Of a stretch of DNA of 64,000 nt, positions 1 through 64,000 are shown in pieces. A program made the translations under genes and the position numbers. This stretch comes from Yamagishiella unicocca (taxonomy: Eukaryota > Chlorophyta > Chlorophyceae > Chlamydomonadales > Volvocaceae): the NCBI GenBank assembly GCA_003116995.1, contig BDSL01000136.1, positions 162,749-226,748 of the forward strand. The letters run 5' to 3'. How positions within the stretch are numbered: position 1 is the first letter of the stretch; every line of letters starts with the position of its first letter. The notes beneath the pieces are model-generated. The model saw nothing but the letters and a program-made list of their open reading frames with translations, searched no databases and was not told the DNA's origin.

Positions 1-1209
1 CGGGGCCTGGTCCTGGTTCAAGGCCGGTGGCTTTCGGCGGCGCCGGCCGCCAGTGCTCTCCGCCCTGGCCAGCCGCGGCAGCCACCGTCGCCGACGTGCA
101 GCCGACCTGCCCGTGCTGGCACCCATCGTCATCACCCGCATCCCCAACATTAGGGAGCCGCTGCTCCGGAGGGTCCTCCGGACTTACGTCGCCCGCGACT
201 GGATCGCCGTGGCAGGTGGGGACTGAAGCTTCCACTTCGGACGCGTCCGCACCCTCACAACGCGAGCGGCGCGGAGGTCCGTTTGGGAGCATGCCCTGCA
301 CCAGTTCTGCAGTATTTTCGGGCACACGGTGGCGCTCGCTGGAAGTGGGAATTGGGTCAGTCGCGATTTTATCCCCGGGGACAGGGGCCGCTGTGGTTGG
401 CTCTTGCGCGGTGGCCAACGCGCCGCTGGTGACCCCGTGCGAACAAGCGAGGAACGTGGAGGAGACGGACACCGTGGGTTGCGAGCAGCAGCGCTCTGCT
501 GCGTCAACGCCGGCGCCACGGGAGGTACACATTACCACTGCGCATTCGTCAGGTAAAGTATCGATGGGCCTCGAGCCGCATGCCTGCAAACCGAGTGCAG
601 CGTTTTGGTAAAGTCTGATAATGGTTATTATAGATGTTGACTTCCTCCACAGGTAAACCTCACCTGCTCGCCCGATGTCACAGCTGGCACAGCGGCTGGT
701 TCCACGCTTGCCAACAGGTCCACCGTTATCTTATACGTTCCCAATTTGTATGCCTTCCATCTTTCCGACATCTCTGCCTGCCGCAGTCCAAGCCGCTTAT
801 GCGACGCTTGGAATGCATTCCAGGTCAGCTTACTCCGGCCCTGTTCAGCATCGCTGCCAGAGACGGCAACGTCATGAGCCGCGCGCTTCTTGCGAGTCAT
901 GCTGTAACGTCACTCTGCTTTGGAGGATTAGCGGTCAGCAGGCGTGGAGCCTGAAAATGTGTGACGGAGCGTAGGTGCCGCACTCGCTTTATGCGCGGAT
1001 TGCATCGTGTTGGCACATCACATCGTGTACACATAAACGTACGTGGTTCACTGAGAGCCAGGTCGGGTCATTTACAACCCGCAAGGGCCGTCCGTGGGCG
1101 TTGCCAACTGACACCGACTTTGGATCCATGAGATCCGGTACATTTGACCGAATTCTTCAGGAGTGGAGCCGGTCAATGAGTGCGATAGCCTGGGCGAAAA
1201 TTTAGAGTA
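1..1209. other. No confident gene; unassigned sequence
   Basis: Open frames on both strands here (for example 27-611 on the plus strand) are rich in Ser/Pro/Ala/Thr and resemble no family I know. No splice-consistent exon chain, repeat or RNA gene was recognised. The segment ends at the left terminal inverted repeat of the element that starts at 1210. Confidence 0.4.
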
Positions 1210-2362
1210 TTAAGAGCCTATTTCCACTTGATTTTATTTAAGGAGTTTAAGAAATTTTAAGTCGGACTAAACTATCACAAAATCGTAGTGCATTTCCAGG
1301 TGTGGGATTGTAGATGTTATTTAAGGCGCCGACGCGCACGAGCATCTTCGGGACGTATAAACCGACTCGTTTCTTTACAAGCTTTATAGATTTGGGTACA
1401 GCAATCATTAAAGATGCCGAATGATACTAATCGCCGCCGCTTCCTGGCGGCGGTGGCTGCCACCCGGCCATGGCCACCCGTGTTCCCAAGAATGACCGGC
1501 TAGCCGGTCATGGCCGTGTTCCCCCCTTACGTCCCCACAGAATCCCTTAGTATGACGGTTAAGAACTCTTCAATGTGTCCGAACAACTCGCACGGGCGGG
1601 AACACGGCCGAAAAGGCTGGGAACACGGTCATGACACGCACCGTGTTCCCGCCAATAACCCCGTGTTCCCAACGATTTCCGGCCTAATATCATTCGCAGG
1701 ATGTCCGGTACCCCAGAATACGACGGATAAGAGCATTTCGATGTGTCCGGACAACTCGCAAGGGCGGGAACACGGCCTAAAAGGCTGGGAACTAACACGG
1801 TCATGACACGCCACATCAGCATCAGCATAGTCTGGCCCACGGTGACATCCGACAACTCCCTTAATAGTTCCAGCTCTTGGCTTGCTGGCTTGGCTGTCGC
1901 ATGCGCACAAGATTGGCTGAACCAGTCGCGCCTTGGCGTAGGGCTATGCCAGGGTTCCGCAGCATGATCGCCGGCGGGAATTGGAGGTGCACAATCCCTC
2001 CCGCTAATTTGCCTAAAGAGTGGTAAATATGTTGAAAGGAAGGATTTTAAAGTGCTCTGGTGAAAAGCAACTATGTGGGCTATGTCAGCTCTAAAGCCCC
2101 GCTCGCAAAAAAAAGTACTTGGCCGGGACCAAGTACTATAATTTTCCCTCCAGTTTCGAGGCGCTGATACTACCATTTTGTATGAAACGTTCATATGTCA
2201 AATTTACTTCTAAAACGCGGAACCGTGCTACGTGGAGTACGGGCCAGCCTTAACTATTTGGCGCTAAGTCGGCTAAACTGCCTCTAAGCCTTCTACGTTT
2301 CCACTTGAGCAGGATTTAGACCAAAATCGCGTTCTAAACCTTAAGTGGAAATAGGCTCTTAA
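1210..2362. mobile_element. Non-autonomous DNA transposon with 20-bp terminal inverted repeats
   Basis: The first 20 bases, TTAAGAGCCTATTTCCACTT (1210-1229), recur exactly as the reverse complement at 2343-2362, so the two form a perfect inverted pair 1.15 kb apart. The outer four bases of each end are TTAA, which is palindromic and could be either part of the repeat or a TTAA target duplication. TTAA duplication is typical of piggyBac-type elements, but the inner motif GAGCCTATTTCC is also reminiscent of PIF/Harbinger ends, so the superfamily is open. No transposase is seen. Two copies of a separate 170-bp dispersed repeat lie in the middle, and may be part of the element or nested in it. 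Confidence 0.75.
1545..1815 (+). repeat. 170-bp dispersed tandem repeat (GGGAACACGG family), copy 1
   Basis: Two units start at about 1571 and 1741 with the motif ATGTGTCCG, followed by GGGCGGGAACACGGCC and a GGTCATGACACGC box, with a spacing of 170 bp. GGGAACACGG occurs in both orientations, so each unit is partly self-complementary. The same unit occurs at 29.44-30.01 kb, again with a spacing of about 171 bp. No coding function is apparent. Confidence 0.75.
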
Positions 2363-3216
2363 CCTTTTAAATGTTCCTATCTGCATTGATGTCCTCGGCT
2401 TCTTAGCACACAGAACTACAGTCTCTGGACAGAATCCAGCAGCCATTGTTCTCTTACTTCAACAACTGACAGCGATTGCTGAGCCCATGTAACAGCATCT
2501 AAACGACCTGTTGGCCCACTAGGCCTTGACCGTGCAATTTCCACCCCACCACCTAAGCCCCTGGGTTCGTTGTTGTCCGTGGCTGCTCGCGGCTCATTTC
2601 TGCTCATTTCTACCACACGTACGGGGGTTTATATAAATATATATCGTCCGTGAGGGGGAAGGGGCCGTACTCCCCCCTGCCGTAATCAGCATGAACCTTC
2701 GAAGGTCAGTAAGAGTGTCAGAGAGCGCCCTAGCCCCCTTAAGTGGATGCATGTTGGCCCACCCGCTGGACCATCCCTCACCCGTTTACGTTCTGCAGCC
2801 GTTTGTTTTGCACTCGTCTGGTCCCGACCAGGCACGGTGCAGGGTGCACTCCGCCGGTCACGTGTACGGCCACATGCTTCCGCACACAGGCACGTGCGCC
2901 CCCGGTGTTTCGCACTTCCAGCACATGCACAGACGTTTGCGCCTTGCAGCGCAGCAATCCCTCCTTGTCCGTCAGCAGCCGCTGCAGTGCCTGGACAGAG
3001 CGATTCTCCATTTGCGCTGCAATTTCCTGCGTGGTAGAATACTCCTCCGGCAGGCCACCAGAATTGGCAGACGGATTGACTCATCGTCACTCCGTCCGCC
3101 TGCAACGACTATCTGGTCCCGCGATCTGAGAGGTTTGACGAAAATTGCTAGCCTTGAGCCATTGTGTGAGAGCGGCCAGGATCGCGTGCTGAAGTTGGCG
3201 GCCGTTCCAAGGATCG
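2363..3216. other. Unassigned stretch; no recognised gene
   Basis: Contains an AT-rich TATA-like run near 2630 and overlapping open frames on both strands between 2686 and 3224, none resembling a known family. The plus and minus frames overlap over the same GC-rich sequence, as expected for chance open frames. Nothing else was identified. Confidence 0.35.
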
Positions 3217-3400
3217 GTTGCTAATCCCAGTACGCCGGGGCGCGGTTTCCAATCCGCGGGTTGCTAATCCCAGTACGCCAGGGCGCGGTTTCCAATCCGC
3301 AGGTTGCTAATCCCAGTACGCTGGGCCGTTGTTTCCAATCCCCAGGTTGCTAATCCTAATACGCCACCGCGACCGACATCCAGGGGGGATGCCCACCAGT
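3217..3400 (-). repeat. Short array of the about 43-bp minisatellite, inverted relative to the 17.3-kb array
   Basis: Units with the core GGTTGCTAATCCCAGTACGC are repeated about four times. Read on the minus strand they match the GTATTGGGATTAGCAACCTG core of the much longer array at 17.3-17.9 kb. The array joins directly to a GCATCCCCCCTGGAT box that is also present at the start of the 17.3-kb array, showing that array and flank are one composite repeat. Confidence 0.8.
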
Positions 3401-3830
3401 GCCCACCCTCTGGAGAAACAGCCCAGACGGGCCGCATTTCTGCATGGCCGGCAGCGCAATAAAAGTCCCCAGTACACGAAACTAACAGCGGGGCCTGGGA
3501 AGCTGCGCGCAACAAGATCGCAAAAAAATGACCGGGAAACAGTAGCCGCGAACGGACGGGATTGCCGCCTGGCAGATGCAAAAAAAATGGATACCCCTAA
3601 CAGGCGTTTTTTAGAGCAGTGGGCCGAACGAGCGCAATTCACAGTGCCCTACACGGCAACACAAGAGGAATAGCAGCATGTCCATGGTACCACATTGGAT
3701 TGGCTACGAAAGTATGTTAGCAGACGGGGGCCGATGAAAGAGAACGCCAGCTGAGGAAACCACCTGAATGCGCTACGCGCCTCACGTACAGGCTGGGGAC
3801 CGGTATCAAAGGTACCTTACATACCTCGCA
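3401..3830 (-). repeat. Composite dispersed repeat segment S (minus strand copy)
   Basis: On the minus strand this segment runs from GGTACCATGGACATGCTGCT through GCATCTGCCAGGCGGCAATC to a CTGTTTCTCC box. The same order recurs, diverged, on the plus strand at 4560-4850, in part at 10,894-11,107, and in part on the minus strand at 18,480-18,680. At 4.85 and 11.11 kb the segment continues into LINE 5' sequence, whereas here it continues into the 43-bp minisatellite. It therefore belongs either to a composite element or to the LINE leader. No conserved reading frame was seen. Confidence 0.7.
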
Positions 3831-3833
3831 ACG

Positions 3834-4500
3834 CAAAGACGGGAACCGTCTTCTTCGTGAAGCAGATGATCGTGTATGTTATTTGTGGTTTAGTATCCGT
3901 GGATGGAAGGGCGTGTGGAGGATGGGATCGCGTGCTGTCCGGGCGTTGACGAGTGGCCTTGGCGTACCTGCTGGGTTGTCATTCTTGTGGGGAACCCGCG
4001 CGCTGTTGTGCATACCGTCAGGCTCGAACTTGTCATCTGGTCCTGGGGCCCCTAGTGCTGGCTTGACCTTTCCAGAGCAGTAGCATGCAGCGCCACCGGA
4101 AATGCCAGCATAGTAGTAATGCCAGCATTATACTACGCAAATCGTCGCCTATGGTTGGGGGGAGCTTCCCTGGGCCGCCAGCGCCGGCCCGGTGTCCCCT
4201 TGCCTGCGCCACTTCTGGAATTGACCCCTTGCTCGTGCAATGTTCGGTATGCCTGCCGGTCTATCTTGTCGGGGGCGAGCTGTCTTGGGCGCGGCGAGCG
4301 AGGTCCCCGTGCCTTTCGGTGCGTTTGTGGGCGTCTGCTCAGGTCTGCTGGTCTTGCTGTGGTCCCCCCGCTTGGGTTAGGCCCGGCTTGCCTATGTTAA
4401 GTCCAGGACATGGCCCCCCTTCTTGCTTGGGTAAACCGGGCTTGAGGTCACCTAAACATTTTTTGTTGCGTTGTGAGGTATCTTAGGTCCCCAGCCTGTA
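3834..4500 (+). repeat. Dispersed repeat R1, copy A
   Basis: Begins AAAGACGGGAACCGTCTTCT and ends near GTTGCGTTGTGAGGTATCTT. A close copy lies at 9330-9995 and an inverted one at 18.7-19.3 kb; a 3' fragment lies at 16.86-17.06 kb on the minus strand. The left end is a short palindrome (GACGGGAACCGTC). In all copies a frame ending in a Gly/Ser/Pro-rich stretch and an early stop is weakly conserved, so R1 could contain a captured exon, but no known domain is visible. Confidence 0.75.
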
Positions 4501-4559
4501 TCACGCGGTTTTCTCAGCTGGCGCTCTATCTCCTTCATCGGCCCCCGCCTGCTACCATA

Positions 4560-5519
4560 CTTTTATAGCCAACCCAATGTGGTACCATGGACATGCTGCT
4601 ATTCCTCTTGCGTTCTAGGGCACTGTGAGTTGCGCTGGCCCGGCCCACCTGCTCTTAAAAACGCCTGTTAGGGGATCCATTGTTTTGCATCTGCCAGACG
4701 GCAATCCCGTCCGTTCGCGGCTGCTGTTTTCCGGACATTTTGCGGTCTTTTTGCGCGCAGCTTCCCAGCCCCCGCTGTAAATTTTGTGTACTGGGGACTT
4801 TTATTGTGCTCCCGGCCAAGCGGAAATGCGGCACGTCTCAGCTGTTTCTCCGGCCACGCTTTTTCGGCATCGGCAGTATATTGTACGGCTCGGTGCTCGT
4901 ATTACACGGTCCCGGCCCTTTTCACATACGATCTCGGCTTTTTTCAAGCAGGGAATGGCATGACGAGCATCCTCCGCGCGGCTTCCCGACGCTCGCTTGT
5001 ATTTTTGCCTTTTAGGGTTCGCCATTCTGCATTCCATCATTTGGCCCTGCGCTCCGTGTGAGGTGCTCGTCCGACCCGTGTACATAGTGTTTATTCGGCA
5101 TCGGCGGTAGTTTCATACGGTCTCGGATGGGGCAAATCTCGCTACAATGGTATCGCTGCAGGCTTGGTATTTGGTGGCTCGTGTTCGGCACGCTTTCCCT
5201 ACTCGGCGCGGGTCTTTTTCCCGTGGCCTTTGTAGCGGCCTGGCCTTTTGGCCCTCCCGGTGTGCTCTCGCGCATCGCTGCAGGCTTGGTGTTGGTGGCT
5301 CGTGGTCGGCACGCTTTCCCTACTCGGCGAGGCTCTTTCGCACTTGTAGTCGTTTTCGGTTTCCCTGTCGGCCTCGGTCCGGCTGCCTTTTCCCGACCAG
5401 TGAGGAGTGGTTTTGACTTCGTCCGGTGATCTGTGTTGTGGCCTGGCCCCTTGGGCCCGCCTGGTTGCGCTTCCGCGCTTGAGCCGCTCTGGCTCCCCTG
5501 TAACACTCGCATTCTGCTT
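4560..5519 (+). mobile_element. ORF-less LINE derivative (LINE 5' leader joined to a LINE 3' tail)
   Basis: From about 4850 the sequence matches the 5' leader of the full-length LINE at 10.9-11.4 kb, up to its start codon (ATGG at 5147). It then switches straight to a LINE-type 3' untranslated region that ends in the family tail GTAACACTCGCATTCTGCTT (5500-5519). Both reading frames are absent. The tail differs from the other LINEs (GCCGCTCTGGCTCCCCTG instead of GCCGTTCTGGCTCCCTTG), marking a distinct subfamily; a tail of this same subfamily is inserted at 56.04-56.11 kb. The 3' region contains an internal duplication (about 5160-5215 and 5283-5335). Head-plus-tail derivatives of this sort are typically mobilised in trans by the full LINE; that role is inferred. 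Confidence 0.65.
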
Positions 5520-8500
5520 GCGGGGGCGGTGGCGGCGGCCCCCACCGCCCCCGCCCACCTCCTCGACTGGTGGCCGGGCTTCAAACGGGCCCTCCGTGTC
5601 TCTGCAGCCCGCCTCAACCTCACCGCCCGCGCCAGGCGGACATGTGCGGTTGGGGTTGAAGCGGCCGCCGGGGCGGCTGCTGAGGCCGCCCTGGCCGCGG
5701 TTGAGGCGGGACAGCCGGCGGCCCTCCCCGCCGCAGTCGTGGCCCGCTCCGCCGAAGCGGCCGCCGCCCAACGTGCCACCGCTGGTGTCGCCCGCCGGAC
5801 CCGCCACACGTGGCTTCGCACCGGTGAACGGCCCTCCCCCACCATCACCCGCCACCTCCGCCCGCCCGCGGCCTGTCGCACCATCCCCGCCCTCCAGCGC
5901 CCGGACGGCTCCGTCAGCGCCGACCCACAGGAGCTCCCCTCCATCGTTGCGGCCTTCTGGCAGCGCATCTGCACGGCCCCTGCGGGCGACCCGCGGGCCC
6001 GCCAACGGGTCCTGCAGGCCCTCCGTGCGCTGGGACGCCGCTGCCCACCCGCCGCAGTGGACGCCCTGGGCGCCCCCGTCGTTACCCCGGCGGAGGTGCT
6101 GGCTGCGATCCACACCGCCCCCCCCGGCCGGTCCCCGGGTGCAGACAGCCTCCCCACCGAGATATACCAACACTACGCCCCGACCCTTGCCCCCGTCCTC
6201 GCCGCCGTCTTCACTGCCTTTGCCGCCACCGACCGTGCACCCGCCGGCTTCCTGGACGGGGTCATCACCTCCTTCTTCAAGGACCAGGACCCCACCCTCC
6301 CCGCCAACTACCGCCCCATCACCCTCTTGGACACCGACTACCGGACCCTGGCCCGGGTCCTGGCCCGCCGCCTTCTCCCCGTCCTCGGGGATACGATCGA
6401 CCCAGTGCAGACGGCCTTCCTGCAGCACCGGCGCATCTCGGACTCCGTCCTGCTCCTCCAACTCCTCCCCGCCCTCCTCCGCGCGGAGTCTCGCTCCTGT
6501 GCGGTGGTGTTCCTGGACTTCCAGAAGGCCTATGACACGGTGGACCGCGCCTTCCTCCTGGAATGCCTGGATGCCTTGGGTGTGGGCCCTGGCTGCCTTG
6601 CCTGGGTGCGCCGCCTGCTGCAGGGCACCCGCTCTGCCGCCCTCGTCAACGGCCACCTGTCAGGTTGGGTGCCCATCACTGCCGGCGTTCGACAGGGGTG
6701 CCCGGCTGCGCCCCTCCTCTACCTCGCTCCCGGTCAGGCCCTCCTCTCCTGGCTGCAGCACGAAGCCATCGGCATCTCCCTCGCCGATCTCCGCCTCACC
6801 GCCTCCCAGTACGCGGATGACTGCACCCCCCTCCTCCGGGATGCTGCGGATGTCCCCCGCTTCCTGGCGGCCATGGACACCTTCCACGCCGCGTCGGGCC
6901 AGCAGCTCAACCTCCGCAAAGTGAAGCTCCTGCCCCTGCCCGGTGGCCCCCGAGCCATCCCTGCCGCCGCCCCGCCCCCCGCCTGCCCCACGGCCTCCAG
7001 TGCCCCTCCCCTCCCCCCCACCCCGGTGGCCACTGCCGCCCCCCTGGCCGCCCCCGACGCCGGCCTGGCGCCCCGCCTCGCTGTCGTCCCCTCCGCCTCC
7101 ACCCTCGGCATCACCTTCACCGCGGGCGCCCCTGGACCGTACCCTGTGGACCTCGACCGGGTCTACAGCCGTCTGCAGCGTGCTACCACCCTGCCCCTCT
7201 CTGCCTTCGGCCGCGCCTTCGCCGCCTCGGGCTATGCCCTCAGCCGTGTCCTCTACCACATGGAGTTCGTCGGCCTCCCCCCCCTGGCCTGCGGGCGGCC
7301 CTTCAGGCCACCACCGCCGCCTTCGTCGACCGCCGCTGCACCCCCGCCGCGCATCAGGCCCGCACCAACCGTGTACCTGCCGGAGCCGGCCTGCTCTACC
7401 TCGCCCTGCCCCCCTCCGCTGGCGGCTTCGGCCTCCTCCCTCTCGAAGCCCACGTACGGGCTCGCCACGCCGTCCTGGCCGTGCGAGGCCTGGCCGGCGC
7501 GTGTGGCCTCCTGCCGTCTGCCCCCCAGTGGCCCCAGCTCCTCCTCGCCCTCCTGCGCCACGGCCACCCCGCGGCCCACCCCCTGTGCCTCCTGCCCCTC
7601 CACGGCGACGCCCGCACCACCGCCGCCCCGCTGGTGCTCGGCCGGCCCCTCCCACGGGGCTCCCCGGCCCTCGCCCAGCTGATTACGGCGCTCGCCCACC
7701 TCCCGCCCATCACCATCCTGGACCCCACACTGGCCGCCCCGGGACCCTGGTGCTTCTCGGCGCCCCTCTGGGGCAACCCCCTCCTGGTCGATGCCACCGG
7801 CCGGGGCCTGGAGACCGACTTCCCCGACCTCGCCCAGCTGCGTGGGCTTGATACGGTGGGTGTCGCCGTCCAGTGCTACAATGCCCTGGGCCGGGTCCGG
7901 ACGGCCCTCGCTGTCGCCACTGCCGGGGGGCCCCCCGCCATACGCTGTACCGAGTACCTGCGGCTCGACGTCCTCCGCGACGTCCTCCGCCTCTCCCCCG
8001 CCCACCCCGTCCCGGCCTCCATGCGGGATGGGGCCACGGGCCTGGCCCGCGTCGACGCCCTCGTTGGCCGCCTTCCCGCCACCTGGGCCATCGCGGCCCT
8101 CCTCGTTCTGGCGGCCCCGGGGGGTGCGGCTGCCGCCCCCCCCGCTGCGGACGCCTGGGGCCGCCTGGCCCGCTGTGTCGGCTGGCGGGTGGGCCCCGCG
8201 GCCATTCCCCTTGTCTCCCTCACCGTCAAGTCGGCTACCATCCTGCAGCTCGGCCCAGCCTTCGCTGCTCTGGCGGCTAAGCATACGGCCTTCCTTCAGG
8301 AGGCCTGGGAGGCTCCCCTTCCCCCGGCAGCCCTGGCCTCCACCCTCCGGGAATTTCAGGCCACTCTGGTGCGCCTCTGGCGTCTTCGCTGGGACAACAC
8401 GCACAAGGAGCCCCTCTGGCGGCTCGCCATGAACGGGTTCCATGGCTTCCCCATGCACGCGGCCCTCCTGGCGCGGGGGTCGCCCACGACCCCCTGCCCG

Positions 8501-9329
8501 TGCGGAGCGTCCATGGCCACGGGCCGCAGGCGCCACCACTTCTGGGAGTGTGTGGTGGCCTTGTCATTGCGTGATGAGCTTGTGGAGGCGATGGGGGGCG
8601 CGGTTGTCCTGCTCCCGCAGCATTTGTGGCTGGGTCGGCCCCCGTTGGGGGTGCACCCGCTTGTTTGGGATGTGGTGTGCTTGGCGGCCGTCGCGGCGTT
8701 GGGTTTGGGGCTCCGCCTCCTGTTTCGGGTGCAGGCTGGGGCCCCCGGGGGGCGCATGCCGGTGGTGCGGGTGTGCGCCGCGGTGACGGCCGACTTCTGG
8801 GCCCGCCTCAGTGCGTTTGCCGAGCTGGGGCTGGCCCCCCGCGGGTGGGGGGCCATCCCGTCCGATCACCCCTTCCTCGCCGCCTCGCCCGCGGGGGAGG
8901 TGGTCTTCCCGGGCCGCCCGGGTGCCGAGGAGTGACCCGACGGCTGACTCGGGGGCGATTTTCTGGGCCTTAGGCCCCCGCTCTGCTGTCTTTTGTGGGT
9001 GCTTTTGGGTTCTGGGGCTTGGGGCCCCCGTTTTGCCGGGACGCGTTCCTCGCGTCTCGCTGCTGGCTTGGTGCAGGTGGTTCGTGTTGTCTGGACGCGC
9101 TTGTTCTCCTCCCCGTGCTTTGAGTTGTGCGTGCTGCCTTCTCCGTGTCCTCGTGTTTGGCTGCCTTCGGCTTTTGCCCCTTCCCGGCCGGTGAGGGCGG
9201 GCTCTTTTGCCCAGTGACCCGTGTCGTGGTCTGGCCCATCGGGCCCGCCTGGTTGCGCTTCCGCGCTTGAGCCGTTCTGGCTCCCTTGTAATACTCGCAT
9301 TCTGCTTGTAATACTCGCATTCTGCTTAA
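5520..9329 (+). mobile_element. 5'-truncated L1-type LINE (LINE-A)
   Basis: Starts inside ORF2, just before the reverse transcriptase region, immediately after the tail of the ORF-less derivative, and runs through the 3' untranslated region to a duplicated 20-bp tail unit (GTAATACTCGCATTCTGCTT twice, 9290-9329). Apart from scattered single-base differences it matches the LINE at 12.89-16.67 kb base for base. The truncation at its 5' end is the usual outcome of incomplete target-primed reverse transcription. Downstream it abuts repeat R1 copy B. Confidence 0.9.
5526..8935 (+). pseudogene. LINE ORF2 fragment: reverse transcriptase and C-terminal zinc-finger region, one frameshift
   Basis: Encodes the linker, reverse transcriptase and C-terminal part of a LINE ORF2 protein; the endonuclease is missing. 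Visible RT motifs are LDFQKAYDTVDR (palm domain A with the first catalytic Asp), GVRQGCPAAPLLY and SQYADDC (catalytic YADD box, near 6810). The frame breaks at a run of eight C at 7277-7284; LINE-B has nine C there and reads through. Downstream the frame resumes and reaches a TGA at 8933-8935, passing a Cys/His motif (CPCG, then RHHFWEC) typical of the zinc knuckle at LINE ORF2 C-termini. It cannot make a full protein as it stands, unless the C-run difference is a sequencing error. Confidence 0.9.
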
Positions 9330-9995
9330 AGACGGGAACCGTCTTCTTCGTGAAGCAGATGATCGTGTATTTATTTTCGGTTTAGTATGCGTGGATGGAA
9401 GGGCGTGTGGAGGGTGTGGAGGATGGGTTCGCGCGCTGTCCGGGACTTGACGACTGGCCTTGACGTACCTGCTGGGTTGTGATTCTTGTGCGTGGGGAAC
9501 CCGCGCGCTGTTGTGCATACCGGTAGGCTCCATCTGGTCCTGGGGCTCTGGTGCTGGCTTGACCTTTCCAGAGCAGTAGCATGCAGCGCCACCGGAAATG
9601 CCAACATAGTAGTAACGCCAGCATTATACTACGCAATTCGTCGCCTATGGTTGGGGGGAGCTTTCTTGGGCTGCCAGCGCCGGCCCGGTGTCCCCTCGCC
9701 TGCACCACTTCTGGAATTGCCCCCTTGCTCGTGCAATGTTCGGTATGCCTGCCGGTCTATTTTGTCGGGGGCGACCTGTGTTGGGCGCGGCGAGCGAGGT
9801 CCCTGTGTCTTTCGGTGCCTTACTTTCGGGGCATCTGCTCAGGTCTGCTGGTCTTGCTGTGGTCCCCCTGCTTGGGTTAGGCCCGGCTTGCCTCTCTTAA
9901 GTTCAGGACATGGCCCCCCTTCTTGTCCTGGGTAAACCGGGCTTGAGGTGACCTAAACATTTCATTTGTTGCGTTGTGAGGTATCTTAGGTCCCC
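9330..9995 (+). repeat. Dispersed repeat R1, copy B
   Basis: Same start (AAAGACGGGAACCGTCTTCT) and same end box as copy A at 3834, in the same orientation, with several short indels. It is joined directly to the duplicated LINE-A tail on the left and to the CTGAAC-type tandem array on the right. Confidence 0.75.
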
Positions 9996-9999
9996 AGTC

Positions 10000-10640
10000 C
10001 GGGTGGCTGGGCGGCGCTAAAGGCCGCCCCCCCGCCCCCCCCCTTAGCGCCGCCCAGCCACCCGGATTGACTGAACTGATTGAATGAACGAGCGTGCGGC
10101 CACCCCCGCCCCTTAGCGCCGCCCAGCCACCCGGACTGACTGAACTGATTGAATGAACGAGCGCGCGGCCGCCCCCCCGCCCGCCCCTTAGCGCCGCCCA
10201 GCCACCCGGACTGACTGAACTGATTGAATGAACGAGCGCGCAGCGACAGGTAAGGGGGGCAGCCCCCTGAGTGAACTGATTGAACTGAACGCGTGTGCAG
10301 CGACAGGTAAGGGGGGCAGCCCCCTGACTGAACTGATTGAACTGAACGTGAGTGCGGCAACAGGTAAGGGGGGGCGGCCCCTGACTGAACTGATTGAACT
10401 GAACTCGCGTGCAGCGACAGGTAAGGGGGGCAGCCCCCTGACTGAACTGATTGAACTGAACGCGCGTGCAGCGACAGGTAAGGGGGGCAGCCCCCTGACT
10501 GAACTGATTGAACTGAACGCGCGTGCAGCGACAGGTAAGGGGGGCAGCCCCTGACTGAAATGATTGAACTGAACGTGCGTGCGGCGACAGGTAGGGGGGG
10601 CAGCCCCTGACTGAACTGATTCCTACTGATTGAACTGAAC
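10000..10640 (+). repeat. Tandem minisatellite of 57- to 72-bp units rich in TGAACTGATTGAAC
   Basis: About ten units. The first three (about 72 bp) carry GCCGCCCAGCCACCCGGA and ACTGACTGAACTGATTGAAT; the later ones (about 57 bp) carry GCAGCGACAGGTAAGGGGGG and CTGACTGAACTGATTGAACT. A pentamer TGAAC/TGATT pattern runs through all of them. Because the later unit is a multiple of three, it gives a long repetitive open frame in both directions; I regard that as a by-product and not a gene. The array lies just upstream of the LINE-B leader. Confidence 0.9.
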
Positions 10641-10893
10641 CGTTCAGGCAACGTCCGGGCCTTGTTCAAGACTGAATCCCGGTAGGCATTGAATACACTG
10701 ATTGAATGAAACGCAGGCCAGGTTCCAGTTCAGTATCTTCGGGCCGGAATAGGTGCCGTTCAGGCTTGATTTGATATTGAACCTCCGACCCTGAATTTCA
10801 ATTGTATCAAGTCCAGGACTGAACGTTCAGAAACTGAAAACCTTGAATTTCCGTGCAATCCCTGAAAATCAAGGCGTTCGTTGTCTTTTCGTG
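10641..10893. other. Diverged TGAAC-rich flank, no gene
   Basis: The sequence continues the CTGAACxxTTCAG flavour of the preceding array in degenerate form (many CTGAA and TTCAG words) and then runs into the LINE-B leader. No open frame or RNA gene was recognised. Confidence 0.4.
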
Positions 10894-11108
10894 CACCTGC
10901 TCTCGAAAACGCCCGTTAGAGGGATCCTCTCATAAGCATCTGCCAGGTGGCAATCCTGTCCGTTCGCGGCTGCTATTTCCCGGTCCATTATTTGCGATCT
11001 TTATGCGCGCAGCTTCCCAGCCCCCGCTGTAAATTTTATTCGGGACTCGGGACTTTTATTGTGCTCCCGGCCAAGCGGAAATGCGGCACGTCTCAGCTGT
11101 TTCTCCGG

Positions 11109-11401
11109 CCACGCCTTTTCGGCATCGGCAGTATATTGTACGGCTCGGTGCTCGTATTACACGGTCCCGGCCCTTCTCACATACGATCTCGGCTTTTTTC
11201 AAGCAGGGAATGGCATGACGAGCATCCTCCGCGCGGCTTCCCGACGCTCGCTTGTATTTTTGCCTTTTAGGGTTCGCCATTCTGCATTCCGTCATTTGGC
11301 CCAGCGCTCCGTGTGAGGTGCTCGTCCGACCCGTGTACATAGTGTTTATTCGGCATCGGCGGTAGTTTCATACGGTCTCGTCTGGGGCAAATCTCGCTAC
11401 A
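11109..11401 (+). promoter_or_regulatory. LINE-B 5' leader with two related modules
   Basis: TTCGGCATCGGC occurs at about 11,118 and again at about 11,349, each followed by a similar GTA..TACGG(T)CTCG segment, so the leader holds two diverged modules about 231 bp apart. The same pair, with 232-bp spacing, is present in the ORF-less derivative (4863 and 5095). Retention of the leader right up to the start codon in a copy that has lost its genes suggests that it holds the internal promoter a LINE needs; this is inference. Confidence 0.5.
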
Positions 11402-11973
11402 ATGGCCTACACCGGCTCCGGCGGCCCCACTGGCTCCGGCGGCCCCACCGGCTCCGGCGGCCCCACTGGCTCCGGCGGCCCCACCGGCTCCGGCGGCCCC
11501 AGCGGCTCCGGCGGCCCTGCCGCCCCTGCCGCCCCCGGGCCGATGGTGGCCCCGTGCGCGGAGGGTGCACAGCTGCACCTGCAGCTGGCCGAGCCCCCGG
11601 CGCCGCTTGCACCCCCTGCCCTCCCCGCCTCCCCCGGTGCTGGCACGGCCTCTGTGGCGGGGACCCCGGCCCCCCGGGCTCCTGCGGGCCTCTCCCCCGC
11701 CCCTCCCGCCGCCCCCCCCCTGCGGCGGCTGACACCCGTGGCCACCCCCTGGACCCGCCTGTCGATGTGGAGGCCTTGCCACGGCGCCAGCGCCCTCGCC
11801 TCGCCTACCTGCCCGGCGCCCTCCTCGACGATGAGGTGGACATGGGCGCTGTCCTCGACGCCCCCAGCCTGGCGACCGCTCCGCCACCGCCGCCCCCGCC
11901 CCCCGCGCCCCCCCCGCCCGCCTGGGTCGATGTCGTCCGCTACGACGGCGTCCTGGGAGGCTTCATGCACTAA
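11402..11973 (+). CDS. LINE-B ORF1, short Gly/Pro-rich protein (probable frameshift)
   Basis: Starts at ATG 11,402 with about seven repeats of a Gly-Ser-Gly-Gly-Pro-Thr type unit and continues Ala/Pro-rich. The protein-like continuation (VDVEALPRRQRPRLAYL, then a proline run and WVDVVRYDGVLGG) is in another frame, so a one-base slip in the run of C near 11,711-11,719 is likely. That second frame ends at TAA 11,971-11,973, which overlaps the ATG of ORF2 as TAATG. Product about 190 residues. No RRM, coiled coil or zinc knuckle was recognised, so an RNA-binding role is known only from its position in the LINE. Confidence 0.6.
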
Positions 11974-14900
11974 TGGTGCGCCAGCACCATGGCGCCCGGC
12001 CCGGCTCTCGCCCCCTCCGGATCGGGTCGCACAACATCCGGGGCTTTCTCGGCTCGGCCCCCAGTGGCCACTCGCCACGGCTCGCGGCCCTCCTCCGCTG
12101 CTGGGCCCGACAGTCGCTGGACGTCATCTGCCTGCAGGAGACCCACGTCACAGCGGCGGCGGTCCCCCTTGCACGTGCTGGCCTCCACGACGTCTCCCGG
12201 GCGCTGCACCTGGGTCAGTGGGTCTCCTGGTGGAATCCCGCACCGTCTGCATGCCGGGGGGGCGTCGCCGTCCTCGTCCGCCTCTCCCTGGTGGCCTCTG
12301 GAGCCCTGTCCTTCCCCGGCCCCGCACCCGCCCTCACCGTGTCCCCCGACGGCCGCCTCCTCCACCTCCCAGTCCTGTGGGGCGGCCACGCCTTCACCCT
12401 CCTCACCGCCTACCTGCCCTCCAGCCTCGCGGCAGCCCAACGCGCCTTCATCCACCAGTCCCTCCGCCCCGTCGCCGCCCTCCCCGGCCACCACATCTGG
12501 GCAGCCGACTTCAACTTCGTGGTCGACCCCGCCCTGGACTGCCTTGCGGCCGCAGGACGTCCGGCCGATGTCCTCACTCCCTCCGCTTTCACCGCTGCCT
12601 GCCCCGGCCTGGTGGATGTTTTTCGCCGCGCCCACCCCTCTCGCCGCTCCTACACCTATTTCCATCCCTCCGGCGCCTCCCGCATCGACCGCCTCATGGC
12701 CTCCCCGCAGCTGGCGGCCTCCGTCCGTGCCGCCTTCGTCGCCCCTGGGCCCCCCTCGGACCACCGCCTGGTCGTCACCCACCTCCTCCCTGCCCTTGGC
12801 TCCCAGCCCCCCGGCCCCGGCCTACGTAAGACCCGGCTCCACTTCCTCGACCATGCCGACCTGCAGCAGCAGCTTGGCACCTGGCTGGCCGCCGCGGTGG
12901 CGGCGGCCCCCACCGCCCCCGCCCACCTCCTCGACTGGTGGCCGGGCTTCAAATGGGCCCTCCGTGTCTCTGCAGCCCGCCTCAACCTCACCGCCCGCGC
13001 CAGGCGGACGTGTGCGGTTGGGGTTGAAGCGGCCGCCGGGGCGGCTGCTGAGGCCGCCCTGGCCGCGGTTGAGGCGGGACAGCCGGCGGCCCTCCCCGCC
13101 GCAGTCGTGGCCCGCTCCGCCGAAGCGGCCGCCGCCCAACGTGCCACCGCTGGTGTCGCCCGCCGGACCCGCCACACGTGGCTTCGCACCGGTGAACGGC
13201 CCTCCCCCACCATCACCCGCCACCTCCGCCCGCCCGCGGCCTGTCGCACCATCCCCGCCCTCCAGCGCCCGGACGGCTCCGTCAGCGCCGACCCACAGGA
13301 GCTCCCCTCCATCGTTGCGGCCTTCTGGCAGCGCATCTGCACGGCCCCTGCGGGCGACCCGCGGGCCCGCCAACGGGTCCTGCAGGCCCTCCGTGCGCTG
13401 GGACGCCGCTGCCCACCCGCCGCAGTGGACGCCCTGGGCGCCCCCGTCGTTACCCCAGCGGAGGTACTGGCTGCGATCCACACCGCCCCCCCCGGCCGGT
13501 CCCCGGGTGCAGACAGCCTCCCCACCGAGATATACCAACACTACGCCCCGACCCTTGCCCCCGTCCTCGCCGCCGTCTTCACTGCCTTTGCCGCCACCGA
13601 CCGTGCACCCGCCGGCTTCCTGGACGGGGTCATCACCTCCTTCTTCAAGGACCAGGACCCCACCCTCCCCGCCAACTACCGCCCCATCACCCTCTTGGAC
13701 ACCGACTACCGGACCCTGGCCCGGGTCCTGGCCCGCCGCCTTCTCCCCGTCCTCGGGGATACGATCGACCCAGTGCAGACGGCCTTCCTGCAGCACCGGC
13801 GCATCTCGGACTCCGTCCTGCTCCTCCAACTCCTCCCCGCCCTCCTCCGCGCGGAGTCTCGCTCCTGTGCGGTGGTGTTCCTGGACTTCCAGAAGGCCTA
13901 TGACACGGTGGACCGCGCCTTCCTCCTGGAATGCCTGGATGCCTTGGGTGTGGGCCCTGGCTGCCTTGCCTGGGTGCGCCGCCTGCTGCAGGGCACCCGC
14001 TCTGCCGCCCTCGTCAACGGCCACCTGTCAGGTTGGGTGCCCATCACTGCCGGCGTTCGACAGGGGTGCCCGGCTGCGCCCCTCCTCTACCTCGCTCCCG
14101 GTCAGGCCCTCCTCTCCTGGCTGCAGCACGAAGCCATCGGCATCTCCCTCGCCGATCTCCGCCTCACCGCCTCCCAGTACGCGGATGACTGCACCCCCCT
14201 CCTCCGGGATGCTGCGGATGTCCCCCGCTTCCTGGCGGCCATGGACACCTTCCACGCCGCGTCGGGCCAGCAGCTCAACCTCCGCAAAGTGAAGCTCCTG
14301 CCCCTGCCCGGTGGCCCCCGAGCCATCCCTGCCGCCGCCCCGCCCCCCGCCTGCCCCACGGCCTCCAGTGCCCCTCCCCTCCCCCCCACCCCGGTGGCCA
14401 CTGCCGCCCCCCTGGCCGCCCCCGACGCCGGCCTGGCGCCCCGCCTCGCTGTCGTCCCCTCCGCCTCCACCCTCGGCATCACCTTCACCGCGGGCGCCCC
14501 TGGACCGTACCCTGTGGACCTCGACCGGGTCTACAGCCGTCTGCAGCGTGCTACCACCCTGCCCCTCTCTGCCTTCGGCCGCGCCTTCGCCGCCTCGGGC
14601 TATGCCCTCAGCCGTGTCCTCTACCACATGGAGTTCGTCGGCCTCCCCCCCCCTGGCCTGCGGGCGGCCCTTCAGGCCACCACCGCCGCCTTCGTCGACC
14701 GCCGCTGCACCCCCGCCGCGCATCAGGCCCGCACCAACCGTGTACCTGCCGGAGCCGGCCTGCTCTACCTCGCCCTGCCCCCCTCCGCTGGCGGCTTCGG
14801 CCTCCTCCCTCTCGAAGCCCACGTACGGGCTCGCCACGCCGTCCTGGCCGTGCGAGGCCTGGCCGGCGCGTGTGGCCTCCTGCCGTCTGCCCCCCAGTGG

Positions 14901-16303
14901 CCCCAGCTCCTCCTCGCCCTCCTGCGCCACGGCCACCCCGCGGCCCACCCCCTGTGCCTCCTGCCCCTCCACGGCGACGCTCGCACCACCGCCGCCCCGC
15001 TGGTGCTCGGCCGGCCCCTCCCACGGGGCTCCCCGGCCCTCGCCCAGCTGATTACGGCGCTCGCCCATCTCCCGCCCATCACCATCCTGGACCCCACACT
15101 GGCCGCCCCGGGACCCTGGTGCTTCTCGGCGCCCCTCTGGGGCAACCCCCTCCTGGTCGATGCCACCGGCCGGGGCCTGGAGACCGACTTCCCCGACCTC
15201 GCCCAGCTGCGTGGGCTTGATACGGTGGGTGTCGCCGTCCAGTGCTACAATGCCCTGGGCCGGGTCCGGACGGCCCTCGCTGTCGCCGCTGCCGGGGGGC
15301 CCCCCGCCATACGCTGTACCGAGTACCTGCGGCTCGACGTCCTCCGCGACGTCCTCCGCCTCTCCCCCGCCCACCCCGTCCCGGCCTCCATGCGGGATGG
15401 GGCCACGGGCCTGGCCCGCGTCGACGCCCTCGTTGGCCGCCTTCCCGCCACCTGGGCCATCGCGGCCCTCCTCGTTCTGGCGGCCCCGGGGGGTGCGGCT
15501 GCCGCCCCCCCGCTGCGGACGCCTGGGGCCGCCTGGCCCGCTGTGTCGGCTGGCGGGTGGGCCCCGCGGCCATTCCCCTTGTCTCCCTCACCGTCAAGTC
15601 GGCTACCATCCTGCAGCTCGGCCCAGCCTTCGCTGCTCTGGCGGCTAAGCATACGGCCTTCCTTCAGGAGGCCTGGGAGGCTCCCCTTCCCCCGGCAGCC
15701 CTGGCCTCCACCCTCCGGGAATTTCAGGCCACTCTGGTGCGCCTCTGGCGTCTTCGCTGGGACAACACGCACAAGGAGCCCCTCTGGCGGCTCGCCATGA
15801 ACGGGTTCCATGGCTTCCCCATGCACGCGGCCCTCCTGGCGCGGGGGTCGCCCACGGCCCCCTGCCCGTGCGGAGCGTCCATGGCCACGGGCCGCCGGCG
15901 CCACCACTTCTGGGAGTGTGTGGTGGCCTTGTCATTGCGTGACGAGCTTGTGGAGGCGATGGGGGGCGCGGTTGTCCTGCTCCCGCAGCATTTGTGGCTG
16001 GGTCGGCCCCCGTTGGGGGTGCACCCGCTTGTTTGGGATGTGGTGTGCTTGGCGGCCGTCGCGGCGTTGGGTTTGGGGCTCCGCCTCCTGTTTCGGGTGC
16101 AGGCTGGGGCCCCCGGGGGGCGCATGCCGGTGGTGCGGGTGTGCGCCGCGGTGACGGCCGACTTCTGGGCCCGCCTCAGTGCGTTTGCCGAGCTGGGGCT
16201 GGCCCCCCGCGGGTGGGGGGCCATCCCGTCCGATCACCCCTTCCTCGCCGCCTCGCCCGCGGGGGAGGTGGTCTTCCCGGGCCGCCCGGGTGCCGAGGAG
16301 TGA
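11973..16303 (+). CDS. LINE-B ORF2: AP endonuclease, reverse transcriptase and Cys/His C-terminus (one frameshift)
   Basis: About 1,440 residues. The endonuclease (residues about 15-275) shows the apurinic-endonuclease signature: SHNIRG (Asn21), CLQETH (Glu56), WAADFN and SDHRLV (Ser262-His264). The reverse transcriptase follows, with ANYRPITLL, LDFQKAYDTVDR (Asp638), GVRQGCP and SQYADDC (Tyr736). The C-terminus has CPCG...RHHFWEC, the LINE-type Cys/His motif. The frame breaks at a run of seven C at 15,505-15,511; LINE-A has eight C there and reads through. The start codon overlaps the ORF1 stop. The protein would nick DNA and reverse transcribe the LINE RNA at the nick. Codons are strongly biased to C or G at the third position. 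Confidence 0.93.
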
Positions 16304-16672
16304 CCCGACGGCTGACTCGGGTGCGATTTTCTGGGCCTTAGGCCCCCGCTCTGCTGTCTTTTGTGGGTGCTTTTGGGTTCTGGGGCTTGGGGCCCCCGTT
16401 TTGCCGGAACGCGTTCCTCGCGTCTCGCTGCTGGCTTGGTGCAGGTGGTTCGTGTTGTCTGGACGCGCTTGTTCTCCTCCCCGTGCTTTGAGTTGTGCGT
16501 GCTGCCTTCTCCGTGTCCTCGTGTTTGGCTGCCTTCGGCTTTTGCCCCCTCCCGGCCGGTGAGGGCGGGCTCTTTTGCCCAGTGACCCGTGTCGTGGTCT
16601 GGCCCATCGGGCCCGCCTGGTTGCGCTTCCGCGCTTGAGCCGTTCTGGCTCCCTTGTAATACTCGCATTCTT
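16304..16672 (+). other. LINE-B 3' untranslated region and tail
   Basis: GC- and T-rich sequence shared with LINE-A (8936-9310). It ends with GCGCTTGAGCCGTTCTGGCT, then CCCTTGTAATACTCGCATTC. The shared terminal segment is presumably what the reverse transcriptase recognises. The copy joins at 16,672 to a second, tail-only copy. Confidence 0.8.
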
Positions 16673-16856
16673 CTCCGTGTCCTCGTGTTTGGCTGCCTTC
16701 GGCTTTTGCCCCCTCCCGGCCGGTGAGGGCGGGCTCTTTTGCCCAGTGACCCGTGTCGTGGTCTGGCCCATCGGGCCCGCCTGGTTGCGCTTCCGCGCTT
16801 GAGCCGTTCTGGCTCCCTTGTAATACTCGCATTCTGTAATACTCGCATTCTGCTTA
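16673..16856 (+). mobile_element. Tail-only LINE copy inserted at the 3' end of LINE-B
   Basis: About 185 bp repeat the last part of the LINE 3' untranslated region (from TCTCCGTGTCCTCGTGTTTG) and end in two tail units (TAATACTCGCATTCTG twice). The copy sits in the same orientation, directly after the LINE-B tail. It is a severely 5'-truncated insertion or a tail duplication. Confidence 0.85.
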
Positions 16857-17060
16857 ACAAATCAAATGTTTACTTGACCTCAAGCCCGATTTACCCAGGA
16901 CAGAAGGGGGGCCATGCATGTCCTGGACGCAACAGAGGCAAGCCGGGCCAAGACCCAGATATCACCGCACCATATGAGATGACAGCGCTAGCAGCCAGCA
17001 GATGCCCCGAAAGCCACCCAAAACACTTGACACCTCACCTTGCCCAACACAGTGGACCCT
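16857..17060 (-). repeat. Fragment of dispersed repeat R1 (minus strand)
   Basis: Read on the minus strand it matches the 3' part of R1: a TCCTGGGTAAA box, GGGCTTGAGGTCA and AACATTTGATTTGTT. It is cut off by the LINE tail. The rest up to 17.06 kb is only loosely similar. Confidence 0.6.
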
Positions 17061-17320
17061 GACAAGAAAGACAACCCAAGCACCCCTGGGCACGCCAAGG
17101 CCCGCTGTCATGCCCCACAGCAGGCATCACCTGTCGCCGACACCTCTTCTGCTCTCGACCTGATGCTGGGTGGCGCGGCCGCGCGGCACCACAGCCCCGC
17201 GGACTGGCGCTGCTGGCAGGCGGGCTGCAGGTTACCAAGCTGCAGGGTCTCAAGATCCAAACGTAAAGGCGGCGCTGACTGCGGCTGCGTCAGAGGGTGG
17301 GCATCCCCCCTGGATTAGTT
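17061..17320. other. Unassigned spacer
   Basis: No gene recognised. Its right end carries the GCATCCCCCCTGGATTAG box that borders the 43-bp minisatellite here and, inverted, at 3.4 kb. Confidence 0.35.
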
Positions 17321-17324
17321 TAGG

Positions 17325-17940
17325 CGTCGGTCACGGTGGCGTATTGGGATTAGCAACCTGCGTATTGGAAACCGCGCCCCGGCGTATTGGGATTAGCAAC
17401 CTGCGTATTGGAAACCGCGGCCCCAGCGTATTATGATTGCTGACCTGCGTATTGGAACGGCGGCCCCGGCGTATTTGGATCGCTGACCTGAGTTTTGGAA
17501 CGGCGGCCCCGGCGTATTATGATTGCTGACCTGCGTATTGGAACGGCGGCCCCGGCGTATTTGGATCGCTGACCTGAGTTTTGGAACGGCGGCCCCGGCG
17601 TATTATGATTGCTGACCAGCGTATTGGAACGGCGGCCCCGGTGTATTGGGATTGCTGCCCTGAGTATTGGAACGGCGGCCCCGGTGTATTGGGATTGCTG
17701 CCCTGAGTTTTGGAACGGCGGCCCCGGTGTATTGGGATTGCTGCCCTGAGTTTTGGAACGGCGGCCCCGGTGTATTGGGATTGCTGCCCTGAGTATTGGA
17801 ACGGCGGCCCCGGCGTATTGGGATTGCTGCCCTGAGTATTGGAACGGCGGCCCCGGCGTATTGGGATTGCTGCCCTGAGTATTGGAACGGCGGCCCCGGC
17901 TTATTAAGATCGCTGCCCTGAGTATTAAAAACCGCCCTTG
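17325..17940 (+). repeat. 43-bp minisatellite array (about 14 units)
   Basis: The unit contains GGAACGGCGGCCCCGG and GTATTGGGATTGCTG(C/A)CCTG. The GGCCCC box recurs exactly every 43 bp (for example 17,462, 17,505, 17,548). Higher-order variants alternate in the first third (units ending in GTATTATGATTG and GTATTTGGATCG). A short inverted relative lies at 3217-3400. Confidence 0.92.
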
Positions 17941-18480
17941 GATTAGAAAATGACTTATCCGCTGTGACCGCCGGATAAGTGGATTAGTGCCTCATGCCCA
18001 CCCTCTGGCTGCGTCGACCTCGTGACCTATTCACGCAGCAAGGAGCCGCGGGCGTTCTTCAAGCGCGGTGTGTTACATTGTGTAGAAGCACAACCAAAAC
18101 AACCAACACAACCAACACAACCAAGCAGAAGAACCACGCCGAGGAATGAGGCGTGGTTCCGCTAAATACTCTGCGGCACCAACGGATTTGGTCAGAAGGG
18201 CCCTGCGCCCGACCTGAATCGCGAGATTCACACGTGTCCCCATCGTTGTCGGAACGAGTGGAAACCGAATCCATGACGCAATCAATCCTAACAGCAACAG
18301 AGGCGCTGTAGTTACGGCAACAGCATACAAGCGGGAACGCAGATGTCCTGGCTCCGGAACCAGTGCCGGTGAAACGTACGTGCCGGCGCTGGGGCGTGGC
18401 ACCACCACTGGAAAAGATGAGCCAGTGCTAGAGGCCCCAGGACCAGATGACAAGTTCGAATTGACATATGCAAAACAGAG
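17941..18480 (-). other. Possible exon with membrane segment within the repeat region
   Basis: On the minus strand, between about 18,480 and 18,150, an open frame reads a Ser/Gly/Pro-rich segment (NLSSGPGASSTG) followed by a hydrophobic stretch (VAVTTAPLLLLGLIASW) that could span a membrane. The Ser/Gly-rich part is related to the end of the R1 frame. The stretch also contains a C-A-A repeat (CAACCAA, 18,085-18,125). No family was recognised; it may be a gene fragment carried by the repeat. Confidence 0.25.
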
Positions 18481-19330
18481 GGCTCCCCAGAAGGATGGCA
18501 ACCCAGCTACCCCTGGGTACATCAAGGCCACCTGGCAGATGCTTATCAAAGGATCCCTCGAACGGGCATTTTCTAGAGTAGGTGGGCCACGCGAGCGCAA
18601 CTCACAGTGCCCTACAACGCATGAGGAATAGCAGCATGTCCATGGTACCAAATTGGGTTGGCTGTAAAAAGTATGGTAGCAGACGGCGGGGGGGCCATGC
18701 AAGACAGCGCCAGCTGAAAAAACCGCGCAACTGTGCTACGCTGGGACCTAAGATACCTCACAACGCAACAAATGAAATGTTTAGGTGACCTCAATCCCGG
18801 TTCACCCAGGACAATAAGGGGGGCCATGTCCTGGACTTAAAAGAGGCAAGCCGGGCCTAACAGGGGGACCACAGCAAGACCAGCAGACCTGAGCAGACGC
18901 CCGAAAGGCACCGAAAGGTACAGGGACCCTGCTCGCCACCGACAAGATAGATCGGCAGGCATACCGAACATTGCACGAGCAAGTAAGCGGGCAATTCCAG
19001 AAGTGGTGCAGGCTAGAGGACACCGGGCCGGCTCTGGCCGCCAAAGGAAGCCCCCCCCAACCATAGGCGACGAAATGCTGGTGTTACTACTATGCTGGCA
19101 TTTCCGGTGGCGCTGCATGCTACTGCTCTTGAAAGGTCAAGCCAGCACTAGGGGCCCCTGGACCAGATGACAAGTTGGAGCCTGACGGAAGGTATGCACA
19201 ACAGCGCGCGGGTTCCCCACAAGAATGACAACCCAGCGGCCAGTCGTCAAATCCCGGACAGCACGTGTTCCCATCCTCCAACCACACGCTCTTCCATTCA
19301 CGCATACTAAACCGAAAATAGCATACACGA
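18481..19330 (-). repeat. Composite repeat copy C: R1 plus part of segment S (minus strand)
   Basis: On the minus strand this carries R1 (from about 19,330, near GAAGCAGATGATCGTGTATG) followed by part of segment S (GGTACCATGGACATGCTGCT box near 18,650, GGATCC and GCATCTGCCAGGTGGC near 18,545). R1 and S lie in the same order and orientation to one another at 3834-4850, which shows that they travel as one unit. Confidence 0.75.
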
Positions 19331-19485
19331 TCATCTGCTTCATTGTTTTTATAGTGGGCTCCAGACCCAGGTAGAGCCAGCGGGCCATGCAATGTAGAGG
19401 ATACGACTAGGGCGAAGGAAAACCCAACCAGGCAGGACAGCACGAGGAACGAGTGAAGAACGTTTGCAGCGATGCACCGCTGCAT
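19120..19485 (-). CDS. Hypothetical secreted Cys-rich peptide overlapping repeat R1
   Basis: An ATG at 19,485 opens a frame of 121 residues. Its first about 26 residues look like a signal peptide (basic start, then HSFLVLSCLVGFSFAL). The mature part has paired cysteines (CCPGF, then CHSCG, then RCCAY) and a Gly/Ser/Pro tail before the stop at 19,120. The C-terminal two-thirds are R1 sequence; R1 copies A and B keep only the Ser/Gly/Pro end of the frame. It could be a real short secreted protein whose exon was amplified with R1, or a chance frame. Confidence 0.25.
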   Translation of the reverse strand: MQRCIAANVLHSFLVLSCLVGFSFALVVSSTLHGPLALPGSGAHYKNNEADDRVCYFRFSMREWKSVWLEDGNTCCPGFDDWPLGCHSCGEPARCCAYLPSGSNLSSGPGAPSAGLTFQEQ

Positions 19486-19754
19486 CGTCCGTTCCCGTCT
19501 TCCGGACGACTCGGCTCTAGCTCGGAGCTGCCGCGTCACCTTATGGGTGCATGTTTTCTCCTTGGACAAGGCGCCTGTTCGAATGCTGGTTGCCTCGAAA
19601 CCCTGCCCCCTGCCCACTTCCCCGCTCTTTGTAACCGTGTTGCTTCCCCGGTTCGAGACCTCTCTGTCATTGGCCCGACTCAACAAAAAAATCAAGGCGC
19701 CACACCCTAGTCGTGCACTACAGTAGAACGGCAATGGCGACACCTTACCGACTT

Positions 19755-19842
19755 ACACTTACTCCGTTAGCCACAGTTTGCCTGAGTTGAACCCTGTTGA
19801 ACCACTTACTCCATTAGCCACCGTTTGCCTGAGTTGAACAGG
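19755..19842 (+). repeat. Short two-copy tandem repeat
   Basis: CTTACTCCGTTAGCCACAG followed by TTTGCCTGAGTTGAAC occurs twice in succession about 48 bp apart, with few changes. No other feature was recognised between 19.5 and 20.0 kb. Confidence 0.75.
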
Positions 19843-20091
19843 GGTTTGTTTGGTAGGGTATGGTCAGCGCTCAACATCTTGCTGGCGGTCTTCTTAACCA
19901 TCGGCCACATCGTCTGACACTGAGAAAGACGGAGGAAACAAAGACCCTACCCTATCTATCCTATATTCCTATCTATCGGTAGCTCGTTGTGGTGGGCAGC
20001 ACCGGCGTACATACGTTCACGGAAGACATCGCTCTCTCGTTAGGCAAAGGGGAACGGAAGGCGTGATCACCACGTGCATACGCACCTGGTG

Positions 20092-20360
20092 CACGTAAAG
20101 GAGGCGGGGGGCCCCATGGAACCGTCCAGTCGGTAGACGTAGATCTTGGGCTCCGGCTCATCGACCGAGGGCCCGAGGCAAAAATAGGCCTCGTTGCGGC
20201 CATGCAGGTCTGACAGCGGCAGCAGCGACAGCACGTCGCGCGCAGCCTGCACCGCCCCCTGCCTGCGCACGTTTTGGATGGCAGCGCGAAGATCAAGTTT
20301 AGCGGGCTTGGCGGAGCCGTCGACGCATTTGAGGAGTTCGCTGAGGCTGCCCGGAGCCAT
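20092..20360 (-). CDS. Probable first exon of a hypothetical gene
   Basis: ATG at 20,360 opens a non-repetitive frame of balanced composition (LSELLKCVDGSAKPAKLDL, later IYVYRLDGSMGPP), and a good donor (GTGCGTATG) follows at 20,091. The segment IYVYRLDG resembles the GIYRLDG stretch at the start of the hydrolase exons at 25.0 and 46.4 kb. It could therefore be the start of a related but diverged hydrolase gene. No second exon was found downstream, where the sequence becomes repeat-like. Confidence 0.35.
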
Positions 20361-20939
20361 GCTTGCTGCTACGCCAGTTGACAGCTGTATGTGGTGCCAC
20401 GCGCTATATGATCAAGGCACTTCTAATTACTGGCAAGCCGGGAGAGCCATTATATACCCGATTTTCTGGTTACGTATAGCAGTCATGAAGCTTCCACGTT
20501 CCTTAGCCCTCTTGCTGGTTGCCGTCTTCTAGCAGCGCTGTAGCAGCGCGGACAACCAAAAGATGTCCCGTGGGCCACCCAGATCACGTGACGCGGAATC
20601 ACGGGCGCTGTCCTAGGGGCCGCTGTCGTGTTCCTGGTCAACGAACGCGAGTGACACTGCGCGACCGCCGCTATATCAGCGCGGGAGCATCGGGCCACAT
20701 ACAGGATGGACCAACGAAAGCATCGTCGCGCGTCGCACCTCTACCGGGCTTGCACCATGTTTACTAGTTAGGCATGCATTGCTGCTGCTCGCTGCTGGAC
20801 CCGATTTATTTCCCCGGCACCGCCGGCACTGCGCACCTCTGGACCTCTGTTCGCGTCATGTCGGAGGTGCTCCCCTGGTCCGTAGATAATGACGATCCGC
20901 AAACAAGCTGCCGTGAGGACTATGGCTTACAATGCAAGA

Positions 20940-22560
20940 AGCCTTGGGTCGGTAGTAGTAGTTAACAATGACAGTGGCTTCCAGACCAAAAGTTCGGTTG
21001 TTGTAACGGTTACTGTGGGTTCCAGACCAAGAGGTAGAACCATCGGGCACATCGCCTGAATCGACAGGCCGTAGGCACACAGAGCAGCAGCCAGCACCCC
21101 AGGGGGAATTTGCACTAGAGGCTCCCCTATCAGGAACCGACAACAACCAACCTAACAGCCCAGCAACCTACGAACCAGTGAAGCACCGCAACGATGCAAG
21201 CATCGGGACCAGCCGCCTTTCATCCCAAAAAACACGGACCCCAAGCAGGGCTCAACGCGCATATAGAATCGGAAAGTAATAAGCAAGGGAACCCCGCTCC
21301 CCAAGACAACCCGGACCGATCACGAATCCACCAGTATCTCAGCCGGTCCTCCGCACACAAGGCGACTGGCGACAACCCGCAAGAAAGGATGCCGAGGCCC
21401 CACTGCATCCCAGCCTTTCTGGGGAAGCTCCAACGCAGCAAAGCTCCTCAGAAGGGCCCAAAACTTCACCACCCCACAGCGAATGGCACGATCCAGGAGA
21501 CCACTTCCCGGAGTAAGAGGGGGACCACCAGCACCCGCCCTTTTCAAGGCCGCGGCCATAAACCGGCGCCCCACCTCCATGGCAGAAATAGCCGCGAGTG
21601 TTCTGGAAGGCTGATGACGCTTGTACGGCATGGCTGCCGAACTTTCTGTTCCGGACCTATAAATCGCCTTTGCCGTCCAGTAGACGGGGACTCTGAACAC
21701 TTGCTGAACACCTAAAGAGTCGGCCGGGTCGTGCCCTGGCTTAGGCATACGAAACTATACGTCTCACGTTGCACACCCGGGCAAGCCAAAATAAATCCTA
21801 TTTATAGTTATTTTATTCGCCGGCCGTGGCTTTAAACAACCTTGCAAAGTAAGAGGCTCCCCGTGATGCCCCCCATTCGGGATTGGTGGGTTGTTGTTTT
21901 TGGCGTAGAGCACGGGCACGGGCACGGGCGCGGGCACAATAGCTAGGCGATACACATCATGAAACAAGCTTGATACTGGGTCCAAGGGACGACTCAACCT
22001 CACGGCCCCAATTGCAAGTGCTTCGCAGCAACAGTGGGTCCCAAACGCAAGGAAGTGCAGTGCCGTAGATCGATCTCTACAAAGTGGCCGAAAACAATGC
22101 GGAAAAGGGAAGGAAACAAAGTTTACAGTGGGTCCCTGTAACCATGGCAAGACACCCAATCATTTTAGTGGTAGCAGCAGTTACAGTGGGCTCAAACCAG
22201 AAGAGGAAGAGCCAGTGGATTAGCTGACTGAGCACTGAAGCGGGATCAACCAGGGCTGAGGGAAACCTGCCAGACCAGTTAGCACGAGCGAGCCACCCAG
22301 CCAGGAACGAGCAAACCCGGCGAGGACGCGCGAAGGCCCGTGACCACGGGGGAGTTTGCTGCAAGGGCCCCCCATTCGGCGATGGACCCCGACGACCCCA
22401 AGCATTAGGCGTACCAACATACCTGACAGCCAATCGCGGGCAGCAACTGGGAAAGCTCCCCGCCCCAGAACTCCTCCCAAAAGGACAAACCTGAAGGACA
22501 GACCAGAGGCCTAACAGAACGACCAGCGGAAATCTAGTATACCACAGACAGCCACTGTAA
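20940..22560. repeat. Degenerate dispersed repeats with a GGGNCCCACTGTAAC-type motif
   Basis: The words TTACAGTGGG(C/T)(T/C)C and GTTCCAGACCA recur at about 20,965, 21,005, 22,028, 22,125 and 22,185, each time next to short palindromic or Lys/Thr-codon-like tracts. A similar segment lies in copy C near 19,345. I see no intact gene here apart from the LINE fragment listed separately. Confidence 0.45.
21320..21748 (-). pseudogene. Decayed LINE ORF2 C-terminal fragment
   Basis: The minus-strand frame contains KFWALLRSFAALELPQKGW followed by HPFL, which lines up with KFWALLRDFAGLGLPRKDW and HPFL at the end of the LINE at 33.1 kb and with the matching DFWARLSAFAELGLAPRGW of LINE-A and LINE-B. The upstream part (AISAMEVGRRF) also lines up with AALNAMEWARRY. 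Only about 140 C-terminal residues survive, so this is an old 5'-truncated insertion of a subfamily closer to the 31-33 kb copy. Confidence 0.75.
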
Positions 22561-23202
22561 TTGTTACTACTAGACAGCCCCTCAAGCCGTGGGCACACCA
22601 CCCGGTGGTTCCCGCCATGCGTCCTTTCCGTCACACGGTTCCATGGTGCCAACCCATTCAGCCCAATACGCGCGCGCCAAGCAGCTGCCGCCGTATACAT
22701 ATACGGTTTTGTTGGCAGAGTCACCGGGCCCAGCGTTTGTGAGGCTGGGCGCCCCGTGTCCCACACCCGACCACTTTTTTCCTATTACTATTGAGGTCCC
22801 ATCATGCCAGGTTGTGTCGCCGTCCCCTAGGATGCTCATTTGCATCGCCAACGGCCGCTCGCGCTAATGGGCCCCTCATGGTGGCGCTGGTCTGCGGGCC
22901 CTGCAGACAGCCTCTTACTTCCCCCCTGTCCGGGCCGCCCCGTGCTGGCTCGCCATCGGTTTGCAACTCCTCTCTGTGGCCCGGGTCGGGATTATCATCC
23001 CCTTGCTGTTGCTGCCTGCCGACGGGTCGGTCACACCCCATCCCTTCTATAGATTCCACCCAGGCCATGCGGGCCCCGTCGTCCTCCAAGAGGCCCGCCT
23101 TAACCCTCCCTCTATATGCCTAGCGTCCTGCCGCCGTGTAGGTGTCGCCCAGTGTGCACCCATCGCCTCCTTGCGCCTTATGACCGTCATCTTGCTCGGG
23201 TG
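22561..23202. other. Unassigned stretch downstream of the hydrolase gene
   Basis: Open frames on both strands (for example 22,802-23,089 minus) resemble nothing I recognise. The region lies 3' of the hydrolase-only gene and, unlike its homologue at 44 kb, holds no NB-ARC exons. Confidence 0.35.
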
Positions 23203-25039
23203 CTACAGGATTTCGTCGGCCAGAAGCTGTCCTTGCTCCATATCTGCATCCTGTATGGTCACGGGTCCAGGTCCAGTAGTTTAGAGGCGTTATGGTTGTC
23301 ATCTGGTTGGTGGGGGCCTATCAGGTGTATGGGGGGCCCGTTGTCTACCCGTGGGAGGTCAGCAACAGCAACAACAGCGTGCTTCACCTTCATTCGCAAC
23401 ATTTGTTCCCTGATAAAGTTGACCAGCACCGAGTATGCGCCCTGGGTCTGAGAGGCTGGCTTCACGATGTTGATGTGGTCGGCTTCCACCCTCTCCCTGA
23501 CGCAGTCGTCCAGGAATGCAGAGCCCTCGGGGACGATGACCTGGGATCCACCAACGAGCCCGGGCTGCGGCAAAGAACACCAGGGCCCATAAGTACGCAG
23601 GGGCACAGCGGTGGGCTCAGTTCCTTGCGGCCAGAACCCCTGCAGTCCTACAACCGTACTAACACTGAAATCATTTCTGGAATACCGGGCAAATTCATTT
23701 TGGGTCATGTGATGTCGAGCAACCCGCAGGAAATTCCCACCTGCGGACCTGTCACGAAAATTTAAGCAAGGCAGGGATCGTACACGTCGTGCCTGGTCTG
23801 AGAGTGCCATGCCGATGTGTACTCTTGCCAGGCTGGATAGCCCAGAGTGTTACTAGCCCGGGTTTTGTGCCCTGTGAGGCCAGCCAGTCTTGTGCGAGCA
23901 CTTCAATCGTATAACGATAGCCGACATGCTCCGTATTTTCAGGGACTTCCGATCAGACATACGGTATGGAAGTCACAATTGGCCCTAATCCGGGATGAGA
24001 CGGGGAAGGAGTGAAACCCCCCCAGTGGCTTTGCGCGAATAGGAATGAATCTGAACGCCATCAGATAGGTGGCGGATGGAGGTTCTAGGAGCCCAATCAC
24101 CCCTACATACGGTCCCCCCCTACATACGTACCAGCTGCAAGGGCTTCTGTTCAGCGAAGCAAAGGACGCGAACCTTGTCGGGTATCGCTCCGAAGAACCG
24201 GGCCTTGACATGTTCGTTCGCCTTGTTGAAGACCTCCAGGTACCCCAGCAGTGACTGGTTCAGCTGCCCGTTTACCAGAGCAGCGGCACTCGCCAGCAGC
24301 CCGTGGGCACGGGCCGCAATGGGCGATCCGTTGTGCGGCGTGGCGTAGTAGACCAGCGCGCAAAGGTTGTCCTTGAAGGCGGCTGCACGACGATGAGTCT
24401 CTTCAGACTCATTCCCAGATGTACTGAAGACCTGTGCTGAGTGGACCATCGCGTTCATCATCAGACCACCCATGCTGTGCCCCACCAGCACCACTTTGCG
24501 CCTGTCCCAGCCCACAGCCACTTGCGTGGAGATGAGCTGTCGGAGCAATGTGTCCGCGGCCGCCTCCAGCACAAAGTCCTCCTCGCCAGGGACCAGCTGG
24601 CGGTTTGCCTTGTAGCTAACCGAGAGGATTCGGGCCCGGTTAAATCCCTCCTCCTTCGGCAGCCACTCGGCAGGCCAGAGCACCTGCAGTTCGGGAGAGT
24701 GAGCGGACCCAATGCACAAGCCAGCAGCCGGCGGGAGATTTCAGATGCGATGGCGGCCGGGGGGCAGTCACCGTGCGCCTGGTGAGGTGCGTGCTTCTTC
24801 TCAGGGCTGGCAATCGCAAATGCAAATAAGTGTAATGTACTGAACAGGTTCGTTCGTAGGGATCTCACCTTGCCATTGAGTGTATCCGACGTCCATGTGT
24901 GTTTCCAGGCTTTGCATCCAGTTTGAAGGTCGTGTTGAAGACCATGAATGAACACGAGGTCGAAGGTCATCCCCACTTCCGACTCGCCATCCAGACGGTA
25001 GATCCCGTACTCGCCATTTAGCAACAGCTCCCGAGGCTC
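23203..25039 (-). CDS. SERAC1-like alpha/beta-hydrolase, stand-alone paralogue of the HNL gene
   Basis: Four exons in phase: 25,039-24,869, 24,683-24,128, 23,740-23,388 and 23,250-23,203, giving 375 residues plus an unresolved N-terminal exon. All introns are GT-AG. Motifs are FDLVFIHGL (oxyanion strand), VGHSMGG (nucleophile elbow) and ADHINIVKP (probable catalytic His). The first three exons match the 46.4-44.7 kb gene closely. Exon 4 starts with the same DADME as the longer gene but then diverges and stops after 15 residues, so the NB-ARC and LRR parts are absent. SERAC1-type proteins are lipid or ester hydrolases. The open frames and splice sites argue for a functional gene, not a relic, but expression is unknown. 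Confidence 0.75.
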
Positions 25040-26066
25040 CTGAGGACAAGCAACGGGGCAGCGTCTTTGCGCGCGCGACGTTTACGAGATGGTGGCTGCC
25101 TACCTTTCACACCTGGTGGCCCGGCGCAGCAGATACGTGGGTTACAGCGCTTACCGTTACCGCTGTTACCCGGTACTTCGTAGACTCTGTCTGTAGACTG
25201 CGGGGGCTGCTGCATCTATCGCTGGGGCAGCCGCTCCATCCCCAAAGAACTAACGCGGTTCTGTAAGGAGGCCTAGGAACCAACAATATTGGCTTGTGTA
25301 TCGACAAGCCCGCTGTGTCATGAATGCTGCACCGGTTGTGCAAGGTACGTAGATAGTAGTCCCGTAGTTCCCGACCAAATACTCCCAAGTTCTCTGAAGT
25401 ACTGCCCAGGTCCTCAAGTGATCACGTTCCTTGCCAAGCGCCACCCGGCTGGTCGCTTCCCAGGCCAGGTTTATCCCGGCCTCCCATCCTCGGCGGAGTC
25501 TTCGAGCCGCTACTAGTAACTTGAGCTTCTCACAAGTTAGCACAAGCCAGTTCAGGCCTTCTCTCGAGCCCGGTGCCGGTCGTGCGCCCTGCTGGTCGGT
25601 TTACAAAGACATCCGCCACCTCCAGTCCTGACTTAAGCGATGAAGGGCTGCTGGGCCTCCGAAAGCACCCCCTTCACTTACTCGTTCCCCCCGAACCCCC
25701 CAACCACCGGCCGCGGCCGCCACGCACCGTCATGACTCGTAGACGACGAGGTGGGCGGTTGGAAGCTCCGCGAGCCGACGTACGAGCGTGAATGTAGGCC
25801 TGGAGATTGTCGAAAGCGCAGACGCAGCGGGATAGGTTATCTTGTTGGCTGACTTGATGTCCGGTCCGAGTTATGTCCCGGCGTTGTCACTGGAACTCGC
25901 TGACACACATATGTCGCCTATTCATACCCGCTTTTGTCCCTTAAGGCAGCAAGTCTGGTGCTGGCGAGGATTACAAACTTTGAGCTCGTAAGGCCCAGGC
26001 GAGCCAGACGGGCCAGCACTGTGCCCGTAATGCGTAATGTTATGCAGAGAATACGCGCATAATAAT
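25040..26066 (-). promoter_or_regulatory. Upstream region of the hydrolase-only gene, shared with the HNL gene
   Basis: Contains a possible first exon (ATG at 25,215; QQPPQSTDRVYEVPGNSG), which is also present at 46,569 in the longer gene. Its donor phase does not fit the next exon, so the true start is unresolved. The rest is non-coding sequence shared by both copies and therefore likely to carry the promoter of both genes. Confidence 0.4.
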
Positions 26067-26074
26067 GCTCGGTG

Positions 26075-27294
26075 TAAGGGCCAGTTCACATGTGGTAATA
26101 TTTGGCGAATTCGCGGTGCTCGTCCCAGCGAATTGGTGCGAATTGGTCCGAATTGGTCGCGAACCGAATGGGGGGGCCCCCCCCATTGGCAAAAATTGGG
26201 AAAATTGGCAAATTTGGCGTATTCGCCCACTTCGCAAATTGGCATTAATTCGCATAGAAAAGGTCGACATTTACGCTGTTTCTAGTCATTTCCTCCTTAG
26301 GATTACCCTGCTTTATCACGGAGGCTTTGGCGCGAGCTTTGCCGCGAGCGTACGCGAACGGTGTAGGATGTTGACTTTTTAAGGCCGAACCTGGTGATAT
26401 CCTTGATGTAGGAGGTCAGAAGTATATGAAAGGCGTCCTTTGGCTGGTGCTCGCGGGCAGCGGTGCCACTGGAACGGAAGCATTGCCTGCATTGCCAGAG
26501 CTTTGCCAAAACAAACGCTACCGCTGTGAAGGATGGCAATTCTTACCGTTAATGAAGGGATTCAGAGGGATGACGAAGTATTATCACCAGATAAGGGCAA
26601 ACAGACAGCGGGAACGGAGGCTACGCAGGGGGAAAACCGTCTTTCCTTTCCAGCTGCCAACCAGACGCCATATCCCAGCCTTCGAGGGGTTATGAGGCAT
26701 GCACTAAGTGGTTTATCTGTCAGTCTTCTGCGTTCTTCAAGTCATGCCCGTCCACATGGGCAGCGGCAGCATGGGCAGCGGCGGCACGGGCAGCACGGGC
26801 ACCTGGCTAAGGCCCTTCCGCAGCTCTGTGTTTGCCCACCCGTTGCCCACATCGCGCATGTGCTGTATGCACAGCACGAACTGCCCAAAGCCGGCGCCGC
26901 TGTCGGTCTTTTGGCACGGTGCTGACGACCCATGGGTTGCCACACAGCGCTAGCTCCGCGAGCATCCGGCCATTACATTTTCCTTAGCCCATTACATTTA
27001 ATAAAGATTCAATTTAATGGGCGCAATTCTACTGGCGGCGGCGTCAAAAACTGGAGGATCAGCAGCCAAATGGCCGGTGACATCGTCCGCCGCCACATTT
27101 TTGCCAACGTATAGGAAAATGTTCCTTACGTTGTGTAGTGTAAAAAGCTATAAGAATAGAGTATATGTAGCTCACCAATTCGCAAACCGTGTGGATTTTG
27201 CGCAAAAATACGCATGTGAACACCAATTCGGAAAGAGCCCCGAATTGTCGCAAATTGTCGAGAACCCGAATTACCACATGTGAACTGGCCCTTA
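26075..27294. mobile_element. DNA transposon-like element with 25-bp terminal inverted repeats
   Basis: The left end (26,075-26,099) begins TAAGGGCCAGTTCACATGTG; the last 25 bases (27,270-27,294) are its exact reverse complement. TA at the outer edges could be a TA target duplication, as in Tc1/mariner-type elements, or part of the repeat. Just inside the left end are reiterated GAATTGG words; inside the right end AATTCG and AATTGTCG words recur. Open frames inside (26,426-26,695 and 27,189-27,599, plus) show no transposase motif, so this is probably non-autonomous. It sits about 10 bp beyond the border of the segmental duplication. Confidence 0.75.
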
Positions 27295-27960
27295 TCGAAG
27301 TGCTTTTCTTTTCCTTAGTCTTGTCCTGGGTAAACTGGTCCATGAGCCTCTTCAGCTTGGTGCCCGTATTCGATTTGACCCTGGCGCGTAATCTCTGCTT
27401 ACAAATTAATACGCGGCGTATTCCGCGTATTGGCGTATTAATAAATGGATTGATTTTCGCGTACGGCATAGCGGCAATCGTTAGAACTCATTGCCGCGTA
27501 TCCATGGAAGTCGTGTCCCGGACTACCGCCACTGGCAAGTCGAACGCCCCTTCCGCCGCTGCCTGTAACTCAATAACTAAGTATCTGTACGGTATTTAGT
27601 GTCTCCCTAACGCATGGCATGGCGCCATGGCCCTCTTCACTGTGGGTGCCCGCCGAGGGAAGCGCGCGGGCGGCCCAGGGGTCCCTGGTCCCCAGGGGTC
27701 CCTGAGTCCCAGGAACCCCCTCCACCTGTAAACAACTCGCTCACATCAGGCCTGTCCATTAGCCCTGCCCCCATGGGGAAAGTAGGCGCACTACGGCACC
27801 CGTCTGTTGCACCACCTGTCTCAGCCTGTCCCTCGCATCGTCGAGCTTGGCACCGGAGGGAGCTGAAGGCAGCCGGTCTTATCAACTACTATATACAAGA
27901 GGCGCGGTCGCACATGCATGCAGCATCTAAAGCACCCCAGGCCAGCGAGGAAACACCTGA
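27295..27960. other. Unassigned stretch
   Basis: Open frames at 27,299-27,599 and 27,614-28,045 (plus) have no recognisable motif. No repeat or RNA gene was identified before the tandem repeat that starts near 27,960. Confidence 0.35.
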
Positions 27961-28285
27961 CGGCGAGTTTGAGGCTCAGGCCTATCAGGCCCAGCCCTCA
28001 GTAACCTGGCGTGCTCGCTGGATGCATCAATTCCTTATAATATGACGTGTATGTCGCCGACAGTCGCATCGCCTCCATGGCAAAAAGTAGGAGAGCATGG
28101 TCGCCATGTACGGCGAGCAGGGACAAGCCTATGCGGCCCAGCTCTCGGCAACTTGGCGTGCTCGCTATACGCATCATCATTTCCGTGTCATTATACATGG
28201 ATGTCGCAGTCGGTCGCATCGCCTCCATGGCAAAAAGCAGGGGAGCATGGTCGCCATGTACGACGAGAAGTTATTATTTACCCTT
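27960..28285 (+). repeat. Degenerate tandem repeat of about 165 bp
   Basis: CGCATCGCCTCCATGGCAAA followed by a GGAGCATGGTCGCCATGTAC box occurs at about 28,065 and 28,220; a third, weaker relative of the CGGCCCAGC..TGGCGTGCTCGCT part begins near 27,985. CATGG..CCATG makes each box a small hairpin. Confidence 0.7.
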
Positions 28286-29094
28286 TATCCATTTTAGGCC
28301 AAGTGGACAGCCTTACATGTTGCATGAAAACCGTGGATTGCAATTATTACAATGGTCCAGCGACGTCCCTCATTTCGGAAGTCAACTTGGTGCTGCAGCC
28401 CTGAACAGCTTACCTGAGCTAACCCTTGTTCGCTGACAGACGCACGGACAGGCCCCGCGAGACAAGCTGCGAGGTCGCTGAGGGGCCCTCGCAACTCGGC
28501 CGACCAGGAATGTGGTACGGAAAGGGCGGGCGTAGGGCATGCGCTGTAGGTGAGGAAGTACCGAGGTTTGTGTGGCGCGGTCTGCGTAGGATGAAAAGGG
28601 AGAAGAGCATAATGAAGGAGGAGCCCTGTATTAGGCTGGAGCGTGGCATGTTTAGTTCACCGGAGTGGGCTCGCCTTAGGAAGCTGGTCGTTTCGAGGTC
28701 GCGCGTGCACGACGGCGAAGGTGCGGCCGGCGCCGGCTTCGGGTGCCCTCCCGCACCCCCCCCCCCTCGTCTTCGCGGACGCTTCACGGAGCCGTCGACA
28801 ACGGCGCTGTCAGACGTTAAGGACGGCCGGCGGCGTGTGCATGAGCGACGACTACGAAGCGACAACAGCGCTTCGTCGTTTCGAGGTCGCGCGTGCACGC
28901 GCCGCGAAGCAGCCGTGTGCCAGCGCCGGCGTCGGCTGCGTCGCGACGCGTGCGAGATGGCGAAGGGGGGGGAGGGGGTCCGGGGGGTTCGAGGGAAACC
29001 CGTGGATGTCCGAAACAAGGGGTGTCGGCTTCCTCGAAGCCAGAAAAAGGGCGGGGCCCCCTTAAATCCGTAAAGGCCAGTTGCTTAGCCGCGT

Positions 29095-29218
29095 GTGTGA
29101 CAACAGCAGCAGGGCTGTTTCGCCACGCAAGGATAGAACCACCTTGACAAAAGTGTGACAACAGCAGCAGGGCTGTTTCACCACGCAAGGATAGAACCAC
29201 CTTGACAAAAGTGTGAGG
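29095..29218 (+). repeat. 62-bp tandem duplication
   Basis: GTGTGACAACAGCAGCAGGG and the following CCACGCAAGGATAGAACCAC occur twice head to tail with a single-base change, which indicates a recent duplication. Confidence 0.9.
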
Positions 29219-29439
29219 GAAGCCAGCATTAATTGATTGCATGCGCCAATTCCGGGCGCATGCCGCATGGTCAGTACCGTGAAGCCCCAACCGACATGCC
29301 CTTGTCGTGGAAGGCCAGAGCGTGGTAAGCAACCAACGTGCGGGTTACATGGAAATCATCTGCGAGGTGCCTGCTGACAGAGCTGAGGGTCCCACGGTAG
29401 ACAACACCATAATCATCATTGCCGGGCATCAAAGCGAAT

Positions 29440-30015
29440 GATAGCCGGGGAATCGTTGGGAACACGGGTTTAACTGGTGGGAACACGGTGCGTGTCATGA
29501 CTGTGTTCCCAGCATTTAGGCCGTGTTCCCGCCCTTGCAATTATTCCGGACACAATCAACGAATCGTCCTTATACGTCATTTAGAAGGTACCGGGCATCC
29601 ATGCGAATGATATGAGTTCCCAGCATTTGAGGCCGTGTTCCCAACCATGACCGGCTAGCCTTACATCCCCACAGAATACTGCCCAAAATCACTCCAAGGC
29701 TATGGTACCCTTAGTATGACGGATAAAAGCTCGATGTGTCCGGACCACTCGCAAGGGTGGTAACACGGCCTGAAACGCTGGGAGCACGGTCATGAAACAC
29801 ACCATGTTCCCACCAATAACTCCCATGTTCCCACCCATTCCCCTGCTCATCTAACCCGCATGGATGCCCGATTACTTTCAATACTACCTCTAAGATTAAT
29901 TGAATGTGTCCGGACAACTGGAAAGGCGGCGGGGAACACGGCCTAAAATGCTGGGAATGGCATGCACCGTGTTCCCACCAATTGCAAGGGCGAGAACACG
30001 GCCTGATAACTCAGT
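29440..30015. repeat. 170-bp dispersed repeat (GGGAACACGG family), copy 2
   Basis: Several diverged units, some inverted. ATGTGTCCGGAC starts at about 29,732 and 29,903 (171 bp apart), each followed by a version of AACACGGCCT, GCTGGGA and GGTCATGA. An inverted stretch lies at 29,450-29,560. The family is shared with 1.55-1.81 kb. Confidence 0.75.
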
Positions 30016-31249
30016 GTTATGTACCAAACCATTGTAAGGCGTGTGCATGCCAACCATCGCCAAAGTGCTGGCTGGCACAGCCGAGCGCGCCACGGGAGAG
30101 AGCGTCATGAATGCACCTCCTCGCTTGAAGGTCCCGATCGGTTGGCTTACAATAGTAGTAGCGCAGGTCACAAAACAAAACGGCTAGCCTACCTGCATCA
30201 AGTCAAAAAGTGCTCGGCCCGGCAAGCCACAACGATGGTGAAGTAAGATGCAAGGCCGCGGCGAGCGGATATCAGAAATATCAGATGCCGTGGTTTAATA
30301 TTTTTATTATGAGATACATGGAACCTGCTAGAGTTAAGTATAGTGCGAAAGGCGTTGCTTTGACCGCGGCCTTGCTCCACGGCGACCGTAAAACTCGTTC
30401 TCGCTCAAATGATTTTTGATTGCCAAAGTAAGGTTAGTATGTAATAGAGGATGCATAAGGCTATTGGAATATGGTTACAGTTGGGCGTCCTATAATGTTT
30501 GGTGCGAACGCACGCACGCACGCACGCACGGACGCACGGACAAGCTGCGAGGTCGCTGAGGGGCCCTCGCAACTCGGCCGACGGGGGTGGTGGTACGGAA
30601 AGGGCGAGAGTTCTGCGGGCGACGGCGAGGATGATTGAAGGAGATGGTGGACGGGAAGCACAGTTAACGGTGCCGCCGCACCCCCCCCCCCGGTCTTCGC
30701 GGACGCTTCACGGTGCCATCGACAAGGGCGCTGGCACACGGTAAGGACGGCTGGCACACGTTAAGGACGGCCGGCCGCGTGTGCACGAGCGACTTCAAAG
30801 CGGCGAGCATGCACAAGCCGGCAGTTCGGCTTTACTGCTGCCAGTGCTGCTGTCAGCGTCGCCGCGGCTCGTACACGACGGCGGGTTCACGTGACGACAT
30901 TGTCAGTACTCCCGCCCTCGAACCGGCGACCGCGAAGCGTGCACGCGCCGCTGGCGATGAGCCTCGAACTAGCGTCTCGCCGAAGCGTGCACGGCTGCGA
31001 CCACGACTGCGGCGCTCCTGCCTCGAACCGGCGACTTTAAGGTGCTCGGGCCAGGCCTTGACGTTTGCAGCGCCGGTGTCTGCTGCCTCGTGAAGCGTGC
31101 GCGAGAGCGAAGGGGGGTCGGCACTGCAGACGCGCCTGCCATGCCATGTCACCCGCCTCGCCTGGCGCGCCCACCAGGGCTGGCTCGCCGCGGTCGTCGG
31201 CGTCGTGGCCGCGGTGCTGCAGCTGTCGTGGTCGTGGGCGCCCTCGCCG

Positions 31250-33188
31250 CAGCCGCTGGCGCCCTGGCCGCCCCGGGTCCCTCCACATCGCCGTCCCTTG
31301 CCGCCACCGCTCCCGGGGTGCCTCGCCCCTCCCCTTCTCCCCCGCCCCCTGCCCTCGCTGGCCTTCGGATCGTGCCCGCTGCGGTGGCGCTGGGCATCCC
31401 CTTCACCAATCCGCCTGCCGCTCCCGTCCTCGATTGGGCGTCACGGATGTCGGAGGCCCGCCGCCGTCTCCAAAAGATCTCCCGCATGGCCCTGTCGATG
31501 TTCGGCCGTGCCACTGCGGCTGCAGCTTATGCTCTCCATATGGCGACGTACCACATGGAGCACTCGGGGCTGCCACCGGCGGAGGTCCTTGCTGGCATCA
31601 TGGCCCTTGTCGCAAAGCTGGTGGATCGAAAGCTAGGCCCTGATGACGCCCAGCGCCGTTTCACTGGTGTTCCCCTCCGCCTGCTCTCCGGTCATCCCAC
31701 CATCGGCGGCTTCGGTGTACTGCCCCTTCGGCTGCATGTCCTCAGCCGGCATGCCAAGTGGAGCCTGATGGTCGCCCGCTCCGCGCTGCAGCCCCCGGCT
31801 GCCCGCGCGCCGTGGATCCGGATTGCGGTCTCCTTCCTCTCTACCCTCCACCCTGCCTTCCGCCCGCTGGCCGTCACCACAGCTCGCCCGGATGGCCCGT
31901 GGCTCGGCGCCCCCTTAAGCTTGCCCCCGGACATCCACCGGCTTGCCACGAGCCTCGGTCACCTCCCCCCCTGTCTGACGTCGCGGACCCCCCCCTGGAG
32001 CCGGGCGTCTGGTGCTTCAACGCGCCGCTGTGGGGCAACCCGCTCCTGCCCAACGCGGGGGCGCCGGGCCGGCGGCCGGGGTTGGAGGCTATCCATGGCC
32101 CCCTCACCATGTGCCGCCGCCTGCTGACCGTCGGCGACGCCGTCCGGGTGCAGGACGCTATGACCGCGTTTGAGGTGGAGCGCGCCCATGCCCTGGCGAC
32201 GACGCCGGGCATGGCCATCTTCAGCCGGCTGGCTGAGCGCTGGACGACGCTCGTACGGCACGAGCTGGCGCCCTCCGAGCTGGCCATGGGTGCGCTCCAA
32301 GATCGCATCGCGGCGCGGGCTGCGGTGGCCGCTCTCCTTTCTGACATCTCGCCCGCATGGCTCGCTGCTGCTCGCCTGGCGCCCGATGGCCCCGCCCCGC
32401 CGTCGCCTGACGAGGTGGATGCTCTCCTCCTTGCTCGCCTGGGGTGGCGGCTGGGTGTGGACGCCGTGCTGCCCCTCACCTCCTTCACCGTCAAGCTGGG
32501 CACCCTGCTCCAGGCGGCGGAACTGGAGCGCCCCAGGCAGGCCTGTCATGCGGCGTATGTGCGGGAGGCGCTCGGGCTGTCCCCTGCTGTGGCTGCCACG
32601 CCCGAGGCGGCCCTTGTGGCGTTACGCGCGGTATGGCGGCGGTTGTGGAAGCGTCTTAAGTGGGAGCCGCGGTGGAAGGAGGTCCTCTGGCGGCTGGCGG
32701 TTGACGGGGTGCCCATGCCGGGCTCCTCTCACCTCCCGCTGGTCCCACCCGAACCGTGTGCTTGCGGCTGTTACCCCGCTGCAGCGGGTGTGGCCGAGTC
32801 GCCGCGCTTGCATCACTTTTGGTCTTGCCCCCTCGTCCGCCCGCTCTGGGATGAACTGGAAGTCTGCTGTGGGTGCGGGGTCACGCGTGAGCATGTGTGG
32901 TTGTGTGTGTCGCCGGATCCGACCACTGTGCTGCAGTGTGTGTGGGATGTGGTGGCGTTGGCGGCGCTCAACGCGATGGAGTGGGCGCGCCGGTACATAC
33001 ACTCTCATCGGCTCTCCGGCGCCACCCTCCCTGCTGCTATGCGTTCTGGCCTCCTTGCTAAGTTCTGGGCCTTGCTGCGGGACTTTGCGGGCTTGGGTTT
33101 GCCCCGCAAGGACTGGGGTGACGTGGGGGTGGACCACCCTTTTTTGTTCGTAACCGGGGGTCGGCTCATGTGCGCCGTGCCGCCCTAG
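31250..33188 (+). pseudogene. Divergent LINE ORF2, C-terminal half (LINE-C), one frameshift
   Basis: Two frames (31,042-32,127 and 31,758-33,188) overlap and change over near 31,970-31,990, at another run of C. The joined order matches the post-RT half of LINE-A and LINE-B: LGIPFTN, YHMEHSGLPP, GGFGVLPLRLHV, CFNAPLWGNPLL, SFTVKLGTLLQ, the Cys/His motif CACG...LHHFWSC, and KFWALLRDFAGLGLPRKDW before a stop at 33,186-33,188. Endonuclease and catalytic RT boxes are absent, so the copy is 5'-truncated. Similarity to LINE-A and LINE-B is at protein level only, so this is a different subfamily. The coding start cannot be set exactly because GC-rich repeat precedes it. Confidence 0.85.
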
Positions 33189-33560
33189 CTAGCTTGCCTT
33201 GGCTGCTGTTTGTTCTTTCGTTCTTTCTTTCCTGGTGCCACCTTTGCTGGTTCGAGATACGAGTGGTGCGGGTGATGGGCAGGTGAGCCAATGGGGGCTT
33301 TTGTGGTGGTTTTGACGCGTAAGGGTGGCCTGCATGGGGCCGTGTCCTGCCGTCGCTTGTGCTGACTTTGCATGATGCTGTTTGCCTGCTGTTGCCCGTA
33401 CCCGACCTTGGTTCCGTGTCTCTTCCGCAGTGCTTTCCCGCCGGGATAAGGGCGGGTGCCGCCTGTCGTGCGGCCACTGTAACGCGGTCTCTCTCTCTCA
33501 GCAGGTCAGTGGCAGGGACAACTCGGAACTTGTCAGCCACCCTGTCGCGTCGTGGTTTCG
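33189..33560 (+). other. Probable 3' untranslated region of LINE-C
   Basis: T-rich, gene-free sequence following the ORF2 stop, containing CTTTCGTTCTTTCTTTCC and CTCTCTCTCTCAGCAGG. It lacks the GTAATACTCGCATTCTG tail of the other LINEs, consistent with a different subfamily. Its end is not defined. Confidence 0.4.
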
Positions 33561-33599
33561 AGGTCGCTTGTGCACGCACTCGAAACGTCCTCACTGGCG

Positions 33600-34200
33600 A
33601 CTCGCATAAGTTAAGGACGGCCGGCGGCGTGTGCACGAGCGATGATTTCGAAGCGACGAAAGCGGGGGGGGGGGTTGCCCCCCCCCCCCACCCCCCCCGT
33701 CGTCCGCACTTTGCGTTGCTGCCATTCTGCCAAATACGTTCTCTTTTTCCTTTCTACAGCCCCAAGACACTGGCTCCACAGGTTTGCCGGTCGTCCATCC
33801 CATTGCTCCAGCATGCGCCCGCATCCTCGCTGCCCGACGACCATGCGCCCACTATCTTGTCGTTTATTTGTGTCACCGGTCTCACACCACCCCCCCACCC
33901 CCCCCCTCGTCTTCACGGACGCTTCACGGAGCCATTGACAACGGCGCTGGCAGACGTTAAGGACGGCCGGTGGCGTGTGGTCGAGCGATGATATCGAAGC
34001 GATGAAAGCGGGGGGGGGGGGTGGCCCCCCCCCACCCCCACTCGTCTTCACGGACGCTTCACGGAGCCATCGACAACGGCGCTGGCAGACGTTAAGGACG
34101 GCCGGTGGCCTGTGCACGAGCGACGAATTAAAAAAAAAAAAAGGGTCTCTTCGTCGCTTCGCCTCCCCCCCCCGCCCTCCCCTCCCCCCTTCTTCGCCAT
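33600..34200. repeat. R3 repeats with G-run/C-run hairpins
   Basis: Three R3 units (near 33,610, 33,950 and 34,090). In the first two, GATTTCGAAGCGACGAAAGC or a relative is followed by 10-12 G, a short spacer and a run of C, so that the G and C runs can pair or the G run can form a quadruplex. A 12-A run follows at 34,131. Confidence 0.75.
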
Positions 34201-34329
34201 CGCGCGCGCTTCATGATGCAGTCGACGCCGGCACCGACATACGTGAAGAACGCTTCGAGGGTGCGCGTGCAGTTATGCCTCCTCCCCCCCGCCCTCGTCG
34301 CTTCGAGGTTGCGCGTGCGATGGCGAGGG

Positions 34330-34500
34330 TGATGGCGAGGAGGAGGCGGTGGAGATGGCGGCGGGGATGACGGCGGTGGAGATGGCGGCGGGGGAGGAGG
34401 AGGCGGCGGCGGTGGCGGCGGCGGGGGTGGCGATGGCGGCGGGGGAGGAGGAGGCGGCGGCGGTGGCGGCGGCGGCGGCGGGGGAGATGGAGGCGGGGGA

Positions 34501-34542
<42 letters not shown>

Positions 34543-35310
34543 GGTGGCAGCGGTGGCGGGGGTGGACGCGGTGGCGGTGGGGGAGGAGGTGGCAGCGATG
34601 GCGGTGGCGGCGGTGGCGGGGGGGGAGATGGCGGCGGGGGAGGAGGAGGTGGTGGCGGCGGCGGCGGCGGCGGGGGTGGCGATGGTGGTGGGGGAAGAGG
34701 AGGCAGCGGCGGTGGCGGCTACGGCGGCGGGGGAGATGGCGGCGGGGGAGGAGGAGGAGGTGGCGGCGGCGGAGGCGGCAGTGGAGATGGCGGCGGGGGA
34801 GGCAGAGGCGGCCGAGGCGGCGGTTGCGGCGGTGGCGGGGGGGAGAAGGCGGCGCGGGAGGAGGAGGCGGTGGCGGCGGCGGTGGCGGTGGCGGCGGAGA
34901 TGGCAGCCGGGGAGGCGGCGGCGGCGGGGAAGGCGGTGGCGGCGGTGGTGGCGATGGCGGCGGGGGAGGAGGAGGAAGAGGCGGTGGTGGCAGCGGCGGC
35001 GGCGGGGGTGGCGATGGTGGTGTGGGAGTAGTAGGCGGCGGTGGTGGCGGCGGCGGTGGTGGTGGAGATGGTGGCGGGAGAGGAGGAGGAAGAGGCGGCA
35101 GCGGAGGCGGCGGTGGAGATGGCGGCGGGGGAGGCAGAGGCGGCGGAGGCGGCGGAGGCGGAGGCGGCGGTGGTGGCGATGGTGGCAGGGGAGGAGGAGG
35201 AGGAGGTGGTGGCGGAGGCGGTGGCGGGGGAGGAGGAGGTGGGGGAGGTGGCGGCGGCGGCGGCGGCGGCGGAGGCGGGGGTGGAGATGGCGGTGGGGAG
35301 GAGGAGGCGG
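34330..35310. repeat. 1-kb GGC/GGA/GAT triplet tract (purine- and G-rich plus strand)
   Basis: An almost uninterrupted series of GGC, GGT, GGA, GAG and GAT triplets. It opens long frames of Gly, Ala/Glu or Arg/Trp on the plus strand and Pro or His/Arg on the minus strand, all of them consequences of the triplet period. The plus strand has many runs of three or more G and could form quadruplexes. Confidence 0.9.
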
Positions 35311-35730
35311 CGGAGGCGATGGGCGGTGGGCGGTGGGCGATGGGCAATGGGCGGGGGGCGATGGCGATTGCGATGCAGTTATGCTGGCGCAGTTATGCCG
35401 GCGCCGGCGTTTGAAAGCCTCGTCGCTTCGAGGTTGCGCGTGCAGATATGCCGGCTCCGGCGTCGTCGGCTGGGCGACGCGTGCGCGATGGCGAGGGCGA
35501 TGGCGACACGTGCGCGGGCGATGGCGAGGGCGATGGCGACGCGTGCGATGGCGCGGGCGATGGCGAGGGGGGGCGATGGCGCGGGCGATGGCGGTAGGCG
35601 ATGGGCGGTGGGCGATGGCGCGGTGGGCGGTGGGCGATGGGCGGTGGGCGGTGGGCGATGGGCGGTGGGCGATGGGCGGTGGGCGATGGGCGATGGCGCG
35701 GGCGATGGCGACGCGTGCGCGATGGCGGCG
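35310..35730 (+). repeat. GGGCGATGGGCGGT-type short tandem repeats
   Basis: Variable 7-bp words (GGGCGAT, GGGCGGT, GGCGCGG) are repeated in two blocks, 35,320-35,370 and 35,460-35,730, separated by a short R3-like piece. No gene is supported. Confidence 0.85.
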
Positions 35731-35789
35731 CCGGCGTTTGAAAGCCTCGAACTGGCGACTCATCAAATCGTGCACGGCGCGAACCACGA

Positions 35790-37480
35790 CCGCGGCCATC
35801 CTGCCTCGAACCGGTGACTTTACAAAGCGATCCCCGCGGCGACTTGCCAAGCCCGGTCGGCTGTACGACACGCGCACGCACGGTCAGACAGACAGAGGGA
35901 CAAGCTGCGAGGCGCTGAGGGGCCCTCGCAACTCTGTTGGCGAAGGGTATGTGGTACGGAAAGGGCGAGAGTACGGCGGTCGGGGGAGAGGATGATTGAA
36001 GGAGATGGTGGACGAGAAGCACACTTGACGGTGCCGCCGGCAGCGGTGCTGGCACACGTCAAGGATGGCCGGCGGCGTGTGCACGAGCGACTTCGAAACG
36101 ACGAGCACGCCCCCCCCCATCGTCTTCGCGCACGCTTCTCGTTGCACGAAGACCCGGCGGCGTGTGCACGAGCGATGTAAACGACGAGCGCATGCGCTGG
36201 CACACGTTAAGGACGGCCGGCCGCGTGTGCACGAGCGACTTCGAAGCGGCGATCGTGCACACGCCGGCGATTCGGCTTTACTGCTGCCAGTGCTGCTGTC
36301 AGCGTCGCCGTGGCACGTACACGACAGCGGGGGGTGGGGTCCACGTGATGACATTGTCAGTGCTCCCGCCCTCGAACCGGCGACCACGCTCGAACCGGCG
36401 ACCGCGAAGCGTGCACGCGCCGCTGGCGATGAGCCTCGAACTGAGGTCTCGCCGAATCGTGCACTACAGCTGCGACCACGACTGTGGCACTCCTGCCTCG
36501 AAACAGCGACTTAAGAAAGCCGCCACGGCGGCGACTTGCCAAGCCCGGCCGACAACGGTGCCTGCATAAGTTAAGGACGGCCGTGTGCACGAGCGATGAT
36601 TTCGAAGCGACGAAAGTGGGGGGGGGGGGTTGGCCCCCTCCCCCACCCCCCCCCCTTGTCTTCGCGGACGTTCCACGGAGCCATCGACAACGGTGCTGGC
36701 AGACGTTAAGGATGGCCGGTGGCGTGTGCACGAGCGATGATTTCGAAGCGACGAAAGCGGGGGGGGGGGTTGGCCCCCCCCCCCCCCACCCTCGTCTTCG
36801 CGGACGCTTCACGGAGGGGCATCGGCGGCATCGCGAAGCGTGCGCGATGGCGAGGGGGGGGGCTGGGGAGCGACTGCTCCCTCGTCGCTTCGAGGGTGCG
36901 CGTGCAGTTATGCCGGCACCATCGTCGGCGGTTTCGAGGTCGCGCGTGCACGCGCCGTGAAGCGTGCGGCGTCGGCGTGCGGCGTCGGCTGCGTCGAGAA
37001 GCATGCGCGACAGCGAAGGGGGGGGAGGGGGGTGCGGGGGGGGGGGCGAAGCCCCCCCTCCCCCCCGCCCTCGTCGCTTCGAAGTCGCGCGTGCATGCGC
37101 CATGAAGCGTGCGGTGTCGACGTGCGGAGGGGGTGCGGCTGCGTGGCCTCGAACTGGCGCCTTTCCGAATCGTGCACGGCTGCGACCACAACCGCGGCGC
37201 TCCTGCCTCGAACCGGCGACTTTACAGCGCGAGTACGGCGGCGACTTGCCAAGCCCGGCCGGCTATACGGCACGCGAATGCAAGACAGACGGAAAGGCCC
37301 CGCGAAAGAAAGGCCTTCGCAGGCGGCTACATTAAAGCTTCGCGATTTGCTCCGGCTACGGAAAGGCCCCGCGAGAGAAAGGCCTTCGCAGGCGGCTACT
37401 CTAAAGCTTCGCGACCTTGCTCCGGCTAAAGGCTTTCGCAGGCGGCTCCGCTAAAGCTTCGCGACCTTGCTCCGGCTACA
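35790..37480. repeat. R2/R3 repeat cluster, right part
   Basis: A further R2 unit (35,895-36,045) and at least five R3 units (36,055, 36,185, 36,570, 36,700 and nearby), several followed by G-run/C-run pairs (36,618-36,650, 36,760-36,790, 37,018-37,070). CTCGAACCGGCGAC and GGCGACTTGCCAAGCCCGGC boxes alternate with them. At 37,290-37,470 a unit of about 65 bp (GGAAAGGCCCCGCGA, GGCCTTCGCAGGCGGCT, AAAGCTTCGCGA) is repeated three times. Confidence 0.75.
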
Positions 37481-38330
37481 TGGGCAAACCATGAGGCGCT
37501 TCGCGCTGGGGCCCCGCCCAAAAACGTTAAAAACAGGAGTTTTGAGATGCATGCTGGAGAAGTGGGTTGGGGATACGAAAGCCGAAGGTCGGAATATGAC
37601 CTTTGGCGGCTAAGCTATATCGGCTATGGCGAGACGAAAGGGAGCGAAGACCCCACGCGACGCACGTAAAGTTTTCGCAGAATTGGGCGCTAGCAGGAAA
37701 ACTGTGGGAGTTGGGGTGCTATGGGAGAGCGGACATCGCGGTCCGGTCCCAGTCCCAGTCCTAGTCGGAGTCCCCGTCCCGACCCGCCCGAATACCGACC
37801 AGATGCGTGAGGAAGCCGGTCATTACCAGAGGAGGTCCGCAGTCGTCCAGGAGAGGCGGCCGAAGCCGCGCCACGCCGCCATGGGGGACGCGAAAGCCCA
37901 GATGCATGTCCCGACGCCCGCAGACAAGAACGCAAGGACTAGCAAAAAACTACTAGAACAGAGGCCCAACCCAGGGGCGGAACTCACCTGGGTTGGGCCC
38001 AGAGTGGGTGGGGAAAATGGTCGATGCGTAGCATGCGGGCAAGGGGCAGCAGGGGGCGTTAGTCCAGGAGCTGAGCGAGTGGTCAGGGGTCAAAGCAACG
38101 AAGAGGCCCCAGCGGCGCGGCGAAAGAGGCGGAGGCAGCAGAGGGGAGGACGGATATACGGACGCGGGCGTGTACGGCGGCGTACGGCGGGGGCCTGTAC
38201 GACGGAGGGAGGAAGTAAGAAAATATGGGGCATGAAGATGCGGGACAGGGTGACAAGGCTAGCAGGCGAGGGGGGGGGGGCGGGGGGGGTTCGAGGGAAA
38301 CCCGTGGTGAAGCCCCCCGCCCCCCCGCCC
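37481..38330. other. Unassigned; open frame 37,626-38,459 not supported as a gene
   Basis: The plus-strand frame starts at 37,626 and is basic and repeat-rich: it contains a GTCCC(A)GTCCC repeat and ends inside the 32-bp tandem repeat. No domain was recognised. Confidence 0.35.
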
Positions 38331-38334
38331 TCGT

Positions 38335-38740
38335 CGTTTCTCGGCCGCGTTAAATTCCGTCGCGACCGACTCGGCCGCGCTATATTCGGCCGCCACCGAC
38401 TCGGCTGCGCTAAATTCGGCCGCGACCGACTTGGCCGCGATAAAGTCGGCCGCGACTGACTCAGCCGCGCTTAAATTGCATTAAAGAATGTGTTTCAAGG
38501 CGAAGTCCCCCCCTTCGTCGTTTCCAGGTCGCCCGTGCACGCGGCGCTGGCCGTCCTTGACATGTGGCAGCACCGGCATCGGCTGCGTCGCGAAGCGTGC
38601 GCGATGGTGAAGGGTGGCTTTCGTCTTTTCGAGGTCGCTCGTGCACACGCCGTCGGCGACTCGTTCATGTTAAAATCGGTCGCGACCGACTGGGCCGCGC
38701 TTAAGTCGGCCGCGACGGACTCCGCCGTGCTTAAATTTCA
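38335..38740 (+). repeat. 32-bp tandem repeats (TCGGCCGCG...GACCGACT) and a second small cluster
   Basis: About five units with TCGGCCGCGACCGACT and CGCTAAAT alternate between 38,340 and 38,480; two more lie at 38,675-38,740. Each cluster ends with TTAAATT(G/T)CATTAAAGAAT and TTTCAAGGCGAAG or a close relative, so the pair is a duplicated unit of about 280 bp. Confidence 0.75.
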
Positions 38741-39818
38741 TTAAAGAATGCGTTTCTAGGCGAAGCCCTCCCCCGCCTTTGTCGTTCGAGGTCGCTCGTG
38801 CACGCAGCGCCAGCCGTCCTTGATTTGTGGCAGCGCCGGCGTCGGCTGTGTCGCGAAGCGTCGGTGTCATTTCGAGGTCGCGTGTGCATGCACCACGAAG
38901 CATCCTGCACGTATGCAGGCGCTGGCGTCGGCTGCATCGTGAAGCGTGCATGAAGGCGAAGGGGGGAGAGCGGTTTGGTAGGAGATGGTCCTTTATTCCA
39001 GGAGCCCAGGACACTGGCATTGGTGCCCATCTGCGTGGGTTACAGAGGTGAAGCTGAGCGCGCCAAGCCGCCTGTTTCGGAGGCGTCGGAATCGGAGCGC
39101 CGAGGAGGATCAGGTGGATGTGTGCTTATGGTGTTTATGTCACACGGCAGGAATGCCCGGCGAGCCCCACCAGGACCTCGGGTGCTGTGGCAATTGTGGC
39201 ATCTAGGGAGGTCAACAAACATCCCTACAATCGCTCCTGCAGGCCTTCCCAGCAATGCCTGCTCGGTCGCCTGCGCACCTACCGGCACGCCTCTCTCTCC
39301 CCAACATCTCAGCGCTGCGGTAATAGAGCGGTGCCAAGTAGAACCACACCATGTAGCACCACACCTTGCGCGCCCAGCACCTCATTCCTGGCCACCTGGA
39401 CAGCACGATCGTCCCCATCATCATCACCATCGCCACCACCAATGTCATCATCCTGCGTAAAATGATAATTGAAGGACCGCACGCGGCCCAATCCGCATGA
39501 GGCAGCAACCGAGTCCACCAGTCACAGTACCTGCTCCCAAACGTCTACGGCCTGTGCCAAGGGGTCTCACGCTACGCAAACATGGCCCCCCGTGCTAACA
39601 CTATCCACCAGCAACCTCCCCCCCCAGGTACGCCCGCACCATATTGCCGTATCGCCTGCCACGGCCCATGCCCACCTTGCCCAGCGCCCCGTCCCAAATG
39701 CCGTGTTCACTGATATGGACCCCCACCCCACCCGCCGTGTAACCGGTTATGGTCCTCTCACCACCCCACACACAACAGGTCTTCTGGGTTCCATTCAGCA
39801 AGGTGTTCACCGCTGTCC
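38741..39818. other. 3' flank of the HNL gene; no gene recognised
   Basis: Begins with degenerate R3-like sequence and continues into lower-GC sequence with CATCATCACCATC-type triplets near 39,415. Overlapping open frames on both strands are unrecognised. The 3' untranslated region of the HNL gene presumably lies at its right end. Confidence 0.35.
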
Positions 39819-40346
39819 TCACCGCTGTTTTAACCGCTGTGCTATCTCACTGTTGATATCGGACACAATATCAGCAAGGCAATCGCGCAACGGAACCTGA
39901 CATGACGGTGCATCGGAACGCAACACGTCGCGTCCCACCTTGGACTCAATGAGCATCACGTGAGCATCCAGAGCCTTCCACTGTATGTCATCTGGATGGG
40001 CGTTCTGCATCCATCCATAGGCGCAGTTATTGAGGAACGTCTCCACGTAGTACGGATGCCACCTGCCGTACACGTCGCCAAAGACGGGAAGGTCGTCCAT
40101 GTACAGGTTGTTGGGTGGATACCTTTCCTCCATCTCCGACCGTTTACTCCGCCAATGCTTCATGCATGCAGCATAGTTCGCCACCTGGTCTGCTGGTCCC
40201 CACTTGAGAAGGGACCGCCCCTCCAGGTCAGCGCGCCGGCCCTGCAGACTGGGCAGCAGCTCCCAACAGCCAGTGAGGTGCAGGCGGGAAGGCAGTACCC
40301 CCTCGGGCAGATCCTTCAGCTTGACACAGAAGCTGAGGTCCAAGTC
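39819..40346 (-). CDS. HNL gene, exon 9: last LRR and C-terminal region
   Basis: Begins after GATCGGATCTGCAG and finishes a leucine-rich repeat (DLDLSFCVKLKDLPEG). The following about 140 residues (WGPADQVANYAACMKHW, later VETFLNNCAYGWM and VSDINSEIAQRLKQR) contain no domain I recognise; they are rich in Trp, Tyr and charged residues. TGA at 39,819-39,821. Many receptors of this class carry post-LRR domains of unknown fold. Confidence 0.85.
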   Translation of the reverse strand, partial: DLDLSFCVKLKDLPEGVLPSRLHLTGCWELLPSLQGRRADLEGRSLLKWGPADQVANYAACMKHWRSKRSEMEERYPPNNLYMDDLPVFGDVYGRWHPYYVETFLNNCAYGWMQNAHPDDIQWKALDAHVMLIESKVGRDVLRSDAPSCQVPLRDCLADIVSDINSEIAQRLKQR

Positions 40347-43300
40347 CTGCAGATCCGATCACGGGTGTGGCGTGTCCGGGGTCATGAACCGCATGGGTGG
40401 CACGTGGGGGCTCTAGCTACCAGCAGTCCTAATTCCTTCACCAGTTGTGATCAGATGCTACTACATACAACAGCACCGAAACACTCTCATGACATGTTCA
40501 CAGCCTCAACTGACAAGGTCTGACAGGGGTTTAGGGTTCCTGACAGCTGATCTGGAATCTGTACATCCTACCATACTTCAGCAATGCTCTCAATGAGACC
40601 TTGTGGGCACCAGCCAGGCGCTAGCAATCCATCTTAGGTTCCAGCATGTAATCAGCTGACCACCCTCATAACTATTTTAGTACATAGACCCCACCGGCAT
40701 ACCTACCTCGAGCGCAGTAAGCAAGCTGAACGAGTCAGGCAACTGCTCCAAGTCAGCGCAGAAAATCAGGTCCATCTTGCGCAGTGACCTCAGGCTGCCA
40801 ATGTCACCTGGCAGCTGGGTAAGATACAAGCAGCCGGCAAGCTCCAAGTTCTCCAAAGCGCTGAGGCAACCAAAGCCGACGTCTGGCAGGGTTCCCAGGC
40901 TCAAGCAGTAGTTGAGACGCAGCGTCTGGAGGCAGGTCAAGTTGCTTATGGTAGCCGGCAGCTTATGTACATCTGAGTGGCTCAGGTCCAGGCGCTGCAG
41001 CTTCACAAGGGAGCCGATGCCGTCGGGCAGACCAGTCAGCTTGTGACAGGCCTTCAAGTTGAGCTCCTCCAACCGCGTCAGGCCCGACACAGCGTCCGGC
41101 AATTCCACCAGATTCTTGCAGTAGGACACGTCCAGATAGCGGAGGTTGCTCAGGCCGCCGAGCGATGTCGGCAGCTTTGCAAGTGCCCAGCAGTAGCGCA
41201 GATCCAACTTCTCTAAACACGCCAGGCCGCCCAAGCTGTCGGGCAGGCGCTCGAGCAAACCGCAGTCCCTCAGATTGAGCGTGTCCAATGCCCCCAGATT
41301 CCCCAGCGCCTCGGGCAGTCCCGTCATGTGCCTGGCGCCATAAAGGTCCAGCACGCGCAGATTGGTCATCTCTGGGAGCCGCTCAGCAAGGTGCTGCAGC
41401 TCTGACGCTGCCAGGTTGCGCAGCCACAGCACCTTGAGCCTGGGCATGTCTGCTGCTGCGAGACTGGCCACTCCAGTTACACTATCGAGCGCAAGAAACT
41501 CCAGCTCTTCCAGTCCCATACTGAGGTGGGTTTTGAGCTCCACGTGATGCAGCCGCAAAAACCTCGTGTCATCACTGAACTGGTGGTGCACCTTGCCACG
41601 AATGATTGCGAGCTTGACCGCCCAACTGTACTTGGAGGACGCCACCTTCAACATCTCCTCCTCCAGGTATGCTGCCGGCCTGTGAAGCAAGTGGATGGAA
41701 TACAACCATGCAAAAGCCGTAAGCTTTGGTAATATGGTACGGTGGCATGTATGCGCGGTCGAGAATGGCTAGGACGGGGAACAAGCGAGGCTGTGGGAGG
41801 CCATGGGAGGCAGGCACGCCCCTGCTTTATCCAGTCGCCATGGCTAGGTCTTGGCGTCATCCAGGCCACTGATGTGCCTAGCTTCACCACCTCCGTCGCT
41901 GTATGTAGCTAAAAACAAACAGGAACGAAGGCCCCTACGATACCCTTCTTCAACAGTGTTTTCTGCGTTCTACCTTTCAGCCATGCAACCCCCATTTCCA
42001 CTTACCTGCCTACCGTCCTGTTTCGGTTGCCGTTTCCCCTAAAACCCCTCTGTCGCCTGGCCACGATTCCCCAGTTAATCCTCAATCTATGATGTCGGCC
42101 CCATGGCCTTGAGGTAGGAGCCACCAGGGTTCACTTTTTTCTCATAATCCGCTTCGATTCACCCATCCTTCACTTGAATGTGCTCACCAAAATTTCTTGT
42201 CATGATAAACGTCGGACTTGATGTATTCCTCGGCATAATCCCGCAGCGCGTCATGCACTCGGATCTGCCGCCCCTTGTCCTCCATCAGCAGGGAGCGCTT
42301 GATTAGCAACTTGATTCTCCCTTTACCGTACAGCAAATCGCACCAGTGATCGAGCCAGTCGCGTGGCTGGCCCGGCGGAAAGAACAGGGCCACGTCCAGG
42401 AAGCACTGACGGGCGTTATAGTTCATCTCATGGTCTTTATCATCACCCTCTAGGCTGGCGATTAGCACCGTGTTGTTTGACTGCCCATGAAGAGGCGATT
42501 TCCCCTTTACTTCCAGGTTGTTGAGCACATCCTTCCAATCGCTGAGTTCCATTTTGTTGGCGAGTATGCCCCCCAGGATCCGAAGTTTCAGAGGCAGGTT
42601 GTGGCAGGATGGCAACAGCTGTTTCACCACCTCGTCGAGATCCTGACGGCTGCACTTCAGCCTCTCAGCGATGGGCCCACTGTCCTCTGTCTTGCATTCA
42701 TTCGCGAAGAGTTGAAGGATCCTTGCGCAGTCATCCTGCTCGAGGAACTATGGGCGGGTGGCAGGGTGGGACAGGGGCCGGGAGTGAGCGAGGGAAGCGA
42801 AGTTTAACAGCAGGTAAAAAAATAGTATGTGGTGAACAGTGATGACCCCAAAGAAGGGAGGAGGAAGCAGACTCCACTCGAACAGGCAGCCCACATGTAG
42901 GCATGTAAGAGCGTGACATGCATGTGTGACCTGCTAAATGACGAGGGTAAGATGGCACCCCCTTCATCCCGCCAGTATGGCGCTCGTATGCCTACCGCCC
43001 TCAGGAGTAGTAGTGTTAACTAAGTCTTACTTTAGGAACAAGCATGCATCGTCAACCCTTGACATGTTCCCGAGGAAAGGGTTTTTCCACCCCTACCATT
43101 GTACTTACCGGCATCGGCATCACAGTGGATGCATCATGCAAACTTGGGGATCCCCAAAGATCCGACCCATTCCGCGAGGTGATGAGCAGCCAAGATTTGG
43201 TATTCTTGACATTGTGCACCAGCTTCTCAACCGACTCCGGAACTATCGTATGCAGGGTGTCCATGTCCCATACGTCATCCAAGATGAGGAGATAGCGCTC

Positions 43301-46300
43301 TCCCTTGTCTTGAAACACCTGATCGCGATTGCCCACTGCGTTGTCGACAACCTTGAGGCCTTTGAAGAACGTTAGCAGATCTATCTGCAGCTTGTCAATG
43401 CCCTGTTGGCCGGGGTCCTTCCGAACCTGCTCAAGAGAATCACATGGGATGCGTGGAAGGGCACACACGCGGCCGTTACTTAATTCCTGTCATTTGCCTC
43501 GTGGCTCACCAACAACAAAAAAACAAGCTGGTCAGGTGCGGGGAAGGCAGAAGGCGGAGGACTACAGCTCACAAGCCTGAGGCCAGTATGGGTTTAGGAT
43601 GCACCAAAACACTGGGCCAGTAAAGGTTTAGGGTGTATAACACCACTTGTGGCCCGGAAGTGCAACAAGACAGATATAACGAATGACCAAGGGCATGTCA
43701 AAACACGCTCGGGGGTGAGTCATTTGAATCCTGGCAGCGGCAACCCATTGCAACTAAGCAGACACAACGGTGCAGCTGGACTGGGCCACACAGAAACCCA
43801 GGGGTCCAGGCGACCCACACAGGTAGGTGTAACACATACACATACATGTACACGTACACCTGTGGAAGTAGATGGGTACCTGCCTTATTACTTGCAGCCT
43901 TCATTACCATACCGCAACATGACACGTACTTGACACAACATCATCCAAGGGTGCGACACACACAATAGCAAGGAACACACAGCCTCATATGGGGCCGCCC
44001 AAAACGTCAAGGTAGGGTAGGGCTACTGTAAGGGCCCAACCCTCTCCATCATACCTCCAGTCGGAGGACCCGGCCATGGAAGTCCGGATTGATACACCAT
44101 TCGTTGTAGAAGGCCATGGCAAGGGTGCTTTTGCCGGAGCCACCGAGACCATTCACGATGACCACGCTCTTCTCTTCGAACTTGGAACGCACTCCATCAA
44201 TCCATTGCATCCGAGCAACAGCGTGAGCATCCATCATCCCGATCTCATCAAGTTGCGGATTCATCTGTCCCGATGGAACAAACCGGATACGATGGCAGGA
44301 GGGGGCACATCAGCAGCAGCATGTGGTGTTTTGTCGGTCACACACTGTGAAGGGCCCTTCACTCTGGAGGTGTTCTGAAGACCAACACGCCCAGTCATCT
44401 AGTGAGCCTCCGTCGCAACTACCCCACCATTTCAATACCCTACAGCGCTGCATACTGCATGGGACTATACTTCGTTCGGCAATTGCAGCAACAGCAGCCT
44501 GCTTCACCTTCATCCGCATTTGTTCCTTGATGAAGTTGACTCGCTCCATGTCTGCGTCCTGTATGGTCACGGGTCCAGGTCCAGTAGTTTAGAGGCGTTA
44601 TGGTTATCGTCTGGTTGGTGGGGGCCTATCAGGTGTATGGGGGGCCCGTTGTCTACCCATGGGAGGTCAGCAACAGCAACAACAGCCTGCTTCACCTTCA
44701 TCCGCACCATTTGTTCCCTGATAAAGTTGACCAGCACCGAGTATGCGACCTGGGTCTGAGAGGCTGGCTTCACGATGTTGATGTGGTCGTCTTCCACCCT
44801 CTCCCTGACGCAGTCGTCCAGGAATGCAGAGCCCTCGGGGACGATGACCTGAGATCCACCAACGAGCCCGGGCTGCGGCAAAGAACACCAGGGCCCATAA
44901 GTACGCAGGGGCACAGTGGTGGGCTCAGTTCCTTGCGGCCAGAACCCCTGCAGTCCTACAACCGTACTAACACTGAAATCATTTCTGGAATACCGGGCAA
45001 ATTCATTTTGGTTCATGTGATGTTTAGCAACCCGCAGGAAATTCCCACCTGCGGACCTGACACGAAAATTTAAGCAAGGCAGGGGTCGTGCCTGGTCTGA
45101 GAGTGCCGTGCCGATGTGTACTCTTGCCAGGCTGGATAGCCCAGAGTGTTACTAGCCCAGGTTTTGTGCCCTGTGAGGCCAGCCAGTCTTGTGCGAGCAC
45201 TTCAATCGTATAATGATAGCCGACATGCTCTGTATTTTCAGGGACTTACTATCAGACATATGGTATGGAAGTCACAATGGGCCCTAATCCGACATGCTCT
45301 GTATTTTCAGGGACTTACTATCAGACATATGGTATGGAAGTCACAATGGGCCCTAATCCGGGATGAGACGGGGAAGGAGTGGACCCCCCCCCCAGTGCCT
45401 TTGCGTGAATAGGAATGAATCTGAACGCCATCAGATAGGTGGCGGATGGAGGTTCTAGGTCCCCCCCTACATACATACCAGCTGCAAGGGCTTCTGTTCA
45501 GCGAAGCAAAGGATGCGAACATTCTTGGATCGCGCTCCGAAGAACCGGGCCTTGGCATGTTCGTTCGCCTTGTTGAAGACCTTCAGGTACCCCAGCAGTG
45601 ACCGGTTCAGCTGCTCAGTGCCACTCGCCAGCGGCCCGTGGGCACAGGCCGCAATGGGCGATCCGTTGTGCGGCGTGGCATAGTAGACCAGCGCGCAAAG
45701 GTTGTCCTTGAAGGCGGCTGCACGACGATGAGTCTCTTCAGACTCATTCCCAGATGAACTGAAGACCTGTGCTGAGTGGACCATCGCGTTCATCATCAGA
45801 CCGCCCATGCTGTGCCCCACCAGCACCACTTTGCGCCCTTCCGAGCCCACAGCCACTTGCGTGGAGATGAGCTGTCGGAGCAATGTGTCCGCGGCCGCCT
45901 CCAGCACAAAGTCCTCCTCGCCAGGGACCAGCTGGCGGTTTGCCTTGTAGCTAACCGAGAGGATTCGGGCCCGGTTAAATCCCTCCTCCTTCGGCAGCCA
46001 CTCGGCAGGCCAGAGCACCTGCAGAGGATGCGGCGGTTCGGGAGAGTGAGCGGACCCAATGCACAAGCCAGCAGCCGGCGGGAGATTTCAGATGCGATGG
46101 CGGCGGGGGAGCAGTCACCGTGCGCCTGGTGAGGTGCGTGCTGCTTCTCGGGGCTGGCAATGGCAAATGCAAAGAAGTGTAATGTACAGGTTCGTTCGTA
46201 GGGATCTCACCTTGCCGTTGAGTGTATCCGACGTCCATGTGTGTTTCCAGGCTTCGTATCCAGTTTGGAGGTCGTCTTGAAGACCATGAATAAACACGAG

Positions 46301-46381
46301 GTCGAAGGTCATCCCCTCTTCCGACCCGCTATCCAGACGGTAGATCCCATACCCGCCATTTCGTGACAGCTCCCGAGGCTC
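39819..46381 (-). CDS. HNL-type immune receptor-like protein: alpha/beta-hydrolase, NB-ARC and LRR
   Basis: Nine exons joined in phase by GT-AG introns: 46,381-46,211, 46,018-45,475, 45,048-44,696, 44,558-44,508, 44,264-44,055, 43,426-43,109, 42,735-42,188, 41,679-40,707 and 40,346-39,819. Together they make 3,696 bases (1,231 residues and a stop), and the first exon is still missing. Order: SERAC1-like hydrolase (about 1-345), linker, NB-ARC (about 400-730), LRRs (about 735-1,080), and a C-terminal region of unknown fold. Both split codons (exons 2-3 and 7-8) restore sensible residues. The layout is that of the HNL class reported in liverworts. By analogy it should be a nucleotide-switched sensor with an enzymatic N-terminus; ligand and output are unknown. 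Confidence 0.88.
40707..41679 (-). CDS. HNL gene, exon 8: leucine-rich repeats
   Basis: About 324 residues with at least ten plant-type LRR units, for example LPEALGNLGALDTLNLRDC and LPDSLGGLACLEKLDLRYC, following the LPxxLxxLxxLxxLxLxxC pattern of resistance-type receptors. The first about 60 residues before the repeats link to the NB-ARC end. The exon begins after CTTGCTTCACAG and ends at CTCGAG/GTAGGTATG. Joining to exon 9 gives LTALEDLDLSFCVKLKDLP, which completes a further repeat and so supports the junction. The array is expected to sense a ligand or hold the protein inactive. Confidence 0.92.
42188..44264 (-). CDS. HNL gene, exons 5-7: NB-ARC nucleotide-binding domain
   Basis: All core motifs of a plant-type NB-ARC are in order: P-loop NGLGGSGKST (Lys about 418), kinase-2 YLLILDDVWD (Asp about 493/494, with the terminal Trp typical of non-TIR receptors), RNBS-B SWLLITSRN, GLPL-type NLPLKLRILGG, RNBS-D CFLDVALFFP and an MHD-type IRVHDALRDYA with Val in place of Met. 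The domain binds ADP/ATP and switches the protein between off and on. The conserved catalytic and switch residues suggest that it is functional. Intron phases: 0 after exons 5 and 6, and 2 after exon 7. Confidence 0.92.
44508..46381 (-). CDS. HNL gene, exons 1-4: SERAC1-like alpha/beta-hydrolase domain and linker
   Basis: Key residues: FDLVFIHGL with the start of the hydrolase core, then WPAEWLP, VGHSMGG (Ser about 127), YYATPHNGSPIA and DDHINIVKP (His about 327, probable catalytic His). Exon 2 is four codons shorter than in the 24-kb paralogue. Exon 3 ends at ATG-AAG before a GTGAAG donor. Exon 4 has only 17 codons (DADMERVNFIKEQMRMK) and ends at the same ATG-AAG/GTGAAG junction, and its last eleven residues resemble the end of exon 3 (VNFIREQMVRMK). 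SERAC1-type enzymes act on lipids; the substrate here is unknown. Confidence 0.85.
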
Positions 46382-47520
46382 CTGAGGACAAGCAAGGGGG
46401 CAGCGCCTTTGGGGCAGCGTCTTTGCGCGCGACATCTATGAGATGGTGGCTGCCTGTCTATCACACCTGGTGGCCCGGCGCAGCAGATACGTGGGTTACA
46501 GCGCTTACCGGTACCGCTGTTACCCGGTACTTCGTAGACTCTGTCTGTAGACTGCGGGGGCTGCTGCATCTATAGCTGGGGCAGCCGCTCCATCCCCAAA
46601 GAACTTCGAAAGGAGGCCTAGGAACCGGCTTCGTAAGGAGGCCTAGGAACCAACAATATTGGATTATGTATCGACAAGCCCGATGTGTCATGAATGATGC
46701 ACCGGTTGTGCAAGGTACATAGATAGATAGTAGTCCCGTCCTGGTCCTCACGAACTAAGCGGCAGCAGGGCCCGCTGGCATCGGTTCCCGTCCAAATACT
46801 CTCAAGTTCTCTGAAGTATTGCCCAGGTCCTCAAGTGATCGCGTTCCTTGCCAAGCGCCAGCCGGCTGGTCGCTTCCCAGCCAGGCTCATCCTGACCTCC
46901 CATCCTCGAATCCAGCGACGGAGTCTTCAAGCCGCTACTTGTAACTTGAGCTTCTCACAAGTTGGCACAAACCAGTTCAGGCCTTCTCTCGAGCCCGGTA
47001 CCGGTCGTGCTGCTGGTGGGTTCTCAAAGACATCCGCGACCTCCAGTCCTGACCTAAGCGATGAAGGGCTGCTGGGCATCCGAAAGCCCCCCTTAACTTA
47101 CTCGTTCCCCCCGAACCCCCCAACCACCGGCCGCGGCCGCCACGCACCGTCATGACTCGAAGACGACGAGATGAGCGGTTGGAAGCTCCGCGAGCCGACG
47201 TACGAGCGTGAATGTAGGCCTGGAGATTGTCCAAAGCGCAGACGCAGCGGGATAGGAATTCTTGTTGGCTGACTTGATGTCCGGTCCGAGTTATGTCCCG
47301 GCGTTGTCACTGGAACTCGCTGTCACACATATGTCGCCTATTCATACCCGCTTTTGTCCCTTAAGGCAACAAGTATGGTGAGGGCGAGGATTACAAGCTT
47401 TGAGCTCGTAAGGCCCAGATGAGCCAGACGGGGCCCGTCAGACGGGGCCCGGAGCGCGTCAGACGGGGCAGCATTGTGCCCGTAATGCGTAATGCCATGC
47501 AGAGAATACGCGCGTAATAA
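46382..47520 (-). promoter_or_regulatory. Upstream region of the HNL gene (shared with the 25-26 kb copy)
   Basis: Holds the candidate first exon with ATG at 46,569 (also at 25,215 in the paralogue) and an alternative in-frame ATG at 46,435 that is not present in the paralogue. Neither can be proved. The remaining about 900 bp match 25.1-26.07 kb, apart from a small CAGACGGGGC amplification near 47,430-47,465. Joint conservation suggests that promoter elements lie here. Confidence 0.4.
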
Positions 47521-47730
47521 ACTAAATTTTAGACTATTCTAAAATTCGGTTCTAAGAGGTAGTTGGCCTGGGCGCTCCAGGAGGGGGCCTGGGCCTGGTG
47601 TTGTTGGCCGAGGCGACGGCGCCGTGTTGTTTCTCCGTTCACCTCACTTTGAGGAGTTGTCGCTACGCACCTGTTTGTTCCGGTCTGCGGAGTGCGGGCG
47701 GGTTAGCCATCTAGTTTCGGATCCGCGGGC
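47521..47730 (+). other. Unique upstream sequence with a short perfect hairpin
   Basis: ATTTTAGACTATTCTAAAAT (about 47,525-47,544) is an 8-bp inverted repeat around a 4-base loop, just beyond the border of the segmental duplication. GC- and T-rich sequence follows up to the ATG at 47,731 and could be a leader. Confidence 0.4.
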
Positions 47731-49143
47731 ATGCAGTCGCGCGGGAGTGTCTGGTTCGCTGATCGCGACTCGCCGAGTTTTGTTTCAGCCATGGGAGAAC
47801 CGACCGGCACCAATCTCGCAGCAAGGGCAACCAAGCGAACCAGGGCCATTGCAATGGCGGACATGAACAGCCTGTCCCTCGCCAAAGGGCCCGAAGACGC
47901 TGCTTTAGACTCTATATGGCTGCAAACAACTCGCGCGGCCAATGATCAATTGGCGAACCTACCACCAACACCAGCAACCGGCAAAGATCTGTACGCACCT
48001 CAGCGCAGAACGATCTCCGCGGGGTCACAGGGAATCCTGCACCAACTCACCGTGCGTTATGGGATGCTCAACGAGCAGAAGCAACGATTCGAGACAGCTA
48101 TCCTCGACCTCACAAACATGGCCCAGGCCGCCGCCAACCAGCTCGTCGCCGCGGCCAACAATCTCCCCCAACAAGGTAGACAAGCCGCCCCACAGATAAC
48201 GGGCGGTTCCGCAGCGCTGTACACTACCAGAGTGGCTGCAGCAGCTGGAGCAGGCGGGTCCAGGGGAGGACCCACACCGTCAGCAGCCGGAGCAGCGACG
48301 TCGGACAGACCCAGTGGGGCAACCGCCGGTGCACCACCCAGTGGGATCGGCGGTGTCCACAACCAGCCCTGCCGCCCCCCCCTGTGCCCGGCGGAGTTGG
48401 GGACTCCGCCGCTTCCCCTGCCCCCTTCCCTTCTCCCTTGTGCCCGGCGGAGTTGGGAACTCCGCCGGTTCCCCTGCCCCCTTCCCTTGTGCCCGGCGGA
48501 GTTGGGAACTCCGCCGGTTCCCCTGGCCCCCCCCCTCCCTTGTGCCCGGCGGAGTTGGGAACTCCGCCGGTTCCCCTGCCCCCCCTCCCTTGTGCCCGGC
48601 GGAGTTGGGGACTCCGCCGGTCCCCCCCCTCCCTCCCTTGTGCCCGGCGGAGTTGGGGACTCCGCCGGTTCCCCTGCCCCCTCCCTTGTGCCCGGCGGAG
48701 TTGGGGACTCCGCCGGTTCCCCCCCCCTCCCTTTACCTGTAACCCCCCTCCCTTGTGCCCGGCGGAGTTGGGGACTCCGCCGGTTTCCCCCCCCCTCCCT
48801 TGTGCCCGGCGGAGTTAGGAACTCCGCTGGTTCCCCTGCCCCCCCTCCCTTGTGCCCGGCGGAGTTCGGGACTCCGCCGGTTCCCCCCCTCCCTCCCTTG
48901 TGCCCGGCGGAGTTGGGGACTCCGCCGGTCCCCCCCCCTCCCTTGTGCCCAGCGGAGTTGGGGACTCCGCCGGTTCCCCCCTCCCCTCCCTTGTGCCCGG
49001 CGGAGTTGGGAACACAAGGCTTGGCGGGCCACCGGCCCAACCGCACCACGGGCCTGGCCGGGTCAAATGGCGCGGCCCGACCTTTGGATTCGCCTCGGCC
49101 GGGCGTGGCCGGGCGCCCGCGGGAGTTGATAACTCCAGCCTGA
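47731..49143 (+). CDS. Hypothetical protein: helical N-terminus, then minisatellite-encoded Pro-rich tail
   Basis: The first about 210 residues look like real protein, with balanced composition and a likely amphipathic helix (VRYGMLNEQKQRFETAILDL followed by NMAQAAANQLVAAANN), then an Ala/Gly/Ser/Pro linker. From about 48,380 the frame is made of a Pro/Leu/Cys-rich repeat encoded by the minisatellite and is unlikely to be genuine. The real gene may splice before this point or have been broken by expansion of the minisatellite. No family was recognised. Confidence 0.4.
   Translation: MQSRGSVWFADRDSPSFVSAMGEPTGTNLAARATKRTRAIAMADMNSLSLAKGPEDAALDSIWLQTTRAANDQLANLPPTPATGKDLYAPQRRTISAGSQGILHQLTVRYGMLNEQKQRFETAILDLTNMAQAAANQLVAAANNLPQQGRQAAPQITGGSAALYTTRVAAAAGAGGSRGGPTPSAAGAATSDRPSGATAGAPPSGIGGVHNQPCRPPLCPAELGTPPLPLPPSLLPCARRSWELRRFPCPLPLCPAELGTPPVPLAPPLPCARRSWELRRFPCPPSLVPGGVGDSAGPPPPSLVPGGVGDSAGSPAPSLVPGGVGDSAGSPPLPLPVTPLPCARRSWGLRRFPPPSLVPGGVRNSAGSPAPPPLCPAEFGTPPVPPLPPLCPAELGTPPVPPPPLCPAELGTPPVPPSPPLCPAELGTQGLAGHRPNRTTGLAGSNGAARPLDSPRPGVAGRPRELITPA
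48385..49010 (+). repeat. Minisatellite of about 50 bp with a GGCGGAGT...ACTCCGCC hairpin core
   Basis: About thirteen units of CCCTTGTGCCCGGCGGAGTT followed by GGGGACTCCGCCGGTTCCCC and a C-rich spacer of varying length. The core GGCGGAGTTGGGGACTCCGCC is an 8-bp inverted repeat with a 5-base loop. The hairpin stem resembles the CCGGAGTCCCCACTCCGG core of the 70-bp satellite farther on. Confidence 0.92.
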
Positions 49144-49534
49144 GCTCGACAGTCCTTCGCCTGAGCAGCTGATGACCATTGCCAACTTGACCACATATAG
49201 ACACCGGAGTCTGTCTGTCTCCGGGAGGACGCTGGAGTCACACTGGAGGCAGGTCTGGAGTCACTCCACCGGAGACACAGGGTTGTTGGAGCGGAGTCAT
49301 AGAGTTTTTGGAGCGGAGACAGGCATCTTGAGACTCCAAAGCCGTTCTCGGAGTCTCCACTCCCAACAGCTGCAGAGCCGCTCCCCGCTCCGGTCAGTGG
49401 CTCCAAGGAGTGACTCCGAAGAGCCGCTCCCTGCTCCGGTCAGTGGCTCCAAGGAGTGACTCCGAAGAGCCGCTCCCTGCTCCGGTCAGTGGCTCCAAGG
49501 AGTGACTCCGAAGAGCCGCTCCAGTGCTTCCTAG
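49144..49534 (+). repeat. GGAGTxACTCC-rich lead-in with a 60-bp triplicate
   Basis: Words such as GGAGTCACTCC and CTGGAGTC are scattered from 49,205. GCTCCGGTCAGTGGCTCCAA followed by GGAGTGACTCCGAAGAGCCG is repeated three times at about 60-bp spacing between 49,395 and 49,525, leading directly into the 70-bp satellite. Confidence 0.8.
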
Positions 49535-52132
49535 CCACCCCCGGAGTCCCCACTCCGGCGACTCCTGCGACTCCTGCGACTCCGACGTTCCCCCAGCTTC
49601 TAAGGCACCCCCGGAGTCCCCACTCCGGCGACTCCTGCGACTCCTGCGACTCCGACGTTCCCCCAGCTTCCTAAGGCACCCCCGGAGTCCCCACTCCGGC
49701 GACTCCTGCGACTCCTGCGACTCCGACGTTCCCCCAGCTTCTAAGGCACCCCCGGAGTCCCCACTCCGGCGACTCCTGCGACTCCTGCGACTCCGACGTT
49801 CCCCCAGCTTCTAAGGCACCCCCGGAGTCCCCACTCCGGCGACTCCTGCGACTCCTGCGACTCCGACGTTCCCCCAGCTTCTAAGGCACCCCCGGAGTCC
49901 CCACTCCGGCGACTCCTGCGACTCCTGCGACTCCGGCGTTCCCCCAGCTTCTAAGGCACCCCCGGAGTCCCCACTCCGGCGACTCCTGCGACTCCTGCGA
50001 CTCCGACGTTCCCCCAGCTTCTAAGGCACCCCCGGAGCCCCCACTCCGGCGACTCCTGCGACTCCTGCGACTCCGACGTTCCCCCAGCTTCTAAGGCACC
50101 CCCAGAGCCCCCACTCCGGCGACTCCTGCGACTCCTGCGACTCCGACGTTCCCCCAGCTTCCTAAGGCACCCCCGGAGTCCCCACTCCGGCGACTCCTGC
50201 GACTCCGGCGACTCCGGCGTTCCCCCAGCTTCCTAAGGCACCCCCGGAGTCCCCACTCCGGCGACTCCTGCGACTCCTGCGACTCCGACGTTCCCCCAGC
50301 TTCTAAGGCACCCCCGGAGCCCCCACTCCGGCGACTCCTGCGACTCCTGCGACTCCGACGTTCCCCCAGCTTCCTAAGGCACCCCCGGAGTCCCCACTCC
50401 GGCGACTCCTGCGACTCCTGCGACTCCGGCGTTCCCCCAGCTTCCTAAGGCACCCCCGGAGTCCCCACTCCGGCGACTCCGGCGACTCCTGCGACTCCGG
50501 CGTTCCCCCAGCTTCCTAAGGCACCCCCGGAGTCCCCACTCCGGCGACTCCTGCGACTCCTGCGACTCCGACGTTCCCCCAGCTTCTAAGGCACCCCCGG
50601 AGTCCCCACTCCGGCGACTCCTGCGACTCCTGCGACTCCGACGTTCCCCCAGCTTCTAAGGCACCCCCGGAGTCCCCACTCCGGCGACTCCTGCGACTCC
50701 TGCTGCGACTCCGACGTTCCCCCAGCTTCCTAAGGCAGGCACCCCCGGAGTCCCCACTCCGGCGACTCCTGCGACTCCTGCGACTCCGGCGTTCCCCCAG
50801 CTTCTAAGGCACCCCCGGAGTCCCCACTCCGGCGACTCCTGCGACTCCTGCGACTCCGACGTTCCCCCAGCTTCTAAGGCACCCCCGGAGTCCCCACTCC
50901 AGCGACTCCTGCGACTCCTGCTGCGACTCCGACGTTCCCCCAGCTTCCTAAGGCAGGCACCCCCGGAGTCCCCACTCCGGCGACTCCTGCGACTCCTGCG
51001 ACTCCGGCGTTCCCCCAGCTTCTAAGGCACCCCCGGAGTCCCCACTCCGGCGACTCCGGCGACTCCTGCGACTCCGACGTTCCCCCAGCTTCTAAGGCAC
51101 CCCCGGAGTCCCCACTCCGGCGACTCCTGCGACTCCTGCGACTCCGGCGTTCCCCCAGCTTCTAAGGCACCCCCGGAGTCCCCACTCCGGCGACTCCTGC
51201 GACTCCTGCGACTCCGGCGTTCCCCCAGCTTCTAAGGCACCCCCGGAGTCCCCACTCCTGCGACTCCGGCGACTCCGGCGACTCCGGCGTGCCCCCAGCT
51301 TCCTAGGCACCCCCCGGAGTCCCCACTCCGGCGACTCCTGCGACTCCTGCGACTCCGGCGTGCCCCCAGCTTCTAAGGCACCCCCGTAGTCCCCACTCCG
51401 GCGACTCCTGCGACTCCTGCGACTCCGACGTTCCCCCAGCTTCTAAGGCACCCCCGGAGTCCCCACTCCGGCGACTCCTGCGACTCCTACGACTCCGACG
51501 TTCCCCCAGCTTCTTAAGGCACCCCCGGAGTCCCCACTCCGGCGACTCCTGCGACTCCTGCGACTCCGGCGTTCCCCCAGCTTCTAAGGCACCCCCGGAG
51601 TCCCCACTCCGGCGACTCCTGCGACTCCTGCGACTCCGACGTTCCCCCAGTTTCTAAGGCACCCCCGGAGTCCCCACTCCGGCGACTCCTGCGACTCCTG
51701 CGACTCCGGCGTTCCCCCAGCTTCTAAGGCACCCCCGGAGTCCCCACTCCGGCGACTCCTGCGACTCCTGCGACTCCGACGTTCCCCCAGTTTCTAAGGC
51801 ACCCCCGGAGTCCCCACTCCGGCGACTCCTGCGACTCCTGCGACTCCGGCGTTCCCCCAGCTTCTAAGGCACCCCCGGAGTCCCCACTCCGGCGACTCCT
51901 GCGACTCCTGCGACTCCGGCGTGCCCCCAGCTTCCTAGGCACCCCCGGAGTCCCCACTCCTGCGACTCCTGCGACTCCGGCGACTCCGGCGTTCCCCCAG
52001 CTTCTAAGGCACCCCCGGAGTCCCCACTCCTGCGACTCCGGCGACTCCGGCGACTCCGGCGTGCCCCCAGCTTCCTAGGCACCCCCCGGAGTCCCCACTC
52101 CGGCGACTCCGGCGACTCCGGCGACTCCGGCG
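49535..52132 (+). repeat. 70-bp satellite array, forward (about 37 units)
   Basis: The unit is CACCCCCGGAGTCCCCACTC, then CGGCGACTCC and two or three GCGACTCCT words, then GACGTTCCCCCAGCTTCTAA. Each unit has a CCGGAGTCCCCACTCCGG hairpin. Because 70 is not a multiple of three the frames rotate, so the open frames reported in it are not genes. Variants include units with CAGCTTCCTAAGG and units whose triplets read GGCGACTCC instead of GCGACTCCT. Confidence 0.95.
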
Positions 52133-52475
52133 TGATAAATAATTAATAAAATATTAAAAAAGATTATATTAATATTTTGTTATAATATCTCTGTTTGCCT
52201 GACCACCCCAGGCCCCCAGCTTCCTAGGCACCACCGGAGTCCCCACTCCGGCGACTCCGGCGACTCCGACGACTCCTGTACGACAAGTCCGACTGCCGAC
52301 AAGCAGCCAACATACGCTTTATTACACCATTATTCTTGTAGTTGTGCTACAAATGTTTTCGTTGAGTTCTTGAAGCCCAACTTGTACGGCTTGCCAAATT
52401 GCTCGAGACGTCAAGAGAAGTTGCGACCTTCTTGCCTATTTTTGCAACATTAGTTACTTTGGTGATGATCAAAGA
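52133..52475 (+). other. AT-rich block and 5' flank of the DUF3987-like fragment
   Basis: A run of about 60 A/T bases (TAATTAATAAAATATT and following) is succeeded by a last satellite remnant and by about 150 bp that match, inverted, 56,274-56,610. The ATG present in the inverted copy (before SYQGDDQR) reads ATT here, so this copy has lost that start. Confidence 0.6.
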
Positions 52476-52905
52476 ATGGATAGTCCTTCGACTCGGCAGG
52501 CTCTGCAGGCTCTCAATCAGAATGATTGGAGCATAGATACTGTAGACAAGCTGACATTTGCTGAGCTTAAGTATGATTACATTGCTCGTCTAAATCAGCA
52601 ATACAATCCAGTGGACCTTTTTGGGGACGACCTGGGACGGCTCGTCCACCAGTTCCACTTGGAAACCGCCCCGGGCTCGCAATGGCCCATCATAGCTGCG
52701 TTCCTGCTGCCCATAGTCTCTGGCCTCACCGGCCCCCTCATCTCCGTGGTTCCCGGACCGCGCGCGCCCACGTGGAAGGAGCGCATCATCGTCTGGGCTG
52801 CGGCGATCGCGTCCACTGGCTCCGGCAAGACGCCGGCTCTTGCCCCGATTCAGCGCGCTTTGGACATCGCGCAGCGGATTGCGCAGCTATTTTGCAAGCA
52901 AGCGG
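52476..52905 (+). pseudogene. DUF3987-like (primase/helicase-type) gene fragment, forward copy
   Basis: About 145 residues from ATG 52,476. They show WPIIAAFLLPIVSGLTGPLI, then TWKERIIVWAAAIASTGSGKT with PAL. This matches the N-terminal P-loop part of DUF3987 proteins (Trp, then a Gly-Ser-Gly-Lys-Thr/Ser-Pro-Ala-Leu nucleotide-binding loop), a family seen in plasmid, phage and mobile-element replication proteins. The frame then runs into a G-rich minisatellite, and nothing of the rest of the domain is present. An exon boundary near 52,905 is possible. The family call rests on motif memory and would need a profile search. Confidence 0.5.
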
Positions 52906-54560
52906 GGGCCAAGGGGAGGGAGTGGGGCAGGCCTTTGTGGTGGTGGGGGAGGGGGGGAGGGGGGAGTACCGAGCTGACACCCCGAGCAAGCGGGGGCCTA
53001 GGGGAGGGAGTGGGGCAGGCCTCTGTGGTGGTGGGGGAGGGGGGGGAGGGGGGAGTACCGAGCTGACACCCCGAGCAAGCGGGGGCCTAGGGGAGGGAGT
53101 GGGGCAGGCCTCTGTGGTGGTGGGGGAGGGGGGGGAGGGGGGAGTACCGAGCTGACACCCCGAGCAAGCGGGGGCCAAGGGGAGGGAGTGGGGCAGGCCT
53201 CTGCGGTGGTGGGGGAGGGGAGGGGGGAGTATCGAGCTGACACCCCGAGCAAGCGGGGGCCTAGGGGAGGGAGTGGGGCAGGCCTCTGTGGTGGTGGGGG
53301 AGGGGGGGAAGGGGGGAGTACCGAGCTGACACCCCGAGCAAGCGGGGGCCAAGGGGAGGGAGTGGGGCAGGCCTCTGCGGTGGTGGGGGAGGGGAGGGGG
53401 GAGTATCAAGCTGACACCCCGAGCAAGCGGGGGCCAAGGGGAGGGAGTGGGGCAGGCCTCTGTGGTGGTGGGCCTGGGAGGGGAGAGTACCGAGCTAACA
53501 CCCCGAGCAAGCGGGGGCCTAGGGGAGGGAGTGGTGCAGGCCTCTGTGGTGGTGGGGGAGGGGAGAGTACCGAGCTAACACCCCGAGCAAGCGGGGGCCA
53601 AGGGGAGGGAGTGGGGCAGGCCTCTGTGGTGGTGGGGGAGGGAAGGGGAGAGTACCGAGCTAACACCCCGAGCAAGCGGGGGCCTAGGGGAGGGAGTGGT
53701 GCAGGCCTCTGTGGTGGTGGGGGAGGGGAGAGTACGGAGCTAACACCCCGAGCAAGCGGGGGCCTAGGGGAGGGAGTGGGGCAGGCCTCTGTGGTGGTGG
53801 GGGAGGGGAGAGTACCGAGCTAACACCCCTAGCAAGCGGGGGCCAAGGGGAGGGAGTGGGGCAGGCCTCTGTGGTGGTGGGGGAGGGGAGAGTACGGAGC
53901 TAACACCCCGAGCAAGCGGGGGCCTAGGGGAGGGAGTGGGGCAGGCCTCTGTGGTGGTGGGCCGGGAGGGGAGAGTACCGAGCTAACACCCCTAGCAAGC
54001 GGGGGCCAAGGGGAGGGAGTGGTGGGGCAGGCCTCTGTGGTGGTGGGGGAGGGGGCGAAGGGGGGAGTACCGAGCTGACACCCCGAGCAAGCGGGGGCCA
54101 AGGGGAGGGAGTGGTGGGGCAGGCCTCTGTGGTGGTGGGGGAGGGGGCGGAGGGGGGAGTACCGAGCTGACACCCCGAGCAAGCGGGGGCCAAGGGAGTG
54201 GGGCAGGCCTCTGCGGTAGTGGGGGAGGGGAGGGGGGAGTATCGAGCTGACACCCCGAGCAAGCGGGGGCCTAGGGGAGGGAGTGGGGCAGGCCTCTGTG
54301 GTGGTGGGGGAGGGGGGGGAGGGGGGAGTACCGAGCTGACACCCCGAGCAAGCGGGGGCCAAGGGGAGGGAGTGGGGCAGGCCTCTGTGGTGGTGGCGGA
54401 AGGGGAGAGTACCGAGCTAACACCCCGAGCAAGCGGGGGCCTAGGGGAGGAAGTGGGGCAGGCCTCTGTGGTGGTGGGCCGGGAGGGGAGAGTACCGAGC
54501 TAACATCCCGAGCAAGCGGGGGCCTAGGGGAGGGAGTGGTGCAGGCCTCTGTGGTGGTGG
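52905..54560 (+). repeat. G-rich minisatellite of about 80-90 bp (about 20 units)
   Basis: The unit is GCAAGCGGGGGCCAAGGGGA, then GGGAGTGGGGCAGGCCTCTG, TGGTGGTGGGGGAGGGG of varying length, and AGTACCGAGCTGACACCCCG. Variation in the G run changes the length from 74 to 95 bp. The plus strand could form quadruplexes. Frames over it encode Gly/Val/Ser repeats and are not taken as genes. Confidence 0.93.
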
Positions 54561-54569
54561 GGGAGGGGG

Positions 54570-54700
54570 GGGAGGAGCCCCTCCTGCCCCTCCTGCCCCT
54601 CCTGCCCCTCCTGCCCCTCCTGCCTCTCCTGCCCCTCCTGCCCCTCCTGCACCCTCCTGCCCCTCCTGCCCCTCCTGCCCCGCCTGCCCCGCTGCCGGTT
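54570..54700 (+). repeat. (CCCCTCCTG)n 9-bp microsatellite
   Basis: About thirteen units of CCCCTCCTG with a few changes, forming a pyrimidine-rich tract immediately after the purine-rich minisatellite. The boundary is a switch from G-rich to C-rich on the same strand. Confidence 0.9.
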
Positions 54701-54792
54701 CCGCTGCCCCCCTACGTCGCGTCACATCGTGTTCCCCCCTTCCCTCCTTTACCCCCTCCCGTCTTCTCGCCCCCCTCCGCGACCCCCATCGG

Positions 54793-55631
54793 TTAGCGTG
54801 ATTGTGGGGCCAACGAGCATGCACGGCCTGATTGGGGCGCATCATGACCAACCGGCTGGGCCATTAAGGCGCAACGGATACTCGAAGGCTTTCCATGCTG
54901 TGGTCCTTTCCTTGTCTTTGCGTGCTTGAGGGGCCAAGGGCCGCACCATGCAGAGTGATGGCGGCAAGGGCTGCGAACGGCACATGCAGCGGCTCGAATA
55001 CGATCCCATGAGCGCAAACGTAGATGGGCACCTGCCTTTGATGAGAGGATACAGTGATTACGGTAGTGGACAGTAGGTTAGATTGCCCTTAGATAATGTA
55101 GCGTTAGCGTGATTGTGGGGCCAACGAGCATGCACGGCCTGATTGGGGCGCATCATGACCAACCGGCTGGGCCATTAAGGCGCAACGGATACTCGAAGGC
55201 TTTCCATGCTGTGGTCCTTTCCTTGTCTTTGCGTGCTTGAGGGGCCGAGGGCAGCACCATGCAGAGTGATGGCGGCAAGGGCTGCGAACGGCACATGCAG
55301 CGGCTCGAATACGATCCCATGAGCGCAAACGTAGATGGGCACCTGCCTTTGATGAGAGGATACAGTGATTACGGTAGTGGACAGTAGGTTAGATTTCCCT
55401 TAGATAATGTAGCGTTAGCGTGATTGTGGGGCCAACGAGCATGCACGGCCTGATTGGGGCGCATCATGACCAACCGGCTGGGCCATTAAGGCGCAACGGA
55501 TACTTGAAGGCTTTCCATGCTGTGGTCCTTTCCTTGTCTTTGCGTGCTTGAGGGGCCGAGGGCCGCACCATGCAGAGTGATGGCGGCAAGGGCTGCGAAC
55601 GGCACATGCAGCGGCTCGAATACGATCCCTT
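54793..55631 (+). repeat. 311-bp tandem repeat, nearly three copies
   Basis: Copies start with TTAGCGTGATTGTGGGGCCA at 54,793, 55,104 and 55,415, exactly 311 bp apart, and differ at only a few positions; the third ends after about 217 bp at GAATACGATCCC. Each copy has a minus-strand frame of about 75 residues (RAAACAVRSPCRHH), which is conserved simply because the copies are recent. The unit was not recognised. Confidence 0.93.
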
Positions 55632-55813
55632 GGGCCGTCCAACTGCAACTGTGTCTCAGGAGCATGACCACGGCAGTACCCTTTGGATCCCGTCTGTCTT
55701 GAGATTGGTATGATTTTACTTAGACGTCGCCTTTAGGACAGCACACAGCTAGAGCATCAACTTCGAAAGTTCACCAGTGCCGACCTATCTATCCGCTTCC
55801 GATCAATCAAATA
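55632..55813. other. Short unique spacer
   Basis: No gene recognised between the end of the 311-bp repeats and the breakpoint of the inverted gene copy at 55,814. Confidence 0.4.
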
Positions 55814-56274
55814 TTTGCCGGAGCCAGTGGACGCGATCGCCGCAGCCCAGACGATGATGCGCATCTTCCACGTGGGCACGCGCGGTCCGGGAACCACGGA
55901 GATGAGAGGGCCGATGAGACCAGAGACTATAGGCAGAAGAAACGCAGCTATGATGGGCCATTGCGAGCCCGGGGCAGTTTCTAAGTGGAATTGGTGGACG
56001 AGCCGTCCCAGGTCGTCTCCAAAAAGGTCCACTGGGTGGCCTGGCCCATTGGGCCCGCCTGGTTGCGCTTCCGCGCTTGAGCCGCTCTGGCTCCCCTGTA
56101 ACACTCGCATTCTGGGTTGTATTGCTGGTTCAAAACAGCAATGTAATCATATTTGAGCTCAGCAAATGTAAGCTTGTCGACCGCTTCTATGCTCCAATCA
56201 TGCTGATTGAGAGCCGGTAGAGCCTGCCGAGTCGAAGGACTATCCATTCTTTGATCATCACCCTGGTAACTCAT
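55814..56274 (-). pseudogene. DUF3987-like gene fragment, inverted copy, broken by a LINE tail
   Basis: Minus-strand counterpart of 52,476-52,828, with a start ATG 10 codons farther upstream (SYQGDDQRMDSPSTRQ) and many substitutions (for example NQHDWSIEAVDKL against NQNDWSIDTVDKL). The match stops exactly after the Gly-Ser-Gly-Lys codons of the P-loop at 55,814. An insertion of about 80 bp, the tail of a LINE, interrupts it at 56,037-56,116, between NQQYNP and VDLFGDDLG, so the copy cannot encode the protein. Confidence 0.6.
56037..56116 (+). mobile_element. LINE tail insertion (about 80 bp) in the inverted gene copy
   Basis: Contains GGGCCCGCCTGGTTGCGCTT and GCCGCTCTGGCTCCCCTG and ends ACACTCGCATTCTG, matching the tail of the ORF-less derivative (5442-5517). 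The uninterrupted counterpart at 52.6 kb shows the empty site. The bases CTGG flank both sides, compatible with a 4-5-bp target duplication that overlaps the CTG at the end of the tail. Confidence 0.85.
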
Positions 56275-56609
56275 GCTGCAAAAATAGGCAAGAAGGTCAC
56301 AACTTCTCTTGACGTCTCGAGCAATTTGGCAAGCCGTACAAATTGGGCTTCAGGAACTCAACGAAAACATTTGTAACACATATACAATAATAATGGTAGA
56401 ATAAAGCGTATGTTGGCTGCTTGTCGGCAGTAGGCCTTGTCGTACAGGAGTCGTCGGAGTCGCCGGAGTCGCCGGAGTGGGGACTCCGCCGGGGCTGGGG
56501 GGCCTGGGGTGGTCAGGCAACCAACGCTGGGCGTACGACAAGAACAGAGATAATATAACAAAATATTTAAATATTTAAATATTTTATTACTATTTATTAA
56601 CTACCTAGC
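56275..56609 (-). other. Inverted 5' flank and AT-rich block
   Basis: Mirror of 52,133-52,475: the flank shared by both copies, a short satellite remnant (GGAGTGGGGACTCCGCCGGG near 56,475) and an AT-rich run (ATATTTAAATATTTAAATATT near 56,560-56,590). Confidence 0.65.
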
Positions 56610-59600
56610 GGGGGGAACGTCGGGGTCGCAGGAGTCGCAGGAGTCGCCGGAGTGGGGACTCCGGGGGTGCCTTAGAAGCTGGGGGCACGCCGGAGTCGCA
56701 GGAGTCGCAGGAGTCGCCGGAGTGGGGACTCCGGGGGTGCCTTAGAAGCTGGGGGAACGTCGGAGTCGCAGGAGTCGCAGGAGTCGCCGGAGTGGGGACT
56801 CCGGGGGTGCCTTAGAAGCTGGGGGAACGTCGGAGTCGCAGGAGTCGCAGGAGTCGCCGGAGTGGGGACTCCGGGGGTGCCTTAGAAGCTGGGGGCACGC
56901 CGGAGTCGCAGGAGTCGCAGGAGTCGCAGGAGTGGGGACTCCGGGGGTGCCTTAGAAGCTGGGGGCACGCCGGAGTCGCAGGAGTCGCAGGAGTCGCCGG
57001 AGTGGGGACTCCGGAGGTGCCTTAGAAGCTGGGGAAACGTCGGAGTCGCAGGAGTCGCAGGAGTCGCCGGAGTGGGGACTCCGGGGGTGCCTTAGAAGCT
57101 GGGGGAACGTCGGAGTCGCAGGAGTCGCAGGAGTCGCCGGAGTGGGGACTCCGGGGGTGCCTTAGAAGCTGGGGGAACGTCGGAGTCGCAGGAGTCGCAG
57201 GAGTCGCCGGAGTGGGGACTCCGGGGGTGCCTTAGAAGCTGGGGGAACGTCGGAGTCGCAGGAGTCGCAGGAGTCGCCGGAGTGGGGACTCCGGGGGTGC
57301 CTTAGAAGCTGGGGGAACGTCGGAGTCGCAGGAGTCGCAGGAGTCGCCGGAGTGGGGACTCCGGGGGTGCCTTAAAGCTGGGGGAACGCGGAGTCGCAGG
57401 AGTCGCAGGAGTCGCCGGAGTGGGGACTCCGGGGGTGCCTTAGAAGCTGGGGGAACGTCGGAGTCGCAGGAGTCGCAGGAGTCGCCGGAGTGGGGACTCC
57501 GGGGGTGCCTTAGAAGCTGGGGGAACGTCGGAGTCGCAGGAGTCGCAGGAGTCGCCGGAGTGGGGACTCCGGGGGTGCCTTAGAAGCTGGGGGAACGTCG
57601 GAGTCGCAGGAGTCGCAGGAGTCGCCGGAGTGGGGACTCCGGGGGTGCCTTAGAAGCTGGGGGAACGTCGGAGTCGCAGGAGTCGCAGGAGTCGCCGGAG
57701 TGGGACTCCGGGGGTGCCTTAGAAGCTGGGGGAACGTCGGAGTCGCAGGAGTCGCAGGAGTCGCCGGAGTGGGGACTCCGGGGGTGCCTTAGAAGCTGGG
57801 GAACGTCGGAGTCGCAGGAGTCGCAGGAGTCGCCGGAGTGGGGACTCCGGGGGTGCCTTAGAAGCTGGGGGAACGTCGGAGTCGCAGGAGTCGCAGGAGT
57901 CGCCGGAGTGGGGACTCCGGGGTGCCTTAGAAGCTGGGGGAACGTCGGAGTCGCAGGAGTCGCAGGAGTCGCCGGAGTGGGGACTCCGGGGGTGCCTTAG
58001 AAGCTGGGGGAACGTCGGAGTCGCAGGAGTCGCAGGAGTCGCCGGAGTGGGGACTCCGGGGGTGCCTTAGAAGCTGGGGGAACGTCGGAGTCGCAGGAGT
58101 CGCAGGAGTCGCCGGAGTGGGGACTCCGGGGGTGCCTTAGAAGCTGGGGGAACGTCGGAGTCGCAGGAGTCGCAGGAGTCGCCGGAGTGGGGACTCCGGG
58201 GGTGCCTTAGAAGCTGGGGGAACGTCGGAGTCGCAGGAGTCGCAGGAGTCGCCGGAGTGGGGACTCCGGGGGTGCCTTAGAAGCTGGGGGAACGTCGGAG
58301 TCGCAGGAGTCGCAGGAGTCGCCGGAGTGGGGACTCCGGGGGTGCCTTAGAAGCTGGGGGAACGTCGGAGTCGCAGGAGTCGCAGGAGTCGCCGGAGTGG
58401 GGGACTCCGGGGGTGCCTTAGAAGCTGGGGAACGTCGGAGTCGCAGGAGTCGCAGGAGTCGCCGGAGTGGGGACTCCGGGGGTGCCTTAGAAGCTGGGGG
58501 AACGTCGGAGTCGCAGGGAGTCGCCAGGAGTCGCCGGAGTGGGGACTCCGGGGGTGCCTTAGAAGCTGGGGGAACGTCGGAGTCGCAGGAGTCGCAGGAG
58601 TCGCCGGAGTGGGGACTCCGGGGGTGCCTTAGAAGCTGGGGGAACGTCGGAGTCGCAGGAGTCGCAGGAGTCGCCGGAGTGGGGACTCCGGGGGTGCCTT
58701 AGAAGCTGGGGAACGTCGGAGTCGCAGGAGTCGCAGGAGTCGCCGGAGTGGGGACTCCGGGGGTGCCTTAGAAGCTGGGGGAACGTCGGAGTCGCAGGAG
58801 TCGCAGGAGTCGCCGGAGTGGGGACTCCGGGGGTGCCTTAGAAGCTGGGGAACGTCGGAGTCGCAGGAGTCGCAGGAGTCGCCGGAGTGGGGACTCCGGG
58901 GTGCCTTAGAAGCTGGGGGAACGTCGGAGTCGCAGGAGTCGCAGGAGTCGCCGGAGTGGGGACTCCGGGGGTGCCTTAGAAGCTGGGGAACGTCGGAGTC
59001 GCAGGAGTCGCAGGAGTCGCCGGAGTGGGGACTCCGGGGGTGCCTTAGAAGCTGGGGGAACGTCGGAGTCGCAGGAGTCGCAGGAGTCGCCGGAGTGGGG
59101 ACTCCGGGGTGCCTTAGAAGCTGGCGGAGTCGCAGGAGTCGCAGGAGTCGCCGGAGTGGGGACTCCGGGGGTGCCTTAGAAGCTGGGGGAACGTCGGAGT
59201 CGCAGGAGTCGCAGGAGTCGCCGGAGTGGGGACTCCGGGGGTGCCTTAGAAGCTGGGGGAACGTCGGAGTCGCAGGAGTCGCAGGAGTCGCCGGAGTGGG
59301 GACTCCGGGGGTGCCTTAGAAGCTGGGGGAACGTCGGAGTCGCAGGAGTCGCAGGAGTCGCCGGAGTGGGGACTCCGGGGGTGCCTTAGAAGCTGGGGGA
59401 ACGTCGGAGTCGCAGGAGTCGCAGGAGTCGCCGGAGTGGGGACTCCGGGGGTGCCTTAGAAGCTGGGGGAACGTCGGAGTCGCAGGAGTCGCAGGAGTCG
59501 CCGGAGTGGGGACTCCGGGGGTGCCTTAGAAGCTGGGGGACGGGGTCGCAGGAGGGGGGGGGGGGGGGGGGGGGGGGACGTCGGAGTCGCAGGAGTCGCA

Positions 59601-59993
59601 GGAGTCGCCGGAGTGGGGACTCCGGGGGTGCCTTAGAAGCTGGGGGAACGTCGGAGTCGCAGGAGTCGCAGGAGTCGCCGGAGTGGGGACTCCGGGGGTG
59701 CCTTAGAAGCTGGGGGAACGTCGGAGTCGCAGGAGTCGCAGGAGTCGCCGGAGTGGGGACTCCGGGGGTGCCTTAGAAGCTGGGGGAACGTCGGAGTCGC
59801 AGGAGTCGCAGGAGTCGCCGGAGTGGGGACTCCGGGGGTGCCTTAGAAGCTGGGGGAACGTCGGAGTCGCAGGAGTCGCCGGAGTGGGGACTCCGGGGGT
59901 GCCTTAGAAGCTGGGGGAACGTCGGAGTCGCAGGAGTCGCAGGAGTCGCCGGAGTGGGGACTCCGGGGGTGCCTTAGAAGCTGGGGGAACGTC
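56610..59993 (-). repeat. 70-bp satellite array, reverse (about 48 units)
   Basis: Same unit as 49,535-52,132 in the opposite orientation, more homogeneous than the forward array over most of its length. Small deletions occur (for example AAAGCTGGG near 57,374, GGAGTGGGACTCC near 57,700). A run of 24 G breaks one unit at 59,554-59,577. Confidence 0.95.
59554..59577 (+). other. Run of 24 G inside the satellite
   Basis: G from 59,554 to 59,577 replaces the middle of a satellite unit, leaving GGGGTCGCAGGA on the left and ACGTCGGAGTC on the right. No other unit of the array shows such a run, so I suspect a sequencing or assembly artefact. Confidence 0.7.
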
Positions 59994-61667
59994 GGAGTGG
60001 ACATTGGAGTCTCCGGTAATTTACATAGGAGTATAAATGACTCCTGTGGCAATGTATCCTGCCGTCGGTATAGCGCACCTCGTAGGCCTTGGGTCGAGCA
60101 TCCTGACCCAGGAAATGAGCCTCTCCCCCGAGCACAGAGTCCTCCAGCGTCACCGGGTCGGTGTACTTACGTCGTACAGCCCGCCCGTCCAGAGCAGACG
60201 CCGCTGCCAAGCGGCGTCGCTGATCAGCGCTGAGGAAAATCTGCGGTGCGGGAATGGCAGCTTCCGGGAGGGGTTTGACCGCCAGCTGCTCCGCGGTGAT
60301 GCCTGACGCGATGCACTCCGGGCAGACCCAGGCGCCAGCTGGCACAGTTTTCAGCGGCGGCTTAAGGCAGTGCGTGTGCCATCCAGTGCCACACCCGTCA
60401 CAGAGCAACATGACCTCCTCCTTATCCGGGAACCCACAGACTTCGCACGCTAAGTTCAGCGACGGCACTGCGAGCCTGGGGTCCTCGATGGGGTCTAAGT
60501 CGGAAAGGTGGCACGGCCTGAGGTTGGTGACATTCTCCTTGCGCTATCAGTGCTGCACCGACCCCGCAAAGTGGCCACCCCTGCTGCCGTCACCTCGATG
60601 ACACGAAGGACGTTCTCCCTGGTCGGAACCTGAAGAGTGCTACGGCGGTTGCGCTCCACAACATACACGTAGTCACCTGGCTCATAACGACCGAAACACG
60701 GCTTATATCCGCCCGCGCGCACCCGAGCATACCGGTGCTCGCGATGCTGGAGATCAGGAGATTGCCCGCAGCAGCTGGCATCATGTGGCGCACCGCCTCA
60801 GCGCGCAGTGTGAGGTATTGGTGAAAGTGCGCCTCCTGTGCGACATCCAACGGCGCCTCGAACCGTTGACGCAGGCTGGCGGTACGACTACTGGCTCCAC
60901 CCCGTAGAGCAGCACGTATGGCGAGAAACCTGTTGAGGCTTGTGGCGAGCAGTTGTAGCCAAGAGTCAGCCAGGGCAAGTAGTCATCCCAGTTACGCGCT
61001 GAGCCTTCAGCCGCACAGGACTTGCAGAGCGACCGTTTCAACACCTGCACTATCCGCTCCGATGCTCCATCGGCTTGGGGATGGTTAGGCAAGGTGCGGC
61101 GATGATCGATGAGGCACTGCTCGCACAGCGCCGCGAAACAGCCTTCCCACTCAGTGCCCCTATCAGTGACCACCTCCGCTGGGGCTGAGAACCGTGACAG
61201 CACTCGCTCCAGGAATGCACGGCCAGTCTCATTGGTGTCTTTTTGGTAGGGCTATGAGCTCCACATGCTTGGTGAAGTGCTCAATGCACACCATGACCGG
61301 TGCCGTTGGGCATGATGCGATGCAGGGTTGCCCCGGCTACACGGTACGACTGAGCGCGCTTGTTGACCCGCTGCTCATCCGACGGTAGCTCCTTGCTGAA
61401 ACTGCCGTGGCGTAGTAGGTGGTGCAGCTGCGTGTCGTCCCATGGATCCATGAGCTCCGCTGACGGCTGGAGGTCAGTGGTGGCTGCAACCTCCGCGAGC
61501 AGCACTGTGCAATGCTCCAAAGCTGGTGCTGCCCGCGTCGCCATCGCCAGATAAGCTGCCGGCCTATCCGCTGAGTCCAGAGACACTTCCCCCCCCGCGG
61601 AAAGGCCGGGGCTCAATGGCGTAGCGTGGACGTAAATTCGCCATGTGATGAGGTGTGAGGAAGGCAC
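59990..61667 (-). pseudogene. Ty3/gypsy integrase with C-terminal PHD finger, internally deleted and frameshifted
   Basis: Read on the minus strand: an RNase H/IN spacer (61,667-61,281, ending LHRIMPNGT), then the integrase core (VCIEHFTKHVELIAL, VVTDRGTEW with the second catalytic Asp, HPQADGASERIVQVLKRSL with the catalytic Glu, GYNCSPQASTGFSPYVLLYG), then a GPY/F-like region (YEPGDYVYVVERN) and a PHD finger (CEVCG, MLLCDGCGTGWHTHCL, WVCPEC; 60,440-60,280) followed by a Tudor-like tail (YEVRYTDGRIHCHRSHL). The zinc-binding HHCC part and the segment with the first catalytic Asp are missing between PNGT and VMVCIEH. Frame changes lie near 61,250 and 60,545. The satellite cuts the end off at about 59,995. 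Confidence 0.85.
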
Positions 61668-62231
61668 GCTCTAAGGCTTGAGCAAAGGCGAAGATTTGGG
61701 CGGCGGCAGGCAGCGAGACCCCCCGGGCCATGACCTGCCGCCGCAGCGCATCGTCGATGCCTGCTGTGGCTGCCCCGGCAGCCCCAGCACGCCCTCCAGC
61801 TCTGCAGGGGTCAGCTGAGCCTGGCCCCCCGGGCCAGGTGTTGTATTACGGTACCAGTTAGGCCTGTCAGTCTCCCTTGCCTACTCACTGCTTACTTCCT
61901 CTTACTTATCCTTACTTCACTTAACCTTACTTACTCTTGCCGACGGAGTCTTGTCTGGCCGTAACTAACTTAACTGCAGCTTACTTGTGGTTCGACGTTA
62001 CTGAACGTCGACCCACGGGGCTTCGCACCTTTGCGTCGCCGTGACACTGGTCACTGGTAGAAGTCTCCTTGACTTCCGTCTTACTTGTCTATCGGTTGAT
62101 ACTTGGCGGTCTTCGCCTAACGCTGACTGTAGCGGGTTCGCCGGTCGTGCTGTACGACCGCCCGCCAGCGGAGCCCTTCGCTCTGGCTTATCTTTGGCAC
62201 TTCGCCCAACCGGTAGTTATCTCTACCACCT
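61668..62231. other. Gene-free block where reverse transcriptase and RNase H should be
   Basis: Between the protease and integrase remnants a Ty3/gypsy element needs about 1.5 kb of RT/RNase H. Instead there are about 560 bp with CTTACTT-type repeats (61,880-61,935) and no RT motif on either strand. This is a deletion, possibly with a small insertion (for example a partial LTR). Confidence 0.65.
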
Positions 62232-62561
62232 CTAAAGGGCGAAATTCACGCACGGCGCAGCATCCGCAGCGGGTGGCCCCCCCTGAGCCGGCGACGCGAG
62301 CCAAGACACGCGACACGGCGACCCACGGGCAGAGCGCAGCAACAACGAACGTGCAGCATAGTCCATAACAGCAAAGTGCTTTTGCAAAGTAGCAGAACCC
62401 AAGATGTACGAAGCGGCATCAGTCAGCTCGGCAAGCACGTACGGGTTAACAGTAAGGCGAAGGGAGCCCACAGAAAGGCGAAGCGTAACCTGGCCCAAGA
62501 TAGCCTGCTTACCACCGTCAGCAAGGTGAACGTGCGACCAGGAGCACGGCCGAATAGGCAA
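62232..62561 (-). pseudogene. Ty3/gypsy protease, second part (frameshifted)
   Basis: Continues the retropepsin fold after a frame change near 62,560-62,530: SHVHLADGGKQAILGQVTL, and YILGSATLQKHFAVMDYAAR, which resembles the (V/I)LGxxxL...DY end of retroelement proteases. It ends at a stop after CVNFAL; no RT frame follows. Confidence 0.6.
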
Positions 62562-63235
62562 ACCAAGGCGGGGACGACGGGAGCACCGATGAAGTCGTGG
62601 CTGGCACCCGAGTCGAGCAAGGCAGTAAGGGCGAGGTTGACAGCAGTGACAGGGATCACAGGCAACGAACCACCTGTCGAAAGGGAAGAAGCAACTGCCA
62701 AAGAAGAGACAAAGGGCTCAGAAGGCGGAGCGGAACAGGGCAGTGCGGCGTCGTACCAAAGCTCGGCGGCATAAGGCAGGCCAGGCAGGGTAACGGTACG
62801 ACCATCAACAGACAAGCCAGCAAACAGAGAAGTACCGGCAGCAAAGCGACGAAGACAACGCATACCTGAGAGGAGCGCGGCGCTGCGCGCGGCGACGTGA
62901 GCCGGAACCAAGAGGGCCAAGGCGGAGTCAGGTCGGCGACGCTTGCATGCACGGTAGTGAGAAAGCAATGAACGCAAGTGCGAAACGGTGGAGGGAACCG
63001 CCAGGATTGTGTGACCGCCAACATCAACGGAGGAGAAAGAACGACCGCGGGGCGCGAATAGGTTACAAGAAGAGTCGAAACCAGCGCAAACAGCGACGGC
63101 ATCAAACGTGAACGGGCGACCCACGGAAGTCTCCAACTCAGTTAATGCAGAAGGCAGCAGAGCCCGAACAGGGCGGCGAACAATCAAGGCAGGCGGTGGA
63201 GGCAACAACTCAGGCGAGGAACCCCCCGACAGCAC
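62423..63235 (-). pseudogene. Ty3/gypsy pol N-terminus: Dam-methyltransferase-like region and aspartic protease
   Basis: After a Pro-rich start, residues about 35-140 (GRPFTFDAVAVCAGFDSSCN, then SFSSVDVGGHTI and LLSHYRACKRRRPDSALALL) resemble the domain with a Dam-like adenine methyltransferase fold that some algal and other gypsy/DIRS-type polyproteins carry. The usual Asn-Pro-Pro catalytic box appears here as AVPS, so activity is unlikely. Near residue 210 comes the protease active site LLDSGASHDFI (Asp-Ser-Gly). The frame then drifts out of the protease fold, marking a frameshift near 62,540. The methyltransferase identification is a memory-based inference. Confidence 0.6.
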
Positions 63236-63247
63236 CTGAGCAACCCC

Positions 63248-63950
63248 CTATTTCCGCTTGGCGGCCTTGCGCGCGTTGTACGCAGCCTGCCCCGCAATCG
63301 CAGCCGGGCTAAGTTTGTCACACTGCGCGTAGGCGTGCTCCTTAGACCCGCAGGAGAAACACTGGTGGTCAGCAATCATCGCGCGAACCGTGCCCAGGGG
63401 CAGCGCGCGACCATGCTGATCAAAAAACTGCGTTAGCACGGCCAAGGGGTCCACTCCCATCGCCCCATCCGGCTGCCCACAGCCCCCGTGACGGCCACGG
63501 CCGGAGCGGCCGCTGCGGCCCCCCGACCCCCGCGACCCCCGCGACCCCCACGCGGAGCAACGGCAGCAGCAGCAGCGCGAGGAGCGCCACGCGGCTTCTT
63601 GGCAGGCGGCACGTCGTCGGCGTCGTCCTCAAAGTCGGGAACGGCCTGTAAGATGGCAGCGTGAGAGCGCAAAGAGGATTGGGTGCGCCGGCGGACGAAG
63701 GCCTTGGCTTCCTCGCCGATGGCATGCTGAACCAAGTCGGAATACGAGGAAAAGGGGCGGCCGTGAAAGTCAGACGCGCAGGCAGGTGCCAAGCTAGCGG
63801 AAAGGCCTTCCAGGAACCAAAACCGGCGTTCCTCCTCCGTCACCGAAGGGATTTCGGAGAGGATCGCCTCGAGTCGGCTCTGATAGGCAGCAACGGTCTC
63901 GCCGGAAGTCATGCGAAAGTGAAAGGTCACGAAGGCGATAACGTGCTTCA
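63248..63950 (-). pseudogene. Ty3/gypsy gag with zinc knuckle (frameshift; 5' end near window edge)
   Basis: From the right: a capsid-like region (MTSGETVAAYQSRLEAIL, RRFWFLEGLSASL, YSDLVQHAIGEEAKAF) typical of retrotransposon gag, then an Arg/Gly/Ala-rich linker, then a frame change near 63,455, and the CCHC knuckle CFSCGSKEHAYAQC (C-X2-C-X4-H-X4-C), ending KAAKRK at 63,248. Gag packages the element RNA. Its start lies at or beyond 63,930, and no LTR is visible before the window ends. Confidence 0.85.
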
Positions 63951-64000
63951 GTCTCTAAGTCTGGATTTGGGGCGCGAAGCGAATGGTAAGCGCATCGATA

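Follow-up and report, generated by a model that had tools for sequence, protein, structure and literature searches.

The exons between 46435 and 39819 on the minus strand of the window (the whole stretch of 64,000 nucleotides that was analysed) are predicted to encode one intracellular immune receptor of HNL type in a likely volvocine alga, with a hydrolase head as its output; we give this reading a probability of roughly 0.6. We call the gene HNL-type and do not treat it as an established member of the liverwort class, because its NB-ARC is CNL/RNL-like in pairwise comparison, its kinase-2 motif ends in Trp and one intron phase is unlike that of liverwort HNLs. If this is one gene, as predicted, a design so far known from liverworts and mosses would also exist in an alga. 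An earlier sequence-only reading had taken the genome for an algal one, and its 161 matches to the pherophorin domain make a volvocine chlorophyte very likely as the host. A second LHC exon (L026) did not help to place the host, since its best solved chain scored 2.2e-52 and land-plant chains 2e-51.

Gene model and gene copies

The features of the locus are as follows.

39819..46435, minus strand: whole gene model of HNL type (hydrolase, NB-ARC, LRR), 8 in-frame exons, 1,176 aa
46211..46435, minus strand: exon 1, start of the hydrolase (FDLVFIHG), 5' end uncertain
45479..46018, minus strand: exon 2, hydrolase core with the GHSMGG elbow, Ser145 at 45809-45811, TPHNG and Glu249 at 45497-45499
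44696..44872, minus strand: exon 3, end of the hydrolase, catalytic His285 at 44783-44785
44508..44558, minus strand: optional 51-base exon, DADMERVNFIKEQMRMK, which nearly repeats the end of exon 3
44055..44264, minus strand: exon 4, P-loop GLGGSGKST, ATG at its start
43109..43426, minus strand: exon 5, RNBS-A to RNBS-B, kinase-2 LLILDDVWD
42188..42747, minus strand: exon 6, ARC and winged helix (NLPL, CFLDVALFF, VHD), predicted fold like plant NLRs
40707..41679, minus strand: exon 7, leucine-rich repeats
39819..40346, minus strand: exon 8, last in-register LRR and C-terminal part, stop at its end
39017..48970, minus strand: ~10-kb duplicated segment, second copy on contig C88 at 6544-16447
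23232..26065, minus strand: partial copy that runs from the upstream region through hydrolase exons 1-3 into the start of intron 3 and lacks NB-ARC and LRR

The hydrolase, NB-ARC and LRR exons were found on the minus strand where the sequence-only reading had placed them, with GT-AG at the borders of the predicted exons and intron phases that agree. On the other hand, its uninterrupted 1,231 residues were not reproduced (1,176 aa in the preferred model, 1,157 or 1,193 aa when the ninth exon at 44508-44558 is added), and its nine exons and eight introns became eight and seven, the ninth exon being optional. In the predicted model six of the seven introns are in phase 0, while intron 6, at the NBS-LRR boundary, is in phase 2. 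GC content was 71.8% at the third codon position of the exons versus 51-61% across the seven introns. Exon 1 may start at ATG 46435, which is missing from the partial copy, or may receive input from an upstream exon via the acceptor-like AG before 46381.

The duplicated segment on contig C88 is 97.5-99.3% identical and includes the gene once more in full, at 97-99% identity; both full copies are intact, and exonic indels were absent. The partial copy shares 85-94% amino-acid identity per exon and retains the catalytic residues. Exon-by-exon searches with queries from the alga itself and from Marchantia located only three hydrolase places in the genome, and the 11 NB-ARC candidates scored left only two, namely the two full copies; no larger hydrolase or NLR family was found in the host by such searches, which can miss split or divergent genes. 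The surroundings of the locus are rich in repeats.

Domains, motifs and relatives

In the spliced protein, the NB-ARC scored 69.8 bits (Pfam; E 2.8e-19, cut-off 23.5) and LRR_14 reached E 4e-28, with at least nine LRRs present, whereas the hydrolase stayed under its cut-off (Abhydrolase_6, 24.1 versus 26.3 bits). By sequence comparison the hydrolase is clearly homologous to liverwort, fungal and bacterial hydrolases. It carries the SERAC1/SesB-type hallmarks: the GxSxG nucleophile noticed before (GHSMGG at the elbow, exon 2), an acid, a His and TPHxG, with Ser145-Glu249-His285 intact (Glu249 being assigned as the acid by conservation, not from structure). Fold comparison of exon 2 alone gave weak alpha/beta-hydrolase-like matches, none at E < 1e-3, and matches to anti-phage models were likewise weak (best E 5.5e-4 for the hydrolase exon and 6.8e-4 for the P-loop exon) and were taken as generic.

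Every core NB-ARC motif is in place, as had been claimed: P-loop, kinase-2, RNBS-B, GLPL, RNBS-D and MHD motifs accompany the above-threshold NB-ARC and the LRRs, as in plant NLRs. What had gone unremarked is that kinase-2 is of the CNL/RNL type: it ends in Trp in the alga, in 11/11 CNL, 2/2 RNL and 2/2 bacterial-type rows, and in 0/8 liverwort HNL and 0/3 TNL rows (classes assigned from Pfam domains and names, save six rows classed by judgement: P0009, P0029 and P0036 as bacterial, P0022 as CNL, P0024 and P0030 as fungal). The head is a hydrolase; neither a TIR head nor the Rx_N or RPW8 head of CNLs and RNLs was present among the 25 of 29 Pfam rows listed for the protein, and PF01582 (TIR) was without a match anywhere in the host genome.

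The hydrolase-NB-ARC-LRR order, in what is predicted to be one protein, is present in the exon model, and the sequence-only reading had recognised the same HNL-type order. It is shared by the best relatives of residues 1-700, which are liverwort NB-ARC proteins (E 3e-31, 26% identity, 89% coverage). The head aligned with liverwort heads across almost its full length with Ser-Glu-His retained, and Calypogeia HNLs gave the best match to the LRRs among the fetched proteins; the C-terminal part of exon 8 was without a relative among the 46 proteins fetched. When the NB-ARC alone served as the protein query, the matches were nine NLRs whose domains are those of CNL, TNL or RNL, the best at E 1.3e-6. 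Five of them bear names, all of angiosperms, and four do not; no HNL and no named alga was among the nine. Thus the liverwort link is not carried by the NB-ARC alone.

Phylogeny and origin of the domain combination

The algal line parted from the liverwort and moss line long before land plants. The sequence-only reading had held that an HNL in a chlorophyte means either an origin older than land plants or repeated origins; exactly these two readings remain, and the trees of both domains lean liverwort-ward, undecisively. In the hydrolase tree the alga stood next to the liverwort heads (91/88, not decisive). In the NB-ARC trees it was sister to HNL+TNL (84/80 and 84/87, not decisive), on a long branch, and the best trees did not recover HNL as a single clade. 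(P0004 and P0012, with a broken domain, were excluded from the NB-ARC trees; both hydrolase trees omit the split N-head of P0012, and the second one also omits the N-head of P0003 as well as P0004 and P0014.) The NB-ARC phylogeny, which had been proposed as a check, leaned to the HNL+TNL side (84/87), and the AU test weakly rejected a clade of the alga with liverwort HNL alone (p 0.035 and 0.047). Groupings of the alga with CNL (0.174) or RNL (0.343) were both unrejected. The alga joined green-plant NLRs apart from bacterial-type rows at 99/94, though AU still allows the alga with bacteria (0.174). Fungal heads formed a separate clade in the hydrolase trees (92/92 and 99/94); a fungal origin of the head by transfer is not favoured, though for the hydrolase alone AU did not reject the alga with fungal heads (p 0.139 and 0.090).

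An independent fusion of a SERAC1-type hydrolase with a CNL/RNL-type NB-ARC-LRR in the chlorophyte line, convergent with liverwort HNLs, is a serious contender that we place a little below even odds. Pointing to it are: i) in pairwise comparison the NB-ARC matched CNLs best (P0038, E 1.4e-15; P0041, 1.7e-15), ahead of the top HNL (P0014, 1.6e-11); ii) all 14 solved chains that match residues 1-677 (E up to 0.1) are CNL or RNL by name, and none is a TNL; iii) the kinase-2 Trp is shared with CNL and RNL and absent from liverwort HNL and TNL rows; iv) the AU test weighs weakly against alga+HNL and permits alga+CNL and alga+RNL; v) the NBS-LRR intron is in phase 2 rather than 0, and additional introns lie within the NB-ARC; vi) hydrolase-STAND pairs recur, as fungal sesB-like/NACHT and sesB-like/NB-ARC proteins in the available part of one source (PMC4986451) and as adjoining hydrolase and NB-ARC-TPR genes in a Sulfurovaceae MAG (locus L035); and vii) Sphagnum hydrolase-NLRs have already been inferred to be independently acquired, according to passages of Chia 2024 (PMC11218826). 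Against it stand the liverwort-ward lean of both domain trees and the Calypogeia HNLs as best match to the LRRs. Moreover the kinase-2 Trp also occurs in bacterial-type rows and may simply be the older state, so it was not taken to shift the odds.

Alternatively, and more tentatively, hydrolase-headed NLRs may date back to the ancestor shared by chlorophytes and land plants. In that case the algal receptor would be outgroup to HNL+TNL as a whole, and hence an enzymatic head would be ancestral in that branch of plant NLRs; this lipase-type output would later have been replaced by TIR in some lines and have become a pseudo-enzyme in Riccia. Excerpts of a 2023 review (PMC10952240) have hydrolase heads first appearing in bryophytes, and the available text of Chia 2024 names two streptophyte algae and lacks the word "chlorophyte". 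Our literature search found no chlorophyte HNL; Feng 2024, on algal NLRs in Plant J and outside its scope, may report one. Whether inherited or convergent, such a receptor in a probable volvocine alga would carry the design outside streptophytes, and it opens to testing the sequence in which plant NLRs exchanged their heads.

Integrity of the locus

The locus could instead hold two neighbouring genes, perhaps partners as in bacteria. Exons 1-3 would then form a separate hydrolase gene with its stop at 44567, and an NB-ARC-LRR gene would begin at ATG 44264. This reading arises because retention of intron 3 would extend exon 3 by 42 codons to that stop, in a frame also kept in the partial copy, and because an in-frame ATG opens exon 4; in addition, the partial copy comprises the hydrolase side only, and the hydrolase and NB-ARC of L035 are distinct genes with an 11-base overlap. 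We consider it unlikely, as the liverwort relatives are single predicted proteins of the same order, some Marchantia HNLs proved by RACE to be transcribed (PMC3352924), and the partial copy ends within intron 3 as expected of a truncated duplicate. Furthermore, the stop and the ATG are ~300 bases apart, so there is little space for a terminator and a promoter.

That the locus is decaying or non-catalytic, with unconstrained duplicates and a protein that is unmade or has no enzymatic role, we judge distinctly improbable. It would fit the truncated copy, the repeat-rich setting, the Riccia heads without catalytic residues and the lack of purifying selection between the recent copies. However, that comparison has low power at 17 changes, with no stop expected in about half of simulated neutral cases; both full copies are intact with zero exonic indels, and motifs and catalytic residues are retained across very deep divergence.

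Contamination with foreign DNA, the earlier reading's own refuting case, is rejected as highly improbable: liverworts are the best relatives and no alga appears among the matches with organism names (several being nameless), but liverwort identity is only ~26%, contig C136 holds part of a LINE ORF common to 21 other contigs at 97% or more (several with pherophorin-domain matches), and contig C88, with the second full copy, has at least 11 pherophorin-domain rows.

Proposed mechanism

Under the single-receptor reading, the LRRs would hold the receptor off and detect a pathogen product or an altered host protein, whereupon the NB-ARC, in which P-loop, kinase-2, NLPL and VHD are all there, would swap ADP for ATP. 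Receptors might then assemble on the model of plant resistosomes, and the clustered heads could cleave a lipid or another ester via Ser145-Glu249-His285, leading through membrane damage or a lipid signal to cell death. We infer the lipase-type output from the head's sequence. A single-locus receptor among the genetically tractable kin of Chlamydomonas and Volvox would offer a way to ask what such hydrolases cut.

Comparison with known systems

Fungal sesB-like NLRs have the head family and catalytic residues in common with the alga (8/8 fungal-type heads compared), whereas the fungal matches combine them with NACHT/NPHP3_N-type nucleotide-binding domains and WD40, ankyrin or other repeats in place of the plant-type NB-ARC and LRR of the alga. 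Among prokaryotes, a genome scan gave at least 12 loci, and among the matches listed only L035 also fits the hydrolase profile; there the alga's hydrolase family lies beside an NB-ARC STAND ATPase, yet in two genes, with TPR for LRR and an NB-ARC within the bacterial clade. Chlorophyte NBS-LRR proteins like that of the alga are reported from Chromochloris, Botryococcus and Ulva (Shao 2019 and Andolfo 2019, via parts of PMC10952240 and PMC8891106); the same parts report TIR heads for Chromochloris and do not mention a hydrolase head for chlorophyte NLRs.

The closest design is the liverwort HNL (Xue 2012; Hyd-NLRs of Chia 2024), which has the same domain order and SERAC1/SesB-type head as the alga, a catalytic Ser, Glu and His identical to the alga's in Calypogeia HNLs, and phase-0 introns in the hydrolase and at the hydrolase-NBS junction, as in algal introns 1, 2 and 3 (only phases compared). 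On the other hand, the NBS-LRR intron is in phase 0 in liverworts and in phase 2 in the predicted algal model, and the algal gene is set apart by introns within the NB-ARC, the kinase-2 Trp, a long NB-ARC branch outside HNL+TNL and a likely chlorophyte host.

Host and gene structure

The assembly searched (133,378,104 bases in 1,415 contigs) yielded 161 matches to DUF3707, which we take to be the pherophorin domain, and 59 matches to LHC proteins. One LHCII exon had its best matches among single-domain solved chains in 9is4, 7d0j and 6kac (E ~2e-67 to 4e-67), and the first recognised land-plant chain appeared only at ~8e-61 (the assignment of these chains to Chlamydomonas or land plants being our assumption); a second LHC exon, compared with the solved chains, was uninformative about host group. 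Moreover, a LINE ORF with endonuclease and reverse transcriptase domains (window 11835-15797) had its first 323 residues near-identical (at least 97%) on 21 other contigs, several of them with pherophorin matches. Pherophorins form a large family of matrix proteins in Volvox and Chlamydomonas (PMC9818292). Thus, via the pherophorin and LHC matches and the LINE ORF shared with pherophorin-bearing contigs, the host is very likely a volvocine chlorophyte.

Both strands were read over 39.0-47.5 kb, together with the stop-to-stop frames of the minus strand and the long frames of the whole window. The gene lies on the minus strand, where splice sites were listed and exon models built. The preferred model joins eight exons into 1,176 residues, with intron phases of 0, 0, 0, 0, 0, 2 and 0 in order.

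Exons of the preferred model (window positions)
46435-46211, minus strand, exon 1
46018-45479, minus strand, exon 2
44872-44696, minus strand, exon 3
44264-44055, minus strand, exon 4
43426-43109, minus strand, exon 5
42747-42188, minus strand, exon 6
41679-40707, minus strand, exon 7
40346-39819, minus strand, exon 8

The sequence-only reading had given nine exons and 1,231 residues, a length that could not be reproduced: a ninth exon is possible at 44558-44508 (minus strand; a near-duplicate of exon 3's end), and nine-exon models gave 1,157 or 1,193 residues. The exon 7/8 splice is supported by the last LRR, which crosses that junction in register. The gene start is uncertain and an additional exon may lie upstream of 46381, because the ATG at 46435 reads ACG in the partial copy of the gene and an acceptor-like AG stands just before 46381. 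Intron 2 carries a 69-base tandem duplication (window 45220-45288) that is absent from the copy on contig C88 and from the partial copy.

Domains and predicted activity

Pfam recognised in the protein the NB-ARC at E 2.8e-19, a number of LRR families and, below threshold, the hydrolase; nine LRRs matched one strict pattern. The NB-ARC motifs are GLGGSGKST, LLILDDVWD, LLITSRN, NLPL, CFLDVALFF and VHD. Sequence comparison settles the N-terminal head as a hydrolase of SERAC1/SesB type, since its top match among 46 fetched proteins came from Marchantia and bears the name SERAC1 (E 1.7e-25), followed by HNL heads of Calypogeia and Riccia and then by fungal STAND heads. The alga and its partial copy share Ser145, Glu249 and His285 with all five Calypogeia heads, the Marchantia protein, all eight fungal-type heads and the fetched protein P0009; TPHxG occurs in the same heads, bar one fungal-type head with TPQSG. 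All three residues are lost in the four Riccia N-terminal heads. Conservation points to Glu249 as the probable catalytic acid, and with these residues the head may catalyse a reaction of esterase or lipase type.

In the N-terminal heads of Riccia P0001-P0004, which are likely pseudo-enzymes, Asp replaces the catalytic Ser. Riccia P0001, P0002, P0003 and P0012 have a second hydrolase towards the C-terminus, after which P0012 has additional NB-ARC sequence, so that it may be a merger of two gene models.

By analogy with other plant NLRs, sensing by the LRRs would free the NB-ARC, whose nucleotide exchange would allow subunits to assemble, and the clustered hydrolase heads would then act. A cell-death output is favoured, since in N. 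benthamiana two Marchantia HNL hydrolase domains reportedly caused ion leakage and HR-like responses (PMC11218826). Heads of this type are common on fungal NLRs and related to the lipase domain predicted in human SERAC1, and a connection with the bryophyte case was made in 2014 (PMC4986451).

Relatives and ancestry

Residues 1-700, searched against 5.8 billion proteins (7,995 candidates scored), gave 11 matches at the cut-off of E 1e-3: six liverwort proteins (Riccia, Calypogeia) ranked first, and the remainder were three fungal proteins, P0009 and one angiosperm CNL. A profile built with the liverwort matches (7,987 candidates scored) retrieved 27 proteins at E <=1e-10, including four further HNLs; several were nameless, and those named by organism included no alga. 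The NB-ARC alone matched nine NLRs from several classes, the best at E 1.3e-6 and with no HNL among them, while residues 1-677 matched 14 solved chains (E <=0.1) via the NB-ARC, all CNL or RNL by name. Therefore the liverwort link is carried mostly by the head and LRRs, not the NB-ARC.

In the NB-ARC tree (36 rows), the alga and green-plant NLRs were separated from bacterial-type rows (99/94, starred), HNL and TNL grouped together (96/91, starred), and the alga, on a very long branch (2.3), adjoined that group at 84/87. AU tests weakly rejected alga+HNL alone (p 0.035 in the earlier analysis, 0.047 with 36 rows) and alga+TNL (p 0.040); the earlier analysis did not reject alga+CNL (0.174), alga+RNL (0.343), alga+CNL+RNL (0.333) or alga+bacteria (0.172), the last likewise not rejected with 36 rows (0.174) despite the starred branch. 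Monophyly of HNL itself was not rejected either (p 0.303). The hydrolase tree (23 rows) placed the alga with all liverwort heads (91/88). Here alga+fungi and alga+bacteria gave AU p of 0.090 and 0.091 (0.139 and 0.137 in the earlier 25-row set, where alga with HNL N-heads alone gave 0.050 and with Calypogeia heads alone 0.062).

The trees lean towards the green side for both domains and leave common ancestry versus independent fusion unsettled. That the fusion arose in the algal line, separately from liverwort HNLs, is suggested by the CNL-like NB-ARC in pairwise comparison, the phase-2 intron and the introns within the NB-ARC. The kinase-2 Trp of the algal NB-ARC is also found in bacterial-type rows and may be the older state.

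One gene or two

In the preferred model, hydrolase and NB-ARC (switch) exons are joined across intron 3. Two adjacent genes, a hydrolase (exons 1-3) and a separate NB-ARC-LRR gene, would fit the stop at 44567 that exon 3 reaches if intron 3 is retained, the preservation of this run-on frame in the partial copy, the ATG opening exon 4, and a Sulfurovaceae MAG in which a hydrolase of this family (PF05057, 27.8 bits) and an NB-ARC-TPR protein come from two genes that share an 11-base overlap; we consider the two-gene reading unlikely, as each liverwort relative is predicted as one protein and RACE detected transcripts of some Marchantia HNLs (PMC3352924).

In the MAG (L035:1460-4496), a 298-aa gene with no Pfam match precedes the overlapping pair, and the locus looks like a STAND defence operon.

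Gene copies and surroundings

A segment of ~10 kb holding the whole gene is repeated at C88:6544-16447 with 97.5-99.3% identity. Between the full copies, 17 changes and no indels were found in 3,531 exonic bases, against 21 changes and two indels in 3,086 intronic bases; the exonic changes (13 nonsynonymous, 4 synonymous) equal the neutral expectation. The partial copy (window 23232-26065) covers the hydrolase side only and has two exonic indels of 12 bases each (one of them upstream of 46381, in sequence that may or may not be coding), and 23 nonsynonymous and 4 synonymous changes across exons 2 and 3 (239 codons). Neither set of substitution counts reveals constraint between copies at such a short time scale.

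All three copies of the hydrolase side (window 23232-26065 and 39017-48970; C88:6544-16447) are on the minus strands of the contigs that carry them, close to where C136 (the window's contig) ends and C88 begins. C136 and C88 may be adjacent parts of the same chromosome, in which case the copies would form a local HNL cluster.

Elsewhere in the window, two LINE stretches (5526-9306 and 12894-16674) are 99.6% identical, and one 70-base satellite forms two long arrays in opposite orientation (49536-52133 and 56607-59998), which flank other tandem arrays. At 59977-61251, a frame encoding a PHD finger (E 1.3e-11) lies next to an integrase-like frame (seen by eye; no Pfam match); the two may represent an LTR element that carries a PHD finger.

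Comparison with known receptors

HNLs were already reported from liverworts (PMC3352924) and NLRs from the chlorophytes Chromochloris, Botryococcus and Ulva (PMC10952240, PMC8891106), and a 2026 review ascribes unusual heads to charophytes and early land plants (PMC12856790). The accessible parts of the literature searched, which did not include Feng 2024, held no chlorophyte HNL. In view of this prior work and search, we file the gene as an HNL-type receptor, a variant rather than a proven member of the liverwort class: compared with liverwort HNLs, the algal gene is new in its host, intron features and kinase-2.
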